Shown: positions 1 through 64,000 of the stretch, in pieces
How positions within the stretch are numbered: position 1 is the stretch's first letter
How the letters are laid out: each line of letters starts with the position of its first letter
DNA from: Devosia faecipullorum
GTDB lineage: Bacteria > Pseudomonadota > Alphaproteobacteria > Rhizobiales > Devosiaceae
Assembly: GCF_015158295.1 (NCBI RefSeq)
Contig: NZ_JACDXV010000006.1
Coordinates: 62,001 to 126,000 of the forward strand
Length of the DNA stretch: 64,000 nt
Direction: 5' to 3'
The notes under the pieces: model-generated
Databases searched by the model: none
Told to the model about the DNA's origin: nothing
What the model saw: the letters and a program-made list of their open reading frames with translations, nothing else
Program-made: the position numbers and the translations under genes

Positions 1-601
1 CGAGGTTTTCATGATCCTCCAGATAGGCCAGGCGCTGAAAGGTGCCGATACGGACATGGCTGTGGCTCAGCCTGGTCAGCACCGACGACCGCGCCGGCGA
101 AGGCTCGTCGCCGCGATAAAGCTGTTCGCCGGTTTCGATCAGGGCGAAAGACTTTGACGTATAGACGCCGAGCGCCTCCAGCATTTCGGTGGCCAGCACT
201 TCACGCACGCCGCCCTTGAGCGTGAGGCGGCCATCGCCGCCCCGCGAATAGGGGGTCTTGCCGCTCCCCTTGGTGCCGAAATCGAGCAGACGCCCATCCT
301 CGGGATCGGTGCATTGGGCAAAGAGGAAGCCGCGGCCATCACCCAGATCGGGATTGTAAGAGCGGAATTGATGGCCGTGATAGCGCAGGGCCAGGGGATG
401 AGGAAGCGAGCCGGGCAGCGGTTCAAAATGCCCGAAATGGGTCAGCCATTGCGCGTCGGAAAGCCCGCCCAATCCGACATGCTCCGCCCAGCGGTTATCG
501 CGATGGCGCAGGATTGTCTGGGGAAAATCGGCAGCGGCGACGCGATCGTAAAACGCGGAGCCCAAATCCTCGTGGCGGCGGCTGGGGCGGAAATCAGGCA
601 T
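1..601 (-). CDS. selO: Protein adenylyltransferase SelO (YdiU family), C-terminal part outside window
   Basis: SelO is a pseudokinase-fold enzyme that transfers AMP to Ser/Thr/Tyr of target proteins and is linked to redox stress. Reading the minus strand from an ATG at 599-601 gives about 200 residues with no stop before the window edge. Diagnostic family segments appear in order: [18 protein letters not shown], then [31 protein letters not shown] and [16 protein letters not shown]. The second segment matches the conserved [13 protein letters not shown] block of UPF0061. The rest of the catalytic domain lies beyond base 1. It is divergent from the HAD phosphatase gene, with about 100 bp between them. 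Identification is confident; activity cannot be judged from a fragment. Confidence 0.9.
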
Positions 602-704
602 GATGGGCCAAGGCTAACACGGTGAGGCCGCTCCGTCGCCATGCAAGTCGGCCTTGCATTCCCGCGTCTGGCGATGGCGATGAAATCGGCCTATAGGAGT
701 GAGA

Positions 705-1388
705 ATGACGCTTCTTTCCGACACGCTCCGACTTCGCCCCTTCCGGGCCGCCATTTTCGACATGGACGGCACCCTGCTCGACACCGAGGCTGTTTTCCGC
801 GACATCGTCTATGATGTGTGCACCGATCTCGGCTTCGAAATGACGGACGATGTGCATCGCTCCATGGTCGGCTCCAGCCATGAACGCACCAGCCAATTGC
901 TGATCGAAGCCTATGGCGTGGCCTTCCCCTATTCACTGTTCGACGAAAAATGCCGCGTCATCATGCGCGAACGCAGCCATTCAGGTGTTCCGGTCAAGGC
1001 GGGCGCGCGGGAATTCGTCACCGAGCTGCGCGAGCGCGGCATTCCCACCGCCGTCGCCACCTCATCGCGCAATCCCCATGCCGCCCATCATCTGGGTGCG
1101 GCTGGCTTGCTGGACCTGTTCGAAACCGTGGTCACGCGGGACGATGTCGTGCATCCCAAACCGCATCCCGAACCCTATCTGATCGCGGCGAAGCGACTGA
1201 GGATCGAGCCGGCGGCTTGCCTGGCGCTCGAGGACAGCCATGCCGGCGTCCATGCGGCCCATGCGGCGGGCATGCAGACCATCATGGTGCCGGACCTGGT
1301 CGATCCGGATGCGCAGATCGCCGCTTTGGGCATCCAGGTTGTCCGCAATCTGACCCTGGTTCATCATGCGGCGTTTCCTCGCGACTAA
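705..1388 (+). CDS. HAD-superfamily subfamily IA hydrolase (phosphatase/phosphomutase-like)
   Basis: A cytosolic HAD hydrolase expected to dephosphorylate a small phosphorylated metabolite or act as a beta-phosphoglucomutase-like enzyme. Motif I is visible as FDMDGTLLDTE near residue 20, with the nucleophile Asp and the acid/base Asp two residues later. Motif II is the TSSR segment; the motif III lysine lies in HPKPHPEPY; motif IV is ALEDSHAGVHAA. The helical cap between motifs I and II is the size seen in subfamily IA. Length is 227 aa. I prefer the ATG at 705 over an in-frame GTG at 699, because the AGGAG at 695-699 is correctly spaced for 705 and overlaps the GTG. The substrate cannot be told from sequence. 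Confidence 0.85.
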   Translation: MTLLSDTLRLRPFRAAIFDMDGTLLDTEAVFRDIVYDVCTDLGFEMTDDVHRSMVGSSHERTSQLLIEAYGVAFPYSLFDEKCRVIMRERSHSGVPVKAGAREFVTELRERGIPTAVATSSRNPHAAHHLGAAGLLDLFETVVTRDDVVHPKPHPEPYLIAAKRLRIEPAACLALEDSHAGVHAAHAAGMQTIMVPDLVDPDAQIAALGIQVVRNLTLVHHAAFPRD

Positions 1389-1501
1389 GATGTGATTAAC
1401 CATCCGCGCTAATAGATAAAACCTTATCCAAACGGGTAAGGCGCGGTTCAGCATCTTTAAAATCCATTCAAATCAAGGGTTTCCTTGCTTGGCGGCCTCC
1501 G

Positions 1502-1516
1502 TTAACCCTGCCTTAA
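1502..1516. promoter_or_regulatory. Candidate CtrA binding site (TTAA-N7-TTAA)
   Basis: TTAA at 1502-1505 and TTAA at 1513-1516 are separated by exactly seven bases, matching the full CtrA recognition pattern of alphaproteobacteria. A further TTAACC half-site lies at about 1533-1538 and a TTAACC at 1397-1402. The site is about 165 bp upstream of the cell wall hydrolase gene at 1678, in an otherwise empty spacer. Cell-cycle control of a peptidoglycan hydrolase by CtrA would be biologically sensible, but binding is inferred only from the motif. Confidence 0.5.
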
Positions 1517-1677
1517 GTTGCTAAGGGCTATGGTTAACCAGCCGTAAATTTCGACTTCCATCCCGGCCAAGGCTTGGCTAGTGTGCAGCCGGGAAGTGAC
1601 GGGGCCCGCCTGAGGGCACCCCCGTGAAGAAGGTCCACCGGATATGGCCGGCTGGGCTCAGGGGCAAGGACTGAGCA

Positions 1678-2568
1678 TTGAGATCGAAAAGGCAACAGAT
1701 CGTCGCGCGTACCCTGTCGCCCGTGCTTGCCGTTTGTGCTGCTGCTCTCGTGCTGTTTGTTACCTTCTCGCCCGCCCATGCCGATACCAGGCTGGCGCTG
1801 CCCGATCCGATTCCCGAAACCATCGCCGAGCTGCGCCTGCAACCGGCGCTGGGCCCGGAACTTGTGCCGCTGGCGCCGGGCGAGCAGCCTCTGACCCCGG
1901 CATTGCTGGCCAATTATGTCAAACGCCAGCAATCCCTGCGTTCCGTGGACGTGACGCTGACCGGGCCGCAGCCGGACCTGACGCCCGACATGCTGATGGG
2001 CTATATCAGCCGGGCCTCCTTTGGCAGCAACAATGCCCTTTCCGCCATTGCCAGCTTTGCCGAGCCGACGCCGCGCCCGCAACCTTCGGTGACCGCCTCC
2101 ATGCTGGCCGACTATGTCGCGAGCGGTTATCAGCCGATGGAAAAGCGGCTGGAAACTGCCGATGCCGAGCGCGATTGCCTAGCGCAGGCCATTTATCACG
2201 AAGCGCGCGGGGAAAGCGCGACGGGCCAATTGGCGGTGGCCAATGTGATCGTCAATCGCGCCCGCTCGGCCAAATTCCCCAATTCGCTATGCGGCGTCAT
2301 TTATCAGAACGCCGACAAGGGGCTTTATCGCTGCCAGTTCACCTTTGCCTGCGATGGCCGCGACAATCGTCCGGCGGAGCGCCGCGCGTGGGCCGCCTCG
2401 CAGCAATTGGCCAAGGATATCTATGCCGAATTCGCCACCGGCAGGGAGATTGGGGCGCTGCCCAGCTCGGCGCTCTATTATCACACGACGGCCGTGGCGC
2501 CGTCCTGGTCGCATACTTTCAGCCGCGTGGCGACGGTGGATTCCCACATTTTCTATTCCCCGAACTGA
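1678..2568 (+). CDS. Cell wall hydrolase, SleB-like (Hydrolase_2 domain), exported
   Basis: An exported peptidoglycan hydrolase, probably an amidase or lytic transglycosylase of the SleB/CwlJ type acting in the periplasm. The TTG at 1678 is preceded by AAGGA with a 7-nt spacer and starts a clear signal peptide (basic MRSKRQQ, hydrophobic stretch, cleavage near SPAHA) at residues 1-35. Residues about 35-160 are a low-complexity, Pro/Ala-rich linker. The catalytic domain follows from about residue 165, with AIYHEARGES, VANVIVNRARS, QFTFACDG and the C-terminal YYHTTAVAPSW typical of PF07486. The 289-bp spacer upstream carries a CtrA-like motif. A convergent terminator separates it from pckA. The exact bond cleaved is not determinable here. 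Confidence 0.88.
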   Translation: MRSKRQQIVARTLSPVLAVCAAALVLFVTFSPAHADTRLALPDPIPETIAELRLQPALGPELVPLAPGEQPLTPALLANYVKRQQSLRSVDVTLTGPQPDLTPDMLMGYISRASFGSNNALSAIASFAEPTPRPQPSVTASMLADYVASGYQPMEKRLETADAERDCLAQAIYHEARGESATGQLAVANVIVNRARSAKFPNSLCGVIYQNADKGLYRCQFTFACDGRDNRPAERRAWAASQQLAKDIYAEFATGREIGALPSSALYYHTTAVAPSWSHTFSRVATVDSHIFYSPN

Positions 2569-2581
2569 GCGAACGGGACAC

Positions 2582-2609
2582 AAAAAAGGGCGCCCGCGGC
2601 GCCCTTTTT
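2582..2609. terminator. Bidirectional intrinsic terminator between cell wall hydrolase gene and pckA
   Basis: A-run 2582-2587, stem GGGCGCC (2588-2594), loop CGC, stem GGCGCCC (2598-2604), T-run 2605-2609. The A-run and T-run flank the stem symmetrically, so it can terminate both the plus-strand gene ending at 2568 and pckA ending at 2617. Confidence 0.9.
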
Positions 2610-2616
2610 GCTGTCT

Positions 2617-4209
2617 TTACTCCGCCGCCATCTGCAATCGCGGACCGGCTCCGGCATCGGCCTCTGGACCGAACTTCTTGAAATTGTTACGGAAAAGATC
2701 GACCAACTTGGCCGACTGCGCATCATACTGGTCTGGATCAGGCCAGGTGCGGCGCGGATCGAGCAGGCTGGGATCGACGCCCGGCACGTTGAGCGGCACC
2801 TCGAAGCCGAAGAGCGGATCAAAGCGCATATCGGCATTGTCGAGCGAACCATCGAGCGCGGCGGTGAGCAGGCGACGGGTCGAGGCGATGTCGATGCGCT
2901 TGCCCTGACCATAGCCGCCGCTGGTCCAGCCGGTATTGAGCAGCCATGCCTGGGCCCCGCTGGTGCGCAGCCGCTCGGCCAGCATGTCACCGTAAGCCGT
3001 TGGATGCAAAGGCATAAAGGGCGCACCAAAGCAGGCCGAGAAGGTGGCCTGGGGTTCGGTGACGCCGCGCTCGGTGCCCGCGACCTTGGCGGTGTAGCCG
3101 GAAAGGAAGTGATAGACTGCCTGGTCCGGGGTCAGCCGCGCCAGCGGCGGCAAGACGCCGAACGCATCGGCGGTGAGAAAGACCACGGTTTTTGGCGTTT
3201 TCCCCACACTTCCCCTGGCAATCGATGGCAAAACGCCGATCGGATAGGCCGCTCTTGTGTTCTCAGTCAGCGTTACATCGTCAAATGCTGGCGCATTGTT
3301 AGCATCGAGCACGACATTCTCGAGCACGGTGCCGAAGCGGCGAGTCGCTGCATAAATCTCGGGCTCGGCCGTCGCCGAAAGCTTGACTGTCTTGGCGTAG
3401 CAACCGCCTTCGAGATTGAAGACGCCATCCTCGCTCCAGCCATGTTCGTCGTCGCCGATCAAAGGGCGAGCCGGGTCGTTGGAAAGCGTGGTCTTGCCGG
3501 TGCCCGAGAGCCCGAAGAACAGAGCCGCCTCGCCATCCGGTCCCAGGTTAGCCGAGCAGTGCATGGGCAGCACATTGCGGGCGGGGGCGTGGAAGTTGAA
3601 GAGGCTGAAGACCGACTTCTTGATCTCGCCGGCATAGAGCGTGCCGGCGATGAGCACGAGATTGCGGCTCATGTCGAGCGCGATCACGGTGTCGGTGCGA
3701 CTGCCATGGCGGGCGGGGTCGGCCTGGAAATAGGGAGCATGAACGATGGTGACCGGATCGGCGTCGTCGGCGGCGGGAATGCCCTCGTCCCGGCGGATCA
3801 GCAGATTACGGATGAACAGGGCGTGCCAGGCGCTGGGGGTGAGCACGGTGACATCATATTGGTGGCGCGGATCGGCCCCGGCGAGCAGATCCTGCCGGAA
3901 CAGATCCTGACCGGCGAGATGATCGCGAATGTCGCCCAAAAGCAGATCGAAATGGGCCGGGCTCATGGCGCCCGAATTGTCCCACCAGACGCTGTTTTCA
4001 GTCAGGGCATCGCGGACGATGAACTTGTCCTTGGGCGACCGGCCGGTAAAGGCGCCGGTGCGAACCGAGAGCGCTCCGTCGCTGGTCAGCACCCCATTGC
4101 CCTGGCCAATGGAAGCCGCAACCAAGGCCGGCACAACGGCGTTATCGCTCAGCGAGGTCGCTGCCGCGCCAATAGCGGTCCGAAGGGTTCCGTGATCGAA
4201 GGCAGGCAT
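2617..4209 (-). CDS. pckA: Phosphoenolpyruvate carboxykinase (ATP)
   Basis: Converts oxaloacetate plus ATP to PEP, CO2 and ADP, the first committed step of gluconeogenesis from C4 acids. The 530-aa length is normal for the ATP-dependent family. The signature kinase-1a loop [14 protein letters not shown] and the kinase-2/metal segment [20 protein letters not shown] are present, as are [12 protein letters not shown] and the C-terminal [12 protein letters not shown]. Start chosen at the ATG 4207-4209, preceded on the minus strand by GGAGA 8 nt away; the longer in-frame start at 4356 would add 49 residues unlike the family. It is divergent from chvI. In Agrobacterium pckA sits next to chvI-chvG and is acid-induced through that system, so shared control here is plausible. 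Confidence 0.97.
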
Positions 4210-4469
4210 GTTTTGTCTCCACAAAGCCGCGCGAAACTGGCGGCCCTTGGAGGCAAAATAGGTGGCGGTCCGCGCCCCGAACCATCCCGAAATGGGTCGT
4301 AAGACTGAAGTTGCATCGAAATCGTCTTGTATGGAAGCGCGGGCAATCTGGCACAAGACTTGGCCGCGCCATATTTAATGCGTAATTGTCGCTTGCAACG
4401 TCGCTCAATAGTCCGGCTGAACAATCAGCGGGGCAAGACCCAGCAGCGTCACGAAGAGAAAGGCAGACC

Positions 4470-5186
4470 ATGCCAAAGATCGCCCTTGTGGACGATGACC
4501 GCAATATTCTCACCTCGGTGTCCCTGACCCTCGAGGCCGAGGGCTATCAGGTCGCCACCTATACCGATGGCGCCTCGGGGCTGGAGGGCCTGACCACGGA
4601 TAAGCCGGACCTGGCCATTCTCGACATCAAGATGCCGCGCATGGACGGCATGGAATTGCTGCGCCGCCTGCGACAGAAATCCGACATTCCGGTGATCTTC
4701 CTCACCTCCAAGGACGAAGAGATCGACGAATTGTTCGGGCTCAAGATGGGCGCCGACGATTTCATCACCAAGCCGTTCAGCCAGCGCCTGCTGGTCGAGC
4801 GGGTGAAAGCCATCCTGCGCCGCTCCGCCCCGCGCGACGGCAATGGTGCGGCGAGCCTGGGCATGGAAACGGCGCCGAGCAAGGCGCTGATCGAGCGCGG
4901 CGCGCTGGTGATGGACGAGGAACGTCATACCTGCACCTGGAAGGGGCAGCGGGTGACCCTTACCGTCACCGAATTCCTGATCCTGCAGGCGCTGGCGCTG
5001 CGGCCCGGCGTGGTCAAGTCGCGCAATGCGCTGATGGACGCGGCCTATGACGACCAGGTCTATGTCGATGACCGCACCATCGACAGCCACATCAAGCGGC
5101 TGCGCAAGAAGTTCAAGGCGACCGACGACGATTTCGAGATGATCGAAACCCTTTATGGCGTCGGCTACCGCTTCAAGGAGCAATAA
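4470..5186 (+). CDS. chvI: Two-component response regulator ChvI (OmpR/PhoB family)
   Basis: DNA-binding response regulator of the ChvG-ChvI envelope/acid-stress system. The receiver domain spans residues 1-120, with the acidic pocket VDDD at 7-10, the phospho-accepting Asp52 in [13 protein letters not shown], and the conserved Lys in FITKPF. A winged-helix effector domain follows from about 135 ([18 protein letters not shown], then [18 protein letters not shown]). Length 238 aa is typical. The ATG at 4470 is preceded by AAAGG; an in-frame upstream ATG at 4386 adds an unconserved leader. chvG follows 8 bp after the stop, so the pair is one operon. Synteny with pckA, hprK and ptsH supports the ChvI name over a generic OmpR-type regulator. 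Confidence 0.95.
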
Positions 5187-5194
5187 GACGTCAA

Positions 5195-6979
5195 TTGGCC
5201 ATTCTGGACCGTCAAACTGACGAATCCATCCCCGGGCGCGGGGATGACCCAGCCGGGGAGACGCCAGGTTCCGGCCGGAAGCGGCGTCGTCTGGTGCCGC
5301 GCCCGGTGGCCAAGATTTTTGTCGCCATCCGGCGCTTCATCGATTTCGCGGTGTTTTCCAGTCTCACCCGACGCATCGTCGTGCTCAACATGGCGGGGCT
5401 GCTGGTGTTGGTGGTGGGCATCCTGTATCTCAACCAATGGCGGGCGGGCCTGATCGACGCCCGCGTGCAATCGCTGCGCGTGCAGGGGGAAATCATCGCC
5501 GCCGCCATCGCCGCCTCGGCCACGGTGGACAGCGACATCATCTCGATCAATCCCGACCGGCTGCTGGACGTACAGGGCGGCAATATCTCCCCGCTCTCCT
5601 ATTTCGACCCGACGCTGGAATTTCCCATCAATCCCGAACAGGTGGCGCCGCTGCTGCGCAATCTGATCACCCCCACCCGGACCCGCGCCCGCATCTATGA
5701 CCTGGGCGGCCTGCTGATCCTGGACAGCGACAATATCTATGCGCGCGGCGAGGTGCTGCGGCAGAATATCGACACCAGCCAGCCCCGGTTCTTTCTCGCC
5801 GAATGGTGGAATGCCGTCGTCTCCTGGGCGCCCGGGGACAATTTCCCCACCTATCAGGAATATCAGGCCGACGAGGGCACGCGCTATCCCGAGGTCGCCT
5901 CGGCACTTGCCGGCGCCCCCGCCGATTTCGTGCGCGTGGACAGCAAGGGCCAATTGGTGGTTTCGGTGGCGGTGCCGGTGCAAAGGCTGCGCGCCATTGT
6001 CGGGGCCATCCTGCTCTCGACCGCGCCGGGCGACATCGATTCGATAGTGGCGCAGGAACGCTGGAGCCTGTTCCGCATCGCGCTGATCGCCGCCGGGGTG
6101 CAGATCGTGCTCTCGCTTTTATTGGCCGGCACCATTGCCGGGCCGATGCGCCGCCTCTCGGCGGCGGCCGAACGGGTGCAGACCGCCGGCGACGCCAGGG
6201 CAGAAATACCCGACCTCACCGACCGCCCAGACGAAATCGGGCACCTGTCGGGGGCGCTGCGGCGCATGACCGATGCGCTTTACAACCGTATCGAGGCCAT
6301 CGAGCGCTTTGCCGCCGATGTCGCCCATGAACTCAAGAACCCGCTGACTTCGCTGCGCTCGGCGGTGGAAACCCTGCCCTTGGCCAAGAAGGAAGAGGAC
6401 AAGGCGCGGCTCAACGAAATCATCCAGCACGATATCCGTCGGCTGGACCGGCTGATCACCGACATTTCCAGCGCCAGCCGGCTCGATGCGGAACTGGCCC
6501 GTGAAAGCGCCGAACTGGTGGATGTAGAAAAGCTGGCCGAGGCCATGGTGGCGATCCAGAAGGATATGACGCAGGGCCGCGACGTCGCGGTGGTCATGGG
6601 CAAGCGCAGCGGGCGCGGACCGACCCTGATCAATGGCCATGAAAGCCGGCTGGCGCAGGTCTTCGCCAATCTCATCGACAATGCAGTGTCCTTCTCGCCC
6701 GAAGGGGGCAAAGTCAGCGTCGCCGTCGCCACCGAGGGCGAGACCATCACCGTCTCCGTCACCGACGAGGGACCGGGCATTACCGGCGACGCCACCCGCA
6801 TTTTCCAGCGCTTCTATACCGACCGGCCGGAAACCGAATCCTTCGGCAATCATTCCGGGCTTGGCCTTTCCATTTCCAAGCAGATCGTGGACGCCCACAA
6901 GGGCAGTATCCGCGCCCATAACCGCACCGACCGCTCGGGCGCGGTTTTTACAATTGTGTTGCCGCGGGCGCGCAAATAG
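5195..6979 (+). CDS. chvG: Sensor histidine kinase ChvG (ExoS)
   Basis: Inner-membrane sensor kinase partner of ChvI. Residues about 50-80 form TM1 (LNMAGLLVLVVGILYL), followed by a periplasmic sensor domain, TM2 near residues 285-310, a HAMP linker, and the H-box FAADVAHELKNPLTSLRS with phospho-His378. N, G1 (VTDEGPGIT) and G2 (SGLGLSISK) boxes complete the ATPase domain. The 594-aa length matches rhizobial ChvG. The start is uncertain: no ATG is available, TTG 5195 has AAGGAG 14 nt upstream, and the first ~20 codons run through a GC-rich palindrome at 5228-5245. A GTG near 5295 is an alternative. ExoR-type periplasmic inhibition is known for the family, but exoR is not in this window. Confidence 0.94.
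   Translation: MAILDRQTDESIPGRGDDPAGETPGSGRKRRRLVPRPVAKIFVAIRRFIDFAVFSSLTRRIVVLNMAGLLVLVVGILYLNQWRAGLIDARVQSLRVQGEIIAAAIAASATVDSDIISINPDRLLDVQGGNISPLSYFDPTLEFPINPEQVAPLLRNLITPTRTRARIYDLGGLLILDSDNIYARGEVLRQNIDTSQPRFFLAEWWNAVVSWAPGDNFPTYQEYQADEGTRYPEVASALAGAPADFVRVDSKGQLVVSVAVPVQRLRAIVGAILLSTAPGDIDSIVAQERWSLFRIALIAAGVQIVLSLLLAGTIAGPMRRLSAAAERVQTAGDARAEIPDLTDRPDEIGHLSGALRRMTDALYNRIEAIERFAADVAHELKNPLTSLRSAVETLPLAKKEEDKARLNEIIQHDIRRLDRLITDISSASRLDAELARESAELVDVEKLAEAMVAIQKDMTQGRDVAVVMGKRSGRGPTLINGHESRLAQVFANLIDNAVSFSPEGGKVSVAVATEGETITVSVTDEGPGITGDATRIFQRFYTDRPETESFGNHSGLGLSISKQIVDAHKGSIRAHNRTDRSGAVFTIVLPRARK
5228..5245. repeat. Short GC-rich palindrome inside the 5' end of chvG
   Basis: ATCCCCG (5228-5234), loop GGCG, CGGGGAT (5239-5245): a perfect 7-bp inverted repeat, followed by GACCC and a second C/G-rich segment. 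It resembles REP-type intergenic palindromes of Hyphomicrobiales, but here lies inside the predicted N-terminal codons of chvG. It could also sequester the start region in the mRNA. Confidence 0.5.
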
Positions 6980-6988
6980 ACTTTGCTC

Positions 6989-7456
6989 ATGAGCAAGTCC
7001 CAAAACGTCCATGGAACAGGATTGGTCCTGGGTGAAACCGGACTCTTGCTGCGCGGCCCTTCGGGCGCGGGGAAATCCTTGCTGGCCCTGGCCCTATTGG
7101 AAAGCTGGGAGCAGCGCGGGCAAGCCGCTTTCCTGGTCGCCGACGACCGCGTGGACCTGCGCGATGACGGCGAATCACTGACCATGCTGGCCCCGCCCCG
7201 ATTGGAGGGGCTCATCGAATTGCGCGGCAGAGGCATCGTTTCGCGCCCGCACCAGCAAAGCGCCAGACTGGACCTGATCATCGATCTGGTGCCCGAATTG
7301 ATCCGGCTGGTGGAGGAGGAAGCGCTCCAGACCACGCTATTGGGCCATGTCCTGATGCGCGCGCCGGTGCCTCAGGCGGGGGTGGTGAGTCTGGGCCATC
7401 AGCAATTGCTCGTGGCCGAAGCGTTGCGCGCAAGCCTTGCAGCCAACGAATCGTGA
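6989..7456 (+). CDS. hprK: HPr kinase/phosphorylase, short alphaproteobacterial form
   Basis: Phosphorylates and dephosphorylates HPr on its regulatory serine. Only the C-terminal catalytic domain is present (155 aa against about 310 in Firmicutes), which is the usual state in rhizobia and relatives. The P-loop GPSGAGKS lies at residues 23-30, VADDRVDL follows at about 50, and the segment LIELRGRGIVSRP resembles the HPrK signature. ATG 6989 is taken as start; an in-frame TTG at 6983 is less likely. It begins 9 bp after chvG and is followed by genes for its substrate HPr and an EIIA, a conserved order linking carbon/PTS signalling to the ChvG-ChvI locus. Confidence 0.92.
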   Translation: MSKSQNVHGTGLVLGETGLLLRGPSGAGKSLLALALLESWEQRGQAAFLVADDRVDLRDDGESLTMLAPPRLEGLIELRGRGIVSRPHQQSARLDLIIDLVPELIRLVEEEALQTTLLGHVLMRAPVPQAGVVSLGHQQLLVAEALRASLAANES

Positions 7457-7594
7457 CAATATACCCCTTGCAAGGGGTCGCCCCGGAGACAAGACTGTAA
7501 GCTGGTTACCTGCCGGCACCCGGCGGCGGGTTTGGCTTGGGACTGGATAAAGATCACGGCGCGCCGGTTTGGCGCGGCTGTCTGGGGATTGTTC

Positions 7595-7993
7595 ATGATC
7601 GGATTGGTTCTGGTGACCCATGGCGCGCTCGCCACAGAGTTCAAGCTCGCCATGGAACATGTGGTCGGACCACAGGATTATATCGAAGCCATCGCCATTG
7701 GCCCCGATGACAATGCGGAACTGCGCCGCGAGGATATTCTGAGCGCCATCGACCGGGCCGATTCCGGCGCGGGCGTCATCATCCTCACCGACATGTTCGG
7801 CGGCACGCCCTCGAACCTGGCCATTTCGGTGATGCAGAACCGCAAGGTGGAAGTGATCGCCGGGGTCAACCTGCCCATGCTGGTAAAGCTGGGACGGGTG
7901 CGTGGCGAAATGAGCATGGAAGAAGCGGTGAACGTCGCCCAGGAAGCGGGCAAGAAATATATCACCGTGGCCAATGCCGTTCTGGGCGCCTGA
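7595..7993 (+). CDS. manX: PTS system EIIA component, mannose family
   Basis: Accepts phosphate from HPr on a histidine; in this incomplete PTS it has no sugar-transporting EIIB/EIIC partner and is expected to be regulatory. The fold's phospho-His is His9 in GLVLVTHGALATEF, and the family segment ILTDMFGGTPSNLA follows at about residue 62. The 132-aa length is right for a single EIIA-Man domain. ATG 7595 was chosen because upstream in-frame starts (from 7532) would add a 21-residue extension absent in the family; GGGGA precedes it. The gene is 3 bp from ptsH, so the two are cotranscribed. Confidence 0.92.
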   Translation: MIGLVLVTHGALATEFKLAMEHVVGPQDYIEAIAIGPDDNAELRREDILSAIDRADSGAGVIILTDMFGGTPSNLAISVMQNRKVEVIAGVNLPMLVKLGRVRGEMSMEEAVNVAQEAGKKYITVANAVLGA

Positions 7994-7996
7994 CCC

Positions 7997-8296
7997 ATGG
8001 ATGCGAGCAGGGCCGTCGCCCAGCAATTGACGATTCTCAACCGCAAGGGCCTGCATGCCCGCGCTTCGGCGCGCTTCGTGCGCACGGCCGAATGTTTCGA
8101 CGCCAGCATCAGCGTCATCAAGGACGGCACTTCGGTGGCCGGCAATTCCATCATGGGCCTGATGATGCTGGGCGCGGGGCCGGGTTCGACCATCCTGGTC
8201 CAGGCCAGCGGCAAGCAGGCCCGCGAAGCACTCGAAGCCATTACCGAACTGGTCAATAACGGGTTCGACGAGGATGTGGACGGGGCCGAGGCTTAG
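7997..8296 (+). CDS. ptsH: Phosphocarrier protein HPr
   Basis: Small phosphocarrier that passes phosphate from EI to EIIA and is modified by HPr kinase. The active His20 lies in NRKGLHARASARF, and the regulatory serine is Ser51 in AGNSIMGLMMLG, matching the Ser46 region of classical HPr. Length 99 aa. The start ATG 7997 is 3 bp after the EIIA stop. The presence of both His and Ser sites agrees with the hprK gene two genes upstream. EI (ptsP or ptsI) is not in the window. Confidence 0.95.
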   Translation: MDASRAVAQQLTILNRKGLHARASARFVRTAECFDASISVIKDGTSVAGNSIMGLMMLGAGPGSTILVQASGKQAREALEAITELVNNGFDEDVDGAEA

Positions 8297-8340
8297 GCAA
8301 AGTTCAAGATTTGCATTGGCGGCGGAAAGCCCCGATCTGA

Positions 8341-8364
8341 TCCCCTCCCCTCAAGAGGGATGGG
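8341..8364. repeat. Imperfect C/G hairpin in ptsH - DUF2937 spacer
   Basis: CCCC then CCCTC pair with GAGGG then GGGG across a short AA loop, with a two-base mismatch on each side. No T-run follows, so it is not a canonical terminator. It may be an intergenic repeat remnant or an mRNA-stabilising structure below ptsH. The 172-bp spacer (8297-8468) shows nothing else clear. Confidence 0.35.
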
Positions 8365-8468
8365 GCACATCTGGGCTCGCCATATATAATGCGAGGCCGA
8401 TAGCATCTGTCATGTTCTTGCCGTTTGCATGCGGCTGAGTGATCCTGGGTCAGCTAGAGGAGCGCGGC

Positions 8469-8984
8469 ATGATGCGGCGAGTGATCGCGGGAATCGGGGG
8501 GATCGCGCTGGCGGCGACGCTCAGTCAGTTTCCCGAATATGCCCAGCAATATACCCAGCGGCTGGGCGGCGCGGTCGATGAATTGCGCGTCATCACCGAG
8601 GATTTCGACCGGGCGGCGACGCAGGAGGGGCTGGACCGGCAGGCGGCGCTTCAGCGCTACAACAATTCCAGCGACAGCTTTCTGGCCGGGCGCGGCGACA
8701 GTATGGGGCGCACGTTCCAGCGGTATGAACATCTGAGCCAGACACTGGCCCGGATCGAGGGCGCGGGGCCGATCGAACGGCTGCAATCGCTGCCCGCCTA
8801 TCTCGACAGCGATGTGGGGCGCAGGACGCTGGATGCCTACAAGCCCGCCATGCCGGTGACTTTGGAGGGCGTGCTCTATGCCGGGGCCGGGTTCATGCTG
8901 GGCTATCTGTTGTTATCGGCGCTGGTGCGGTTCTGCGCCCTGCCCTTCCGGCGGCGGGGCCGGCAGCGGGCCTATCGGGGCTGA
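8469..8984 (+). CDS. DUF2937 family membrane protein
   Basis: Uncharacterised protein of 171 aa resembling the DUF2937 family. Residues 1-20 form an N-terminal signal/anchor (MMRRVIAGIGGIALAATL), then a helical, charged soluble region (AQQYTQRLGGAVDELRVITEDFDRAA) and a C-terminal membrane segment near residues 135-158 (LEGVLYAGAGFMLGYLLLSALV) followed by a basic tail. The topology suggests a periplasmic helical domain held by two anchors. ATG 8469 is preceded by AGAGGAG 6 nt upstream, so the longer in-frame start at 8439 is rejected. No function is established; the neighbours (ptsH, ahcY) are housekeeping and give no direct hint. Confidence 0.75.
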   Translation: MMRRVIAGIGGIALAATLSQFPEYAQQYTQRLGGAVDELRVITEDFDRAATQEGLDRQAALQRYNNSSDSFLAGRGDSMGRTFQRYEHLSQTLARIEGAGPIERLQSLPAYLDSDVGRRTLDAYKPAMPVTLEGVLYAGAGFMLGYLLLSALVRFCALPFRRRGRQRAYRG

Positions 8985-9159
8985 CCCTTAGCGCCATCCG
9001 AGCATAGCTCTCATGGCCTTCGCACTTCCAATCACTCCTCCGCAGCGATTGGCCCCAATGGACACTTCGAAGATATAAACAATCCTTTATATCCCTCATT
9101 GATCGGCAAGACCTGCTCCCGTATAGAAGGGCCAAGAGAAAATCCTTCTGGAGCCCGAC

Positions 9160-10563
9160 ATGACCAAGAGCCCGACCGATTACGCGGTCAAGGACATCAG
9201 CCTCGCCGATTTCGGCCGCAAGGAAATCCAGATCGCCGAGATCGAAATGCCGGGTCTGATGGCGATCCGCGAGGAATATGCGGCCAGCCAGCCGCTCAAG
9301 GGCGCGCGCATTGCCGGCTCGCTGCACATGACCATCCAGACCGCCGTGCTGATCGAGACGCTGGTGGCGCTCGGGGCCGAAGTGCGCTGGGTGAGCTGCA
9401 ATATCTTTTCCACCCAGGACCATGCCGCCGCCGCCATCGCCGCCGCCGGCATCCCGGTCTTTGCCCATAAGGGCGAAACGCTGGAAGAATATTGGGATTT
9501 TACCGACCGCATGATGGACTGGGGCAATGGCCTTACGCCCAACATGATCCTCGACGATGGCGGCGACGCCACCATGTATATCCTCAACGGCGCCAAGGCC
9601 GAGAAGGACATTGCCGTTCTGGCCAAGCCGGGCAATGAGGAAGAGGAAATCTTCTTCGCCACCATCAAGCGGCGGCTCGAAAAGACCCCCGGCTTCTTCA
9701 CCCGGATCAAAGACGCGATCCGCGGCGTTTCCGAAGAGACGACGACGGGCGTGATGCGGCTCCATCAGCTGCACGCGCGGGGCGAACTGCCCTTCCCGGC
9801 CATCAACGTCAATGACTCGGTGACCAAGTCCAAGTTCGACAATAAATACGGCACGAGGGAATCGCTGGTGGACGCCATCCGCCGCGGCACCGACGTGATG
9901 CTGGCCGGCAAGGTCGCCATCGTCTGCGGCTATGGCGATGTGGGCAAGGGATCGGCGGAATCGCTGCGCGGCGCCGGCGCCCGCGTCCTTGTCACCGAAG
10001 TGGACCCGATCTGCGCCCTGCAGGCCGCCATGGAAGGCTTCGAGGTGGTAACGCTGGAAGACGCCGCCCACCGCGCTGATATCGTCGTCACCGCCACCGG
10101 CAATCGCGACGTGTTGATGGTCGATGACATGCGCAATCTCAAGGACATGGCCATCGTCTGCAATATCGGCCATTTCGACAACGAGATCGACGTATTGGGC
10201 CTGCGCAATTTCAAGTGGACCAATATCAAGCCGCAGGTCGACATGATCGAGCAGCCCAATGGCAAGCGGCTGATCCTGCTGTCGGAAGGGCGTCTGGTCA
10301 ATCTGGGCAATGCCACGGGCCACCCGAGCTTTGTCATGTCGGCCAGCTTCGCCAACCAGACCCTGGCGCAGATCGAATTGTGGACCAAGGGCGAGACGCT
10401 CGAGAAGAAGGTGCATGTCCTGCCCAAGCATCTCGACGAAAAGGTCGCCGAACTGCATCTGGCCAAGCTCGGCGCCAAGCTGACCAAGCTGACCAAGACC
10501 CAGGCCGATTATATCGGCGTGCCGGTCGCGGGTCCGTTCAAGTCGGGCGAATATCGCTATTAA
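9160..10563 (+). CDS. ahcY: Adenosylhomocysteinase (S-adenosyl-L-homocysteine hydrolase)
   Basis: Reversibly hydrolyses S-adenosylhomocysteine to adenosine and homocysteine, recycling the by-product of methyltransferases. The 467-aa length fits the long bacterial form. [15 protein letters not shown] and the [11 protein letters not shown] segment carry substrate and NAD-linked residues; the Rossmann glycine motif is [17 protein letters not shown] near residue 253, and the C-terminal KSGEYRY contains the conserved Lys and Tyr. The 175-bp upstream spacer has a TATAAA at 9074-9079; I do not recognise an SAH riboswitch in it. The gene is followed by a strong terminator, so it is probably monocistronic. 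Adenosine produced here has no local kinase. Confidence 0.97.
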
Positions 10564-10597
10564 GCATCCGGCGCGCGTCGCCAAAAAAATCTGCTGA

Positions 10598-10633
10598 AAG
10601 CCCGGCCCCAGTGCCGGGCTTTTACTCTTTTTA
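10598..10633 (+). terminator. Intrinsic terminator after ahcY
   Basis: Stem AAGCCCGGC (10598-10606), loop CCCAGT, stem GCCGGGCTT (10613-10621), then a T-rich tail up to about 10633. The remaining 10634-10881 upstream of divL shows no gene; no clear operator or promoter was recognised in it. Confidence 0.9.
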
Positions 10634-10881
10634 AAGGTTTCTGTTTCGTTCTTGGGTCAAGTACTTTCCTGCCGCTTTGCCCGCAACGCACAGCCATGAA
10701 GACTCTTTTGCCCGATTCGCGCTGCCGCTATGGTCTAGTGATTCGGGTTGCGGGGGACATGCAAGCCGTTCGAAGGCAGCCGGAACGGATCCCGTTCGGC
10801 GTTGGCTGCCCGGTCCTAAAGTGGCGTACCGGCCGTCCCGGCCGGATGGGCATTCACGAAAGCTAAGTGAAAGAGGGCAGC

Positions 10882-13308
10882 ATGGCGCCGGCACGGCTCC
10901 GGAAACGATGGGGATTCGCGGCTTCGGCATCCGCCTGCCTGACCCTGCTCACGGCCGCACCGGCATTGGCGCAGGGCTTTGCCCCGGCGAGCCTGGGCAA
11001 TATCGCCCCCATCGCCGTCGCCATCGGCGCGGGCGGTTTCGCGCTCATTTCCATGACCATCATCCGCCGCCTCCTGGCCGACAACCGCGCCGCGCGCCGC
11101 CGTGCCGCCGAGCAGATCGCCGATCTGCGCGCGCTGGTCGATGAATATGAAAATCTGGTCTCGGGCAGTACCGAGCTGACCATTTTGTGGAGCGGACAGG
11201 ACGGGCCGCGCATTCTTGGCCAGGCCAGCGCCGTGCTACCGCCGGGCCGCCAGCCGCAAAGCGTGCTCAACCTGCATAGCTGGCTGGGCGCCGCCGAATC
11301 CAATCGCCTCGCCGCCATGCTCGACGAATTGCGCCTGCAAGGGCGCGGCTTTTCCGCCAGCATCAAGACCGCCGAGGGCAAGCTGGTGCGCGCCACCGGC
11401 TGGGCCATGGGCGATGGCGCCGCCATGCGCCTGCGCCCGGCCTTCAGCCAGCCCGGCGACGAGGCCGCGCTGGTGGCCGATAATGAAGCGGAAATTGCCG
11501 AGAACGACCAGCAAAGCGTGCGCGCTCTGCTGGGCCTGTTGAGCAAACCGGCCTTCCTGCGCGACGGAACGGGCCAATTGGTCTATGCCAATGGCGCCTA
11601 TTGCGCCCTTGCCACGGCGCTCGACAAGACCTGTCTGGAAACCCGCCCTGCCGAGATCATCGACCCGCGGGCCAACAAAACCGCACCGGTGGATTTCGCC
11701 GACCATGGCCGGTTCGAGCTGGTTGAAATCGAGCTGCCTGGCGGACGGGCCGGCTATCTGCGCCCGCTGGAAAATGCCTGGCAAAAATCCGAAGCAGGCC
11801 TCGCCCATATCGGGGGCATTATTGATGCGCTGGCCACACCCATCGCCATCTTCAACGCCCGGCGGGAACTCACCCAATTCAACGCCGCCTATGCGGCCCT
11901 GTGGAATCTCGATCCGGCCTTCCTCACCAAAGGCCTCGACGAGCGCGCCATTCTCGACAAGCTGCGCACGCTGGGCATGCTGCCCAATCAGGTCGATTAC
12001 CACACCTGGCGCGCCAAGCACCTGGAAAGCTACCAGCGCAAGGTGCCGTTCGAGGCCGAGCCCTGGCACCTGCCCGATGGCCGCACGATCAAGGTGATTT
12101 CGGCCCCGGCCGGTCCCGAGGGTGGGGTCATCTATGTCTACGAAGACCTGACCGAACGGCTGGAACTGGAAAGCACCAACAAAAGCTTCACCAATGTGAT
12201 GCGCGAAAGCATCAACGCACTGAGCGAGGCGGTGGCGGTGTTCGGCACCAATGGCAGGCTGACGCTCTCCAATCCGCAATTGTCCAAATTGTGGAAGCTG
12301 CCGCTCAATGCCTTCGACGCGAATCCCCATATCGACCAATTGGCCGAGGCCAGCGGCCTGGCCATTCCCGAGGACGGAGCCACGATCTGGCGCGACCTCA
12401 AGCGCTCGATCGTCGATCTCAATCCCACGCGCACCGACCGTACCGGCCGGCTCAACCGCTCCGATGGCCGGCTGATCGATTATGCCATTACCCGGCTGCC
12501 CGACGGGCAGACGATGATGACCTTTCTCGACGTCACCGAAAGCGCCTCCTATTCGAAAGTGCTCAAGGAGCGCAATGACGCGCTGGTCGCCGCCGATCGA
12601 CTCAAGGACGCCTTTGTCGAGAACGTCTCCTATGAATTGCGCAGCCCGCTCACCAATATTATCGGCTTTTCCGACCTGCTGGCCGACAATGAAGGCCAGA
12701 GCCTCAATGAGCGGCAGCGCGAATATCTCGATTATATCCGCGCCTCATCGGTGACCCTGGGCGTCTTGATCGACAATATTCTTGACTTGGCTTCGGTCGA
12801 TGCGGGCATTGCCGAACTCAAGCCGGAAATACTCGATATTCCGGCGCTGATCGACAAGGCCAGGGCCGGCATTGCCGCCAGTTTTCCAGAAGTGTCGGGC
12901 GAGGCGCCGAACCTGGTCATCGCCATCGAGCCGGACCTGCCCCAATTCGTCGCCGATGGCACCCGCATCGTGCAGGTGCTCTATAACCTGCTCTCCAACG
13001 CCGCCCGCTTCTCCCCACCCGGCGGAGAAATCCGACTTTCAGTATCGCACCGGGCCGAGCGCATGCTCTTCGTCATCGAGGACGAGGGGCCGGGCATTAC
13101 CGACGAGATGAAGGCGGCCATCCTCACCCGCCTGGACGGCCCGCAAGCCGGCGGCCGCCAGCGCGGCGCCGGGCTGGCGCTCTCCATCGTGCGCACCTTC
13201 GTCAATCTGCATGGCGGCACCATCTCGGCGGAAAAGCGCGAACCGCGCGGCAGCCGCATCATCGTCAACCTGCCGATGAATTCGGCGCTGGCGGGCGTGG
13301 CGGAATAG
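10882..13308 (+). CDS. divL: DivL-type PAS sensor kinase with tyrosine in place of the phospho-histidine
   Basis: Membrane-anchored PAS/kinase-fold protein that in Caulobacter and rhizobia controls the CckA-CtrA cell-cycle phosphorelay. The N-terminus has a signal-anchor (about 10-30) and a second hydrophobic stretch (about 40-60), followed by several PAS-like regions, a dimerisation helix and an ATPase domain. The H-box reads NVSYELRSPLTNIIGF, so the usual His is Tyr584, the hallmark of DivL. N box (LYNLLSNAARFSPPGGE), G1 (EDEGPGIT) and a G2-like GAGLALSIVR are present. Length about 808 aa. The ATG 10882 follows GAGGG; an in-frame GTG at 10867 is possible. Neighbours ahcY and tsaE match the usual rhizobial locus. 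Confidence 0.88.
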   Translation: MAPARLRKRWGFAASASACLTLLTAAPALAQGFAPASLGNIAPIAVAIGAGGFALISMTIIRRLLADNRAARRRAAEQIADLRALVDEYENLVSGSTELTILWSGQDGPRILGQASAVLPPGRQPQSVLNLHSWLGAAESNRLAAMLDELRLQGRGFSASIKTAEGKLVRATGWAMGDGAAMRLRPAFSQPGDEAALVADNEAEIAENDQQSVRALLGLLSKPAFLRDGTGQLVYANGAYCALATALDKTCLETRPAEIIDPRANKTAPVDFADHGRFELVEIELPGGRAGYLRPLENAWQKSEAGLAHIGGIIDALATPIAIFNARRELTQFNAAYAALWNLDPAFLTKGLDERAILDKLRTLGMLPNQVDYHTWRAKHLESYQRKVPFEAEPWHLPDGRTIKVISAPAGPEGGVIYVYEDLTERLELESTNKSFTNVMRESINALSEAVAVFGTNGRLTLSNPQLSKLWKLPLNAFDANPHIDQLAEASGLAIPEDGATIWRDLKRSIVDLNPTRTDRTGRLNRSDGRLIDYAITRLPDGQTMMTFLDVTESASYSKVLKERNDALVAADRLKDAFVENVSYELRSPLTNIIGFSDLLADNEGQSLNERQREYLDYIRASSVTLGVLIDNILDLASVDAGIAELKPEILDIPALIDKARAGIAASFPEVSGEAPNLVIAIEPDLPQFVADGTRIVQVLYNLLSNAARFSPPGGEIRLSVSHRAERMLFVIEDEGPGITDEMKAAILTRLDGPQAGGRQRGAGLALSIVRTFVNLHGGTISAEKREPRGSRIIVNLPMNSALAGVAE

Positions 13309-13416
13309 CTCCGGGCCGTCCCAAAGGGCCAATCACGAAGGTGGCTTGATTGGCAATTCCGCCGGCGCGATGCCCTTGTTCGCCGTCACCACCCGGTTTA
13401 TCCGAATGGTGCATGG

Positions 13417-13439
13417 ATTGCCCGGATGAGACGGGCAAT
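13417..13439. repeat. REP-like palindrome, copy 1 (5' of tsaE)
   Basis: ATTGCCCG (13417-13424) and CGGGCAAT (13432-13439) form an 8-bp inverted repeat with a 7-nt centre. It is followed by GACGG. A near-identical element lies 3' of tsaE at 13916. Such elements are common in intergenic DNA of this bacterial order. Confidence 0.65.
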
Positions 13440-13452
13440 GACGGAGACGGAT

Positions 13453-13878
13453 GTGCCTGAGCCGATTGAAACCTTTCTGCCCGACGATGGCGCCACCTCC
13501 CGCTTCGGCGCGGAACTGGCGGCCAGCCTCAAACCCGGCGACATCGTCAGCCTCGAAGGCGATCTGGGGGCCGGAAAAACTGCTCTGGCGCGCGCCATTA
13601 TCCGGGCGCTGGCCGGCGATCCAGGGCTCGAAGTCCCCTCCCCGACCTTCGCCATCATCCAGCCCTATAAGACAATGCGCGGCCCGGTCCTGCATGCCGA
13701 TCTCTATCGGCTGGCCGATGCGGCGGAAGCCGACGAACTGGGCCTGCTCGACGACCCGGAGGCCATCGTTCTGGTGGAATGGGCGGCACGGGCGGAACAG
13801 GTTCTGGCGGCCGCGCGCCTGCGGGTCGGGATGACGATTCCGCCGGGTGGAACGGGACGGAACGTGGTGGTGAGCTGA
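13453..13878 (+). CDS. tsaE: tRNA N6-threonylcarbamoyladenosine biosynthesis ATPase TsaE
   Basis: ATPase partner of TsaB/TsaD in making t6A37 on ANN-decoding tRNAs. The P-loop is GDLGAGKTALARAII, followed by the family segment VPSPTFAIIQPY, HADLYRL and the VLVEWAARAEQ motif. Start GTG 13453 is preferred because GGAG (13443-13446) is 6 nt upstream and gives an N-terminus of family length; in-frame ATGs at 13426 and 13438 lie in or at the edge of a palindromic repeat. In many rhizobia tsaE is fused to or followed by an aminoglycoside-phosphotransferase-like gene; here it is a standalone ~141-aa gene, flanked by two repeat copies and convergent with polA. Confidence 0.92.
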   Translation: MPEPIETFLPDDGATSRFGAELAASLKPGDIVSLEGDLGAGKTALARAIIRALAGDPGLEVPSPTFAIIQPYKTMRGPVLHADLYRLADAAEADELGLLDDPEAIVLVEWAARAEQVLAAARLRVGMTIPPGGTGRNVVVS

Positions 13879-13915
13879 CGGCTCTATTGCGCCAGGAGAA
13901 GGCTCGAGGAACCGG

Positions 13916-13938
13916 ATTGCCCGGACGAGCCGGGCAAT
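13916..13938. repeat. REP-like palindrome, copy 2 (3' of tsaE)
   Basis: ATTGCCCGG (13916-13924), loop ACGAG, CCGGGCAAT (13930-13938): a perfect 9-bp inverted repeat followed by GGCGG. It matches copy 1 in arms and loop. It lies between the convergent tsaE and polA ends and could help transcription termination, although no T-run follows. Confidence 0.7.
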
Positions 13939-14003
13939 GGCGGTGGAAGGGCGGGTGCACGGCAAGGGAATGTCCGGGCAAGGCGGAAACGCTCCAGCCC
14001 CAT

Positions 14004-16925
14004 CTAATGCGCCTCGTCCCAGTTCCTGGCGGCATGGGCGTCTACGTGGATCGGCACGGTTAGCCGCACGGCCGGTTCGGCTGCGCTTTCCATGACGCGC
14101 CGGATCACCGGAATGGCCTGATCCTCGCTGCCTTCGGGTACTTCGAAGATCAGTTCGTCATGCACCTGCAGCAGCATGTCGGCTTCGATACCGGCCTTGG
14201 CCAATTCGCCTTCCATGCGGATCATGGCGCGGCGGATGATGTCGGCGGCGCTGCCCTGGATCGGCGCATTGATCGAGGCGCGCTCGACAAAGGCGCGTTC
14301 GCTGGGATTGCCGGAATTGGCATTGGGGAACTGGATCTTGCGGCCGAAAATGGTCATGACGTGGCCGTCGGCCTTCACCTTGAGCTTCTGGGCGTCCATG
14401 TAATCGCGGATGCCGGGGAAGCGCTCGAAATAGGTCTTGATATAATCCCCGGCCTCGGAGCGGGCGATGCCCAGCTGGTTGGCGAGGCCGAAGGCCGAAA
14501 TGCCATAGATGATGCCGAAATTGATCGCCTTGGCTCTCCGGCGCACGTCGCTCGGCATGCCCTCCACCGGCACGTTGAACATTTCCGACGCCGTCATGGC
14601 GTGAATGTCCAGCCCCTCTTCGAAAGCATCTTTGAGCGCGCCGATATCGGCGATATGGGCGAGAACCCGCAATTCGATCTGAGAATAGTCGGCCGAGATC
14701 AGCACCTTGCCCGGCGGGGCGATGAAGGCGGAGCGGATCTTGCGCCCGTCTTCGGTGCGGACGGGAATGTTCTGCAGGTTGGGATCGTTGGATGAGAGCC
14801 GCCCGGTGAGCACCGAAGCCTGCGAATAGGAGGTGTGAACGCGACCGGTGCGCGGATTGATATAGGTGGGCAGCGCGTCGGCATAGGTGCCCTTGAGCTT
14901 GGTGAGCTGGCGCCAGTCGACAATGGTGCGGGCCAAGGGAATGCCCTTGAGCGCCAGATCTTCGAGCACATCGGCGCCGGTGGACCAGGCGCCGGTCTTG
15001 GTCTTGGTGCCGCCTTCGAGCCCCATCTTGTCGAAGAGGATTTCGCCCAATTGCTTGGGCGAGCCGAGATTGAAGCTCTGGCCGGCCAATTCATGCGCCT
15101 CGGCCTCGAAAGCGGCGGCGCGCTGGGCGAAGTCACCAGAGAGGCGGGCAAGAATCTGCCGATCGACTAGGACGCCGCGCGCCTCCATCCGGGCCAGGAC
15201 CGGAGCCAGCGGCCGCTCGATGGTTTCATAGAGCGTCGTAGCATTTTCGGCGGCGAGGCGCGGCTTCAACACATGCCAGAGGCGAAGGGTTATGTCGGCA
15301 TCCTCGGCGCCATAGCGGGCGGCGGCGGGGATATCGAGCTGATCGAAAGTCTTCTGGTGCTTGCCGGTGCCGGCCAGCTCGGAAAAAGAGATGGTTTTGT
15401 GGCCGAGCCAATGGTCGGCCAGCACGTCCATGCCATTATAGCGCGGGCCATCCAGCGCATAGGAGATGAGCATGGTGTCATCGATGGGCGCCATCGCAAT
15501 GCCGTAGCGGGCCAAAACTTCGATGTCATATTTGACGTTCTGCCCGATCTTGAGGATCGAGCGATCTTCGAGCACGGGTTTGAGGCTGTCGAGCACGGTG
15601 CGGATGGGCAATTGCCCCTCGACCAGCCCACCGCCGCCCAGAAGGTCGCCGGGCAAGGCGTGACCGACCGGAATATAGCAGCCCTCGCCGATCTCGGTGG
15701 AAAGGCAGACCCCCACCAGATCGGCCTGTTGCGGATCGAGCCCCGTGGTCTCGGTGTCGATGGCCACATGCCCCTTGGCCACGATCTTTTCGATCCAGCG
15801 GGCGAGCTGGTCGGGGGTCGTCAGCGTTTCATAGGCGGCGTGATCGACCGGAATGGCCTTGATGCGCGCATGTTCCTCGGCGGCGTGGCGGGCCGGGCCC
15901 GTGCCGGGCACGACATTGGCGGCGAGCTTGGCCTTGGCGACCGAGAGCGAGGTGGATTTTTGCGGGGCGCCGGGGATGGGCTCGGCGCCGCCGGCCTTCA
16001 ATTCCGGATCGGCTTCGAAATCGTCGGGATTAGCGTCGAGCAGGGTGGCGAGACGCTTGGTGATGGTGGCAAATTCCATCGCCTTGAGGAAGGGAAACAA
16101 CGCCGAGGGGCTCATCGGCTGGCGCAGAAGGCCATCGAGGTCGATCTCGACGGGAACCTTTTGCTCCAGCGTCACCAGCTGTTTGGAAATGCGGGCCAGA
16201 TCGGCATTGGCGATGAGCTTTTCACGCCGGGCGTTCTGCTTGATCTCGCCGGCGCGCTCGAGCAGGGTTTCGAGGTCGCCATAGATATTGATCAATTCCG
16301 CCGCCGTCTTGACGCCGATGCCGGGTACGCCGGGCACGTTGTCGACGCTGTCACCGCACAGGGCCTGCACATCGATGACCTTGTCGGGAGTGACGCCGAA
16401 CTTGGCAAAAACCTCGTCGGGGCCGATCCAGCGCAGCGGCGGCTGGCCGGGGCGCGGAATGGTGTCGAGCAGGCGAATGGAGCCATCCGGCTCGACCAAT
16501 TGCATCAGATCCTTGTCCGAGGAGGCGATGGTGACCTTCATGCCCGCAGCGCGCGCCATGCGCGCATAGGTGGCCATGATGTCGTCGGCCTCCCAGCCCT
16601 CCATTTCGATGGAGGGAATGGAAAAGGCCCTGGTGGCCGAGCGGGTCAGGGGGAATTGAGGGATCAATTCCTCGGGCGCAGGCGGGCGCTGGGCCTTGTA
16701 TTGGGGATAGAGGTCGTCGCGGAAAGTCTTGCCCTTGGCGTCGAAGATGACCGCCATATGGGTCGGGGCCTCGTCGCCATCCATGTCCTGCGTCAGCTTG
16801 AACAGCATGTTGCAGAAGCCCTGCACGCAGCCCACTGGCAGCCCGTCCGACTTGCGGCTGAGTGGCGGCAGGGCGTGGAAGGCACGGAAAATATAGCCCG
16901 AGCCATCGACGAGCAGCAGGTGCAT
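14004..16925 (-). CDS. polA: DNA polymerase I
   Basis: Replicative-repair polymerase that removes RNA primers and fills gaps. Three domains are visible in the 973-aa protein: a 5'-3' exonuclease (residues 1 to about 290, starting LLLVDGSGYIFRAFHALPP), an intact 3'-5' proofreading domain with DTETTGLDP near residue 388, and the polymerase with motif A (SADYSQIELRVLAHIA, about 742), motif B (RRRAKAINFGIIYG, about 793) and motif C (QVHDELIFEVPE, about 922). The start ATG 16925 is preceded on the minus strand by AGAGGA at 9 nt; an upstream in-frame ATG at 16955 adds an unconserved leader. The gene stands alone, divergent from a response regulator gene. Confidence 0.97.
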   Translation of the reverse strand: MHLLLVDGSGYIFRAFHALPPLSRKSDGLPVGCVQGFCNMLFKLTQDMDGDEAPTHMAVIFDAKGKTFRDDLYPQYKAQRPPAPEELIPQFPLTRSATRAFSIPSIEMEGWEADDIMATYARMARAAGMKVTIASSDKDLMQLVEPDGSIRLLDTIPRPGQPPLRWIGPDEVFAKFGVTPDKVIDVQALCGDSVDNVPGVPGIGVKTAAELINIYGDLETLLERAGEIKQNARREKLIANADLARISKQLVTLEQKVPVEIDLDGLLRQPMSPSALFPFLKAMEFATITKRLATLLDANPDDFEADPELKAGGAEPIPGAPQKSTSLSVAKAKLAANVVPGTGPARHAAEEHARIKAIPVDHAAYETLTTPDQLARWIEKIVAKGHVAIDTETTGLDPQQADLVGVCLSTEIGEGCYIPVGHALPGDLLGGGGLVEGQLPIRTVLDSLKPVLEDRSILKIGQNVKYDIEVLARYGIAMAPIDDTMLISYALDGPRYNGMDVLADHWLGHKTISFSELAGTGKHQKTFDQLDIPAAARYGAEDADITLRLWHVLKPRLAAENATTLYETIERPLAPVLARMEARGVLVDRQILARLSGDFAQRAAAFEAEAHELAGQSFNLGSPKQLGEILFDKMGLEGGTKTKTGAWSTGADVLEDLALKGIPLARTIVDWRQLTKLKGTYADALPTYINPRTGRVHTSYSQASVLTGRLSSNDPNLQNIPVRTEDGRKIRSAFIAPPGKVLISADYSQIELRVLAHIADIGALKDAFEEGLDIHAMTASEMFNVPVEGMPSDVRRRAKAINFGIIYGISAFGLANQLGIARSEAGDYIKTYFERFPGIRDYMDAQKLKVKADGHVMTIFGRKIQFPNANSGNPSERAFVERASINAPIQGSAADIIRRAMIRMEGELAKAGIEADMLLQVHDELIFEVPEGSEDQAIPVIRRVMESAAEPAVRLTVPIHVDAHAARNWDEAH

Positions 16926-17118
16926 GAACCGATTCCTCTTATCTAGTCGCGGCAACTTACCGCTTCACACGCCAGGATGGCACCCATTTTTGTCCACCCC
17001 TGTCAGCAGCGACCGGCCCAGCCGCTGGACCCAACTTCGCCACGTTCCGGGTTTAGGTCTTGCCTTATCGGTGGAAAGCAGCCTCCTTTCTCCCAGAGCG
17101 GTAATGAAAGGACAATTC

Positions 17119-17511
17119 GTGCAGACCGGTCCGAACAAGGGCTCCGCCGCCACCATCCTCGTGGTGGACGACGATGCCCTGATCACACTCAACATGGTCG
17201 ATCACCTGACCGAGCTCGGTCATATCGTGCTGGAAGCCTATTCAGGCCGCGACGCGCTCACCCTGCTGGAAAATCATCCCGAGATCGCGGCGCTGATCAC
17301 CGATTATTCCATGCCCATGATGAATGGGGTGGAACTGGCCGAACAGGCGTGCCGCTTGCGTCCCGGCCTGCCGGTGCTGCTCTCGACCGGCTATGCCGAA
17401 TTGCCCCAGGGCATTGCCAACACCTTGCCGCGCATCGAAAAGCCGTTCCGCGAGGAGGAATTGGCCGAAAAGGTCGGCGCCCTGCTCTCGATGGTCGCGC
17501 CAGCCGAATAG
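17119..17511 (+). CDS. Single-domain response regulator (CheY-like)
   Basis: A stand-alone receiver domain of about 130 aa with no output domain, so it probably acts by protein-protein contact or as a phosphorelay intermediate. The acidic pocket is LVVDDDALIT, the phospho-accepting Asp lies in ALITDYSMPMMNG, the switch Ser/Thr in VLLSTGYAELP, and the conserved Lys in RIEKPF. GTG 17119 is favoured by AGGA 6 nt upstream; an ATG at 17104 in the same frame is the alternative. The protein resembles receiver modules of hybrid kinases rather than CheY. No kinase is adjacent; DivL lies 4 kb away but does not itself phosphorylate a receiver by the standard route. Partner unknown. Confidence 0.85.
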   Translation: MQTGPNKGSAATILVVDDDALITLNMVDHLTELGHIVLEAYSGRDALTLLENHPEIAALITDYSMPMMNGVELAEQACRLRPGLPVLLSTGYAELPQGIANTLPRIEKPFREEELAEKVGALLSMVAPAE

Positions 17512-17513
17512 GC

Positions 17514-18095
17514 TCAGCGCAGCCCGCTCTTTTCCAGCAGGCCGAGCCGCTTGGCGTCGAAATAATAGCCCTTGGCGTAAAATTGCACCGCGCGGTCCTG
17601 ATCGCCGCCGGCGGTGACATAGGCTCCGGCCAGGTAGCGCACCGCATAGCGCAGATTGGTTTCGGCATCGAGCAGGCCGGCAGGTTCGCCCGCGAAGCCC
17701 ATGCCGCGCGCGGTGGCATGGCTGATCTGCATCAACCCGTAATAGGGCCCGTTGCGGGCGGATGGATTGTAATTGCTTTCGCGCACGATGACCCGGCGCA
17801 CCAGCGCCTCGGGCACTGCATATTCGGTGGAGTAATGGGCGATCAACCCGTCCAGCGCGCCGCGATTGCCATCGGCATAGGCCAAAACGAATTCATCTGC
17901 GGCCCGGGGCACGGCGGCAGCGGCCGGCACGTGCCCGGCCCGCGTTTCCGGCACGACTGGCGCTACGCTGGCTATAGCGGCGCTCGCCGTGGCGCTGCGA
18001 TTGCCCGGCAGCGGCTTGACGCCGGCGATGGAACAGCCCGCCAGAACGAGCGTCAGCGCCAGGGTGGAGGCAAGGGCAAGTGGCCGCGCCGTCAT
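17514..18095 (-). CDS. Lytic transglycosylase, SLT domain lipoprotein
   Basis: An outer-membrane-directed lipoprotein that cleaves the MurNAc-GlcNAc bond of peptidoglycan. The N-terminus (LALASTLALTLVLAGC) has a lipobox with Cys21. After an Ala/Pro-rich linker, the catalytic domain from about residue 85 contains VRRVIVRESNYNPSARNG, whose Glu is the expected acid, then YYGLMQISHATARGMG and NLRYAVRYLAGAY, matching the SLT family 1 pattern. The ATG at 18095 follows AAAGGA 7 nt upstream; the longer frame from 18221 is not signal-like. The gene is tail-to-tail with the response regulator (2 bp between). About 193 aa. Confidence 0.88.
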   Translation of the reverse strand: MTARPLALASTLALTLVLAGCSIAGVKPLPGNRSATASAAIASVAPVVPETRAGHVPAAAAVPRAADEFVLAYADGNRGALDGLIAHYSTEYAVPEALVRRVIVRESNYNPSARNGPYYGLMQISHATARGMGFAGEPAGLLDAETNLRYAVRYLAGAYVTAGGDQDRAVQFYAKGYYFDAKRLGLLEKSGLR

Positions 18096-18269
18096 GTGCA
18101 ATCCTTTACCGCCTTGCCCCAAATTCCGACATGTCACGCGCCAGCATCGACCGACGCGCAACATTGTGCGGCTAAACGCCAAACACGGCGGCTTGATGGC
18201 GGAAATGGGACCAGGTCGCAAGCGTTATCGGCGCGCGGATGCTGGCGGGACGCGTTTTTCGTCCCTGTC

Positions 18270-18875
18270 TCAATGGCGGGGAATGGTGAAATTCCGCCGC
18301 GACGCCGTTACCTTGGCGCGCACGATGCAGGCTTCCGCATGGCCATTGACCAGGCCCATGGCCTGCATGAAGGCGAAAATCGTCGTAGGCCCGACAAAGC
18401 GCCAGCCGCGCTGCTTGAGGGCCCTGGACAGAGCTTCCGATTGCGGGGAGGTGGCGGCGCCATGCGGCGGGCCTGGAGGAGGCGCTTCATAGCGCCAGAC
18501 AAAGGCGGCGAGCGAGCCGGCCTCGGCCAGCAATTGCTGCGCCCGCGCCGCATTGTTGATCACCGCCTCGATCTTAGCTCGATGCCGGACAATGGCGGCG
18601 TCGGCCAGAAGGCGCTCGACATCGGCAGCGGTAAAAGCGGCCAGGGCATCGATGTCGAAGCCGGCAAAAGCGGCCCGAAAGGCGGCGCGCTTGTTGAGAA
18701 TAGTGCGCCAGCTCAGTCCAGCCTGAAAGACCTCGAGACTGAGTTTTTCGAACAGAAGCCGATCATCGTCGACCGGATAGCCCCATTCATCGTCATGATA
18801 AGGCAGAAATTCGGGCGCCGCAGCACACCAGCTGCACCTTGGGTGGCCATCGAGAGGATTGATCACAGCGCTCAT
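18270..18875 (-). CDS. tag: DNA-3-methyladenine glycosylase I
   Basis: Base-excision repair enzyme removing 3-methyladenine from alkylated DNA. The family's zinc-binding residues are all visible: Cys in HPRCSWCAAA and His in FLPYHDDEWG at the N-terminus, and His and Cys in VNGHAEACIV near the C-terminus. The helical core segment FEKLSLEVFQAGLSWRTIL is strongly diagnostic. Length 201 aa. The start ATG at 18875 gives the usual short N-terminus before the zinc Cys. It is followed by a 174-bp spacer and then the lytic transglycosylase gene on the same strand. Confidence 0.95.
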   Translation of the reverse strand: MSAVINPLDGHPRCSWCAAAPEFLPYHDDEWGYPVDDDRLLFEKLSLEVFQAGLSWRTILNKRAAFRAAFAGFDIDALAAFTAADVERLLADAAIVRHRAKIEAVINNAARAQQLLAEAGSLAAFVWRYEAPPPGPPHGAATSPQSEALSRALKQRGWRFVGPTTIFAFMQAMGLVNGHAEACIVRAKVTASRRNFTIPRH

Positions 18876-19124
18876 CGTGTCATCTCCAAGTCAAGATCAG
18901 GTGCTTCTCCCGGCGGGAATTGAGTTCCACACAGGCACCGGCGCCATACAAATTGCGTCGCGAACACGCGCTTCTCGCGGCTCGTTCCATCCAGTCCAGC
19001 CCATCGTCTGGAACAATCCCGACGATTCCACCTTAGGCAAAGCCTGCCCCGGGCGTCACATCCGAACTGTAGTGCCAGGTTTTTTCTCGTGCTGCACAAT
19101 TGCTGAAGTGATGCGCTTCTCCAG

Positions 19125-19172
19125 TTGTCAGCTACCATAATTCTCGCTACTCATTGATAAGAGGTCAGACGA
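19125..19172 (+). promoter_or_regulatory. Promoter with GntR-type operator for the nucleoside hydrolase gene
   Basis: A TTGTCA (19125-19130) and TACTCA (19148-19153) separated by 17 nt make a reasonable sigma-70-like promoter. AGAGGTCAGAC at 19160-19170 lies just downstream, around the expected start site. The same 11-mer occurs at the island's GntR gene (25738) and the CoA-transferase promoter (40764). The rest of the 310-bp spacer (18876-19124) shows no gene. Confidence 0.5.
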
Positions 19173-19185
19173 CAGAGGAGTTATC

Positions 19186-20145
19186 GTGCGTAAACTTATC
19201 TTGGATGTTGATACCGGTACGGACGACGCCGTCGCCATCATGATGGCCGGGCTGCATCCCCAGCTCAACCTGGTGGCCTGCACCACCGTCAACGGCAACG
19301 TGCCCGTTGAAAACTGCACCGACAACACGCTGCGCACCCTTGATCTGATCGGTCGCAATGATGTGCCGGTCTATGAAGGGTTGAATCAGCCGATCGCCCG
19401 GACAGACTTCCCGGTGCCGCGCGCGATCAAGAAGGACGTGCAGGTCCATATGGCCGAACTGCCGATGCCGCCGGCCCGCTCCAAGAAGCAGGCCATGTCC
19501 GCACCTGAATTCTTGGTAAAGGCCTTTGCCGGTGAACACCGCGATGCGGTTCTCGTGCCGGTCGGTCCGCTGTCCAACATTGCCGCAGCGATCAAGCTCG
19601 ATCCGAACTTTGTGAACAACGTTTCCGAAGTCATGATCATGGGCGGTGCCGTCGACAAGTCCAACATTACCGCATCTGCCGAGTTCAATATCTGGGCCGA
19701 CCCGGAAGCCGCCCAGGTGGTATTCGAAGCCGGTTTCAAGAAGATCACGCTGGTGCCGCTCGATGCAACCCATCGCGCGCTGGTCTCGCTCGACCAATGC
19801 GCCGCCATGCGGGCACTCGGAACGCCGGCGGGCAATGGTGCGGCCAGTGTGATCGAACACCGCATCAAAGGCTATCAGACGTTCCAGCCGACCGGCATCC
19901 TGGCGACCGCGCCGGTGCATGACGCGCTGTGCGTCGCTGCCCTGGTGCGCCCGGAGGTGATCACCACAAGGCATCTGAACTGCGTCATCGAGACCAAGGG
20001 CGAATATACGATCGGCCGCACAGTGGTGGATCACGAATTCCGCACCAAGCGCGAACCCAATTGCCACGTTGCGCTTGATGCTGATCGAGAGCTGTTCGTC
20101 TCGATGCTGCTCGAGACATTCGCTCGGCCACACCAGTCGGTCTAG
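19186..20145 (+). CDS. Nucleoside hydrolase (inosine-uridine preferring family)
   Basis: Hydrolyses the N-glycosidic bond of a ribonucleoside to base and ribose. The calcium-binding signature DVDTGTDDAVAIM is at residues 7-19, with VTTVNGN-type loop (TTVNGNVPVENC) and VPVGPLSNIAAAI following, MGGAVD in the core, and the C-terminal PVHDALCVAAL with the catalytic-site His-Asp. Length 319 aa. The GTG at 19186 has GAGGAG 5 nt upstream. It is monocistronic (two terminators follow), yet its promoter shares an operator with the neighbouring nucleoside-importer operon, so it probably belongs to the same regulon. The actual substrate (purine, pyrimidine or modified nucleoside) is not evident. Confidence 0.93.
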   Translation: MRKLILDVDTGTDDAVAIMMAGLHPQLNLVACTTVNGNVPVENCTDNTLRTLDLIGRNDVPVYEGLNQPIARTDFPVPRAIKKDVQVHMAELPMPPARSKKQAMSAPEFLVKAFAGEHRDAVLVPVGPLSNIAAAIKLDPNFVNNVSEVMIMGGAVDKSNITASAEFNIWADPEAAQVVFEAGFKKITLVPLDATHRALVSLDQCAAMRALGTPAGNGAASVIEHRIKGYQTFQPTGILATAPVHDALCVAALVRPEVITTRHLNCVIETKGEYTIGRTVVDHEFRTKREPNCHVALDADRELFVSMLLETFARPHQSV

Positions 20146-20173
20146 CCTACCCTTTTATCAGTCCTCCCTGTGG

Positions 20174-20213
20174 TTCCGCGTCCATCGTCACCGATGGGCG
20201 CGGAATTGCTTTT
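20174..20213 (+). terminator. Intrinsic terminator after the nucleoside hydrolase gene
   Basis: Stem TTCCGCG-T-CCATCG (20174-20187) pairs with CGATGG-G-CGCGGAA (20192-20205) around a TCAC loop, followed by TTGCTTTT. Confidence 0.85.
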
Positions 20214-20220
20214 GGGCACG

Positions 20221-20250
20221 AAAAGGCGGCGGGATGAACCGCCGCCTTTT
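20221..20250. terminator. Bidirectional terminator between nucleoside hydrolase and aldehyde dehydrogenase genes
   Basis: AAAAGGCGGCGG (20221-20232), loop GATGAA, CCGCCGCCTTTT (20239-20250): a 12-bp perfect hairpin with A-run and T-run ends, placed at the 3' end of the minus-strand dehydrogenase gene. Confidence 0.9.
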
Positions 20251-20254
20251 CGAG

Positions 20255-22627
20255 CTACGCCCCGTAAGGAATCCAGACATTCTTGATCTGCGTTGCGCGG
20301 GCGAGGAAGTAGTCGCCCTCGAAGCGCCGGTCGGCCAGATCGTAGGCAAGCCCCCGGCTGGTCCAGGTCTGCTTGAGGTTGCCGATGGAGGCCTTTTCGA
20401 CCATGGCCGAAGCGTCAGCCGGGCCCATGAACCAGAGCCCGTCGACGCCGTCATGTTCGGCGAGTGTCTTGGCCAGGGTCACGCTGTCGCCAGTGACGAT
20501 GTTGATGACGCCCGATGGCACGTCCGAGGTCTCGATGACCTGGTAAAGATCGGTAAGGCTGAGTGGCGACGAGGCAGAGGGCACCAGCACGACCGTGTTG
20601 CCCATGGCGAGTGCCGGGGCGATCAGCGCGATGGAGCCGAGCAGCGGACGACTGGAGGGCGCAACGACGCCAAGAACGCCCAGGGGCTCCACCATGGCAG
20701 CGGCAACGGCGCGCAGGGGCGGGTTGTGCACGGCCCCGTCATACTTGTCGGCCCAGCCGGCAAAAGCGAACAGCCGTTCGACCGACAACGCGACCTCCTC
20801 GATGCCGTCCTGACCGGTCTGTGCCTTGATACGCGCAGCGAACTCGTCACGGCGATAGTCGAGATTTTCGGCGAGGAAGTAGAGGATCTGCGCCCGGGCA
20901 TGGGCGGAGGTGGTTGACCAGCCGAGCGCGGCACGGGCGGCCTCGACGGCATTGCGGATATCCTTGCGGTTACCCTCGCCCACCTCGCCGATACGCTTGC
21001 CCGATGGATCGAGCACCGCACGGGAATAGGCGCTGTCAGGGCGGGCCTGCTTGCCACCGATATACATCTTGGCGGTCTGGTCGAGCTGGCCGGCATCGAG
21101 TGGATTGGCCGCGCTGATCGCCTTGGCGGGGGCAGCGGTGACGGGCGCGGACTTGAGGGATTTCTCCCAGGCGGGCTTGAGATAGGACGCCATGCCCTCG
21201 CGGCCACCTTCACGACCGAAGCCGCTCTCCTTGTAGCCGCCAAAGCCGACGGCTGCATCGAAATTATTGGTGCCGTTGATCCAGACCACACCGGCCTTGA
21301 TCTTGGGCGCGATGTCGAGCGCGAGGTTGATGTTCTCGCTCCAGATCGTGGCGGCAAGACCATATTTCGTGTTGTTGGCGAGCGCGACGGCCTCTTCGGG
21401 CGTACGGAAGCTCATGGCGACCAGGACAGGTCCGAAGATCTCTTCGGCGACCAGCGTATTGGCCGGCGAGACGTTGGTGACGAGCGCGGGCTTGAGGAAG
21501 CAACCCTTGGCAGGAACCGGACCTTCTGCCTCGTAGACGACGGCGCCTTCGGCCGCGCCCCGCTTCATCAGGTCACGGATGCGTTCGACCTGCACCGGGG
21601 CCACCATGGCGCCGATATCGATGCTTTTGTCCAAAGGATCGCCGACCCGTAGGCTCGCCATGCGCGTCTTGAGCTTGGCGATGAAGCGTTCTTCGATGCT
21701 TTCCTGCACCAGAAGACGCGATCCCGCGCAGCAGACCTGGCCCTGGTTGAACCAGATGGCATCGACCAGACCTTCAACGGCCGAGTCGAGATCGGCATCC
21801 TCGAAGACGATATAGGGGCTCTTGCCTCCCAGCTCGAGGCTGAGGCCTTTACCCGACCCGGCCGTGGCGGCGCGGATGATCTTGCCCACTTCGGTCGAGC
21901 CGGTGAAGGCGATCTTGTCGATGTCGGGGTGATTGACGATGGCGGCGCCGGTGTCGCCCTCGCCGGTGACGATGTTGACGACGCCCTTGGGGAGGCCCGC
22001 ACGTTCGCAGATTTCGGCAAACAGCAGGGCGGTCAGCGAAGTGAACTCGGCGGGCTTGAGAACGACCGTATTACCTGCAGCCAGCGCCGGGGCGATCTTC
22101 CAGGCCAGCATCAGCAGCGGGAAGTTCCACGGGATGATCTGCCCGCACACACCATAGGGTACGGCATCCGGGAAGCTGCGGCTCAGATGCTGGGCCCAGC
22201 CGGCATGGTGGTAAAAGTGACGGGCCACTAGCGGGATATCGATATCGCGTGACTCACGGATTGGCTTGCCATTGTCCATGCTCTCGAGCACGGCAAACAG
22301 GCGCGCATGCTTTTGCACAGCGCGGGCAATGGCATAGAGGTACTTGCCGCGCTCATAGCCGGACAGCGCCGACCAAGTCTTGAAGGCTGATCGAGCCGCC
22401 TTGACGGCAGCGTTCACGTCTTCGGCCGTGCCATCGGTGATATCGGCGAGCCGTTCGCCACTGGCGGGGTTGTCACTGGCAAAGGTCTTGCCCGGCTTGG
22501 TCCACTTGCCGTCGATGAAGTGACCGAACTTGCGGTTGTGGCTCTCGAGCCAGGCAATGGCTTGTTCAGGGCCCTCAGGGGCCGGGCCATAATCGAGCGA
22601 CTGGAATATCTGCATGATCTTGTTCAT
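20255..22627 (-). CDS. Two-domain aldehyde dehydrogenase, ALDH16-like
   Basis: NAD(P)-dependent aldehyde oxidation, probably of an aldehyde from the DeoC aldolase encoded upstream. The 790-aa protein is a fusion of two ALDH domains. The first (about residues 25-490) has the full active site: GSTEVGKII, LELGGKSPYIVF with the general-base Glu, and NQGQVCCAGSR with the nucleophile Cys. The second (about 520-790) retains the fold pattern (MYIGGKQ, VEPLGVLGVVAPSS) but is shortened and lacks the Glu/Cys motifs, so it looks non-catalytic. This architecture is that of the ALDH16 family. The ATG 22627 has GAGGAG upstream. It is last in the operon 25661-20255, separated from deoC by a repeat-bearing spacer. 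Confidence 0.88.
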   Translation of the reverse strand: MNKIMQIFQSLDYGPAPEGPEQAIAWLESHNRKFGHFIDGKWTKPGKTFASDNPASGERLADITDGTAEDVNAAVKAARSAFKTWSALSGYERGKYLYAIARAVQKHARLFAVLESMDNGKPIRESRDIDIPLVARHFYHHAGWAQHLSRSFPDAVPYGVCGQIIPWNFPLLMLAWKIAPALAAGNTVVLKPAEFTSLTALLFAEICERAGLPKGVVNIVTGEGDTGAAIVNHPDIDKIAFTGSTEVGKIIRAATAGSGKGLSLELGGKSPYIVFEDADLDSAVEGLVDAIWFNQGQVCCAGSRLLVQESIEERFIAKLKTRMASLRVGDPLDKSIDIGAMVAPVQVERIRDLMKRGAAEGAVVYEAEGPVPAKGCFLKPALVTNVSPANTLVAEEIFGPVLVAMSFRTPEEAVALANNTKYGLAATIWSENINLALDIAPKIKAGVVWINGTNNFDAAVGFGGYKESGFGREGGREGMASYLKPAWEKSLKSAPVTAAPAKAISAANPLDAGQLDQTAKMYIGGKQARPDSAYSRAVLDPSGKRIGEVGEGNRKDIRNAVEAARAALGWSTTSAHARAQILYFLAENLDYRRDEFAARIKAQTGQDGIEEVALSVERLFAFAGWADKYDGAVHNPPLRAVAAAMVEPLGVLGVVAPSSRPLLGSIALIAPALAMGNTVVLVPSASSPLSLTDLYQVIETSDVPSGVINIVTGDSVTLAKTLAEHDGVDGLWFMGPADASAMVEKASIGNLKQTWTSRGLAYDLADRRFEGDYFLARATQIKNVWIPYGA

Positions 22628-22651
22628 TTCATCTCCTCGCGCGGTGTTCCG

Positions 22652-22775
22652 CGCCCCCTCATCAGCCCCGCGGGCACCTTCTTCCTCGGGGAGAAGGGGA
22701 CGGAGCCGAGAGTGTTCAGTCGGTATTTTTCTCCCCTGATGGGAGAAGGTGGCGGACAGCGCCGGATGGGAGGGC
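22652..22775. repeat. Composite palindromic intergenic repeat (RIME/REP-like)
   Basis: Two inverted units lie back to back: one around CACCTTCTTCCTCGGGGAGAA, the other TTCTCCC-CTGATG-GGGAGAAGG followed by TGGCGGACAGCGCCGGATG. The CCACCTTCTCCC / GGGAGAAGGTGG arms are typical of abundant mosaic intergenic elements in Hyphomicrobiales. It fills the deoC-aldehyde dehydrogenase spacer (22628-22795), where it may lower or stabilise downstream expression. Confidence 0.65.
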
Positions 22776-22795
22776 GCGCAGGCCCTCCGCTCAAC

Positions 22796-23779
22796 TCACA
22801 CCATCGGCTGACGGTAGTCCGCCGCGTAGCGACCGGTCAGGCCGTGTTCGAGCTGGCGTTCGATATCGGTCAGCAGCGAGGAGGCGCCGAAGCGGAACAG
22901 GTGCGGCTGCAACCAATGCGTGCCCAGCTCCTCCTTCATTAGCGCCATGTATTTGGTCGCGTCGCCCGCAGTCGCGATGCCGCCCGCCGGCTTGTAGCCG
23001 ATCTCGATACCGGTCTCATCGGCGAACCAGCGGATCATGCGGATCATGGTCAGGCTGGTCACCAGATTGGCGTTGACCTTTTCCTTGCCCGTCGACGTCT
23101 TGATGAAGTCCGCTCCGGCCATCATGCAGACAAGAGACGCCTTGGCGATATTGGTCTGGGTGGCCAGCTCGCCGGTCCCGAGAATGGTCTTGATATGGGC
23201 GTCGCCACAGGCCTTGCGGAACGCCTGGACCTGATCGTAGAGCGCCTGCCAGTCGCCGCGCAGCACCATGCCGCGCTCAATGACGATGTCGATCTCCTTG
23301 GCCCCGTCGGCCACCGAATACTCGATCTCCCTCAGCTTGGTCTCGACTGGCGCCAGCCCATGTGGGAAGGCGGTCGACACAGCAGCAACCGGAATGCCGG
23401 TACCTTCGAGCGCCGTCACCGCCGTCTTGACGAAATTATGATAGACGCACACCGCGCCGGGCAGGATGCGCAGGCCGGGCACGCCGAGCTTGTCGAGGAT
23501 GTCGGACCGCAGCGGATGCCGTGCCTTGGCGCAGAGCCGTTCGACCCGCCCATCGGTATCGTCGGCGTTGAGCGTCGTCAGATCGATCAGCGTGATCGCC
23601 TTCAAGAGCCATGCCAGCTGATAGTCCTTCTTGACTGTCCGCCGCGACCCGATCGACCCCGCCCGACGCTCCAGCGCCGAACGGTTCATCCGGACCCGTT
23701 CGACCCAGTCGAGATCAAGCGGGAAACCGGGATTGCGTCGATGCGCGGGGGTGGTGGCCTCGGCCGTCACCAGTTTCAT
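22796..23779 (-). CDS. deoC: Deoxyribose-phosphate aldolase
   Basis: Cleaves 2-deoxyribose-5-phosphate to acetaldehyde and glyceraldehyde-3-phosphate. Both active-site lysines are visible: the Schiff-base Lys in AGADFIKTSTGKEKV and the second Lys in IGYKPAGGIATAGD; the catalytic Asp lies in KEIDIVIERG. At 327 aa it belongs to the long class of DeoC with an N-terminal extension of about 60 residues. It shares an ATGA overlap with the upstream epimerase gene, so translation is coupled. Next to an aldehyde dehydrogenase that could oxidise the acetaldehyde, it indicates deoxynucleoside or related sugar-phosphate use. A different 2-deoxy- or keto-sugar phosphate substrate cannot be excluded. Confidence 0.93.
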   Translation of the reverse strand: MKLVTAEATTPAHRRNPGFPLDLDWVERVRMNRSALERRAGSIGSRRTVKKDYQLAWLLKAITLIDLTTLNADDTDGRVERLCAKARHPLRSDILDKLGVPGLRILPGAVCVYHNFVKTAVTALEGTGIPVAAVSTAFPHGLAPVETKLREIEYSVADGAKEIDIVIERGMVLRGDWQALYDQVQAFRKACGDAHIKTILGTGELATQTNIAKASLVCMMAGADFIKTSTGKEKVNANLVTSLTMIRMIRWFADETGIEIGYKPAGGIATAGDATKYMALMKEELGTHWLQPHLFRFGASSLLTDIERQLEHGLTGRYAADYRQPMV

Positions 23780-24690
23780 TGCATTACCTTTCCATCCGCC
23801 AATGCGCGCCGATAATAATCGGCAAATCCGGCAGCGAGCGGATAGTGCGGCCGCCAGCCGGCGTCCTCCGCCAGTCGCTGCAGGGAGAAATCGTTCTGCA
23901 CTTCGGGTGCAGGATCGCGGCCTTCGACCAGTTCGATGCGGGCACCGGGCACGGTCGCCAGAATGGTGTCGCGCACGGCATCCATGGTCAGCACCTCGCC
24001 GGAGCCGACATTATAGGTGGCGTGCTCGAGCTTTTCTGTGGCCAGCGCCGCCAGCGTCGCGCCGGCTACGTCTTCCACCGACAAAAAGTGATAGGGGAAG
24101 CTCGTGTCGCAGGGAATGATCGTGGTCTTGCCCGCAAAACTGTCCTCGATGGCTTGCCGCAGATAGCAATTGGCGCGGCGATGCGGACCATAGACGCGGG
24201 TCAGGCGCAGGGCCGCGGCCGACACGCCGAATTCGCGCGCAAAGGACTCCACCAGCGCTTCGCCTGCCACCTTGCTGGCGGCATAGGTCGTGCCGGGATG
24301 CACGGCGTCCTCTTCCGAGATCACCGCCTTGTCGCTATGGCCATAGACCACGTGCGAAGACATCAGCAGGAACCGGTTGATACTATGCCGCCGAGCCAGG
24401 TCGAGCAGGAAGGCCGTCGAAGCCACATTGATGCGCATGACGTTCAACGGGGTTTCGCGCTGCATCAGCGGGCCGGAAATGCCGCCTGAATGCACAATGG
24501 CCTGAACACCGCCTTCCACGACCATCTGCTCGAGACGCACGTGATCGTCGAGGTCGGCGAGCACGAGATCGGGGTCATGCCGGGAGAAGTTGGCAATGTC
24601 GGTGGCCAGCACGCTGTGCCCGGCCGCCTCCAGATGTCGGCGCAATGCCATTCCGACGAGGCCGGCGCCACCGGTAACAAGGACTTTCAC
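23776..24690 (-). CDS. NAD-dependent epimerase/dehydratase (extended SDR), copy 1
   Basis: Extended short-chain dehydrogenase acting on a sugar or sugar acid. The Rossmann motif is VTGGAGLVGMAL at the N-terminus, the catalytic Ser-Tyr-Lys set is in LMSSHVVYG and TTYAASKVAGEAL. Length 304 aa, starting with GTG 24690 which overlaps the stop of the acetamidase-like gene (GTGA). The protein is clearly related to the epimerase encoded at 35393-36304: both share the VYGPHRR-NC segment, the NVG/NVAGGE segment and similar length. The VYGPHRR motif resembles uronate or erythronate dehydrogenase relatives, but I cannot fix the substrate. It sits between deoC and the amidohydrolase-like gene in one operon. 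Confidence 0.85.
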   Translation of the reverse strand: MKVLVTGGAGLVGMALRRHLEAAGHSVLATDIANFSRHDPDLVLADLDDHVRLEQMVVEGGVQAIVHSGGISGPLMQRETPLNVMRINVASTAFLLDLARRHSINRFLLMSSHVVYGHSDKAVISEEDAVHPGTTYAASKVAGEALVESFAREFGVSAAALRLTRVYGPHRRANCYLRQAIEDSFAGKTTIIPCDTSFPYHFLSVEDVAGATLAALATEKLEHATYNVGSGEVLTMDAVRDTILATVPGARIELVEGRDPAPEVQNDFSLQRLAEDAGWRPHYPLAAGFADYYRRALADGKVMQ

Positions 24691-25661
24691 GACCTTACCT
24701 CCACACCGGCCAGAGCCGATTTGGGCAACACGCCGTGGACGCCCTTCTCACCGTTGACCGACTGGGTAACGGCGAAGTCGGCCGCCAGTGAACAGAGTTG
24801 ATAGGCTTCCGTACGGCTCAGTGTGGTGCACTCGCAAACCATGGCGATCATTTCACGCACGGCGATCCGCAGCGCTTCGTCGAGATCGGCATCAAAACCC
24901 ATGCTGATCAGGTGGCTGCTCGATTCGGCGCGAGGCAGCGCCCGCTCTGCAACGGAGCCTGCCTTGTGCAGCACCAAAGTAAAGCGCCCTTCGAGCGCCA
25001 TTTCGAGTGCAGTGACGCAGACTTCGCCGTCCCCCTGCATGCCGTGGCCATCACCACAGGTGAACAGCGCGCCCTCGGCCCAGACCGGAAAGAACACAGT
25101 CGTTCCGGCGGTCAGGCGGCGGTTGTCGAGATTACCGCCATGCTTGCGCGGCTCGCGCGAGGAAATCTCGCCATATTCGGGTGGTGGAGCCACGCCCATG
25201 ACGCCAAAGAACGGGTTGAGCGGCAGCGTCGTACCCCATGGCATTTTCGCAGTGCGTGCTGCGCGATCGACGCTGATATGGCTCAGCACACGCTCGGGCA
25301 TGATGAAGTCATGCGGCAGGGTGCCGTCAAACGGCTCGATGGCGCTAAATCCCCAATCCGCAAGCGGCTCCACCGCCTCGATGCGCACTTCAAGCACATC
25401 GCCCGGCATGGCTCCTTCCACCGCGATCGGTCCGGTTAGCAAGTGGCCCCAGCGAAACGGCAGCACCGCTTCGTTGATGGCCTTGAGCCTGGGCGACACG
25501 GTCATGCCGCTGCCCTCGGGCGGATAAAGTTCAGCAATGCCCGAATAGGTCTCCACCACGACCGAATCGCCGGACCGAATGGTCAAGACGGGGTCAATCT
25601 GTGCCGAGAATCGACCCCAAACCACAGTCTCCGGCGTGGCATTGAGATGGTGAACAGACAT
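24687..25661 (-). CDS. Acetamidase/formamidase family protein (FmdA/AmdA)
   Basis: Member of the family that hydrolyses formamide or acetamide to ammonia and the acid; many members act on unknown amides. Typical segments include the metal-binding GDGHGMQGDGEVCVTALE with two His, LNPFFGVMGVAPPPEYG and a C-terminal SLAADFAVTQSVNGEKGVH. Length 324 aa. The ATG at 25661 is preceded on the minus strand by GAGGAG, so the longer frame from 25718 is rejected. It is the first gene of the minus-strand operon and divergent from the GntR gene, with the strongest operator palindrome between them. In a nucleoside island it may release ammonia from a base-derived amide; this is inference. Confidence 0.87.
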   Translation of the reverse strand: MSVHHLNATPETVVWGRFSAQIDPVLTIRSGDSVVVETYSGIAELYPPEGSGMTVSPRLKAINEAVLPFRWGHLLTGPIAVEGAMPGDVLEVRIEAVEPLADWGFSAIEPFDGTLPHDFIMPERVLSHISVDRAARTAKMPWGTTLPLNPFFGVMGVAPPPEYGEISSREPRKHGGNLDNRRLTAGTTVFFPVWAEGALFTCGDGHGMQGDGEVCVTALEMALEGRFTLVLHKAGSVAERALPRAESSSHLISMGFDADLDEALRIAVREMIAMVCECTTLSRTEAYQLCSLAADFAVTQSVNGEKGVHGVLPKSALAGVEVRS

Positions 25662-25737
25662 CTTATCTCCTCGCGACCAGCCCCTGGGCATGGCATGATG
25701 TTGGCAATAGGAAACCACAAAACTGCAACAAGAAGCA

Positions 25738-25759
25738 AGAGGTCAGACTTTTGACCTCT
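25738..25759. promoter_or_regulatory. Operator palindrome AGAGGTCA-N6-TGACCTCT (GntR/HutC type)
   Basis: A perfect 8-bp inverted repeat (25738-25745 and 25752-25759) with a 6-nt spacer between the divergent GntR gene and acetamidase-like operon. Its left part AGAGGTCAGAC recurs at 19160 and 40764. The most likely ligand is the GntR protein encoded at 25815, acting as autorepressor and repressor of both operons. Confidence 0.65.
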
Positions 25760-25814
25760 GTCCTATTGACCGCCGAATTTCTTCATGCAAGCTTCACATC
25801 AAGCGAGGATCGCC

Positions 25815-26600
25815 GTGACCGAAATCGACTTTCACCAACTGAACGAAAAAATCTGGGCCTCCGGCGTGCGCCGGGACGACCTCGTCCAGCGCGTGGCCAA
25901 TGCGCTGCGCGAGCAGATCGAGCAGGGCATCATCCCTATCGGCACCAAATTGATGCCCGAGGCGGAGCTTGCCAAGCAGCTCAACATCAGCCGTCCGAGC
26001 CTGCGCGAAGCCATCCGCATCCTGGCCCATGACGGTCACCTGCAGGTCAAGCACGGCGTTGGCACTTTCGTCAGCAAGGCAAGCAAGCCAATGTTCAGCC
26101 CGCTCGAGCAGATGCGGTCTATGACGGACCTGATCCGCAATGCCGGCGGCACCTCGGGCCATCGCGATCTTCAGATCGAGCAGATTGCCGCCGTCGACAA
26201 GATCGCGGCTGAGCTTGGTGTGGAGGAGGGCGCCCCCCTCGGCCGGATAAGACGCGTGCGTCTCATCGATGACCTGCCTTTCGTTTACGGCAATGAATAT
26301 CTCGTGCTTCAGCACGCCGAGAAGGACTTCGGCGTCCTCAGCCAGTTTGCCGGCGGGTCGATCTACCAGTTCCTGCGCGAGCGTTTCAGTCGCCCCATTT
26401 CGCACAGCAAGCTGCGCGTGTCCGCTGTCGCCGCCGACACCGAAGTGGCCGGCCTGCTGCATCTCAAGCGCGGCGCGCCGCTTCTGCGCATGCAGGAGCT
26501 GCATCTCGATAACAACAACGTCCCGATGCTGCTTTCGGTCAACTACCACAACACCGAAGTGGTCGAATTCACCTCTATGCGCGCAGGTATGCCCACGTGA
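25815..26600 (+). CDS. GntR-family transcriptional regulator, HutC subfamily
   Basis: Probable local repressor of the nucleoside island. Residues about 20-90 form the winged helix (LVQRVANALREQIEQGIIP, then LAKQLNISRPSLREAIRILA and HGVGTFVSK). The C-terminal half is a UTRA ligand-binding domain (GRIRRVRLIDDLPFVYGNEYL, LRMQELHLDNNNVPMLLSVNY), which places it in the HutC subfamily, whose effectors are often catabolic intermediates such as sugar phosphates. GTG 25815 has AGGA 5 nt upstream; an in-frame ATG at 25785 is the alternative. The gene heads the plus-strand operon, overlaps the kinase gene by GTGA, and is preceded by the island's best operator. Confidence 0.88.
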   Translation: MTEIDFHQLNEKIWASGVRRDDLVQRVANALREQIEQGIIPIGTKLMPEAELAKQLNISRPSLREAIRILAHDGHLQVKHGVGTFVSKASKPMFSPLEQMRSMTDLIRNAGGTSGHRDLQIEQIAAVDKIAAELGVEEGAPLGRIRRVRLIDDLPFVYGNEYLVLQHAEKDFGVLSQFAGGSIYQFLRERFSRPISHSKLRVSAVAADTEVAGLLHLKRGAPLLRMQELHLDNNNVPMLLSVNYHNTEVVEFTSMRAGMPT

Positions 26601-27511
26601 CTCATCTCGCCTTCGCCAGTTTTGGCAATGTCACGGTCGACGACCTCGTTTTCGCCGATGGCACCACCATGTGGTACACGCCCGGCGGCAACGCGATCTA
26701 TTCTGCCCTGGGCATCGCGATATGGGGGCACCGGCCGGCGGCCGTGGCTCCCATCGGTGCCGATTATCCGGTCGAGGTGCTCGAAGGTCGGCTGGTGCTC
26801 GACTACTGCCGCCGCACCGGCCAGACCCTGAGGGACTGGGGCCTTTATGAAGAAGATGGCACCCGCACCTTCGTGTTCCGCTCCTATACGCGCGACTGGC
26901 TCGAATACAGCCCGACACTTGAGGATGTGGAGGCGCTGACTTGCGATTACGCGCACATCGCTCCCGTCCCATGGCGACAGCAGATTGCCATTGCCGACAA
27001 GCTGCGCAGTCGTGGCACCAAGGCCATCTCGATCGATCTCGATGACCGCTACCTCATGGAACTGGCCGATGCCGATCGCGCCCAATTGCTGGCTTCTGCC
27101 GACCTTTTTCTGCCCAGCAAGCAGGATGCCGAGGCACTTTATCCCGGCCATTCTATCCCCGACATCATCCGCCGCATGCGCGAGGTCGCGCCAGATGTGC
27201 CGATGATCGCGGTCAAGCTTGGCAGCGGCGGTGTGCTGTTCCATGGCGCCGGTGACACTGAACTGTCCTGGCTGCCCGCCATTGCCGAAGGCGTGCGCGA
27301 CACGACCGGCGCAGGCGACGCATTTTCCGGCGGGGCCCTTGCCGGCTTCGTCCATGGCGGCACGGCGCTCGAAGCGGCACTGCGTGGCTCGGTGGCCGGA
27401 AGTTTCGCAGTTCAAAGTTCAGGGCCTGGTGCCCTGGTATCTGCCCACCCCGAAGAGTGCGAGGCGCGTCGAAGCGCGCTGTTGGCCCGGCTAGAGGCCC
27501 GCCCCTTCTAA
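26597..27511 (+). CDS. PfkB-family carbohydrate/nucleoside kinase
   Basis: ATP-dependent kinase of the ribokinase superfamily, expected to phosphorylate a sugar or nucleoside imported by the downstream ABC system. The second PfkB signature is clear as DTTGAGDAFSGGALAGF near residue 235, with the catalytic Asp; the N-terminal GGNAIYSALGIAIWG replaces the first GG motif. Length 304 aa. It starts with GTG overlapping the GntR stop and is 24 bp from the SIS gene. Candidates are ribokinase-like, deoxyribokinase-like or pseudouridine-kinase-like activity; the sequence alone does not decide. Confidence 0.85.
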   Translation: MTHLAFASFGNVTVDDLVFADGTTMWYTPGGNAIYSALGIAIWGHRPAAVAPIGADYPVEVLEGRLVLDYCRRTGQTLRDWGLYEEDGTRTFVFRSYTRDWLEYSPTLEDVEALTCDYAHIAPVPWRQQIAIADKLRSRGTKAISIDLDDRYLMELADADRAQLLASADLFLPSKQDAEALYPGHSIPDIIRRMREVAPDVPMIAVKLGSGGVLFHGAGDTELSWLPAIAEGVRDTTGAGDAFSGGALAGFVHGGTALEAALRGSVAGSFAVQSSGPGALVSAHPEECEARRSALLARLEARPF

Positions 27512-27535
27512 TACATACCTACTAGGAGTTCTTAA

Positions 27536-28678
27536 GTGGAAAACGAAAAGACCGTCATGCTGCGCGAAATCGCGCTGCAGCCAGACTTCGTCAAGGACAA
27601 CATCGACGAGATGCTGACCTATATGCGTTCGGTGGTAGCAGATCGCGATCCCGGCTCGTTGCAGCATGGCTTCATGATCGGCTGCGGTGACAGCTATTGC
27701 GCTGCCATTGCAGTGCGCCAGTTCATGATGAAGGCCACCGGACGTCTGGTGGAAGCGGTCGAAGCACTCGAATTCTCGCGTTATCTCGTTGAAGACCTGC
27801 CCGACAACAGCTTCGTGTTCGGTGTGTCCAATTCAGGCACGGTGTCGCGCACCATCGAAGGCGTGCGCCTCGCTCGTGCCAAGGGCGCATGGACCTTCGC
27901 CGTTACCGTCAGCGCCGACAACAAGCTGGCCCAGGCCGCCGAGACGCTGATCCGCGTCAACGCCACGCCAAACATCAAGGAACTGCCGAACGGCACCCGC
28001 GTCGTCACCCCCGGCACCGTAACCTACACGGCAAGCATGCTCGGCCTCTATGTCGCCGCCATCGCCATCGGCGAGCGCATCGGCCATCTCGATGCCGCAG
28101 CCTCCAAGGCTCTGGTGGAAGAACTGCACGCCACGGCGGAAGCCATGCGCGCCGCCGATGCCCCAACGGCCGCCCTGTCGCGCGAGATTGCCGCCAGCTT
28201 CACGCCGGACCGCCACACCGTCTTCGTTGGTGGCGGCCCGAACTATGCCACGGCCTATTTCGCCATGGCCAAGTGGTTCGAGAGCCTCACCCGCCCGGCC
28301 CACCTGTCCCAGCTGGAAGAATGGGCGCACGAGCACTATTTCATGACGCGCTCGAACGTCGACACCTTCATCATCCTGCCGCCCGGCCCCGGACGCATCC
28401 GTGGTCTGGAACAGGCCCGCGCGGCCCGCGAAATGGAATCGCGCGTCATCATCATCGCGGAAGAAACGGACGCCGAGGCACGCGCTGCCGCCGACATCTT
28501 CTTCCCGATGCCGACCGGCATCCGCGAAGTGCTGACGCCCTTCGTCTACAAGCTGGTGTTCGAATACCTGTCCTGTGAAATCTCGAAGGTCCAGAACGTG
28601 GCCTTCCTCGGTTTCGACGATCGTCGCCGCCAGGAAGTCAACTTCCGACAGATCTTCCACTCGGCAGAGATGGCCTGA
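27536..28678 (+). CDS. SIS-domain protein (sugar isomerase/deaminase-like), copy 1
   Basis: A cytosolic protein with two SIS (sugar isomerase) domains, about 380 aa, like the isomerase half of glucosamine-6-phosphate synthase and FrlB/AgaS deglycases. The first domain carries GFMIGCGDSYCAAIAVRQF and FVFGVSNSGTVSRTIEG, with the typical SGxT phosphate-binding loop; the second includes VFVGGGPNYATAYFAMAKWFE and LEEWAHEHYFM with a candidate catalytic Glu-His. GTG 27536 follows AGGAG. The gene overlaps the BtpA gene (TGATG). It probably isomerises, deaminates or deglycates a sugar phosphate made by the kinase; which one is unknown. Confidence 0.82.
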   Translation: MENEKTVMLREIALQPDFVKDNIDEMLTYMRSVVADRDPGSLQHGFMIGCGDSYCAAIAVRQFMMKATGRLVEAVEALEFSRYLVEDLPDNSFVFGVSNSGTVSRTIEGVRLARAKGAWTFAVTVSADNKLAQAAETLIRVNATPNIKELPNGTRVVTPGTVTYTASMLGLYVAAIAIGERIGHLDAAASKALVEELHATAEAMRAADAPTAALSREIAASFTPDRHTVFVGGGPNYATAYFAMAKWFESLTRPAHLSQLEEWAHEHYFMTRSNVDTFIILPPGPGRIRGLEQARAAREMESRVIIIAEETDAEARAAADIFFPMPTGIREVLTPFVYKLVFEYLSCEISKVQNVAFLGFDDRRRQEVNFRQIFHSAEMA

Positions 28679-29481
28679 TGAGCCGGCTACTCTCGCAGAT
28701 CAAGCAAGGGCATCGGGCCGTAATCGGCATGGTGCAGCTACCCGCACTGCCGGGCGGTGCCAATTATCGTGTTGGTGCGGTCGAGGCAGTGATCGAGGCC
28801 GCCCGTTCCGAAGCGGAGATTCTGAGCCGCAACGGAATTGATGCCTTGATGGTGCAGAATCTCGGCGACATCCCGGTCCACAACAAGACGAGCGTGGAAC
28901 AGGTGGCCTGGATGACGCGCGTGACGAGCGAGATCGTAGCCGCCGCATCCTGCCCAGTCGGGCTAAACTTTCTCGAGAACGATGCCCACGCCATGATGGC
29001 GGTGGCATCGGCCTCGGGGGCCGATTTCGTCCGCATCAAGATCTATGTGGGCGCCATGCTGACCCCCTTCGGCATCGAATCCGCACAGGCGCATGTGGCC
29101 ATCAAGGCCCGCACGGCGCTCGGCGCGGACAATGTTGCGATCCTCGCCGATGTGCATGACCGCACCGGCACGCCGATCGCTACGGGTGGCTTCGAGGAAG
29201 ATGTGGAATTTGCCCTGCGCCTGGGCCTTGCCGATGGCCTTGTCCTCACCGGCAAGACCTATGAGCAGACGCTCGACATGGTTGCCCGGGCCAGGGCCAG
29301 TTACCCCAACGCGCCGCTCTTCGTGGGTGGCGGGGTTACCAGCGAAAACTTCGCTGAAGCTATGGCGCAAGCCAATGGTGCCTTTGTCTCGACAGCGATG
29401 AAGGACAGCGGTTCAGCCGTGGGGCGCTTCGTGCCCCAGAAGGTGCAGGATTTCATGGCCGCCGCACGGCGCGCTCCATGA
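28678..29481 (+). CDS. BtpA/SgcQ family TIM-barrel protein
   Basis: Member of the BtpA family (PF03437), whose E. coli member SgcQ is annotated as a putative nucleosidase; the true activity is not established. The 267-aa protein starts with GHRAVIGMVQLPALPGG, typical of the family, and continues with EAEILSRNGIDALMVQNLGD, GADFVRIKIYVG, VAILADVHDRTGTPIA and a final VGGGVTSENFAEAM phosphate-binding-like loop. It overlaps the SIS gene by one base and precedes the transporter genes. Its steady presence beside BMP importers and PfkB kinases supports a role on a phosphorylated glycoside or nucleoside. Confidence 0.8.
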   Translation: MSRLLSQIKQGHRAVIGMVQLPALPGGANYRVGAVEAVIEAARSEAEILSRNGIDALMVQNLGDIPVHNKTSVEQVAWMTRVTSEIVAAASCPVGLNFLENDAHAMMAVASASGADFVRIKIYVGAMLTPFGIESAQAHVAIKARTALGADNVAILADVHDRTGTPIATGGFEEDVEFALRLGLADGLVLTGKTYEQTLDMVARARASYPNAPLFVGGGVTSENFAEAMAQANGAFVSTAMKDSGSAVGRFVPQKVQDFMAAARRAP

Positions 29482-29547
29482 ATGTGGTGCGGATGAGGCG
29501 TCAGGAGAAGCGCCCTTCCGTTCAGTGTTAGAAAAGGGAACAAAGCA

Positions 29548-30603
29548 ATGTCAAAATTCAACTTCAAGGCCGGGTTGGCCGTCGCCTCTCTCCTTGTCCT
29601 CTCTACTGTTTCAGTTGCTCTCGCAGGTCCGCGCGTCGCCATGGTGACGTCCGAATCCGGGCTGGGCGATCGCTCGTTCAACGACATGATGGTCGAAGGC
29701 ATGGAGCGCGCCAAGGCTGACTTCGATGCCGAATATGTCGTCATCCAGCCGCGTGCCGTTTCCGAGTTCCAGTCGGCTCTGGCTCGCGCCGCCGGTCAGG
29801 GCTTCGACATCATCATCGGCTCGTCCTTCGACATGATCGAACCGATGCGTGCCGTTGCCGAAGCTTTCCCTGACCAGAAGTTCGGTCTGGTGGACGTGGG
29901 TGACGAACCGATCGCCGACAACGTCGTGTCGACCGTTACCAAGGATTGGGAAGGTTCGTTCCTGGTTGGCTGGATCGCCGCCAAGACCACCAAGACCGGC
30001 ACTATCGGCTTTGTCGGTGGCGCTGATATTCCGATCATCCACCGCTTCTTCATTGGTTATTACTACGGCGCCAAGATGGCCAACCCCGATGTCAACGTGA
30101 TCGAGACCTATACCGGTTCGTTCACCGACCCGGCCGGCGGCAAGGAATTCACCCTCGCCAACGTCAACCAGGGTGCCGACATCAACTTCGCCGTGGCTGG
30201 TGCCACCAGCGCCGGCGTCATCGACGGTGCCGTTGAATCCAAGACCTTCGCCATCGGCGTCGACAGCAACCAGAACTACATGGCGCCCGGCTCGGTGCTG
30301 ACCTCCATGGTCAAGCGCGTCGATACGCAGGCCTATGACATGATCGCCTCTGTCGCCAACGACACCTTCGCCGGCGGCAACGTCCTCTACTACGGTCTCG
30401 CCGAAGACGGCGTCGGCGCTGCAATGGACGAGCACAATGAAGGCCTTATCGCCGACGAGATCCTGGCCGAAGTCGAAGACCTCAAGGGCAAGCTGCTCTC
30501 GGGTGAAATCGTTGTGCCGAACTACTTCGAACTGACTCCGGGCCAGCAGGAAATGGGCACGCCTCCGATGGCAACCCCGCCCTCCGTCGCCAACGCCAAG
30601 TAA
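29548..30603 (+). CDS. BMP-family ABC transporter substrate-binding protein
   Basis: Periplasmic binding protein of the BmpA/PnrA/Med family that captures nucleosides for import. Residues 1-26 are a Sec signal peptide (basic start, LAVASLLVLSTVSVALA) without a lipobox, so the mature protein is soluble. Family segments include SGLGDRSFNDMMVEGM, IIIGSSFDMIEPMRAVAEAFP, DWEGSFLVGWIAA and GFVGGADIPIIHRFFIGY, with aromatic residues expected to stack on the base. Length 351 aa. The ATG 29548 has GGGAAC upstream. A strong hairpin follows the gene, a common way to keep the binding protein in excess of the membrane subunits. Confidence 0.93.
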   Translation: MSKFNFKAGLAVASLLVLSTVSVALAGPRVAMVTSESGLGDRSFNDMMVEGMERAKADFDAEYVVIQPRAVSEFQSALARAAGQGFDIIIGSSFDMIEPMRAVAEAFPDQKFGLVDVGDEPIADNVVSTVTKDWEGSFLVGWIAAKTTKTGTIGFVGGADIPIIHRFFIGYYYGAKMANPDVNVIETYTGSFTDPAGGKEFTLANVNQGADINFAVAGATSAGVIDGAVESKTFAIGVDSNQNYMAPGSVLTSMVKRVDTQAYDMIASVANDTFAGGNVLYYGLAEDGVGAAMDEHNEGLIADEILAEVEDLKGKLLSGEIVVPNYFELTPGQQEMGTPPMATPPSVANAK

Positions 30604-30610
30604 GAAAACC

Positions 30611-30636
30611 GGGCCGCAGTCGCCAGACTGCGGCCC
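30611..30636 (+). other. Intercistronic hairpin after the BMP gene (expression step-down)
   Basis: GGGCCGCAGTC (30611-30621), loop GCCA, GACTGCGGCCC (30626-30636): an 11-bp perfect stem followed only by TATTATT. It lies between the binding protein stop and the ATPase ribosome-binding site. It probably acts as a partial terminator or as a 3' mRNA stabiliser that raises binding-protein output relative to the membrane components. Confidence 0.7.
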
Positions 30637-30656
30637 TATTATTGGGGAGATTCTTA

Positions 30657-32228
30657 ATGGCAGCCGATTCTTCGACTCCCGTCGTGGAGATGCGCAACAT
30701 CGTCAAGCGCTTCGGTAATTTCACCGCGATCCACAACGCCAACATCACCATCGGACGCGGCGAAATTCACGCGCTGGTGGGTGAGAACGGCGCGGGCAAG
30801 TCGACACTGATGAACGTGCTTTATGGTCTGCTACAGCGCACCGAGGGTGAAGTGCTGCTGCGCGGCAAACCCGTTCATTTCAATACGCCCAACGATGCCA
30901 TCGCGCAGGGCATCGGCATGGTGCACCAGCATTTCAAGCTCGCACCCTCGTTCACCGTGGCCGAAAATATTGTGCTCGGCGCCGAACCGACGCTGGCCAT
31001 GGGCCGGCTGGATATGCGCCGCGCCGAAACCGAGACGGGCGAGCTGAGCAAGCGCTTTGGTCTCGATCTCGATCCGCGTGCCACTGTCGGATCCCTGTCC
31101 GTGGGCTTGCGTCAGCGCGTCGAAATTCTCAAGACGCTCTATCGCAAGGCCGAGGTCCTGGTCTTTGACGAGCCGACGGCCGTGCTCACGCCGCAGGAAA
31201 CGCGCGAACTCTTCGCCACCATGCGGCAGCTGGCCCAGTCGGGCCATTCGATCATTTTCATCACGCACAAGCTGCGTGAGGTCCTCGCCGTTTCAGACCG
31301 CATCTCGGTGATGAAGCAAGGCGAAATCGTCGCCACCATCGACAACAAGGACGTCACCGCTCAGGAGATCGCCAGCCTGATGGTGGGGCGCTCGGTACTC
31401 TTGCGCGTGGCCAAGGACGAAGCCAAGCCGGGCGGCCGCACCATGCTCAACATCAGCAATCTGACGGCGCTTGGCGAACGCGGGGAAAACGCGGTCAACA
31501 AGCTCTCGCTCAGCGTGCGCTCTGGCGAAATCGTCGGCCTTGCAGGCGTACAGGGCAACGGCCAGGACGAACTGGTCGAATGCATTGCCGGCCTGCGCCA
31601 GCCCGCAGCGGGCACGATCGAGATCTGCGACAGGCCGCTGGGCGCCACGCCCGCTGAAAACCGCGCCTCGGGCCTTGCCTATGTCCCGGCCGACCGCGGT
31701 GGCGTCGGTCTTTCGCTGCAGAGCGGCATCTGGGAGAACATGACGGTCGGCCACCTGCCCGAGTTCAAGCGGGGACCGTTTCTGTCGATCGGTGACGCGC
31801 GGGCCAAGGCCGACGAACTCATCAAGCGCTACGATGTGCGCGGCGCCACTCTCGACAAGGCCTCCGGTTCGCTCTCTGGCGGCAATCAGCAGAAGGTACA
31901 GATCGCCCGCGAATTGTCGCGTGAGGATGCCTCGCTCATCATCGCCGAACAACCCTCGCAGGGCGTCGATATCGGTGCGATCGAGTCGATCCACCGCATC
32001 CTCGTGGACATGCGCGACGCCGGTAAAGCGGTGTTCGTCATCTCAGCCGACCTCGACGAGATTTTCTCCATCTCCGACCGCATACTCGTGATCTATCGCG
32101 GTCAGATCGTCGCCGATCTCAAGGCGTCGGACACCACCCAGGAAGAAGTCGGCCGCTATATGGGCGGCCTTGAGACTCCGGTTGTGGATATCGACGCATC
32201 AGCCAAGGAACCAGCCCGTGTCGGTTGA
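30657..32228 (+). CDS. ABC transporter ATP-binding protein, two nucleotide-binding domains (nucleoside importer)
   Basis: Energises the BMP-type importer at the inner membrane. The 523-aa protein is a fusion of two ABC domains as in sugar and nucleoside (CUT2-like) importers. The N-terminal domain has Walker A GENGAGKST, signature LSVGLRQRVEILK and Walker B EVLVFDEPTAVL; the C-terminal domain has a degenerate Walker A (GVQGNGQDE) but a good signature LSGGNQQKVQIAREL and a Walker-B-like SLIIAEQPSQGVD. ATG 30657 follows GGGGAG; the in-frame TTG at 30642 precedes that site and is rejected. Its end overlaps the next permease gene by 11 bp. Confidence 0.94.
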   Translation: MAADSSTPVVEMRNIVKRFGNFTAIHNANITIGRGEIHALVGENGAGKSTLMNVLYGLLQRTEGEVLLRGKPVHFNTPNDAIAQGIGMVHQHFKLAPSFTVAENIVLGAEPTLAMGRLDMRRAETETGELSKRFGLDLDPRATVGSLSVGLRQRVEILKTLYRKAEVLVFDEPTAVLTPQETRELFATMRQLAQSGHSIIFITHKLREVLAVSDRISVMKQGEIVATIDNKDVTAQEIASLMVGRSVLLRVAKDEAKPGGRTMLNISNLTALGERGENAVNKLSLSVRSGEIVGLAGVQGNGQDELVECIAGLRQPAAGTIEICDRPLGATPAENRASGLAYVPADRGGVGLSLQSGIWENMTVGHLPEFKRGPFLSIGDARAKADELIKRYDVRGATLDKASGSLSGGNQQKVQIARELSREDASLIIAEQPSQGVDIGAIESIHRILVDMRDAGKAVFVISADLDEIFSISDRILVIYRGQIVADLKASDTTQEEVGRYMGGLETPVVDIDASAKEPARVG

Positions 32229-33333
32229 AACCCAGTCTGCACCAAAAACGCGTCCCTACCTGGCATCACTGCTGTCGGCAGTGGTCAATCCCATGATGGC
32301 CCTGGCCATCGCCGCCATCATCGGCGCCCTGCTGGTCATGGCGCTGGGTGAAAACCCCATCGAGGTTTACTGGCTGCTGATCTCGGGCAGCCTCATGGGC
32401 ATTCCCAACATGCTCGTCACGCTGCAGATGATGACGCCGCTGCTCTTCACCGGGCTTGCCGTCGCCATCTCCTTCCGTGCCGGCCTCGCCAATATCGGCG
32501 CCGAAGGCCAGATGCTGGTCGGCGCTCTGTGCGCTGGCATCGTTGGCTTCGCCGTCGACCTGCCGGCCCTGCTGCATGTGCCGCTCTGCATCGCTGCGGC
32601 CTTTGCCGGCGGCATGGCCTGGGCGGCTATCCCGGCCTTCCTCCGCGTCAAGTTCGGCGTCAACGAGCTGGTCGTCTGCCTGATGATGAACCCCATCGCA
32701 CTATTGCTGACCGGCTATTTCGCGACGCACGTGCTCAAGGCGCCCGGGCCAACCAACAAGCTGCCCGATGTGCTGGCCAGCGCCAAGCTGTCGACCTTCT
32801 CGTTCTATTCACAGGTCAATACCGGCATTATCCTGGCGCTGGTCCTCTGCGTGGTTCTCGCCATCGTCAATGCCCGCACTGTGCGCGGCTTTGAGTGGAA
32901 GATCATTGGCCTCAACCCCAAATTCGCCTTCTATGGCGGCATCGACGTGCCCAAACGTGCGCTCAATGTGTTCCTGCTCAGCGGCGGTGTCGCTGGTCTT
33001 GCCGGGGCAGAACAGGTGATGGGCCAGTTCGGCGCCTATTATGACAACTTCTCGCCCGGGTATGGCTTTGATGGTATTGCCGTGGCCATGCTGGCCCAGT
33101 TCCACCCCATCGGCGTGATCTTCTCGGCCTTCCTGTTCGGCGCGCTGAACAGTGGCAGCGGCGTGCTGCAGATGATGACCGGGCTGACCAAGCACCTGGT
33201 CCAGGTTCTGCAGTTCATCGTGGTCTTGGTGCTAGCCGCCAAGATTTCCTGGGACTGGCTGAACCACATCAAGAAGCCCATGGGCGAAATGACCATGCGC
33301 CCGTCGAGATCCAGCACGACATCGGAGACTTGA
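32218..33333 (+). CDS. ABC transporter permease 1 (nucleoside importer, BPD_transp_2 type)
   Basis: Integral inner-membrane subunit with about eight to ten hydrophobic segments (for example MALAIAAIIGALLVMAL, LLFTGLAVAISFRAGLANIG and IILALVLCVVLAIVNA). The family signature GLANIGAEGQMLVGAL and the cytoplasmic coupling region near GGVAGLAGAEQVMGQFG are present. The GTG at 32218 with GGA upstream overlaps the ATPase stop and gives 371 aa; the longer frame from 32170 would extend into the ATPase coding region. It pairs with permease 2, whose gene starts 1 bp after this stop. Confidence 0.92.
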   Translation: MSVETQSAPKTRPYLASLLSAVVNPMMALAIAAIIGALLVMALGENPIEVYWLLISGSLMGIPNMLVTLQMMTPLLFTGLAVAISFRAGLANIGAEGQMLVGALCAGIVGFAVDLPALLHVPLCIAAAFAGGMAWAAIPAFLRVKFGVNELVVCLMMNPIALLLTGYFATHVLKAPGPTNKLPDVLASAKLSTFSFYSQVNTGIILALVLCVVLAIVNARTVRGFEWKIIGLNPKFAFYGGIDVPKRALNVFLLSGGVAGLAGAEQVMGQFGAYYDNFSPGYGFDGIAVAMLAQFHPIGVIFSAFLFGALNSGSGVLQMMTGLTKHLVQVLQFIVVLVLAAKISWDWLNHIKKPMGEMTMRPSRSSTTSET

Positions 33334-33334
33334 A

Positions 33335-34258
33335 ATGGACATTGTAGAAGTCCTTTATTCGGCGGTGCGCGTGTCGACGCCGCTGGTCTATGCAGCAATG
33401 GGTGGCCTCCTCACCTATCAGGCCGGCATGCTCAACATCGCGCTTGATGGCTTCATGATCGTCGCCGCCTTTGCCGGCATCGCTACGGCCTTCGCCACCG
33501 GCAGCCTCGAGCTGGCGCTCATTGCGGCCGTCGTCAGCTCCGTGCTGCTGGCGGCGCTGATGGCCACCTTCACGTTCCGCTTCAAGGCCGACATCTTCAT
33601 CGCCGGCATCGCGGTAACTTTCCTCGCCTACGGGCTGACCGCGCTGCTGCTCAAGGGCGTGCTGGGCGAAGACGGCGTGTTCATGTCGAGCAGCATCCCG
33701 CGCTTCTCGCCCATCGTCCTGCCCTTCATCGCCGATATACCGGTGCTGGGGCGGATTTTGAGCGGGCACACAATCCTCGTTTATGTCGCCTACCTGTTCA
33801 TCCCGGTCATCGCCTGGGCGCTTTACAAGACGCGCTGGGGCCTGCGGGTTCGCATGGTCGGCGAAGCACCCGAGGCGGCGGCGGCGGCCGGCGTCAAGGT
33901 CACGAGCCTCAAGTTCCAGACCATGCTGCTGTCCGGTGTCCTCTGCGGTTTCGGCGGTGCCTATCTGTCGCTGGCCTATGTGTCGCTGTTCGCCAACCAG
34001 ATGACAGCCGAACGCGGTCTTATCGCCCTCGCGGCCATCTTCTTTGCCAAGGGCCGTCCGCTGCCCACCGCGCTGGTTGCACTGCTGTTCGGCCTCGCAA
34101 CCGCCCTCTCTGTCCGCCTGCCGCAGGTGACCGGTGCTGCGCCACAACTGCTGCAGCTAATCCCCTACGTGGTGACGGTTTTGGCGCTGGTAATTGTCGG
34201 TGTGCGCACGGCGCGGGCCCGCAACAAGCACGGTGCCTGGAAGTTCGCACTGGACTGA
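33335..34258 (+). CDS. ABC transporter permease 2 (nucleoside importer)
   Basis: Second membrane subunit, 307 aa, with eight or so hydrophobic segments and the typical N-terminal STPLVYAAMGGLLTYQAGMLN plus LNIALDGFMIVAAFAG, equivalent to the NIG-EG motif of permease 1. GLRVRMVGEAPEAAAAAGV matches the cytoplasmic coupling loop of this family. It closes the plus-strand operon of eight genes (regulator, kinase, SIS, BtpA, binding protein, ATPase, two permeases). With the binding protein it forms a complete importer, probably for nucleosides given the BMP family, the nucleoside hydrolase and deoC. Confidence 0.92.
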   Translation: MDIVEVLYSAVRVSTPLVYAAMGGLLTYQAGMLNIALDGFMIVAAFAGIATAFATGSLELALIAAVVSSVLLAALMATFTFRFKADIFIAGIAVTFLAYGLTALLLKGVLGEDGVFMSSSIPRFSPIVLPFIADIPVLGRILSGHTILVYVAYLFIPVIAWALYKTRWGLRVRMVGEAPEAAAAAGVKVTSLKFQTMLLSGVLCGFGGAYLSLAYVSLFANQMTAERGLIALAAIFFAKGRPLPTALVALLFGLATALSVRLPQVTGAAPQLLQLIPYVVTVLALVIVGVRTARARNKHGAWKFALD

Positions 34259-34272
34259 GGCAATAGAGAAAC

Positions 34273-34308
34273 CAGAACGCTGGCGGCTATGGCTGCCGGC
34301 GTTCTGCC
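34273..34308. other. Hairpin between convergent importer and SIS operons
   Basis: CAGAACGC-T-GGC at 34273-34284 pairs with GCC-G-GCGTTCTG at about 34295-34306, overlapping the last codons of the minus-strand SIS gene. There is no T-run, so it is a possible but not canonical terminator. Confidence 0.4.
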
Positions 34309-35396
34309 AAAGCACAGGCTATGCGCTGTCCAACCGAAAGATAGACCAGCGCCGAGAGCCGCTCGATCATGGCGGGCAGCCGAAATACGGTTCCCGCGTC
34401 AAGGGTGGCCAGCGGACTGTCATCCGCCACGACAAGCCCCATCGCCCCATCACCCTGCCGCCGTCCGAGAACGAGCTGCGCCCGCCTGACGCTGAGCCCA
34501 TTGGGCGCGATCACCAGCGTGGCAATGGATGGATTGGCCGGAATCTCGCCCAGAGCTTCCAGTCCGCACTGTGTGACTGGCCGGCCCAAAACCGCGCCGA
34601 TCCAATCCGCACTCGCTGCTGCTGCGGCGCGGGCCGCTCCGTTGCCGACGACGATAATATGCCCAGCCATCTCAAGTCGGGCTGCGAAAGCTCTATCGGC
34701 GTCAGTCGGGATCAAGCATTGCTCCAGTTGCCGGGGCATGGCAGCAAGCGCCGCGCCCAGTTGCGCCAGCCTGGCTGCCGCTACGCCATTCAGTTCACCC
34801 AGCGCCAGACCAAGTCGATAGGCCATGGCCAGCAGCAGGCTCGGATCGGCAATAGGATCTGCGGGGGCACCCAAGCGCCAGACAGCGTGACCATACTGAT
34901 CATATTGTGCGTCACCACCCGCGGTGAGGACCAGCGTGAAGGCACCGAGCGCCCTCGCGGCCAGCGTTGCCTCGAGGCTGCGCCAGGGTGTCTCCGTTGC
35001 TGCGAGCACGATGACGAGGCAATCGGCATTGACGGCCTGCCGTGCGTAATAGGCAAAGTCCGTACTGTCGATTGCCTCGCAGGGTGTCCCGCCAAGCATT
35101 TCCTCGAACAACGGGCGCAGCCCCTGCGCGGCGGCCAACGCCGCGCAGGTTCCCACGAGATAGGCCTTGCGGATCGACCGGGGCGGCATGGGATCGAGCG
35201 TCGGCCCACCCCCACCAAGAATATCGGCGATCTGGCCATGAAGATGATCGAGGGCAAGCCTCATACCCGCCGCTGTCCAGCGGCGGGTATGAGGGGCGTT
35301 CTCTTCTTCCGTCATCAGCCCGGCAATCAGCGCCTGGTCGGCGGCGCCAATCGGCGAGTCTGGACCGAGGAGCGGATGCGCGAAGACGAAGCTCAT
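34287..35396 (-). CDS. SIS-domain protein, copy 2 (divergent, AgaS/GlmS-like)
   Basis: A 369-aa protein with two SIS-like halves, only distantly similar to copy 1 at 27536. The first half has RKAYLVGTCAALAAAQGLRP and LVIVLAATETPWRSLEA where the usual SGxT loop is altered to AATETP; the second has MAGHIIVVGNGAARAAAAAS and ECGLEALGEIP-like QCGLEALGEI. The changed phosphate loop means it may bind a different ligand or have lost isomerase activity. It is the last gene of the long minus-strand operon 40745-34287 and its start overlaps the epimerase stop by four bases. Function unknown. Confidence 0.75.
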   Translation of the reverse strand: MSFVFAHPLLGPDSPIGAADQALIAGLMTEEENAPHTRRWTAAGMRLALDHLHGQIADILGGGGPTLDPMPPRSIRKAYLVGTCAALAAAQGLRPLFEEMLGGTPCEAIDSTDFAYYARQAVNADCLVIVLAATETPWRSLEATLAARALGAFTLVLTAGGDAQYDQYGHAVWRLGAPADPIADPSLLLAMAYRLGLALGELNGVAAARLAQLGAALAAMPRQLEQCLIPTDADRAFAARLEMAGHIIVVGNGAARAAAAASADWIGAVLGRPVTQCGLEALGEIPANPSIATLVIAPNGLSVRRAQLVLGRRQGDGAMGLVVADDSPLATLDAGTVFRLPAMIERLSALVYLSVGQRIACALAERRQP

Positions 35397-36304
35397 TGTG
35401 CCGCCGTGGTCTGTGCCAGGCTCTCTGCATATAGGGCGATGCCACGCGCCAGAGGCATCTGCGGCATCCAGCCGAGATCGCGCGCGATGGCCGAAATATC
35501 GAATTCGCGCTGGATATCGGGCACGTCGTCCTGTCCCGCGACCATCGCTATACGCGCGCCCGGCAATGCCTGCTGTGCCGTAGCCACGATATCAGGCATG
35601 GTCAGCGCTTCGCCACCGGCCACATTGTAGCGCCGCTCCGGCAGTCTGCCTGCATCGAGCGCCGTGATGATGGCGCCAACCACGTCGTCCACATGGACAT
35701 AGTGATACATGAAGTTCGGATCACACGGGATGACTGTCCCATTGCCTGCGAGGTGATTGCGGATCACATCGGCAAGCACGCAATTGCCCCGGCGATGCGG
35801 CCCATAGACCCGCGCAATGCGCAGGCTTACGCCATCGAGACCGTGCTCGGTCAGGAAAGCATCGACCAGCGCCTCGCCGGAAACCTTGCTGGCGGCATAG
35901 ACCGAGGTCGGACGCAGGGGCGTGGCTTCATTGATGACGCCCGGCCCGACACTGCCATAGACGCTGATCGACGAGCAGAACACGAAGCGACGCACCCCGT
36001 GGCGACGAGCCTGATCCATCAGCCGCGCCGTGCCAGCGATATTGACGTCGACCACCAGCCCAGGATTGTCACGCGCCAGCATTGGCCCGGAAATCGCACC
36101 GCAATGAATAACGGCGGTAATGTCGTGGTTCGCGAACAGGGCTTCGACGGCTGCCTGGTCCGTCAGCTGCGCGATGATCAGGTCGGGGTCGTCCCGTCCG
36201 TGGCTGACGGCATCGGTCGCGACGACCGGTCGCCCCAATTGGGCCAGTCGCTGGCGCAGTGCCATGCCGACGAGGCCCGCGCCTCCGGTGATCAGGATGC
36301 TCAT
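35393..36304 (-). CDS. NAD-dependent epimerase/dehydratase (extended SDR), copy 2
   Basis: Extended SDR of 303 aa, related to copy 1 at 23776-24690. Rossmann motif ITGGAGLVGMAL, catalytic Ser in FCSSISVYGS, and Tyr-Lys in SVYAASKVSGEAL. Shared VYGPHRRGNC and YNVAGGEALTMPDIV segments suggest the same reaction class on a related sugar acid or nucleotide sugar. Start ATG 36304 overlaps the SDR stop (ATGA), which rules out the very long upstream frame to 36730 that runs antisense-like through the SDR gene in another frame. It is positioned between the SDR dehydrogenase and the SIS gene, implying a sugar-modifying branch. Confidence 0.85.
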   Translation of the reverse strand: MSILITGGAGLVGMALRQRLAQLGRPVVATDAVSHGRDDPDLIIAQLTDQAAVEALFANHDITAVIHCGAISGPMLARDNPGLVVDVNIAGTARLMDQARRHGVRRFVFCSSISVYGSVGPGVINEATPLRPTSVYAASKVSGEALVDAFLTEHGLDGVSLRIARVYGPHRRGNCVLADVIRNHLAGNGTVIPCDPNFMYHYVHVDDVVGAIITALDAGRLPERRYNVAGGEALTMPDIVATAQQALPGARIAMVAGQDDVPDIQREFDISAIARDLGWMPQMPLARGIALYAESLAQTTAAQ

Positions 36305-37047
36305 AGCGCCACCATTCCGCCATCGACGCTGAGGTCCGCGCCGGTCACGAAGGACGAACCCGCCGAGCACAGGAACACGATGGTCTCGGCCACTTCTTCG
36401 GACTGTGCGAAGCGACCGATCGGCGTCAGCGGCAGGAAGGCAGCGCGCTGCGCATCGGTCACCGTGCGCTGGATGCCGGTCATCGTCGTGCCGGGAGAGA
36501 CCGAGTTGATCTGAACATTGTCGGCGGCGTATTGCACGCCGGCCTGCCGCGTCAGGGCGAGGACTGCTCCCTTGGAGGCGCAATAGACGGCCGCGTCGCG
36601 CAGCCCGATATGGGCGGCAGTCGAGGCCACGTTGCAGATCTTGCCGCGCTTGGCCGCCACCATGGCGGGCAACACGGCCTGCATGCCGAGCCACACGCCC
36701 TTGGCGTTGATGCTCATCATCTGGTCCCACATGTCCTCGGTGCTGCCGATCACGCTGTCGCCGGGCATGGCGATACCCGCATTGTTGACGAGCACGTCGA
36801 TGCGGCCAAACCGGACCAGGAGGTCAGCGACCAGCTTGTTCCAGGCCGCGCCATTGCGCACATCCATGGTCGCGCCGATGACGGTGCAACCCTTGGCCGT
36901 CAATTCGGCCTCGACCTCTTCCACGCCCCTGACATCGATGAGCACCACAATGCCACCCAGCTCGGCAAAGCGCCGTGCGGAGGCGCGGCCAATGCCGTCG
37001 CCGGCTCCGGTCACGAGGATAATCTGGTCGGCGAAGTCGTCTGTCAT
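36301..37047 (-). CDS. Short-chain dehydrogenase/reductase (classical SDR)
   Basis: NAD(P)-dependent oxidoreductase of 248 aa. The cofactor loop is VTGAGDGIGRASARRFAELG; the NNAG motif is in DVLVNNAGIAMPGD; the catalytic triad Ser-Tyr-Lys lies in VASTAAHIGLRDAAVYCASKGA. The Asp in VVLIDVRG suggests NAD rather than NADP. The gene overlaps both the amidase stop (ATGA at 37044-37047) and the epimerase start. Substrate unknown; sugar alcohols, sugar lactones or hydroxy acids are common for this subclass. Confidence 0.88.
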   Translation of the reverse strand: MTDDFADQIILVTGAGDGIGRASARRFAELGGIVVLIDVRGVEEVEAELTAKGCTVIGATMDVRNGAAWNKLVADLLVRFGRIDVLVNNAGIAMPGDSVIGSTEDMWDQMMSINAKGVWLGMQAVLPAMVAAKRGKICNVASTAAHIGLRDAAVYCASKGAVLALTRQAGVQYAADNVQINSVSPGTTMTGIQRTVTDAQRAAFLPLTPIGRFAQSEEVAETIVFLCSAGSSFVTGADLSVDGGMVAL

Positions 37048-38453
37048 GGCAGTATCCTCGATGGAATGAGCGGCGCATGCGCCAGGTTGGAAAGGGTGGA
37101 TGCAGCAAACTCGATCAGCGCGCGATCTCGTCCGGGCGCCGCGATGATCTGGACGCCGATGCCGCCGCCATCTTCGGTCATGGCCAACGGCACATTCAGC
37201 GCGGGTAGACCGGCAACATTGGCCCAGGCGGTGAAAATGGCATGGCCGCGCGGCCCGACATCCTGCCCGTCGATGGTGTCGGGATAGGGCTGGCGCGCGT
37301 CCCAGGCGAGCGCCGCAATCGTCGGACTGATCAGCAGGTCGACATGCTCGAAGAGACGTCGTGCCAATGTCCGCACCTGCTGTGCGCCAGCGAGTGCGTC
37401 AATGTAGTCGGCGCCCGACACTGCCATTCCGGCCTCGACCATCTTGCGCGTGTTTTCGCTGGTTTCCCGCGCGATGAGGTGTCGGCTGACGTGCCAGGCG
37501 AGCCCGGCCTGCGCCACGGTGTGCCAGACCGCGTTGGCGCCAGCGGCGTCGAACGGTTCTGCACTAACTTGCACCGGCCAAGCCAGCGTCTCCAACTGGC
37601 GCACAAACCCAGAAAAAGCCGCGACCACGCGCGGATCGACCGGCGCGCCTGCCACTGTGTCGAATGTCAGGATGCGCGGCTGCGTCGGCATTGTATCGCC
37701 TGGTTGATAGGCGCCCCGGCTGCGTGGGTCGGCATCGTCAGGCCCGGCCATGATGGCCAGGATAGCTGCGAGGTCCGCGGCATCGCGCGTCACCGGACCG
37801 ATCACCTCGAAGTCATTCAGGATTGCGGGAAAGCCGCCCGCCCGTGCAATTGTGCCGATCGACGGCTTGAAGCCCCACAAGCCGCAATGGGCGGCCGGGC
37901 GACGGATCGAACCACCTCCGTCAGTGCCGATGGCTATCGGACCAAACCCTGCCGCGACGGCTGCCGCGCCGCCGCCTGTCGAGCCACCCGGCGTCCGGTC
38001 GGGTGCCAGCGGGTTGAACGTCGGTCCAAAAAGGGCATTGTCGGTATAGCCCTGGAGCGTAAATTCGGGGACATTGGTCTTGCCCAGCACAAGCAACCCG
38101 GCGTCCCGCAGGCGGCGCACAGCTGGCTCGTCGGTATCAGGCCGGTCGTGCTCATGCGCGCGGCTGCCCCAGCGCGCCGGCAGGCCTGCAACGTGAATGT
38201 TGTCCTTGATGGTGATCGGCACGCCATCGAGCGGCGAGAGCGGCTTACCCACCTGCCAGCGTGCGTCCGCCCCACGAGCGGCCTGCAACAGAGCTTCGGA
38301 ATCCTGCGCGATGATCGCATTGATCGCAGGATTGATCGCCTCGATCCGCTTTTCTATGGCTGCTACGGCCTCGCTTGGCCGCATTTGTCCCGTGCGAAAA
38401 CGGGCTGCCAGTTGTAGCGCCGTCAGGTCCCAGATGGGTGTATTGTCGGTCAT
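37044..38453 (-). CDS. Amidase (amidase signature family)
   Basis: Hydrolyses a C-N amide bond. The Ser-cisSer-Lys triad is complete: Lys83 in PITIKDN, Ser158 in RTPGGSTGGGAAA, and nucleophile Ser182 in IGTDGGGSIRRPA. Length 469 aa, standard for the family. It overlaps the monooxygenase stop and the SDR start by four bases each, so it is translationally coupled to both. In this operon, downstream of a ring-opening amidohydrolase, it is a good candidate for hydrolysing the linear ureido or amide product (a ureidomalonase-like role). That role is inference; generic amidases of this family vary widely in substrate. Confidence 0.9.
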   Translation of the reverse strand: MTDNTPIWDLTALQLAARFRTGQMRPSEAVAAIEKRIEAINPAINAIIAQDSEALLQAARGADARWQVGKPLSPLDGVPITIKDNIHVAGLPARWGSRAHEHDRPDTDEPAVRRLRDAGLLVLGKTNVPEFTLQGYTDNALFGPTFNPLAPDRTPGGSTGGGAAAVAAGFGPIAIGTDGGGSIRRPAAHCGLWGFKPSIGTIARAGGFPAILNDFEVIGPVTRDAADLAAILAIMAGPDDADPRSRGAYQPGDTMPTQPRILTFDTVAGAPVDPRVVAAFSGFVRQLETLAWPVQVSAEPFDAAGANAVWHTVAQAGLAWHVSRHLIARETSENTRKMVEAGMAVSGADYIDALAGAQQVRTLARRLFEHVDLLISPTIAALAWDARQPYPDTIDGQDVGPRGHAIFTAWANVAGLPALNVPLAMTEDGGGIGVQIIAAPGRDRALIEFAASTLSNLAHAPLIPSRILP

Positions 38454-39640
38454 CTCGGTCTCGGCGCGTCACGATAAAGCTGCTGCAATTTTTCGAGAAA
38501 CGCCGGCTCGAGCTTCCTTGCCGTCCCCGCGACCGGGTCCGCGCCAGCCAGCATGGTGTCGGTTGCGTCGCGCGAAAAGCCAGTCACGAAATCGATGCGC
38601 TTCTGTCGTCGCGCTGCAAAGCGTTCGGGCACCACGTTCAGTTCGACGCCATCGGCGAGCGCATGGCGGATTTCGTCCACCAGCACGCAGGCATCCTCGA
38701 TCGACTGCGTCGCACCTTGCCCCAGCGTGGGCAGCATGGGATGCGCCGCATCCCCGGCAAGCACCGCGCGGGAGGCACCGACCAGCCGGGTCTCTCGTTC
38801 CTGCAGGCGCGCCCAGTGCAATTGCGCCTCATCATCCCCTATGGCATCCAGCAGAAACCGCACGCTCTCGGCTGTTGCGCCGGAAGCCGGTACGAATAGC
38901 GCCCGAATGGCGTCCGTGAGCTTCATCGATTCCGGGATCGAGGTGTCCCCCTGCAGCGGAAACGAGCCAGCGCAGTAGACGAGGTTTCCCGGAATGCGGA
39001 ATGCCAACAGGCGGTTCGGCCCGTTGAACCATTGGGCGTAATCGTCGATCGGGCTGTCGGCCGGAGCCGGACACAGGAGCCGGAACAGCGCAATGCCGGG
39101 ATGCTGGATTGGGTCCGGCGCCAACAGGCTGTCCCGCACCAGCGAGTAGCGGCCATCGGCGGCGATCAGCAGATCAAGAGCGTCGATCTCGTACGTCCCG
39201 CTGTCGTCCCGCATCTGCATGAACGGCCGATCTTCGGTCTGGCCCGCCGCTACAACTTCTGTGCCATAGCGGATCGTGCTGCCCGCCGACGCCCGCAGCC
39301 TGGCATTGAGTTCTGCCCAGCCGATGCGGAGACCCGGATTGTCCGCCAATTGGCCGAGATCGAACTGCGCCAGCGGCGTGCCATCCGTCAGGGCAATCGT
39401 CCAGTCGCTCCAGGGCAGGCCCCCCGAGCTGAGATGGCTGGCAACGTCGGGCAAAAACAGCCGTAACGCCTTGACGGCGTTGGGTCCGATATTGAGCCCG
39501 GTGCCGGCATCGAGCTGCGCCCCTTGCGGACTGCGCTCGCAGCAGATCACCTCGACATCGTCACGGTCGGCAAAGCCAGCGGCCACGAGACTGCCCACGA
39601 CGCCGCCGCCCGCCACGCCAATACGAAACCTGCGGCTCAC
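38450..39640 (-). CDS. FAD-dependent monooxygenase (class A, salicylate/urate/nicotinate hydroxylase-like)
   Basis: NAD(P)H-dependent flavoprotein that hydroxylates an aromatic or heteroaromatic ring. FAD-binding motifs are visible: IGVAGGGVVGSLVA at the N-terminus, DLLIAADGRYSLVRDSL (the DG motif), and VLAGDAAHPMLPTLGQGA (the GD motif) near residue 285. Length 396 aa, no membrane segment. The start is GTG 39640, 1 bp after the ring-opening amidohydrolase stop, so the two are coupled. Relatives include urate hydroxylase HpxO and 6-hydroxynicotinate 3-monooxygenase. In this setting it may oxidise a pyrimidine or purine-type base before ring opening; no experiment supports that yet. Confidence 0.87.
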   Translation of the reverse strand: MSRRFRIGVAGGGVVGSLVAAGFADRDDVEVICCERSPQGAQLDAGTGLNIGPNAVKALRLFLPDVASHLSSGGLPWSDWTIALTDGTPLAQFDLGQLADNPGLRIGWAELNARLRASAGSTIRYGTEVVAAGQTEDRPFMQMRDDSGTYEIDALDLLIAADGRYSLVRDSLLAPDPIQHPGIALFRLLCPAPADSPIDDYAQWFNGPNRLLAFRIPGNLVYCAGSFPLQGDTSIPESMKLTDAIRALFVPASGATAESVRFLLDAIGDDEAQLHWARLQERETRLVGASRAVLAGDAAHPMLPTLGQGATQSIEDACVLVDEIRHALADGVELNVVPERFAARRQKRIDFVTGFSRDATDTMLAGADPVAGTARKLEPAFLEKLQQLYRDAPRPR

Positions 39641-39641
39641 C

Positions 39642-40745
39642 TCAATGGCTCGCGCGTTCGACGATCAGAGCCAGCATGCCACCGCCATCTGGTCCCTGAT
39701 GTTCGGCACCACCCGAAACGAACAGCGCCGTATCGCCCAGCACGCTGGCGGCAATAGCGCCGACCGCACCGCGAATGTGGCGCTGCTGATCGATATCGCC
39801 GTCGGTCAGCATGGTATGCACCCGGCCGCGAATCTTGCCGCTGCGCGATGCCTCGCATTTGATGAAACCGGCGCGCAATCGCTGCGTCTGTTCGGCATCA
39901 AGCTGCGGGTCCGCCGTCATGTCGAGCTGGTTGAGCACGGCGTGAATGCCCTTGATATCGAGGGCGTCCGCCATAGTGCCGTGGGCAATGGTCAGCGGAC
40001 CTGACCAGTGCTCGCTCATGCCGACCACGATCACCTCGTTGCAGCGCACTTCTGTGCCGGCCGAGCAACTGCCGACCGAGGTGAAAAGCCAAAAATCCTT
40101 GAGCACTGCAGCTTCCACTGCCGCATCCGTCGAAATTTCTCCCAGCGCCTTGCCAATGCCAAAGGCCGATGCCGAGCGACCCAGTGCCATCAGCCGACCG
40201 GCATTGTCCGACACCAGCGGGTGCTTAGCCGCGAGAATATCTTCCGTCCCGAAAGCCGGCCCCTTCACCTGCACGAAATGCACGTCTTTCGCCGAAGCGA
40301 TGCCGGCCGATGCCATGGCCCGCTGCACGGCAATAGCTGTCGTATCGATCTGGATCTGGCGACCGATCTCGCCCGGATCGTAGTCCGGCGTAAAGGCCAC
40401 GCCGATCGCCAGGGCCGGTCCGCCGGAACTAGTCTCTGCTTCGCGCGCGGCGAAAACGGTATAATGCGCTGAAAGCACGCCCTCGACGCCGCCCGAAAAC
40501 ACAAAGGGCACGCGCTGCCGCACGGCTTCCGGCGTCTCGCCCGTATGCCTTGCGATCAACAGGGCCAGTGAGAGCGTCAGATAGCCACGCGTATGGTCGT
40601 TGACGAGGCCGTTGCCATGCGTCTTGCCGATCACGGCGACGATGTCGTGGGCCGCCAGGTCACCTGCAAGGAGCGCTTGCTCCAATTCTGACACATCACC
40701 TGGATCCGACAGAGGAAAGCGGAAAACGTCGCAGCGCATATTCAT
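39642..40745 (-). CDS. Ring-opening amidohydrolase (cyanuric acid hydrolase/barbiturase family)
   Basis: Member of the small family (PF09663) that opens cyanuric acid or barbituric acid rings. The threefold Ser-Lys arrangement is present in 367 aa: Lys41 (VIGKTHGNG) with Ser84 (FSGGVEGV), Lys161 (VQVKGPAF) with Ser226/Ser228 (GSCSAGTE), and Lys296 (GFIKCEAS) with Ser344 in the diagnostic VSGGAEHQGPDGGG. ATG 40745 or 40739 is the start; both lack a strong ribosome-binding site. It heads the minus-strand operon with the monooxygenase and amidase. With no s-triazine genes nearby but many nucleoside genes, a pyrimidine-derived (barbiturate-like) substrate is more likely than cyanuric acid. Confidence 0.9.
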   Translation of the reverse strand: MNMRCDVFRFPLSDPGDVSELEQALLAGDLAAHDIVAVIGKTHGNGLVNDHTRGYLTLSLALLIARHTGETPEAVRQRVPFVFSGGVEGVLSAHYTVFAAREAETSSGGPALAIGVAFTPDYDPGEIGRQIQIDTTAIAVQRAMASAGIASAKDVHFVQVKGPAFGTEDILAAKHPLVSDNAGRLMALGRSASAFGIGKALGEISTDAAVEAAVLKDFWLFTSVGSCSAGTEVRCNEVIVVGMSEHWSGPLTIAHGTMADALDIKGIHAVLNQLDMTADPQLDAEQTQRLRAGFIKCEASRSGKIRGRVHTMLTDGDIDQQRHIRGAVGAIAASVLGDTALFVSGGAEHQGPDGGGMLALIVERASH

Positions 40746-40755
40746 ACCCAGACCA

Positions 40756-40787
40756 TTGACATCAGAGGTCAGACCACATGGTATAGG
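40756..40787 (+). promoter_or_regulatory. Promoter with internal GntR operator upstream of the CoA-transferase operon
   Basis: TTGACA at 40756-40761 is a consensus -35. AGAGGTCAGAC at 40764-40774, extending to the GGTCAGACC palindrome (40767-40775), occupies the spacer, and TGGTAT/TATAGG at 40779-40787 is the likely -10. The arrangement places the operator under RNA polymerase, as for a classic repressor. The same spacer must also carry the promoter of the divergent ring-opening amidohydrolase operon. Confidence 0.55.
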
Positions 40788-40879
40788 CAAACCGGCGACG
40801 CAGGCAAGTATGGCTGTCGCAATATGTGCATTGAAGCCGTGGCAGCCTCCGGGGCGCTTGCGGAATTTTGGAGGATCAG

Positions 40880-42070
40880 ATGACAAATCAACAGGCTCAA
40901 TTCGGCGCGGGCGCCCTGGTGGGAATGCGCGTGCTTGACGTGAGCCAGGTCATGGCTGGTCCCTTTTGCTGCATGATGCTGGGCGATATGGGCGCCGACG
41001 TCATCAAGGTCGAACCCCCCAAGGGCGGCGATCAGACGCGCCGAGCCATGGGCTTCAAGCTCAAGGGCGATGACAGCCTCGGCTTCCTCAACATGAACCG
41101 CAACAAACGCTCCATCGCCATCGATCTCAAAAGCGATGAAGGCCGTGAGATATTCTATGCTTTGGCCAAGACAGCCGATGTCATCGTCGAAAACTACCGC
41201 CCCGGCACCATGAAGAAGCTGGGGATCGACTACGACACGATCAGCAAGATCAATCCCGGCATCATCTATGCAAGCATTTCGGGCTTCGGCCAGACCGGCC
41301 CCTGGGCTGACCGGCCCGGATTCGACCTGATTGCCCAGGCCGCGACCGGCGTCATGAGCATTACCGGCCACCCCGGTGGCCCACCGGCCAAGTCCGGCGT
41401 TCCGGTCACCGATATCGGCTGCTCGCTGTTCGCGCTCTACGCCATCCTTACTGCCTATATTGGACGGCAGAAGACCGGACAGGGCCAGCATATCGATGCC
41501 TCACTCTATGACGCCGGCATCGCCTTCGCCGTCTGGGACATCTGCGAATATTGGGGCACCGGCAACGTGCCCGAGCGCATCGGAACGGCCAACCGCATGG
41601 CGGCGCCCTATCAGGCTGTGCAGGCCAGCGACGGTTATTTCGTCTTCGGCGCCAATAATGACCGGCTCTATGAACGCCTCTGCGAAGTCATCGACCGCCC
41701 CGATCTGTTGAGCCACCCGAACTATGCCACCAATGCCCTGCGTATGGCCAATCGAGAGGCGCTGATCGGCGAACTCGAACAGAGCTTTACCCAGTGGACG
41801 CGCGAAGAATGCGTCGACAAGCTGCTGGCAGTGGGCATCCCGGCCGGGCCGATCAATGACTATGCCGAGGCGCTGGAGAACGAACATGCTCGCGAGCGCG
41901 ATGTGGTGATGAAGATCGATCATCCAATCGAGGGCGAGGTCAATTCCATCGGCTTCCCGGTGCGCCTCTCCGGCACGCCGCAAAAGGTGCGCCGTCCGCC
42001 GCCGCTTCTAGGCGAACATACGGACGAAATCCTGCGCGAGCTGGGCATCGAACCGGCGACAGTCCAATGA
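40880..42070 (+). CDS. CaiB/BaiF class III CoA-transferase
   Basis: Transfers CoA between carboxylic acids, activating a catabolic acid. The N-terminal VLDVSQVMAGPFCCMMLGDMG and ADVIKVEPPKGGD are classic for the family; the catalytic Asp lies in GPWADRPGFDLIAQAATG (about residue 160). Other hallmarks are NRNKRSIAIDLKSDEGRE and the C-terminal PPLLGEHTDEIL. Length 396 aa. ATG 40880 has GGAGG 5 nt upstream; the TTG at 40868 is rejected. It overlaps the crotonase gene (ATGA). Its promoter carries the island operator, tying it to nucleoside use. Malonate or a related diacid released from a pyrimidine ring would be a logical acceptor; this is inference. Confidence 0.92.
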   Translation: MTNQQAQFGAGALVGMRVLDVSQVMAGPFCCMMLGDMGADVIKVEPPKGGDQTRRAMGFKLKGDDSLGFLNMNRNKRSIAIDLKSDEGREIFYALAKTADVIVENYRPGTMKKLGIDYDTISKINPGIIYASISGFGQTGPWADRPGFDLIAQAATGVMSITGHPGGPPAKSGVPVTDIGCSLFALYAILTAYIGRQKTGQGQHIDASLYDAGIAFAVWDICEYWGTGNVPERIGTANRMAAPYQAVQASDGYFVFGANNDRLYERLCEVIDRPDLLSHPNYATNALRMANREALIGELEQSFTQWTREECVDKLLAVGIPAGPINDYAEALENEHARERDVVMKIDHPIEGEVNSIGFPVRLSGTPQKVRRPPPLLGEHTDEILRELGIEPATVQ

Positions 42071-42837
42071 GCGCCTCTGCCATTGTGCTGACGGTAGACG
42101 GGCCGGTCGCGCGGATCCGCATCGACCGCCCTGAAGCCCGCAACGCCATGACCCTCGCCATGTATGAGGCGCTGGTCACTACGTTGGGTGAATTGCGTGA
42201 CGATGGCGCAGTGCGCCTGCTGGTGCTCGAAGGCGACGACAAGGCCTTCGCGGCGGGCACAGAGATTTCCGAGTTCACCGCCTTCACTTCGGGCCGCGAT
42301 GGCCTCGCCTATGAGGCCAAGGTGGAGCAGGTGGTCAACACGCTCGAGACTATGCCATTCCCCACCCTCGCTGCAGTAAAGGGCGTGGCCACCGGTGGCG
42401 GGTTGATGCTCGCCGTCGCTTGCGACCTGCAAGTTATGTCGGCCACCGCCCGCATCGGCGCGCCGATTGCCCGCACGGTCGGCAATTGCCTGTCGTCTCG
42501 CAATCTGGCGCGCTTGCAAACGCTGGTGGGTCCGGCGCTGCTGCGCCGCATGCTGTTCGCCGCCGAACTGGTCAAGGCGACGGAGATTTCGGGCAGTGCC
42601 TTCCCGACCTGGATCGTCGAACCCGAAAGCTTCGATACCGTGCTCACCGAAAAGATTGAGACCATTGCCGGCGCCGCCCCGCTAACGCAGCGCGCCACCA
42701 AGGCCTCCCTGGTGCGCATTGCCGGCGGCGACCTTGAGGACGCCGATATCATTGAGCGAACCTATGGCAGCACTGATTTTGCCGAAGGTGTCGGCGCATT
42801 TCTCGAACGCCGCAAACCAATATGGCAAAACCGCTGA
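42067..42837 (+). CDS. Enoyl-CoA hydratase/isomerase family (crotonase)
   Basis: A 256-aa crotonase-fold enzyme acting on a CoA thioester made by the adjacent CoA-transferase. The oxyanion-hole segments are KAFAAGTEISEF and VKGVATGGGLMLAVACDL. The position where hydratases usually have the second catalytic Glu (the PE-GL-P segment) reads GAPIARTVGNCLS, so it may not be a normal hydratase; the crotonase fold also hosts decarboxylases and isomerases. It overlaps the CoA-transferase by ATGA and is followed after 24 bp by the hydratase gene. Reaction undetermined. Confidence 0.86.
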   Translation: MSASAIVLTVDGPVARIRIDRPEARNAMTLAMYEALVTTLGELRDDGAVRLLVLEGDDKAFAAGTEISEFTAFTSGRDGLAYEAKVEQVVNTLETMPFPTLAAVKGVATGGGLMLAVACDLQVMSATARIGAPIARTVGNCLSSRNLARLQTLVGPALLRRMLFAAELVKATEISGSAFPTWIVEPESFDTVLTEKIETIAGAAPLTQRATKASLVRIAGGDLEDADIIERTYGSTDFAEGVGAFLERRKPIWQNR

Positions 42838-42861
42838 CATCGTTTGAATAAGGGGCGAACG

Positions 42862-43656
42862 ATGGACGACGCACAGGCCATAGCCGATAGATTTCTGCTT
42901 GCGCGCCGAAACAGTCGCTACCTCAAGGCATTTCCAGGTGCTCAGCCCGCAACGCTGGCTGACGCCTATAGGGTGCAGGAGCGCATGCTGGCAGGCTACC
43001 CCGTTGAGCCTGTCGGCTGGAAGGTCGGAAGCATTGCTCCTCGCATGGCTGCAATCCTCGGTGCCGACCGCCTCGTCGGTCCCATCGTGAACCTAGCCCA
43101 CGCACCCGCCGGCGTCATGGTCGAGGCCCCCCTGATTTCAGGCGGCTTCGGCGCCGTCGAGGCCGAGATCGCCCTGCTGATCGGCAGCGATATCCCTGCC
43201 CAACGCGAACCTCCTGTGATGGCTGAGTTGGCTGCCCATGTGGCCAGCACACACATTGCCGCCGAGATCGCCGGCAGTCCGCTCGCCACCATCGTCGACC
43301 TTGGGCCCACGGCCGTCATATCCGACCATGGCAACAACCTTGCAGTTGTGATCGGCGACACCATACCCAACGGCCTCGCTCAATCGCTGGACAGTCTGAC
43401 CTGTACGGTCAGCATCGATCAGGCGGCAATCGCGTCTGGCAGTGCCGGACAGGTCCCCGGCGGTCCCTTGGCCGCCCTGTCCTTTCTCGTACAGCAGTTA
43501 GCCACGCGCGGCAGGTCGCTGAAACGAGGCGATTGGGTCAGTACCGGCGCAATGACCGGTGTGCACAGCGTGGCACCCGGCATGCAGGCTGAACTTGATT
43601 TCGGCGCCCATGGCCGCATTCCCATCCGGTTCGTCCAAGCGACGACCGGGCATTAG
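42862..43656 (+). CDS. 2-keto-4-pentenoate hydratase / 2-oxo acid decarboxylase-like (FAH/MhpD superfamily)
   Basis: A 264-aa enzyme of the fumarylacetoacetase-fold hydratase family, using a divalent metal to hydrate or decarboxylate 2-oxo acids. Typical features include the N-terminal AIADRFLLARRN and DAYRVQERMLAG, GWKVGSIAPRMA, the metal-binding EAEIALLIGSDIP region with Glu residues, and the C-terminal VSTGAMTGVHSVAPGMQAELDFG. ATG 42862 has AAGGGGCG upstream; the in-frame TTG at 42844 is rejected. It is last in the CoA-transferase operon. Its presence points to a 4-oxo or 2-oxo acid intermediate, and it may belong to the ring-degradation branch. Confidence 0.85.
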   Translation: MDDAQAIADRFLLARRNSRYLKAFPGAQPATLADAYRVQERMLAGYPVEPVGWKVGSIAPRMAAILGADRLVGPIVNLAHAPAGVMVEAPLISGGFGAVEAEIALLIGSDIPAQREPPVMAELAAHVASTHIAAEIAGSPLATIVDLGPTAVISDHGNNLAVVIGDTIPNGLAQSLDSLTCTVSIDQAAIASGSAGQVPGGPLAALSFLVQQLATRGRSLKRGDWVSTGAMTGVHSVAPGMQAELDFGAHGRIPIRFVQATTGH

Positions 43657-44147
43657 CCGGGGCTCAGGTCACTGCCCCTACTCAAGCCATCACCCAACAT
43701 CTAGGAAAACGAAGATGAATTCGCTTTCAACTTCATGTGCACAGCTCAATATGAACAGCCCTACAAAGGGCATCCCCAGTATTATCTGGGCTCGTTAAAG
43801 CCTTCTGTTTTAATTAATCCCAGAATTTTCTAGAGAATTCAGAGCAGTTCTAAGATTTTCTTCAAATCCAGTGAGGCTGGCGTTTTATTTCTTATCATCA
43901 TTAGAGAAGAAAAATCTTTCGTCCTTCCAGCTTTGCGACCCTCTGCTCGTAGGCCGGCATGATGGTTGGCCTCGTGGTTTCCCATCCATCATTGACGAAA
44001 TCGAGACCTCCTATCGGAAATGGTCATACTCGTGTCTCAGCACTTCTGACTTTGCCGGAGAACAGCACCAGGAAACGAAACCGCCGACAAAACACCTGCT
44101 CGGTAATTGCATGACGATTTCTTCATTCGAGAGCCTTGCGGCGGCTG
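43657..44147. other. AT-rich intergenic spacer with no gene
   Basis: This 491-bp stretch is visibly richer in A+T than its surroundings (for example around 43795-43930) and encodes nothing with family resemblance; the largest open frame (43871-44158, plus) has no coding character. A weak hairpin CCCAG-TATTAT-CTGGG (43775-43790) followed by T-rich DNA could end the operon finishing at 43656. It marks the edge between the catabolic island and the pterin-sensor-like genes. Confidence 0.6.
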
Positions 44148-44795
44148 TCATCGCTTGAGCAGGAGGGCAACCAGTTCCGCCTGCCTGCCGGTGTCGGTCT
44201 TCTGGAATATGTTGCGCATATGAAAGGCAACGGTGGACCGGGATATACCCAGGTCAGCCGCGATCTGCGTCATTTTCGCGCCTTGGGTAAGCGCTTGGAC
44301 TATCCGCAATTCTGCGGGCGTGAAGCCATATGACAGCGTCAGCGTTGAAAAATCGGAAGCCGTCGGCTCCATGGTGCGCGCTGAGCGGATTCGATCGATC
44401 TGGCGCAAGCGCGCTTCGATTGTCACGAGCAAGAGATCGTAATCTATGGGCTTGACGAGATAATCATCGGCGCCAAGCCGCTTGCCATCAACGATGTGCC
44501 GAGGATCGGCAAGGGCGGAGAGGAACACGAAGGGAATTTCGGCATAGTCCGGCCCCCGTTCCTGCAAGGATTCAAGGACACCGTAACCGTTCAGGTCTGG
44601 CATGGAGATATCGCAAAGAACCAGATCGGGGGTGACTTGCGCCAGCACGTCGAGGGCGTCCCTGCCATTGCCGGCTTCAATCACCGCATAGCCTGCCTCG
44701 ACAAGTTCATCCCTGATGTCACGCCGCAATTGCGCTTCATCCTCGATACACAGGATGACAAAGCGCTGCCGGACCGAAGACGGCGCGAATGTCAT
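44148..44795 (-). CDS. Response regulator, receiver plus LuxR-type HTH
   Basis: DNA-binding output of the adjacent sensor kinase. Residues 1-130 are the receiver: acidic pocket CIEDEAQ, phospho-Asp in DLVLCDISMPDLNGYG, switch Ser in FVFLSALAD, and Lys in YLVKPIDYD. The C-terminal part carries a LuxR/NarL HTH (YGFTPAELRIVQALTQGA, then IAADLGISRSTVAFHMRNIFQKT). Length 215 aa. Its ATG overlaps the kinase stop (ATGA), so the three genes 47115-44148 are one coupled operon. Targets unknown; no repeat resembling a binding site was recognised nearby. Confidence 0.92.
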   Translation of the reverse strand: MTFAPSSVRQRFVILCIEDEAQLRRDIRDELVEAGYAVIEAGNGRDALDVLAQVTPDLVLCDISMPDLNGYGVLESLQERGPDYAEIPFVFLSALADPRHIVDGKRLGADDYLVKPIDYDLLLVTIEARLRQIDRIRSARTMEPTASDFSTLTLSYGFTPAELRIVQALTQGAKMTQIAADLGISRSTVAFHMRNIFQKTDTGRQAELVALLLKR

Positions 44796-46603
44796 GCCGG
44801 CTCCTGCTCCAGGGCCATGGCTGCAACAGGATCGGAGCCCGAGGCGCTTTTGGGTAACAGCATCGCCAGTCGAACCATGCCTGGCGCCGATTCACGCAAT
44901 TGCACGTCGCCGCCCTGCAGGCGAGCAAGCATTCTGGCCATATAAAGGCCGACACCGATACCGGGCCGGCCTTCAGTATTGCTGCCGCGATAATAGCGGT
45001 CAAACAGCGCCTCGCTTTCGAACAGAACCTCCTGTGTTGCCGCATTGGTCACGACGCATTCGATCTGCGCGCCGACCTCTTCAACGGTGACGTCTATCGG
45101 TGTCGCCTTCGGTGAGTATTTCACGGCATTGGACAGAAGATTGGTGAGAATGTGCTCGGCATGCACGGGGTCGCAATAGGCAACGGGAGAAGTATCGTCG
45201 GCAAGCGTGACGGTGATCCCTCGTCCTCCCGCATCCTCTGCTTGCCGGGTACAGATGTCCGCAACGAGGTGGCCGAGATCGCAAGCCTGGCTTCGGACTT
45301 CGATCTGGCCGGCATCGAGGCGCGCGGCGTCGAGGGTGCTTTCCACCAGCCTGACCAGACGCGCGATGGCGTTGCGGGCTTGCTCACCCCGCTCCAATAT
45401 CTCTGCCGGGTCAAGTTGATCACGCCGCCGGATCAGGCGCTGCAGCGCGGAATCGACAAGGGCGAGCGGAGTGCGGAACTGGTGCGAGACCATGGTGCCG
45501 AAGTTTCGGTAAAGATCGGCAGTGGCCCGCTCCCTGGTCAGGGCTGCATCAAGCTCCTGGGTGCGCGCCTGCACCAAATGTTCCAGATGGTCGCGATGAT
45601 CGGCAATCTCGCGCTGCGCCGCCCTGCGTTCGGTGACATCGGAGATCAACAGGATGGCACCAATGATGCGGCCAGTGTCCCGCAGCGAGAAGCAGCGCAG
45701 ATCAACATAAAGCGGTTCGCATTGGTGGGGTGGAAAAAACGGTTGATCCAACAATGCCGCCGCCCGGCCGTGAAGAGCATCGCCCACTGCCTGGTCAACC
45801 CTGTCCACTTCGAAGAAACCCGAGAGTTCATGCAGCAAAGACCCTGTTGCACTGTGCGCGCCGTGGCCAAACAGCCGTTCGGCGCCATCATTCCAGACCG
45901 TGCAGCGCCGATCCATATCGAGGGCGATGATGGCTTCACCACTGGAGTCGATCAGAAGTTCGGAGAACGCTTTTTCCTTGTTAAGCAGGCGTGTTCGCTG
46001 CCTTGCGTCGCGGATCGCCAGCAGAAAATGGAAACAAAGCACGGTGCCTGCCAGCGATATCCCTATCATCAACAAGATGATCTGCCACAATTGCTCGCGC
46101 GTTGCGTCAAGCGTAGCGCCCAGATCGTCCCATTCCGCGACCATCGCCTTGTTTGCCGCTTCCGTGAGTGCGGCATTGTAGGGGGCAAGCAGGGCCCTGA
46201 TGCGCGGCATGGTTTCCGGTCTAGCGCTCATCACCAGCGTGCCAAGCTCAGGCAGGCTTCCATGCAGGGCGTCAAGCGGGGCCGCCGCGCCCAGAGCGTC
46301 CATCCGCCGACGTTGCGGACCATCATCGAGCAAGGCAATCCGGCTCAGAAATACATTGTAGCGCAGCTCCATTTGGCCAGCATCAACTTCCCCGGCAACG
46401 CTGCCAGCGACGGCCTCACCCAGTTGAAGGCTTGAAATATGTGCCCGCGAGATCACCCAAAGCATGTTCTGGGTGACCTCGATGCGCATGTCCCGCTCAA
46501 GGTCGGAAAGGCGCATCAGCGAGAATGCCAAAAGCACGACGAAGAGGACGATGGCAGAAACGGGCAGCGCGACGCCCAGCAATGAACGCGCCCGCCTGCT
46601 CAT
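44792..46603 (-). CDS. PAS-containing sensor histidine kinase
   Basis: Inner-membrane kinase of about 603 aa. TM1 is near residues 8-30 (LLGVALPVSAIVLFVVLLAF), a helical periplasmic sensor spans about 31-165, and TM2 is about 170-195 (IILLMIGISLAGTVLCFHF). A PAS domain follows (LLIDSSGEAIIALDMDRRC), then the H-box FGTMVSHQFRTPLALVDSAL and the ATPase with N box (ILTNLLSNAVKYSPKATP) and G2 box (GRPGIGVGLYMARMLA). The ATG at 46603 gives an ATGA overlap with the upstream pterin-receptor-like gene; an in-frame ATG at 46618 is less likely. The periplasmic domain is the natural contact for that receptor. Confidence 0.9.
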   Translation of the reverse strand: MSRRARSLLGVALPVSAIVLFVVLLAFSLMRLSDLERDMRIEVTQNMLWVISRAHISSLQLGEAVAGSVAGEVDAGQMELRYNVFLSRIALLDDGPQRRRMDALGAAAPLDALHGSLPELGTLVMSARPETMPRIRALLAPYNAALTEAANKAMVAEWDDLGATLDATREQLWQIILLMIGISLAGTVLCFHFLLAIRDARQRTRLLNKEKAFSELLIDSSGEAIIALDMDRRCTVWNDGAERLFGHGAHSATGSLLHELSGFFEVDRVDQAVGDALHGRAAALLDQPFFPPHQCEPLYVDLRCFSLRDTGRIIGAILLISDVTERRAAQREIADHRDHLEHLVQARTQELDAALTRERATADLYRNFGTMVSHQFRTPLALVDSALQRLIRRRDQLDPAEILERGEQARNAIARLVRLVESTLDAARLDAGQIEVRSQACDLGHLVADICTRQAEDAGGRGITVTLADDTSPVAYCDPVHAEHILTNLLSNAVKYSPKATPIDVTVEEVGAQIECVVTNAATQEVLFESEALFDRYYRGSNTEGRPGIGVGLYMARMLARLQGGDVQLRESAPGMVRLAMLLPKSASGSDPVAAMALEQEPA

Positions 46604-47115
46604 CGGATTTCGAGCCACCGCAATTGCCAGACCCAGCGATAGTCGAAGCGGATATCCTGTAATTCCGCATGCTGGTCACGTGGATAGACTATCCATAGCG
46701 GCCCCTTGTCGCTCGGCAATAGCGGCTCGCCATCCATTTCATAGGCGACGAGAACATCGAACCGGTCGAATTCCTCGATGGCGATGTCAATTGCGTAGTC
46801 ATTGAGGGCTCTCGCTGTCACGGCGGTGCCCTGGGCGCCGACATGGGCCAGAAGATCTCGCATCAGAAAACCGTCGAAGCGGCGCACGCCGTCGGTGACC
46901 GCTGTGGTCGTGTCCAACCTGACGGCAGGCAGCGCCCGCAGCATCTCCATGTCGAATTGCGCCACCCCTGGCGCATTTGCCTTTGAAACAGCCCCGCGAA
47001 CCTCAAGTATGGGTGGGAATTGGGGAGGCAATATTTCAGCCATGTCACGGGCATGGCCGCCAGAAGGAAAATGAAACAATGCCATTGTCAGAACAGATAG
47101 GAAAATTCTGTGCAA
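46600..47115 (-). CDS. Periplasmic PruR-like pterin-receptor candidate (molybdopterin-fold, cysteine-free)
   Basis: A 171-aa exported protein with an N-terminal signal peptide (FLSVLTMALFHF, cleavage near GGHA) and a molybdopterin-dependent oxidoreductase (SUOX-like) core: VRGAVSKANAPG, FDMEMLRALPAV, TAVTDGVRRFDGFLMRDLL, NDYAIDIAIEEFDRFDVLVAYEMDG and PLWIVYPRD. It has no cysteine at all, so it lacks the residue that ligates molybdenum in true oxidoreductases. A. tumefaciens PruR is a SUOX-fold protein without that Cys that binds pterins and signals to a membrane partner. Here the gene overlaps a histidine kinase gene. Start is TTG 47115, with a rather distant GGAGG. Pterin binding is inference. 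Confidence 0.75.
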   Translation of the reverse strand: MHRIFLSVLTMALFHFPSGGHARDMAEILPPQFPPILEVRGAVSKANAPGVAQFDMEMLRALPAVRLDTTTAVTDGVRRFDGFLMRDLLAHVGAQGTAVTARALNDYAIDIAIEEFDRFDVLVAYEMDGEPLLPSDKGPLWIVYPRDQHAELQDIRFDYRWVWQLRWLEIR

Positions 47116-47303
47116 ATTGACGCGCCGCCTCCAGGATTTTAGATGCCTTTTTTCTGCAGGCTTATTTTATCCGTTCCCCCGCCTTCGACGCCTGCTTGCC
47201 AATTATACGCAGGCTTTCCGGCATGTCCCTATCCAAATGAACGGGGCATACCTGCTTTAGTCCTGCTAGGTCTGCCGGTCAGGTCCGGGAGGCGGGGTGA
47301 AAC

Positions 47304-48290
47304 ATGTGGGATTTTAGCATCGGCAATGCACTGGCGATGATGGTGCGGACCATGCCGTTCCTTGTGCTGCGGATGGCGATCTATTTCGGCATCGCGGTTG
47401 GCTATGTGCTGGTGACAGGGATCGGCGCGGGCGTCGGCTATGGCATCGGCGGCTTCGGTGACGACGGCTTTCAGGCAAGCGCGACGCTGTGGGGCGGCGC
47501 GACGGGCTTCGGCGTGTTCGGTATCGCCATGTATTGGGCGCGCGAATATATCCTCTACATCGTTAAGGCAGGGCATATCGCCGTGCTGGTCGGGCTGATC
47601 GACGGCGAGCCGATCCCCGAGGGCAGATCACAGGTCAGCCATGCGACCAGAGTGGTCAAGCAGCGCTTTGCCGAGGCCAGCGTCCTGTTTGCCATCGACC
47701 AATTGGTAAAAGGCGTGATCGACGCGATCACCGGGCTGGTGCGCGGCATCCTGACCATTCTGCCGATACCGGGCGCCAGGCAGATTTCGGGCATATTGAA
47801 CGCCTTCCTGCAGGTTGCCGTCGGCTTCATCGACGAAGTCATCCTCGCCTATGCAATTCGCACGGGCTCGACCAATGCCTGGGGTTCGGCCAGGGAAGCG
47901 CTGGTGCTCTACGGGCAGAATTACAAGATCATGCTCAAGAATGCGGCCTGGCTGGCGATCCTTATCTATTTCATGAGCTTTCTGGTGTTTCTGGTCATGC
48001 TCGCGCCGGCTGCGCTCGTCGTCTACGCGATGCCGGGCGCTTGGGCGGCCGGTGGCTTCGTGTTCGCGCTGCTGTTTGCCTGGAGCGTCAAGGTGGCTTT
48101 GCTGGAGCCATTCGCCATCGCCTGCCTGATGCAGGTATTCTTCAAAACCATCGAAAATCAGCGACCTGATCCCGAATGGGATGCGAGGCTGGAGCAGATG
48201 TCCGGCAAATTCCGCAAGCTGAAGGCGCGCGCCATGGGGAACTCGCCTGCGTCCGGCATGCACGGCGATGGCGACGCGCGGACCGCATGA
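47304..48290 (+). CDS. Uncharacterised multi-pass membrane protein
   Basis: A 328-aa integral membrane protein with about six hydrophobic stretches (VLRMAIYFGIAVGYVLVTGI, GGATGFGVFGIAMYWA, ILYIVKAGHIAVLVGLID, GILTILPIPGAR, WLAILIYFMSFLVFLVMLAP and GGFVFALLFAWSVKVALLEP) and a charged cytoplasmic C-terminus. ATG 47304 follows GAGG-type pairing (GAGGCGGGG). I do not recognise a characterised family. It is followed directly by an exported SH3-like protein and a lipoprotein, suggesting an envelope-related set. The stop overlaps an in-frame ATG of the next coding frame by ATGA. Function unknown. Confidence 0.75.
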   Translation: MWDFSIGNALAMMVRTMPFLVLRMAIYFGIAVGYVLVTGIGAGVGYGIGGFGDDGFQASATLWGGATGFGVFGIAMYWAREYILYIVKAGHIAVLVGLIDGEPIPEGRSQVSHATRVVKQRFAEASVLFAIDQLVKGVIDAITGLVRGILTILPIPGARQISGILNAFLQVAVGFIDEVILAYAIRTGSTNAWGSAREALVLYGQNYKIMLKNAAWLAILIYFMSFLVFLVMLAPAALVVYAMPGAWAAGGFVFALLFAWSVKVALLEPFAIACLMQVFFKTIENQRPDPEWDARLEQMSGKFRKLKARAMGNSPASGMHGDGDARTA

Positions 48291-48442
48291 AACAATCCAA
48301 AGAACGAAAGACCATGCTGAAAGCTCTGAAGTCGGCGCTGGTCGCATATGGACAGCGCCCGGACGGCGACTGCCGCGACATCGAGACATTGATCGAACCG
48401 GGCGGCTCGTCCGGGCACGTTTCATCGGCATGTGGAGGCAGG

Positions 48443-49258
48443 ATGGGCATGACACACATTTTCAAGGCAGCATTGGTTGCCATGGCCTTCTGCATAGCGG
48501 TGCCGGCGGCTCATGCCGAAATCGACGGACACGGGCCCGATGCCTGGCGTGTCACCAATGTGACGGTCGGGGACGTGCTCAATGCACGGATGGGACCGGG
48601 CACCAATTATCCGGTGATCGAGACATTCAGCGATGATGAGCGCGGACTGCAGCAGATCACCTGCGTGCCATTCTACACTGCCGCGCACTATTCGATGATG
48701 ACCCAGGCGCAAATCCAGGCATTGCCACCACGCTGGTGCCTGATGCGCGATGCGGATATGCGGAAGGCCGGCTGGGTCTCGCAACGCTATATCACGCCCG
48801 ATAACGAGCCGCTCTTTGTCTCTGTGGCGGACCAGTCCGGCGAGCACCCGCCTCAGCCATACGCACCCGATCCGGACATCGATCCGATCGCTCAGGCACA
48901 GGATCTGGTGCGCGAGGTTTACGAACGCCAGTTCCAGTCAGAAAACAGCAATTTGCCGAGCGCATTCGATCCGGCGATATCCAAGAACTACTTCACCGAC
49001 GACATCGTCGCCTGGCTTGGCTCCGGCAATATCGGCGCGCATCCGCTTTATGGGGCGCAGGACTTCGACGGCGCCATCGAAGACCCCATGCCCGACCCCT
49101 ACCAGCCGATGCTGCGCGGCATGATCACCATCAATGTCGATTTCACCAATTTCGGCAGGCAGCAGCGCGCAGTGTTTTTGCTGCGCGCCGACACAACCAA
49201 ACCCGGCGCGCCGCTACGCATTTTTCGCGTTGAACACGACGGCTGGTCCTATCCCTAA
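48443..49258 (+). CDS. Exported protein with bacterial SH3-like domain
   Basis: A 271-aa secreted protein. After a signal peptide (MTHIFKAALVAMAFCIAVPAAHA) residues about 30-120 resemble an SH3_3 domain: VTNVTVGDVLNARMGPGTNYPV, a two-Cys loop (ITCVPF and PPRWCLM) that may form a disulfide, and AGWVSQRYITPD. The second half (KNYFTDDIVAWL, VDFTNFGRQQRAVFLL) is of unknown fold. ATG 48443 has GGAGG 5 nt upstream. The same frame stays open back to an ATG at 48287 that overlaps the upstream stop, giving a 52-residue extension before the signal peptide; the ribosome-binding site and signal peptide argue for 48443. SH3 domains of this type usually bind peptidoglycan or protein ligands. Confidence 0.78.
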   Translation: MGMTHIFKAALVAMAFCIAVPAAHAEIDGHGPDAWRVTNVTVGDVLNARMGPGTNYPVIETFSDDERGLQQITCVPFYTAAHYSMMTQAQIQALPPRWCLMRDADMRKAGWVSQRYITPDNEPLFVSVADQSGEHPPQPYAPDPDIDPIAQAQDLVREVYERQFQSENSNLPSAFDPAISKNYFTDDIVAWLGSGNIGAHPLYGAQDFDGAIEDPMPDPYQPMLRGMITINVDFTNFGRQQRAVFLLRADTTKPGAPLRIFRVEHDGWSYP

Positions 49259-49273
49259 GCAATGGAGAAAGAA

Positions 49274-49762
49274 GTGATCGCAAAACGCTTGGGAATGGGC
49301 GAACGCAGAAGCATATCCGCTGTCATGATCGGCTTGTTCAGCAGCTTGATGCTGACAGGGTGCAGCGCGGAGGCGCCGACAACGGAGCGCTCCGCCGCCC
49401 CCGTTACCAGTGTTTTGGAGACAGCCGCGGGTCGTTACGAATTTGCGCCGACCACATGCGCCATCCACGGCCAGGGTGGAGCTGAGGATATTGAAATCCA
49501 GGGACCGGGGACGACGCCGGATGGCGAAAAATTCTTCTTCGAATTGTCATCTACCGCAAATGTAATCACCATCGATCTTGGCGTCGATGGCCCCTTCTCT
49601 AGCGCCGAGCGCCGGATTCAGGCCGGGCGCGTCTATTCACGGGAGTTCACCATCATGACTTCCGGAAGGCAATTATCCGTGGCCGATCTGGTGTTGGTGG
49701 ACGAAAATGGCGCATCTATCGATGACGGCGCCACCCTCACCATCGATTGCGATGCGCAATAA
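49274..49762 (+). CDS. Putative lipoprotein of unknown function
   Basis: A 162-aa exported lipoprotein. The N-terminus has basic residues, the hydrophobic core AVMIGLFSSLMLTGC and a lipobox Cys at about residue 31. The mature part contains two cysteines (TTCAIHGQG near the start, TIDCDAQ at the end) that could form a disulfide, and a beta-rich pattern (FFFELSSTANVITIDLGVDG). GTG 49274 has GGAG 6 nt upstream; an ATG at 49262 in the same frame has no ribosome-binding site. It starts 15 bp after the SH3 gene, so the two are probably cotranscribed. No family recognised. Confidence 0.7.
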   Translation: MIAKRLGMGERRSISAVMIGLFSSLMLTGCSAEAPTTERSAAPVTSVLETAAGRYEFAPTTCAIHGQGGAEDIEIQGPGTTPDGEKFFFELSSTANVITIDLGVDGPFSSAERRIQAGRVYSREFTIMTSGRQLSVADLVLVDENGASIDDGATLTIDCDAQ

Positions 49763-49921
49763 GGAACAGAGTTCGGAACAAAAAATGGCGAATGACCGTC
49801 GCATAAGTTGCGCTGCGCGCGGCGTCGATCTGACGCGGCGACGCGACGGGCGGGCTTGATATGGTGGGCGTTACAGACTTGACTGAAAGCCGGCAACCTT
49901 TGCGACAAAGGATCGTGCAAA

Positions 49922-50305
49922 ATGCCCAAGGAAGTCGATCTACGCCAGAGGCCCGCCTGGTCCGCCATCGGACGCGGCATTCGGTGCAAATGCCCCAATT
50001 GCGGCCAGGGCTGGCTGTTCCACCACTATATCGAGCAAGTCGAAAACTGCGCCCATTGCGGTGAGCCCCTCGCCTATTACAAGGCCGGGCTGTTCCTGCC
50101 TTTCGTCGTGATCACGCTGGTTATTCACGTCGTCGCCGTGGTGATGCTCCGCATGGAGGTCCAGAATGCAGGCAGTCCGCTCTTCTACCTCTATGTGCTG
50201 GTGCCGCTAACCCTGGTGCTGACGCTGGCCATTCTACCCTCTTCGAAAGGCGCCATTCTGGGCCTGATGTGGGCCAAGGGCTGGAGCGACGAACAGGACA
50301 AGTAG
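49922..50305 (+). CDS. DUF983 family membrane protein with zinc ribbon
   Basis: A 127-aa protein of the DUF983 family. The N-terminal part has a Cys4 zinc ribbon: RGIRCKCPNCGQGWLF and ENCAHCGEPL. Two membrane segments follow (LFLPFVVITLVIHVVAVVML and FYLYVLVPLTLVLTLAILP), then a conserved GLMWAKGW tail. In some alphaproteobacteria DUF983 genes lie near cytochrome oxidase assembly genes, but not here. The 159-bp spacer upstream (49763-49921) shows no gene or obvious terminator. Confidence 0.85.
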   Translation: MPKEVDLRQRPAWSAIGRGIRCKCPNCGQGWLFHHYIEQVENCAHCGEPLAYYKAGLFLPFVVITLVIHVVAVVMLRMEVQNAGSPLFYLYVLVPLTLVLTLAILPSSKGAILGLMWAKGWSDEQDK

Positions 50306-50335
50306 CGCTCTGCCCACGCCGCCAATAGCGACACG

Positions 50336-50379
50336 TTTACAGCACGCTTTTCGTTCAGTATGTTCTGAATGATCTGAAC
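50336..50379 (+). promoter_or_regulatory. Promoter and repeated operator upstream of the gbsR-like/RND operon
   Basis: TTTACA (50336-50341) and TATGTT (50359-50364) are 17 nt apart. Three related 9-mers overlap the -10: GTTCAGTAT (50353), GTTCTGAAT (50362) and GATCTGAAC (50371), with outer arms GTTCAG/CTGAAC inverted. This fits an autoregulatory operator for the MarR/GbsR-type protein encoded 14 bp downstream. Confidence 0.55.
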
Positions 50380-50392
50380 TGTGATCCGGCCC

Positions 50393-50860
50393 ATGAGCGC
50401 AATTGATCGATTCATCGAAGAAATGGGCATCATCCTGCAGGAGAGCGGAGGATCGAGGATTGCCGGGCGCATCTTCGGGCTGCTGCTCGCCGAGGGGAAG
50501 GAACTGAGCCTGCTGCAGATCAGCGAACGGCTGGGCGTCAGCCGGGCGAGCGTCAGCACCAATGCCCGGATGCTGACCAAAAGCGGCGTGCTGAAGCTAA
50601 CGACGCGGGCGGGCGACCGGCAAGATTACTACCAGATGGCCAAGTTCGCCTATACCGATATTGTTGGCGATCTTTCCGCCCGGTTCCGACGCTATGGGAA
50701 AATTTTAGAGCCCTGCGCCCAGGAAGTGCGTGCCGAAGATGAAGAGGCCGCGTCGCGGATAGATCATCTTACAAGCTTTTATAACCAATCTGCGGACATT
50801 CTGGACAATTGGGCCGAGACGTTTCGCGTCGAGGGGCCGAACAGGGGCAAAAATGACTGA
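50393..50860 (+). CDS. GbsR/MarR family transcriptional regulator
   Basis: A winged-helix repressor of 155 aa expected to control the efflux pump genes that follow. The HTH lies at about residues 45-75 (SLLQISERLGVSRASVSTNARML), the wing in LTTRAGDRQDYYQM, and a C-terminal helix (TSFYNQSADILDNWAETF) for dimerisation, as in the GbsR group. ATG 50393 is chosen; an in-frame GTG at 50381 is the alternative and overlaps the operator repeats. Its 3' end overlaps the adaptor gene by eight bases, so the regulator and pump are one operon. The effector is probably a pump substrate. Confidence 0.88.
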   Translation: MSAIDRFIEEMGIILQESGGSRIAGRIFGLLLAEGKELSLLQISERLGVSRASVSTNARMLTKSGVLKLTTRAGDRQDYYQMAKFAYTDIVGDLSARFRRYGKILEPCAQEVRAEDEEAASRIDHLTSFYNQSADILDNWAETFRVEGPNRGKND

Positions 50861-52052
50861 AGCACATGCCAAGCCGGAATGGGCGCAGAGCCGGCTCGAG
50901 AAGGAAAATGCCAGGCGGATTGCCGAAGGCAAGAAGCCCAGGCGCAAGATCTGGCGCTGGATCGTGCTCGGGGTGATCATTGTCGGCGCGCTTGCCTATT
51001 TCCTGCTTCAGCCCCCAGCCCCCGAGCCGGCCGAGGACATATCGAACCTCTCGCCGGTCGCCAGGCAATTGCTCCCCACCGAGATCGCCGAAATCCGGCC
51101 CACGACCCTGGCTCATTCCGTCAAGGTCACCGGAACTTTGGTGCCGGGCCGGCAATCCAGCGTCGCTTCCATGGCCTCCGGCCGTGTCCTCGAAGTGACG
51201 GTTCGGCCCGGCGACAGCGTGTCGGCGGGCGATGTTCTGGCCGAAATCGACCGGGCGACGCTGACCCTGCAACTAAATCAGCAGCGCGCCACGGCGGAAG
51301 CGACCCGTATTCAGCTCCTGTCCACACGCCAGCAATTGGAGCGGACCGAGGAACTGGCGCGCCAGGGACTGGCCACACCCTCCGCGCTCGACCAGGCCCG
51401 CGCTTCGGCCGCCGCCCTCGAATCCAATTTGGCGGCGCTCGACAGCGGCGTGGAATCGGCGAAAATTGCCCTGGACAACGCCACCGTGCGCTCGCCCCTC
51501 GACGGCGTGGTTTCGGCACGCTCGGTGGAGCCGGGCCAAACCATCAATGCCGGCACACCACTTTTCACCATCGTCAATCTCGAAGAGATGGAATTTGAGG
51601 CCTCGGCTTCAGTCAATTCAAGCGCCCTCGTCTCCAGCGGACAGAAGGCCACGATATCGGTGACCGGCATTGACGGAACCACGTTTGACGGCGACGTCAC
51701 CCGGGTCAATCCGGTGGCCATTGCCGGTACGCGCGCGGTTCCGATCTATATCTCCATCGACAACAGGCAGCGCCTGCTGCGCGGCGGCATGTTTGCCACC
51801 GGCTTCATCGTGGTGGCGGAAAAGCACGACGCCATCGCCGTACCGGCAAGCGCGCTGCGCGAAGATGCAGAAGGCGATTTCGTGCTGGTCTTGGACCGGG
51901 ACAATCTCGTTCGCAAAGCGGTGACGCCGGGCGAGCAATGGGATCGCGGCCGCACCGTAGAGATCGAAGGGCTGAGCCCCGGCGACCGGGTGATCATCGC
52001 ACCGCTCCCCGAGCTGTCGGCAGGGGACGCTTATCAAGTCGTGGGGAGCTGA
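50853..52052 (+). CDS. RND efflux periplasmic adaptor (membrane fusion protein)
   Basis: A 399-aa HlyD-type adaptor linking an inner-membrane RND pump to an outer-membrane channel. One N-terminal anchor (WRWIVLGVIIVGALAYFLL) is preceded by a charged cytoplasmic tail. The lipoyl half-motifs are SVASMASGRVLEVTVRPGDSV and ATVRSPLDGVVSARSVEPGQ, enclosing a coiled-coil hairpin (about residues 140-210, rich in Gln/Ala/Glu). The beta-barrel and membrane-proximal parts follow. No lipobox, so it is anchored by the TM helix. Overlaps the regulator and is 3 bp from the pump gene. Confidence 0.93.
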   Translation: MTEAHAKPEWAQSRLEKENARRIAEGKKPRRKIWRWIVLGVIIVGALAYFLLQPPAPEPAEDISNLSPVARQLLPTEIAEIRPTTLAHSVKVTGTLVPGRQSSVASMASGRVLEVTVRPGDSVSAGDVLAEIDRATLTLQLNQQRATAEATRIQLLSTRQQLERTEELARQGLATPSALDQARASAAALESNLAALDSGVESAKIALDNATVRSPLDGVVSARSVEPGQTINAGTPLFTIVNLEEMEFEASASVNSSALVSSGQKATISVTGIDGTTFDGDVTRVNPVAIAGTRAVPIYISIDNRQRLLRGGMFATGFIVVAEKHDAIAVPASALREDAEGDFVLVLDRDNLVRKAVTPGEQWDRGRTVEIEGLSPGDRVIIAPLPELSAGDAYQVVGS

Positions 52053-52055
52053 TTC

Positions 52056-55000
52056 ATGTTTCTCACGCGCATAAGCGTCAGCCATCCGGTCTTTGCCACC
52101 ATGATCATGGTGGCAATCATGGTCTTCGGCATCTATTCCTACCAGCGCCTTCCGGTCGAGCAACTCCCCGACATCGACCTGCCGGTGGTCGCCGTGGTGG
52201 TGAGCTATCCGGGCGCCTCGCCGGAGGCCGTGGAAGCCGATATCGTCAAGCCGATCGAAGAAGCGGTGAACACGATCGCCGGACTGGACAATATCCAGTC
52301 CGTCGCCCAGGCCGGCCAGGCGATGATCATCATCATCTTCGATCTGGAAGCCAATTCCCAGCAGAAGGCGCAGGACGTTCGCGACAAGATCGACCCGGTC
52401 AAGGCCCGGCTTCCAGCCGGTGCGAACGAACCGCAGGTACTGCGCTTTGATCCCGGCGATCTGCCGCTATTGTCGCTGGCCGTCAGTTCCGACACGCTGT
52501 CGGACCGCGACCTGACAGCGCTGACCGAAGACATCATCGTCAAGCGCATTTCCAATATCAATGGCGTCGGCAGCGCCACCGTGATCGGCGGCGTGCCCCG
52601 CCAGCTCAATATCCAGATCGATCCCGACCGTTTATCCGCCTTCAATATCAGCCCAGGCGCCGTGACCAGCGCCTTGCAGGCCGCCAACAAGGATCTGGCC
52701 GCGGGCGCGATCACCCAGGACAGCATCTTGCGATCCATTCAGGTGCTTGGGCGTCTCAAGGACGAACAGGATTTCTACGACATCACCGTGGGCAATCAGG
52801 GCGGGCAGCCAGTGCATTTGCGCGATGTCGCCACAATCGAGCAGGGCACAGGAGAAGCCTCCAGCCTGGCTATCCTCAATGGCGAACGCGCGCTGGCCAT
52901 CGATATCCTCAAGATGCAGGGCGCCAATACGGTGGGGGTCGCCCAGGAGATCCGCAAGACCATCGATCGGCTGTTGGCCAGAGAATTGCCCAAGGACCAG
53001 GTCCATATTCAGGTCGTGGTGGATAATGCCAAGCCGGTGGAGGATTCATTCCATGCGGTGCAGAACATGCTGATCGAAGGCGCTATCCTCGCCGTCGTCA
53101 TCGTGTTCCTGTTTCTTAATTCCTGGCGCTCGACCATCATTACCGGCCTCACCCTCCCGATCTCGATCATCGGCACCATGGTGGCGCTGAATTTCCTCGG
53201 CTTCTCGCTGAACACGATGACGCTTCTGGCTCTGTCTTTGGCGGTCGGCATTCTGATCGACGACGCCATCGTGGTACGCGAGAACATAACCCGGCACCTC
53301 CATATGGGCAAAACCCATTTGCGGGCCGCGCTCGACGGCACCAACGAGATCGGCCTCGCCGTCATGGCCACCACGTTGTCCATCGTAGCGGTGTTCCTGC
53401 CCGTCGCCTTCATGGACGGGATCATGGGCCGGTTCTTCCTGCAATTCGGCGTGACCGTTTCCGTCGCGGTGCTGATTTCGCTATTCGTTGCGTTCACGCT
53501 CGATCCGATGATGTCGAGCGTCTGGTATGATCCGGCAGCCAATCCCGATGCCAAACGCGGACCTGTAGGGCGGGCGGTGCAGCAGTTCGACCGGTTTTTC
53601 GAATGGGTGACCGAGGGCTATCGCCATCTCATCCGCTGGGGCCTCAAATACCGCAAATCGGTGCTGCTCATCGCCCTGTTGTCGCTGGTGGGCTCGGTCA
53701 TGCTGTTTCCTCGCGTCGGCGTCGAATTCGTTCCCGCGACGGATACCGGCATTTTTACCGTGTCGGTTGAGACCCCGGCCGGGTCATCCAAGGATTACAC
53801 CGCCAGCAAGCTACGGCAGGCCGAGACCATCATTCGCGCCGTGCCGGAAGTAAAAAATACCTATTCGACCATTGCTGGCAGCATGGCCGCATCGGGCTCC
53901 AATAGCGGCACGCTGACCGTGACGCTGGTGGACAAGGAACTGCGCGACCGCTCGCCGGACCAGGTCATGCCGGAAATTCGTCGGGCGCTGGAAGCCGTGC
54001 CGGGGGCCACATTCCAGGTGGCGGTGGCATCCATGCTGGGCGCAGGAACCGCTCCGGTGTCGGTGACGCTATACGGCGACAGTTTCGAGGTGCTGGAGCG
54101 TCTGGCTGACGAACTGATGGCCGACATGGGCCGGATAGGCGGCCTAATCGACATCGCCTCCAGCTTGGACGAGGCTCAGCCGGTCATCGGCATCCAGATC
54201 AATCGGGAACTGGCAGACAGCCTGGGCATCTCGCTCGGCCAGATCGCCGCCACGCTGGGGCCGCTGATCAGCGGCGAGGAGGTAGCCGATTGGACTGCGC
54301 CGAACGGCCAGGTCTATTCCGTGGTGGTTCGGCTGCCAGAAGATCTCCGCAATGACGTCGAGGCCATCGGCAATCTGCCCATCGCACAATCGGGCGCGAC
54401 CGGTTCCTCATCCATGATCACCCTGAACCAGGTCGCCGACATCATCGAAAGCACCGGCCCGGCTACGATCAACCGGCAGGATCTGCAGCGCGGGGTCACC
54501 GTCACCGCCTCGACCGAAGGCGTCGAATTGGGAACGATCTTGCCGCAATTGCAGGCCGCCATAGATCGGCTGGACTTCCCAACGGGCTATCGCAGCTCCT
54601 TCGGCGGAGAGGTCGAGCAGATCGCCGACACGTTCGGCTCGGTGGGATCGGCGCTGCTGTTGGCAGTGATCTTCATCTATCTGGTGCTGGCCAGCCAGTT
54701 CGGCAGCTTCCTGCAGCCGCTGGCGATCATGGGCTCGCTTCCCTTGGCGATCATCGGCGTGATGGTGGGCCTGTTGATTGGGGGATCGACGCTCAACATG
54801 TTCTCGGCCATCGGCTTCATCATGCTGATGGGTCTCGTGGTCAAGAACGCCATCCTATTGGTCGACAATGCCAACCAGCATGTCAGGGAAGGCTGGAACC
54901 TTTACGACGCGCTGGTCGAAGCCGGGGTCACCCGGTTCCGGCCGATCATCATGACGACGCTGGCGATGATCTTCGGCATGCTGCCGCTGGCGCTGAGCCT

Positions 55001-55202
55001 GCACGAGGGCAGCGGACAGAATGCGCCCATGGCTCATGCAGTGATCGGTGGGCTGATCAGCTCGACGGCGCTCACCTTGCTCGTCGTTCCGGTGCTGCTG
55101 ACCTATATCGACAGCTTCAGTGCCTTTGTCCGCCGCTTCATGCCCAAGGCGCCTGATGACAGGGAGCACCAGGCTCCCAAAGGCGAGGCGGCAGCTCACT
55201 GA
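52056..55202 (+). CDS. RND efflux pump permease (AcrB/MdtB type)
   Basis: Proton-driven inner-membrane transporter of 1048 aa. Twelve hydrophobic segments are arranged as one N-terminal TM, a large periplasmic loop, five TMs, and the repeat. The proton-relay Asp-Asp pair is in SLAVGILIDDAIVVRENITRH, and the matching helix in the second half is GLVVKNAILLVDNANQH. PIEEAVNTIAGLDNI and the ISVSHPVFATMIMVAIM start are typical. Substrate is unknown; this class exports drugs, detergents or metabolites. No outer-membrane factor gene is adjacent, so it must use a TolC homologue elsewhere. It ends 14 bp from the convergent thiolase gene. Confidence 0.95.
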   Translation: MFLTRISVSHPVFATMIMVAIMVFGIYSYQRLPVEQLPDIDLPVVAVVVSYPGASPEAVEADIVKPIEEAVNTIAGLDNIQSVAQAGQAMIIIIFDLEANSQQKAQDVRDKIDPVKARLPAGANEPQVLRFDPGDLPLLSLAVSSDTLSDRDLTALTEDIIVKRISNINGVGSATVIGGVPRQLNIQIDPDRLSAFNISPGAVTSALQAANKDLAAGAITQDSILRSIQVLGRLKDEQDFYDITVGNQGGQPVHLRDVATIEQGTGEASSLAILNGERALAIDILKMQGANTVGVAQEIRKTIDRLLARELPKDQVHIQVVVDNAKPVEDSFHAVQNMLIEGAILAVVIVFLFLNSWRSTIITGLTLPISIIGTMVALNFLGFSLNTMTLLALSLAVGILIDDAIVVRENITRHLHMGKTHLRAALDGTNEIGLAVMATTLSIVAVFLPVAFMDGIMGRFFLQFGVTVSVAVLISLFVAFTLDPMMSSVWYDPAANPDAKRGPVGRAVQQFDRFFEWVTEGYRHLIRWGLKYRKSVLLIALLSLVGSVMLFPRVGVEFVPATDTGIFTVSVETPAGSSKDYTASKLRQAETIIRAVPEVKNTYSTIAGSMAASGSNSGTLTVTLVDKELRDRSPDQVMPEIRRALEAVPGATFQVAVASMLGAGTAPVSVTLYGDSFEVLERLADELMADMGRIGGLIDIASSLDEAQPVIGIQINRELADSLGISLGQIAATLGPLISGEEVADWTAPNGQVYSVVVRLPEDLRNDVEAIGNLPIAQSGATGSSSMITLNQVADIIESTGPATINRQDLQRGVTVTASTEGVELGTILPQLQAAIDRLDFPTGYRSSFGGEVEQIADTFGSVGSALLLAVIFIYLVLASQFGSFLQPLAIMGSLPLAIIGVMVGLLIGGSTLNMFSAIGFIMLMGLVVKNAILLVDNANQHVREGWNLYDALVEAGVTRFRPIIMTTLAMIFGMLPLALSLHEGSGQNAPMAHAVIGGLISSTALTLLVVPVLLTYIDSFSAFVRRFMPKAPDDREHQAPKGEAAAH

Positions 55203-55216
55203 GCCGCCGCCAAGGC

Positions 55217-56419
55217 CTAGACAAGTTCAAGCGCGATGGCGATGCCCTGGCCCACGCCGATGCACATGGTGGCGAGCGCCCGGCGCTTGCCGGTGAGGCT
55301 CAATTCAAGCGCCGCCGTACCGGCAATGCGGGCGCCGCTCATGCCGAGCGGATGACCGAGGGCAATGGCGCCGCCATTGGGGTTCACCCGCGCATCGTCC
55401 TCGGCAATACCGAGATCGCGCAGCACCGCGATGCCCTGGCTGGCGAAAGCTTCGTTGAGTTCGATGACGTCGAAGTCGGCGGCGCCAAGCCCGAGGCGCG
55501 CAAAAAGCTTGCTACTGGCGGGGGCCGGTCCCATGCCCATGATCCGTGGCGGCACCCCGGCCGTCGCGCCACCGAGAATACGAACAATGGGTGTGAGGCC
55601 ATGCCGCTTCGCGGCCTCTTCTGAGGCGATGATCAGCGCCGCAGCGCCGTCATTGACTCCCGAGGCATTGCCGGCAGTCACCGTGCCATCAGCAAAGAGC
55701 GGTCGCAGCCGCGCCAGCGTTTCCATGCTGGTGCCGGGCCGTGGATGCTCATCGCTGCTGACGAGGAGCGGATCGCCCTTTTTCTGCTGGATGGCAACCG
55801 GGGCGATTTCCCGGCCCAGCCGGCCATTTTGCTGCGCGGCTATGGCCTTGTCCTGGCTGCGGGCCGCAAAGGCGTCCTGGGCCTCGCGCGAGACATTGAA
55901 TTGCTGCGCGACATTCTCGCCGGTCTCGGGCATGGATTCGACGCCATATTGCGCCTTCATGGCCGGATTGATGAAGCGCCAACCGATCGTGGTGTCGTAG
56001 ATTTCCGCCTGGCGCGAGAATGCGGTTTCCGCCTTGGGCAGAACGAAGGGCGCCCGCGACATGGATTCGGTGCCACCGGCAATGATCAATTCGGCCTCGC
56101 CGGAGCGGATGGCCCGGGCGGCCATGATCACCGCGTCCATGCCCGAACCGCAGAGACGGTTGATGGTCGTGCCGGAGACGCCGACAGGCAGGCCGGCGAG
56201 CAGGGCGCTCATGCGGGCGACATTGCGATTGTCTTCGCCAGCCCCATTGGCATTGCCGAAGATCACATCGTCCACCGCCTCCCAATCCACACCGGCCTGT
56301 TCGTCGATGAGGGCCTTGATTGGAACGGCGCCGAGATCGTCGGGACGCGCGGCGGACAGCGAGCCGCCGAAACGGCCGATCGGGGTGCGCCTATAGGCGC
56401 AGATAAACGCTTCGGTCAT
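55217..56419 (-). CDS. Acetyl-CoA acyltransferase (thiolase; beta-ketoadipyl-CoA thiolase-like)
   Basis: Cleaves a 3-oxoacyl-CoA to acetyl-CoA and a shortened acyl-CoA. The 400-aa protein shows the active Cys in INRLCGSGMDAVIMAARAI (about residue 90), GGTESMSRAPFV, the catalytic His in GGAIALGHPLGMSGARI and the second Cys in TMCIGVGQGIA. The N-terminal AFICAYRRTPIGRFGGSLS resembles PcaF/PaaJ, but no other ring-degradation genes of that pathway are adjacent. It is 1 bp from the GMC oxidoreductase stop site on the same strand, so it is probably the second gene of a two-gene operon divergent from LysR. Confidence 0.93.
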   Translation of the reverse strand: MTEAFICAYRRTPIGRFGGSLSAARPDDLGAVPIKALIDEQAGVDWEAVDDVIFGNANGAGEDNRNVARMSALLAGLPVGVSGTTINRLCGSGMDAVIMAARAIRSGEAELIIAGGTESMSRAPFVLPKAETAFSRQAEIYDTTIGWRFINPAMKAQYGVESMPETGENVAQQFNVSREAQDAFAARSQDKAIAAQQNGRLGREIAPVAIQQKKGDPLLVSSDEHPRPGTSMETLARLRPLFADGTVTAGNASGVNDGAAALIIASEEAAKRHGLTPIVRILGGATAGVPPRIMGMGPAPASSKLFARLGLGAADFDVIELNEAFASQGIAVLRDLGIAEDDARVNPNGGAIALGHPLGMSGARIAGTAALELSLTGKRRALATMCIGVGQGIAIALELV

Positions 56420-56420
56420 G

Positions 56421-58034
56421 TCAGTGCAGTCCTGCCTCTTGAAGAATGGCGGCCGACGCCTTCTCCGCGATCATGATGGTGGGAGAATTGGTGTTGCCAG
56501 AGGTGATGAAGGGCATGGCCGAGGCATCGACAACCCGCAAGCCAGCCACGCCGAAGACCCGAAGATCCTTGTCGACGACCGCCATCGGATCGCTTTTCAC
56601 GCCCATGCGCGCCGTGCCGACGGGGTGGAAAATAGTGGTACCGATATCCCCTGCCACTTTGGCGAGATCGTCATCGCTTTCAAGATGCGCACCGGGCCGG
56701 AACTCCTCGGGCCGGTATCGAGCCATGGCGGGCTGGCTCATGACCTTGCGGGCGCAGCGAATGGACTGGGCGGCCACCAGCCGGTCCGCTTCTGCCGACA
56801 GATAGTTCGGCGCTATGATCGGCGCCTGATCGAAGGCGGCGGACCGGATATGCACGCTGCCCCGGCTTTCAGGCCGCAGGTTGCAAACGCTCACCGTGAT
56901 GGCGGGAAAATCGTGCATGGCATCGCCAAATTTATCCAGCGAGAGCGGCTGAATATGGAACTGGATATTGGGTGTGTCGTGGCGATCCGAAGAGCGGGTG
57001 AACGCGCCCAGTTGCGAGGGCGCCATGGTCAGCGCGCCACGTCGCATGAACAGATATTCCAGCCCCATCATGCCGCGCCGCACCAGCGAGCGGTAGAGCA
57101 TGTTCATGGTGGGCACGCCGGAAACCTTGTAGATGGGCCGCAATTGCAGATGGTCCTGCAGGTTGGCGCCGACGCCGGGAAGGTTGGCAGTGACCTCGAT
57201 GCCCAGACCGCGCAGATAGTTGGCATCACCGATGCCGGAGCGTTCGAGAATGGCCGGGCTTGCCACCGCACCCGCCGACAGGATCACCTCGCGGCGAGCG
57301 CGTATGACCTGCCTTGTTCCCTGGCGCATCAGACTGACGCCCCTGGCCTTGCCGTATTCGACAATGACGCGCTCGACCAGCGCATTGGTGAGGATTTGCA
57401 GGTTTGCACGTTTCAATGCCGGCCGGAGAAAACCCCGCGCCGCGCTCCAGCGCCGTCCCAGCTTCTGGTTGACGTCGAAATAGCCGCAACCTTCATTGCT
57501 GCCGGTATTGAAATCGGAACTGGCGGGGATGCCAGCGCTTTCGGCGGCCTCGATGAAGGAATCGAGCACCTGCCAGCGCAGACGTGGCTGCTCGACGCGC
57601 CATTCGCCCCCTGTCCCATGCATGGCCTCAGCGCCGCGCCAATTGTCCTCGTGGCGCTTGAACAGAGGGAGCACGTCGTCCCAGCCCCAACCCTCAAGGC
57701 CCATATCGCGCCAGCGGTTATAGTCAGCCGCTTGGCCACGCATATAGATCATGGCGTTGATGGCGGAGGAGCCGCCCAGCACCTTGCCACGCGGATAGGC
57801 CAGATCACGGCCATTGAGACCCGGCGTAGGCTCGGTGCGGAACAACCAATCGGATCGGGGATTGCCGATGGCGAACAGATAGCCGACCGGAATGTGGAAC
57901 CAGATCCAATTGTCCTTCCCCCCGGCCTCAAGCAGCGCCACGCTGTATTTGCCGTTCTCGGACAGGCGGTTGGCCAATACGCAACCCGCAGACCCGCCGC
58001 CGCATACAATAAAGTCGAATTCCAGATCGCTCAT
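56421..58034 (-). CDS. GMC-family FAD oxidoreductase (choline dehydrogenase-like)
   Basis: Flavoprotein alcohol dehydrogenase/oxidase of 537 aa. The ADP-binding motif FIVCGGGSAGCVLANRLSE is at residues 7-25, the GMC signature 1 around RGKVLGGSSAINAMIYMRGQ (about 80), signature 2 in ILSAGAVASPAILERSGIG, and the C-terminal active-site region TIFHPVGTARMG and ASAMPFITSGNTNSPT with the conserved His and Asn. ATG 58034 follows AGAGGTG; an upstream ATG at 58043 is the alternative. It is divergent from a LysR gene that probably controls it. Substrate unknown; medium-chain or cyclic alcohols are common for this group. Confidence 0.92.
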   Translation of the reverse strand: MSDLEFDFIVCGGGSAGCVLANRLSENGKYSVALLEAGGKDNWIWFHIPVGYLFAIGNPRSDWLFRTEPTPGLNGRDLAYPRGKVLGGSSAINAMIYMRGQAADYNRWRDMGLEGWGWDDVLPLFKRHEDNWRGAEAMHGTGGEWRVEQPRLRWQVLDSFIEAAESAGIPASSDFNTGSNEGCGYFDVNQKLGRRWSAARGFLRPALKRANLQILTNALVERVIVEYGKARGVSLMRQGTRQVIRARREVILSAGAVASPAILERSGIGDANYLRGLGIEVTANLPGVGANLQDHLQLRPIYKVSGVPTMNMLYRSLVRRGMMGLEYLFMRRGALTMAPSQLGAFTRSSDRHDTPNIQFHIQPLSLDKFGDAMHDFPAITVSVCNLRPESRGSVHIRSAAFDQAPIIAPNYLSAEADRLVAAQSIRCARKVMSQPAMARYRPEEFRPGAHLESDDDLAKVAGDIGTTIFHPVGTARMGVKSDPMAVVDKDLRVFGVAGLRVVDASAMPFITSGNTNSPTIMIAEKASAAILQEAGLH

Positions 58035-58061
58035 CACTTGCACCTCTGGATTGCGAGCCTA

Positions 58062-58101
58062 ATGTGCGAAAATGCTCGCGCAAACAGCAAATCCTGCACA
58101 T
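58062..58101. promoter_or_regulatory. Inverted repeats in the LysR-GMC divergent spacer
   Basis: ATGTGC (58062-58067) and GCACAT (58096-58101) form widely spaced arms, and a TGCG-N10-CGCA repeat lies in the left half (from 58064). Both fall between divergent promoters, where LysR regulators usually bind T-N11-A palindromes. Binding is inferred only from symmetry and position. Confidence 0.35.
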
Positions 58102-58129
58102 ATATCGGGCAAAAATGCACGAGGAAGTC

Positions 58130-59014
58130 ATGGCGGCCTTTGACTGGAACGATCTGCGGTTTTTCCTCGAAGTGGCGCGCACCGGCACTTTGAGCGGCGC
58201 TTCCCGGATATTGGGCGCCGACCACACCACAGTGGGCCGGCGCATCACCGCGCTTGAAAACGCCCTAGGCCAGACGCTGTTCCGGCGCAGCCTGGCCGGT
58301 TATGGCCTCACGCCAGCGGGCGAGGATTTGCTCGCGCATGCCGAACAGATGGAGACCCTGGCACTGCGGTCAGGCGCCGGATCGAGCCAGCCGGGCACGA
58401 CCATGGGAGGCGTGGTGCGGCTGACCACCACCGATGGGTTCGGCAATTTCTTTCTCGCCCGCCACCTGCCCCGCTTCACCGCCTCCCATCCAAGACTGGT
58501 CGTGCAACTTGCCCCCATACAGCAGACCCAATCGCCCTCCCATCGCGACGGCGATCTGCTGGTCACCCTCACCGCCTCGGGCGCACGGTTTTCCTCGGAG
58601 CAGCTGGCCGAATACGGGCTCGGCCTTTATGCCAGCCCGGCCTATCTGGAACATTACGGCGCGCCGACGCGGCGCGACGACTTACGACCGCACCGGCTGG
58701 TCGGCTATATCGAAGACCTGCTGTTCTCGCGCGAACTGGACTATCTCGATGAAGTGCTGCCAGGTCTGCGGGCACAGGTGCAATGCTCAAGCCTGCAAGC
58801 CCAAGCGGAGGCGACTCGGGCGGGCGCTGGCATCTGCGTCCTGCCTCACTATCTGGCGCGGCAGATAGACGGCCTCGCGCCGGTCCTTGCCGGCGAGGTC
58901 GCATTGCGCCGCCATTACTGGCTCAATCTCGCGCCGGCGACCGAACGCGCGCCGCGCGTGCATGCAGTGGCCGATTTTCTGCGCCAATTGGTGAAAGAAA
59001 CAGATTTCGGGTAG
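58130..59014 (+). CDS. LysR-family transcriptional regulator
   Basis: A 294-aa regulator. The N-terminal HTH is WNDLRFFLEVARTGTLSGAS followed by DHTTVGRRITALENALG, matching the subgroup with a T/VGRRI recognition helix. The periplasmic-binding-fold effector domain covers about residues 90-290. ATG 58130 has GAGGAAG 4 nt upstream; in-frame ATG 58115 and TTG/GTG-type starts upstream are weaker. Divergent orientation to the GMC-thiolase operon makes those genes the first candidates for its regulon; the inducer is unknown. Confidence 0.92.
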   Translation: MAAFDWNDLRFFLEVARTGTLSGASRILGADHTTVGRRITALENALGQTLFRRSLAGYGLTPAGEDLLAHAEQMETLALRSGAGSSQPGTTMGGVVRLTTTDGFGNFFLARHLPRFTASHPRLVVQLAPIQQTQSPSHRDGDLLVTLTASGARFSSEQLAEYGLGLYASPAYLEHYGAPTRRDDLRPHRLVGYIEDLLFSRELDYLDEVLPGLRAQVQCSSLQAQAEATRAGAGICVLPHYLARQIDGLAPVLAGEVALRRHYWLNLAPATERAPRVHAVADFLRQLVKETDFG

Positions 59015-59107
59015 GCGGAACCCTGCAAAGGTGCTGCGCAGAGGTTTGGCATTGTTCGACGCGCGCTAGAGGCTAAATCTCGTGCGGATCAAACAAGGCA
59101 CTCCCCA

Positions 59108-60085
59108 TTGTCGCTTTCCCCTCTTTTATCGGTGACGCCCGAACTGCGCCGCCTCGTTTCGCCTATGCGCCGCTTTGCCTCCGTCAATGCCTGGATCGTG
59201 GGGCCGAAGGGCAGGCAAATCGTCGTCGATACCGGTATGTGCGGCACCGAAACCAAACATATCTGGCGTCGTGCCGAAGAAAGCGGAGCGCTTGGTGGGG
59301 TTGAGGCTATTGTCGTCACGCACATGCATCGCGACCATGCCGGGCAGGTGCGCCATCTGCAGCGGCAGTTCGGGGCAAAGCTCCTCATGAGCGCGCGCGA
59401 ACATGCAGACGCGCTGGCGGCGAGCATAGTCACGCCGGACGAAAACAGATCGCGATTGCGGGATTTTCTCCTGGCGCTCGGCATGGATGATGAGGACGCC
59501 GGCGCGAGCGTGCCGATCGATTATTCCATGCTCGCACCCTTTCCGGCGGACGTTCTCGCGCTGGAAGACGACGAATGCCTGTCTCTGGCCGGGCGGAGGT
59601 GGCGCGTCCTGCTTGGGGGCGGTCATTCTGCGGCGGCGGTGTGCCTGATGGCGGAAGACGAGAGCCTGTTCTTTTCGGGCGATCAAGTCCTCGCCGGTTC
59701 CGGCGCCCATATTGCCGTCTGGCCCGGCGCACCAGAGGCCGATCCGCTCGCCGATTATTTTGCCTTCCTCGACCGGCTCGCCTCGCTTCCCGAACAGATG
59801 CTGGTACTGCCCGGCCATGGCCTGCCGTTCTCCGGTCTCGCGGCCCATGCGCGGTCGCTGCGCGGGCAACATGAGGATCGCCTCGCCAAATTGGGAAAAG
59901 CAATGTCCGGTGCCATGACCTGCGTAGAAATGGCGCCGCTGGTGTTTTCCGAAAGGGCGATGCGGCGTTTTGCCGAGCTCATTCCGGCTATGACGCTCAG
60001 CCTCGCCAATCATCTCTGGTATCGGGGCGCCCTCAGGCGCCACCGCTCCGACAATGGCCTTTACCTCTTCGAAAAGGCACTTTGA
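59108..60085 (+). CDS. Metallo-beta-lactamase-fold hydrolase
   Basis: A 325-aa Zn-dependent hydrolase. The metal motif THMHRDHAGQ is near residue 72, other ligands are in LGGGHSAAAVCL, FFSGDQVLAGSG and VLPGHGLPF. The layout matches the glyoxalase II/LACTB2-like group that hydrolyses thioesters or lactones, not true beta-lactamases. A TTG at 59108 is the only suitable start of this frame and there is no ideal ribosome-binding site, so the N-terminus is uncertain. The stop is 3 bp from the convergent tctA stop. A thioesterase role in the neighbouring CoA pathways is possible. Confidence 0.88.
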   Translation: MSLSPLLSVTPELRRLVSPMRRFASVNAWIVGPKGRQIVVDTGMCGTETKHIWRRAEESGALGGVEAIVVTHMHRDHAGQVRHLQRQFGAKLLMSAREHADALAASIVTPDENRSRLRDFLLALGMDDEDAGASVPIDYSMLAPFPADVLALEDDECLSLAGRRWRVLLGGGHSAAAVCLMAEDESLFFSGDQVLAGSGAHIAVWPGAPEADPLADYFAFLDRLASLPEQMLVLPGHGLPFSGLAAHARSLRGQHEDRLAKLGKAMSGAMTCVEMAPLVFSERAMRRFAELIPAMTLSLANHLWYRGALRRHRSDNGLYLFEKAL

Positions 60086-60088
60086 TGC

Positions 60089-61618
60089 CTACCCTTGGTT
60101 GTCGACGGTAACGTCGCTCGCTGCCTTGCGGATGGATCGTCGCAGCAGCGGCAGGCCCGCGGTCGCGACCAGCGTCACGAGGCTCAAGACGATGAAGGTC
60201 GCAGAAACCGGCGTTGAAACGAAGATCTCGAACGAGCCGCGCGACAGCAGCAGCGCCCGGCGCATATATTCTTCGATCATGGGGCCAAGAATGAAGCCGA
60301 GCAGCAAGGGTGCGGCCGGATAGCGGCCCAGGATCATGAATACCCCAACAATTCCGAAGCCGATGACGACGAAAATGTCGAACACGTTGTTGCGGATCGA
60401 GAACACGCCAACGCAGATGAAGAAGAGCATGGCCACATAGAGCGCATCATAGGGAATTTTGAGGATGCGCACGAAAAGGCCGATAAAAGGCAGGTTCAGT
60501 ACCAACAGAATGACATTGCCGATCCAGAAGCTGGCGATCAGGCCCCAGAACAATTCGGGATGCTGATTGACGAGACCCGGTCCGGGCGCAATGCCGTGGA
60601 TCATCAGCGCCCCCAGCATCACTGCCATCACCGCGTCGCCTGGAATGCCGAGACTCAGGGTGGGAATGAACGCGGATTGCACTGCAGCATTATTGGATGC
60701 TTCCGGCGCGGCGATACCCGCCATGGCGCCCTTGCCGAAGATGGCGGGTGTCCGGGAAACGCGTTTCTCGGTGGCGTAGGCCATGAAGGAGGCGATGGTG
60801 GCGCCAGTGCCGGGTAGGACGCCCAGCACAGTACCAAGCAGAGTACCGCGCACTGTGGGCATGGTGCTTTCCTTGATGTCCTGGCGCGTGGGGATAAGCG
60901 AGCGCAGCGTCACGTCATGCACCTTGAACGGACTGCCGTCGCTGCGCATGAGATTGACGAGAATTTCGGCAACGCCGAACAGGCCCATGGCCAGAGCCAC
61001 GATGCTCAGCCCGTCCGACAATTCGGACATGCCGAACTGAAAGCGCTGTACGCCGGTATTCATGTCCATACCCACCGTGCCCAGCGCCACCCCGACCACG
61101 ACCATGGCGAGGCCCTTAAGCATCGAGCCCCCCGACAGCGTCGAGGCCGCGATGAGGCCGAAAATCATAATGGCAGTGTATTCGGGGGCCCCGAAGGCCA
61201 GTGCCACATCGGCCAGCACGGGGCCCAGCAACATCAGCACCAGAATGGCGAAGGAACCGCCGACAAAGGACGAGAGGGTGGTGATGGCCAGAGCCACTCC
61301 GGCCCGGCCCTGCTTGGCCAGCGGATAGCCATCGAGGCAGGTGATGGCATTGGTCGCGGTGCCCGGGATATTAAGCAGGATAGAGGCGATCGAGCCACCA
61401 TATTGCGCCCCATAGAAAACGCCCGCCAGCATGATGATGGCCGTGGTCGGCTCCATGTAGAAGGTGAGCGGCAGCAGCATGGAAATGGTAGAGAGCGCTC
61501 CGATGCCCGGCAGGAGCCCGACCACGGTGCCGAGCGCCACGCCCACGAGGCAGAACAGCAGGTTGTTCCACTCCAAGGCCGTCGCGAAGCCCATCTGGAT
61601 GGCGGAAAGATAATCCAT
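60089..61618 (-). CDS. tctA: Tripartite tricarboxylate transporter, large permease TctA
   Basis: Large membrane subunit (509 aa) of a TTT-family secondary transporter for carboxylates. The family block GTVVGLLPGIGALSTISML is near residue 30, then ILLNIPGTATNAITCLDGYP, and the mirrored block LPGTGATIASFMAYATEK in the second half. Around ten TM segments are visible. ATG 61618 lies 15 bp after the tctB stop, so the two are cotranscribed. The substrate-binding protein TctC, which decides specificity, is not encoded next to them. Confidence 0.94.
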   Translation of the reverse strand: MDYLSAIQMGFATALEWNNLLFCLVGVALGTVVGLLPGIGALSTISMLLPLTFYMEPTTAIIMLAGVFYGAQYGGSIASILLNIPGTATNAITCLDGYPLAKQGRAGVALAITTLSSFVGGSFAILVLMLLGPVLADVALAFGAPEYTAIMIFGLIAASTLSGGSMLKGLAMVVVGVALGTVGMDMNTGVQRFQFGMSELSDGLSIVALAMGLFGVAEILVNLMRSDGSPFKVHDVTLRSLIPTRQDIKESTMPTVRGTLLGTVLGVLPGTGATIASFMAYATEKRVSRTPAIFGKGAMAGIAAPEASNNAAVQSAFIPTLSLGIPGDAVMAVMLGALMIHGIAPGPGLVNQHPELFWGLIASFWIGNVILLVLNLPFIGLFVRILKIPYDALYVAMLFFICVGVFSIRNNVFDIFVVIGFGIVGVFMILGRYPAAPLLLGFILGPMIEEYMRRALLLSRGSFEIFVSTPVSATFIVLSLVTLVATAGLPLLRRSIRKAASDVTVDNQG

Positions 61619-61633
61619 ATTCGTTCCTTTCGC

Positions 61634-62089
61634 CTACCAAGGGAAAGCGCGCATGGGCATGCCCAGGCCATAGATGAACAATAGCCAACCCAGCGCCGGC
61701 AGCAGCACGATGGTAAGGGCGATGCGCCTCGCATTTGGCTTGGGATAGGCAAAGGCCGAGAGCAGCGCCATGACGATCGTGGCGATGATCAGTCCAGCCG
61801 GACGCAGGAGCAGAGCCCAGGCCAAAAGCCCGGCGAAGACGAAAAGGGCCGGGCGCAGGCTGAGTTTTCCGCCTTCGACCGGCAGGCCGCCGTCTGGAAC
61901 TTTCCAGAAAATCAGGCCACCGAGAAAGGCCATGGCAAACCCGGCAACCATGGGGAAGAAGCCCGGTCCCATATTGTTGAGCGTACCCAGCGGATAGCTG
62001 AACGACTGGGCTGCGATGGCCAGACCAAGAACCAGAATGACCAGGCCGCCGATCCGCTCGGGCCAGGGCAATAAAACAGCAGCGCTCAA
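61634..62089 (-). CDS. tctB: Tripartite tricarboxylate transporter, small permease TctB
   Basis: Small membrane subunit of 151 aa with about four TM helices (IGGLVILVLGLAIAAQSF, MVAGFAMAFLGGLIFW, ALFVFAGLLAWALLL and a final LTIVLLPALGWLLFIY). The TTG at 62089 has GGGAGG 5 nt upstream. It is the first gene of the tctBA operon and divergent, across a 192-bp spacer, from the FadJ-like gene. The spacer holds both promoters but no tctC. Confidence 0.88.
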   Translation of the reverse strand: MSAAVLLPWPERIGGLVILVLGLAIAAQSFSYPLGTLNNMGPGFFPMVAGFAMAFLGGLIFWKVPDGGLPVEGGKLSLRPALFVFAGLLAWALLLRPAGLIIATIVMALLSAFAYPKPNARRIALTIVLLPALGWLLFIYGLGMPMRAFPW

Positions 62090-62281
62090 CTTCGCCTCCC
62101 TGTGGGTCCATGACCAGCATGGACATGAATTCGGCTTGGGCCGTTCTGCCTATCGTGCAGTTGAATGACCTTAGAAAAACTGCAAAATGTCACAAACGAT
62201 CTTTGCGAATTTTGAAAAGATCACGCCGCGGTAAACAGGCTACAGCTTTGGCATATCCTGGCCCTTGCTGCGAGAACGAGC

Positions 62282-64000
62282 GTGACAGAAATCCGTTATT
62301 CCGACGAGGCCTTGCCGACAAGCACCGCTGTCCGTGTGGACCGGCGGGGCGGCATCGCTTTGATATTCATCGACAACCCGCCGGTCAATGCCAGTTCCGT
62401 CGCCGTGCGCCAGGGTCTGTTGGCGGCGATCGGGCAGGTGAGCGTGGACAACACGCTGTCCGGGATCGTCATCGTGGGCGCGGGCAAGTCCTTCATTGCC
62501 GGATCGGACATCAAGGAGTTCGGCAAGACCCTGCCACCGCCGGAACTGCCTGAAATCCTCGCAGCCATCGAATCGTGCGCCTTGCCCGTCATCGCTGCTA
62601 TTCACGGCTCCGCACTGGGCGGAGGCTATGAATTGGCGCTGGCCTGCGACTGGCGCATCGCCGTGCCCGACGCCATGCTCGGCCTGCCCGAGGTCGGTCT
62701 CGGCATGATCCCCGGAGCGGGCGGTACGCAGCGCCTGCCGCGTCTCGTCGGCCTGCCGACGGGGATCGAACTTATCACCTCCGCCAGGCGGGTGGCCGCT
62801 CCCGAGGCGCTAGCGCTGGGGATGATCGATGCCTTGGCCGGCAATGACCTCATCGGCGATGCGATGGCCTTCCTGGCGGGCAAAGGCAAGCGCCTCGCCA
62901 GCCAATTGACTCCGCCTCCGGCCAGCCGCGAAAGCATCGACGCTGCCGCCGATGCCGCGCTGAGGCGAGGTCGCGGGCGCGAATGCGTGATCGAGGCAGT
63001 CGCTGCCGTCCGCCTCATCGAAACCACCCCGGTGGCGGAGGCGTTGCACATCGAGCGCGCCGCATTTCAGCGGTTGCGCACCGGCGAGGAAGCCAGCGCG
63101 CTGCGATATAACTTCTTTGCCGAACGCGCCGCGGCAAAGCCCCTGGAAGCCGCGCCGCTCCTGCCAATTCACCGCGCCGGCGTGGTCGGCGCCGGAACCA
63201 TGGGCGCCGGCATTGCCGCGGTCCTGCTCGCGGCAGGTCTGCCGGTCGTATTGATCGACAGCAATGAAAACGTGCTGGCGCGCGCACGCGACGCGATCAG
63301 CAAGACTCTGGGCGATCTGGAAAGGCTCGGAAAGCTACGAGGCGCGGATGCCGCCTCCCGCTTGTCTGCACTTGAGACGAATACGGCCTTCGAGCACCTT
63401 GCGGGAACCGACTTCGTCATCGAAGCCGTGTTCGAAGATCTGGCAGTCAAGACCGAGGTCATATCCCGGCTTGGCGCGTTGCTGCCGGAACAAACCATTA
63501 TCGCCACCAATACATCCTATCTCGACATCGAGACATTGGCCGCCGCCAGCGGCCGATCAGACCGGTTTGTCGGCCTGCATTTCTTCGCGCCGGTGCCGCG
63601 AATGAAGCTGCTCGAGATCGTGCAATGCGCGACAACCGCGCCGGAAATTGTTGCCAGCGCCTTTGCGTTGGCGAAGAAAATTGGCAAGCTGCCGGTCCTG
63701 GCCAGACCTTGCGAGGGCTTTATCGGCAATCGCATCTATGCCCGCTATCGCGCCCAGTGCGAATATGCGCTCGATGATGGCGCCCTGCCCCAGACCATCG
63801 ACGCAGCCGCCACCAAGCTCGGTTTTGCCATGGGGCTTTTCGCCGTCTCCGATATTTCCGGCCTCGACATCGCCTGGCGCCTGCGCCAGAGCAAGGCGTT
63901 CGGTCGCGATCCGCGCGAACGCTATGTGACGCTTCCCGATGCCGTATGCGAATTGGGGCGGCTGGGGCGAAAGACCAATGCCGGCTGGTACGACTACGAC
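62282..64000 (+). CDS. Multifunctional 3-hydroxyacyl-CoA dehydrogenase/enoyl-CoA hydratase (FadJ/FadB-like), 3' truncated by window
   Basis: Hydrates 2-enoyl-CoA and oxidises the 3-hydroxyacyl-CoA in beta-oxidation. The crotonase domain (about residues 20-230) has AGKSFIAGSDIKEFG and ALGGGYELALACDWRIA, plus the second Glu in LPEVGLGMIPGAGGTQ. The NAD-binding dehydrogenase domain begins near residue 300 (GVVGAGTMGAGIAAVLLAAG) with HFFAPVPRMKLLEIV and GFIGNRIYARY following. Starting at GTG 62282, 573 codons run to the window end without a stop. With the thiolase at 55217 it could complete a beta-oxidation spiral. Confidence 0.93.
   Translation, partial: MTEIRYSDEALPTSTAVRVDRRGGIALIFIDNPPVNASSVAVRQGLLAAIGQVSVDNTLSGIVIVGAGKSFIAGSDIKEFGKTLPPPELPEILAAIESCALPVIAAIHGSALGGGYELALACDWRIAVPDAMLGLPEVGLGMIPGAGGTQRLPRLVGLPTGIELITSARRVAAPEALALGMIDALAGNDLIGDAMAFLAGKGKRLASQLTPPPASRESIDAAADAALRRGRGRECVIEAVAAVRLIETTPVAEALHIERAAFQRLRTGEEASALRYNFFAERAAAKPLEAAPLLPIHRAGVVGAGTMGAGIAAVLLAAGLPVVLIDSNENVLARARDAISKTLGDLERLGKLRGADAASRLSALETNTAFEHLAGTDFVIEAVFEDLAVKTEVISRLGALLPEQTIIATNTSYLDIETLAAASGRSDRFVGLHFFAPVPRMKLLEIVQCATTAPEIVASAFALAKKIGKLPVLARPCEGFIGNRIYARYRAQCEYALDDGALPQTIDAAATKLGFAMGLFAVSDISGLDIAWRLRQSKAFGRDPRERYVTLPDAVCELGRLGRKTNAGWYDYD

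Follow-up and report, generated by a model that had tools for sequence, protein, structure and literature searches.

Proteins of family PF09663 tend to receive the label of cyanuric acid hydrolase, which is familiar from pollutant breakdown. In the 64-kb stretch of Devosia faecipullorum DNA analysed here (the window), a PF09663 gene encoding a ring-opening amidohydrolase (ROA) stands among sugar and nucleoside genes, which raises the question of which ring is opened and whether the neighbouring genes serve the same compound. Our analysis favours, with a probability of roughly 0.55, the answer that the region from 19.2 to 43.7 kb is one inducible five-unit regulon importing and mineralising a nucleoside-like compound with a cyclic ureide or imide base, not uracil, thymine or cyanurate. 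At the level of sequence, this reading is based on a shared operator, gene conservation, co-occurrence and a distinct ROA clade; a common DNA signal seems to control about 22 genes, which have in part stayed linked in relatives.

Gene organization of the locus

The initial annotation described ROA as heading an operon with a flavin monooxygenase (FMO) and an amidase, divergent from CoA-transferase, crotonase and FAH-type genes, and profile matches confirm these families, the last marginally (Table 1). The operon is longer than was described, since it continues beyond the amidase into SDR, EpimB and SIS2, with successive junctions of +1, -4, -4, -4 and -4 bp from ROA onward; the interval 39642–43656 originally assigned to the system holds ROA and the divergent CoA genes, whereas the FMO and amidase named with them lie outside it. 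The solved relatives of FMO are weak (at most 60 bits) and comprise tropone, 6-hydroxynicotinate and salicylate monooxygenases, none of which is known to produce barbiturate; a role of FMO as uracil oxidase was rejected. A search for FMO on plasmids gave no match at E 1e-40.

Table 1. Features of the locus (window positions). Fractions are presence among the 15 ROA-clade genomes.
Feature	Coordinates	Strand	Basis
Operator site, upstream of nucleoside hydrolase	19153..19174	-	20.5 bits
IU-type nucleoside hydrolase, shared operator at promoter	19186..20145	+	
Double-domain aldehyde dehydrogenase (ALDH) adjoining DeoC	20255..22627	-	
DeoC, deoxyribose-phosphate aldolase	22796..23779	-	
EpimA, epimerase-like protein	23776..24690	-	
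FmdA, acetamidase/formamidase-family protein	24687..25718	-	
Operator site, FmdA/GntR divergent promoter	25731..25752	-	25.3 bits
Second operator site, inverted, FmdA/GntR promoter	25745..25766	+	22.3 bits
GntR/UTRA regulator, candidate regulator of operator	25785..26600	+	
PfkB-family sugar kinase	26597..27511	+	
SIS1, GlmS/fructosamine-6-P-deglycase-like sugar isomerase	27536..28678	+	
BtpA-family phosphate-binding TIM barrel	28678..29481	+	
BMP (PnrA-like) substrate-binding protein	29548..30603	+	
Double ABC ATPase of BMP importer	30642..32228	+	
Permease 1 of BMP importer	32170..33333	+	
Permease 2 of BMP importer	33335..34258	+	
SIS2, weak SIS-domain protein below Pfam cut-off, 5/15	34287..35396	-	profile match
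EpimB, extended-SDR epimerase-like dehydrogenase, 11/15	35393..36304	-	profile match, neighbourhoods
Classical SDR dehydrogenase, 12/15	36301..37047	-	profile match, neighbourhoods
Amidase-signature hydrolase, 11/15	37044..38453	-	PF01425, 313 bits
FMO, class A flavin monooxygenase, partner in 13/15	38450..39640	-	PF01494, 45 bits
ROA, PF09663 ring-opening amidohydrolase of the His43/Gln321 clade	39642..40745	-	profile match, residues, tree
Operator site, ROA/CoA-transferase divergent promoter	40757..40778	-	16.2 bits
Class III CoA-transferase, 6/15 including two Verrucomicrobiota	40880..42070	+	460 bits
Crotonase-family protein, 5/15	42067..42837	+	127 bits
FAH-type hydratase-like protein, 2/15	42844..43656	+	marginal: 24.0 bits, cut-off 23.9

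As had been noted, a BMP importer and a nucleoside hydrolase share the 64-kb window with ROA, and the nearest relatives of this importer are those of nucleoside clusters (L087/L088). Fold matches of BtpA were tied among many phosphate-binding barrels, a PDB sequence search gave no match up to E = 1, and no biochemical role for the family was found in the papers surveyed. PfkB adjoins a BtpA homologue in five of eight loci inspected by eye, and the putative nucleoside regulon provides a coherent context for the BtpA family. A second DeoC copy, 88% identical, lies elsewhere in the genome.

ROA belongs to a separate clade of PF09663

The PF09663 profile matched ROA with 398 bits (cut-off 25) over 357 of 358 positions, and no other PF09663 gene was found in the genome. 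Its open frame spans 39642–40886 on the minus strand, and translation probably begins with the ATG at position 40745 (MNMRC); numbered from there, the three Lys/Ser pairs reported earlier are present as K41/S84, K161/S228 and K296/S344 (39/82, 159/226 and 294/342 if counted from the Met two residues further on). These pairs and the active-site Arg were kept in all 62 rows compared, one divergent row having been set aside.

The published signature of AtzD-like cyanuric acid hydrolases is Arg195, Thr321, Arg325, Gly345 and Gly346, and that of barbiturases is Asn195, His321, Lys325, Val345 and Ser/Ala346 (PMC3758960). ROA carries Arg195, Gln321, Arg325, Gly345 and Gly346, the AtzD numbering of the second and third repeats being assigned by sequence motif because the numbering is shifted; it thus keeps four of five cyanuric acid hydrolase residues, with Gln instead of Thr321, and none of the five barbiturase residues. 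Gln occupies position 321 in 15/15 ROA-clade rows and in three of three further FMO-linked ROAs, whereas Thr is found in 35/35 cyanurate-type rows and Glu in 9/9 ROA2 rows. The 15-row clade was selected by His43, which is constant there for that reason, and it agrees with the tree clade.

In the tree, the ROA clade of 16 rows has a support of 99/100, and six positions are altered in 16/16 of its rows and in 0/44 others. AtzD and the Rhizobium leguminosarum 3841 enzyme fall in a separate 42-row group (95/71) that excludes ROA, so that ROA does not join the characterised cyanuric acid hydrolases. The tree does not resolve how the 16-row clade, the two FMO-linked rows and the remainder branch relative to one another, and its root row is very long-branched. 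ROA nevertheless passes the NCBIfam cyanuric acid hydrolase equivalog model (421, cut-off 360), and its closest solved relative is AtzD. Judged by these residues and the tree, ROA looks like a member of a distinct clade, an uncharacterised kind of ring-opening enzyme; if the reading favoured here is right, automated annotation (NCBIfam NF052395) mislabels the proteins of this clade.

A shared operator motif appears to connect the transcription units

The motif AGAGGTCAGAC occurs in three exact copies in the window, one at each of three promoters: that of the nucleoside hydrolase, that between FmdA-EpimA-DeoC-ALDH and GntR-PfkB-SIS-BtpA-BMP importer, and that between ROA and CoA-transferase. 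Its 8-base core, AGAGGTCA, was first noticed by eye when the promoters of the window were compared with those of G291; in 17 other loci the core has 16 copies, 12 at ROA or sugar-module GntR promoters and four away from them. A 22-bp model trained on nine sites of other genomes gave its four top window scores (16.2 to 25.3 bits) at these three promoters, compared with a top score of 15.3 in 20 random 64-kb sequences. Across 98 loci that include the window and in some cases overlap (1.19 Mb), all scores of at least 15.4 lay at a ROA or sugar-module promoter or at the nucleoside hydrolase, with the single exception of a score of 16.0 in L075. The model and the window are not entirely independent, because the core was first seen in the window and the training sites were located with it; the principal sites not used for training lie in the window, G291, L034, L037, L046 and L040/L054 (17577).

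Because the operator is shared by three promoters, the five units between 19.2 and 43.7 kb look like one nucleoside regulon, and the window indeed combines a nucleoside-type importer, a nucleoside hydrolase, base genes and one operator motif. The nucleoside hydrolase was rejected as an accidental neighbour, since the operator is present at its promoter; an operator at this gene was seen in the window only. In five of the 15 clade genomes (L038, L041, L039, L042 and L043), no operator scoring at least 15.4 was found at ROA; L039 and L042 are Verrucomicrobiota, and L043 is a short contig. The GntR/UTRA protein is a candidate regulator of the operator, although no such gene was seen in the Rhizobium stretches L036 and L045, where the ROA operator persists. 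The NagR/YvoA-type operator TGGTATAGACCA has six matches with at most two mismatches (1.03 expected; no shuffle reached six), of which, by eye against the gene table, only the one at 40779 lies at a promoter; it was abandoned for the shared motif, which was seen next in the promoter sequences. Rfam gave no match at gathering score over 18000–45000, and hence no hint of a riboswitch.

Conservation and co-occurrence

When the neighbourhoods of the 15 ROA-clade genomes (window included) were compared, FMO (13), SDR (12), amidase (11) and EpimB (11) recurred, with presence thresholds of our own choosing and stretches of 7.7 to 64 kb, several ending at contig ends. The comparison of PF09663 neighbourhoods proposed at the outset therefore upholds FMO and amidase as partners, but not CoA-transferase (6/15), crotonase (5/15) or the FAH-type gene (2/15), which are not conserved. 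The nucleoside hydrolase is close to ROA in the window alone (1/15), and DeoC is near it in three genomes, with contig-end fragments in two more. Because the cyanurate-type comparison loci are mostly only 2.8–4.1 kb long, the absence of FMO beside cyanurate-type ROAs is a local statement.

Apart from the window, eight relatives combine the ROA/FMO genes with the GntR-PfkB-SIS1-BtpA-BMP module; in three of them (G762, G760 and G766) some of the module is truncated or lies on a different contig. Devosia subaequoris DSM 23447 (L032/L055) has the island as well. Among 151 genomes (near relatives, own included), a BtpA ortholog was found in six and FMO in seven, all six being shared; among 297 genomes of the order, four had BtpA, all with PF09663. 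The absences of BtpA hold at the E-value limits used, several of the 151 genomes are also those of the neighbourhood comparison, and some of the co-occurrence is due to linked genes travelling as a unit. In Rhizobium and Phyllobacterium, ROA-FMO-amidase-SDR-EpimB adjoins an ECF transporter and has no BtpA close by; an ECF transporter accompanies the ROA operon in seven of the 15 clade genomes. EpimB and SDR were rejected as sugar enzymes, as both are kept in three genomes without a close BtpA. Together, the operator at the promoters, the co-occurrence and the importer type support the original view that ring opener, FMO, amidase, BMP importer and nucleoside hydrolase are parts of one system.

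Discussion

If the regulon acts as a pathway, a nucleoside would be taken up by the BMP transporter, and the nucleoside hydrolase and/or PfkB kinase, BtpA and SIS1 would release the base and yield pentose phosphate, a deoxyribose form being handled by DeoC/ALDH. The Ser-Lys centre of ROA would then open the ring to a ureido- or amido-carboxylate, and FMO would hydroxylate this electron-rich product, perhaps releasing CO2 as 6-hydroxynicotinate 3-monooxygenase does. The amidase would remove urea or ammonia, SDR and EpimB would oxidise the hydroxy acid, and the CoA-transferase of Devosia-type genomes and two Verrucomicrobiota (five of these six with crotonase) may pass the acid on. Rhizobium and Phyllobacterium probably import the free base. 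We propose, tentatively and with less confidence than in the regulon itself, that this is a further nucleobase route in addition to the reductive, Rut and barbiturate ones. In it, the ring of a (deoxy)nucleoside base, modified or oxidised, would first be hydrolysed by a Gln321-class ROA, and a dedicated FMO would then hydroxylate the opened product; this proposal includes the importer-to-CoA-ester genes as one regulon with a core across several Hyphomicrobiales families. An active-site signature of its own, a recurrent FMO partner and an operator tying it to nucleoside uptake would give the ROA clade a concrete natural role.

The chemistry first proposed, in which FMO oxidises uracil or thymine to (methyl)barbiturate, ROA acts as barbiturase, the amidase yields (methyl)malonate and urea and the CoA-transferase activates the acid, now appears decidedly unlikely, although gene order and family types fit and a class III CoA-transferase and a crotonase lie beside ROA. 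Also in its favour, the crotonase has a match of 106 bits, far below the cut-off, to methylmalonyl-CoA decarboxylase. The restricted occurrence of both CoA genes in the clade argues against it. FMO is of a monooxygenase type that is not known to oxidise uracil and, although amidase and monooxygenase are present, no enzyme of the cluster was matched to uracil oxidase. Elsewhere the genome encodes dihydropyrimidinase, carbamoylase, omega-aminotransferase and MmsA in one cluster, which makes the reductive route a likely alternative for uracil and thymine, although its first enzyme was not pinned down. The barbiturase signature is also absent from ROA (PMC3758960), while family membership and the pairing of ring opener with amidase are shared with the Rhodococcus-type Bar system. 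A cyanuric acid (s-triazine) pathway resembling rhizobial CAH-BiuH-TrtA or atzDEF, with the nucleoside cluster merely adjoining, is highly improbable: the equivalog score, the kinship with AtzD, the four retained AtzD signature residues and the occurrence of BMP importers, and in Rhizobium also formamidases, beside known cyanurate clusters speak for it, but ROA lies outside the AtzD group, the six clade-specific positions set it apart, no biuret hydrolase was seen in its operon, and FMO and two dehydrogenases would be of no use for biuret.

We also regard it as unlikely that the base, instead of coming from a nucleic-acid nucleoside, is a pyrimidine of the vitamin type or a flavin derivative (thiamin pyrimidine, lumichrome) or some other glycosylated heterocycle, with the sugar module stripping off a glycosyl or ribityl residue. 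The recurrent ECF transporter is consistent with this, its S component in L036, the one locus tested, being PF09819, the YkoE family, which imports thiamin pyrimidine. An aminotransferase, AT5, occurs in ten of the 15 clade genomes; that of L036 scores best against BhcA, an aspartate-glyoxylate aminotransferase (431 bits, cut-off 650), and reaches 177 bits against pyridoxamine-pyruvate transaminase. The latter match and a GMC oxidase in L035 are reminiscent of vitamin B6 breakdown. Against it, nucleoside hydrolase, DeoC and the nucleoside-type importer point to nucleosides, and AT5 was not found in the genome of the window by a search run without a positive control. Riboflavin/lumichrome was rejected as the main reading because the solved lumichrome pathway, as far as the excerpted account describes it, uses other hydrolases, LumH/I/M (PMC12746152). 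Chance neighbourhood or shared horizontal transfer of two unrelated pathways, one for a sugar or nucleoside and one for ring opening, would suit the patchy distribution and the species that have ring-opening genes without a close BtpA; it is very unlikely, as the operator is found at the promoters of both units, in the window as well as in relatives, and BtpA was not found without FMO (151 genomes) or without PF09663 (297 genomes) at the E-value limits used.

The regulon that we favour can be set beside several known systems. ROA shares with AtzD/TrzD (Toblerone fold) the full-length match, three Lys/Ser pairs and three active-site Arg, but differs, apart from clade, position 321 and FMO partner, in having His instead of Glu behind the first Lys (GKTHG), Phe in place of Met84 and altered neighbours of the second and third Lys. 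The cyanurate cluster of R. leguminosarum/johnstonii 3841 (L063), with BMP importer, formamidase, isochorismatase-type hydrolases and CAH, likewise has a BMP importer and a formamidase-family gene near a PF09663 gene; its importer subunits, however, are only 30% (BMP) and 34% (ATPase) identical to those of the window, and its annotated stretch is without kinase, SIS, BtpA and monooxygenase. The lumichrome pathway of Nocardioides simplex (Lum enzymes) resembles the proposed route in the early hydrolytic opening of a pyrimidine-dione ring, but in the excerpted account it employs other hydrolases, P450 and Rieske enzymes, and no PF09663 protein is named there (PMC12746152). Finally, frl-type fructosamine operons have GntR, PfkB kinase and SIS deglycase families in a row as in the window, and SIS1 weakly matches fructosamine-6-phosphate deglycases, with scores far below the cut-offs of the frl models; to this arrangement the window adds BtpA, the BMP importer and the ring-opening partner operon.

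Results

The ring-opening amidohydrolase (ROA) is the sole PF09663 gene found in the 3.4 Mb genome, and its closest named match, 80% identical, is that of Devosia subaequoris, a species of the same genus. The six Lys/Ser residues listed by the initial annotation are correct provided that the gene starts at 40745, from which an operon runs down to 34287 in the order ROA, flavin monooxygenase (FMO), amidase, SDR, EpimB (epimerase-like) and SIS2 (a weak SIS-domain protein), with junctions of +1, -4, -4, -4 and -4 bp. Genes for a CoA-transferase, a crotonase and an FAH-like protein run in the opposite direction from about 40880.

Position of the ring-opening gene in the window
Feature	Coordinates	Strand	Description
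ROA	39642-40745	minus	PF09663, full-length, 398 bits

NCBIfam labels the ROA as cyanuric acid amidohydrolase, its score of 421 exceeding the cut-off of 360, and the top solved relative is AtzD (302 bits). In a 61-row tree, the ROA falls within a 16-row clade, supported at 99/100, in which the window protein appears twice; a second branch (99/97) consists of two other FMO-linked ROAs and a third (42 rows, 95/71) contains AtzD and the R. leguminosarum 3841 enzyme, the tree leaving the branching order of the three groups without resolution. The six catalytic Lys/Ser residues and the active-site Arg and Gly are constant across the 63-row alignment, one divergent row excluded. The position of AtzD Thr321, described as a specificity residue in PMC3758960, is Gln in 15/15 clade rows, which were chosen by the His after the first Lys (GKTHG) that marks the clade and is Glu in the other 47 rows. 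Gln also occupies this position in three of three further FMO-linked ROAs, as do Glu in the ROA2 group (9/9) and Thr in the cyanurate-type rows (35/35). By the signatures given in PMC3758960, the ROA carries four of the five AtzD residues and lacks the barbiturase set. To judge from these sequence features, the ROA is its own class within PF09663.

Comparing the neighbourhoods of PF09663 homologues, as the initial annotation had proposed, revealed recurrent partners in the fetched stretches of the 15 clade genomes (window included; identity thresholds of our choosing): FMO in 13/15, SDR in 12, amidase and EpimB in 11 each, a class V aminotransferase in 10, an ECF transporter in seven, the CoA-transferase in six, the crotonase and SIS2 in five each, a second ROA in four, DeoC and ALDH in three, FAH in two and the nucleoside hydrolase in one. 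GntR/UTRA, PfkB, SIS1 (GlmS/fructosamine-6-P-deglycase-like), BtpA and the BMP importer (PnrA-like BMP protein, ATPase and permeases) each occur in 8/15, in sets of eight that differ in part; a ninth genome has a close BtpA split across separate short contigs. No FMO ortholog was found for the clade's two Verrucomicrobiota, both metagenome assemblies. In Rhizobium lusitanum, Rhizobium sp. BK313 and Phyllobacterium, the ring-opening genes are accompanied by only a distant BtpA (30-33%). FMO was found in 7/151 genomes (E 1e-40) and BtpA in 6/151 (E 1e-60), all six among the seven with FMO and the window's own genome included in both counts; within the order, BtpA was found in 4/297 genomes (E 1e-45), all four with PF09663. 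Because both samples overlap the 15 clade genomes, these counts are not independent. The ECF transporter adjoins the ring-opening operon in L036, L038, L045, L033, L040, L041 and L046; its S component, checked in L036 only, belongs to PF09819 (YkoE family), and the substrate of the transporter could be the free base.

The promoter DNA between the ROA and CoA-transferase genes and that between FmdA (acetamidase/formamidase family) and GntR share, as spotted by eye, AGAGGTCAGAC. The window contains three exact copies of this sequence, one of them 15 bp ahead of the start of the nucleoside hydrolase, and four matches when one mismatch is allowed, against 0.61 expected. Its core, AGAGGTCA, has 16 copies in 17 other loci; 12 lie at promoters of an ROA or of the sugar-module GntR, and four elsewhere. 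A 22-bp model was built from nine core-located sites, none from the window or D. subaequoris, and the window sites ranked 1-4 with 25.3, 22.3, 20.5 and 16.2 bits, against 15.3 bits for the best of 20 random 64-kb sequences; as the core used to find the training sites had first come to light in the window, the model is support rather than independent discovery. In a set of 98 loci that includes the window and some overlaps (1.19 Mb in total), every site scoring at least 15.4 belonged to an ROA promoter, a GntR promoter of the sugar module or the nucleoside hydrolase, save for one site in L075 that scored 16.0. The operator was present at the ROA promoter in 10/15 clade genomes, five of them used in training, and absent at this threshold from the other five (L038, L041, the two Verrucomicrobiota and the 7.7-kb contig L043). 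None was found in the nucleoside clusters L087 and L088 or the FMO-linked loci L048, L049 and L073 (best 9.8). Given this distribution, five units appear to form a single regulon: the nucleoside hydrolase, FmdA-EpimA-DeoC-ALDH, GntR-PfkB-SIS1-BtpA with the BMP importer, the ROA operon and the CoA operon.

Discussion

The linkage of ring-opening and nucleoside genes, noted in the initial annotation, is borne out, with the operator and the likeness of the importers as added evidence. The importer and DeoC speak for a nucleoside as the compound taken up. For the BMP protein and the ATPase, identity reaches 40% and 47% with the importer that accompanies the genome's other DeoC-ALDH genes and 39% and 46% with one adjoining a purine nucleoside phosphorylase, whereas the figures are 28-30% and 34-38% for cyanurate-cluster importers and 27-30% and 37-41% for those of ROA2 clusters and L049. 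The genome has two copies of DeoC, one in the window and one in the other cluster, which share 88% identity, and DeoC fragments lie at the ends of BtpA-bearing contigs in two further genomes.

The chemistry first proposed, in which the monooxygenase, ring opener and amidase would act in a route of the uracil/thymine-to-barbiturate type, is without support, given the lacking barbiturase signature and the reductive pyrimidine genes elsewhere in the genome. Because the latter form a cluster (L086, G000:C3:113353-119581) of dihydropyrimidinase (600 bits, over cut-off), carbamoylase, omega-aminotransferase and methylmalonate-semialdehyde dehydrogenase, uracil or thymine is not likely to be the base. 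This cluster adjoins a RutR-like regulator scoring under cut-off, and the search for dihydropyrimidine dehydrogenase, the first enzyme of the reductive route, gave only a 112-bit, under-cut-off match to a related family. The nearest solved relatives of FMO, all weak (at most 60 bits), are tropone 2-monooxygenase, 6-hydroxynicotinate 3-monooxygenase and salicylate hydroxylase. The ROA may open the ring first, with FMO then hydroxylating an enolic or enamine product, possibly with decarboxylation; this order seems more likely than oxidation of intact uracil. The amidase, nearest to urethanases and GatA, would free urea or ammonia, and SDR and EpimB, since they are found also without a close BtpA, probably act on the base-derived acid. 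Among the papers listed, in a collection with few subscription journals, none seems to give an account of this cluster, going by titles and abstract openings; the literature consulted included an Azorhizobium structure paper (PMC4051656) and a lumichrome paper (PMC12746152).

BtpA, with PfkB and the SIS protein, probably handles a sugar phosphate. Its predicted fold is a TIM barrel (pLDDT 88), best matched by phosphate-binding barrels whose scores are nearly level: PRAI leads, followed by ribulose-phosphate epimerase, HisF, HisA and thiamin phosphate synthase. By eye, a PfkB-type kinase lies alongside distant BtpA homologues in five of eight fetched loci (L065-L072), and sugar importers are often nearby; such neighbours offer a lead to the function of the BtpA/SgcQ family. 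The retro-Amadori step of fructosamine operons would fail on deoxyribose, at odds with the DeoC here.

Other loci carry further ring openers. In L073/L074 (G065), L048/L077 (G741) and L049 (G497), a Gln321-type ROA with FMO and, by eye, NMT1-type importer genes lies near a second PF09663 protein, which in G065 and G741 is of the Glu321 type and has an amidase beside it, and in G497 is of the cyanurate type; BMP importer genes adjoin this second protein in G065 and G497, and none were seen in G741. The ROA2 clade, which looks like another candidate specificity class of PF09663, is represented by L078 (G282) and L075 (G236), with Glu321, Trp for Met84, an amidase and a BMP importer, the G282 locus adding a class V aminotransferase and a GntR gene. 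In L060 (G202, same family), the PF09663 protein is highly divergent, with about 27% identity to AtzD and altered active-site motifs, and its closest solved protein is barbiturase 5hwe.
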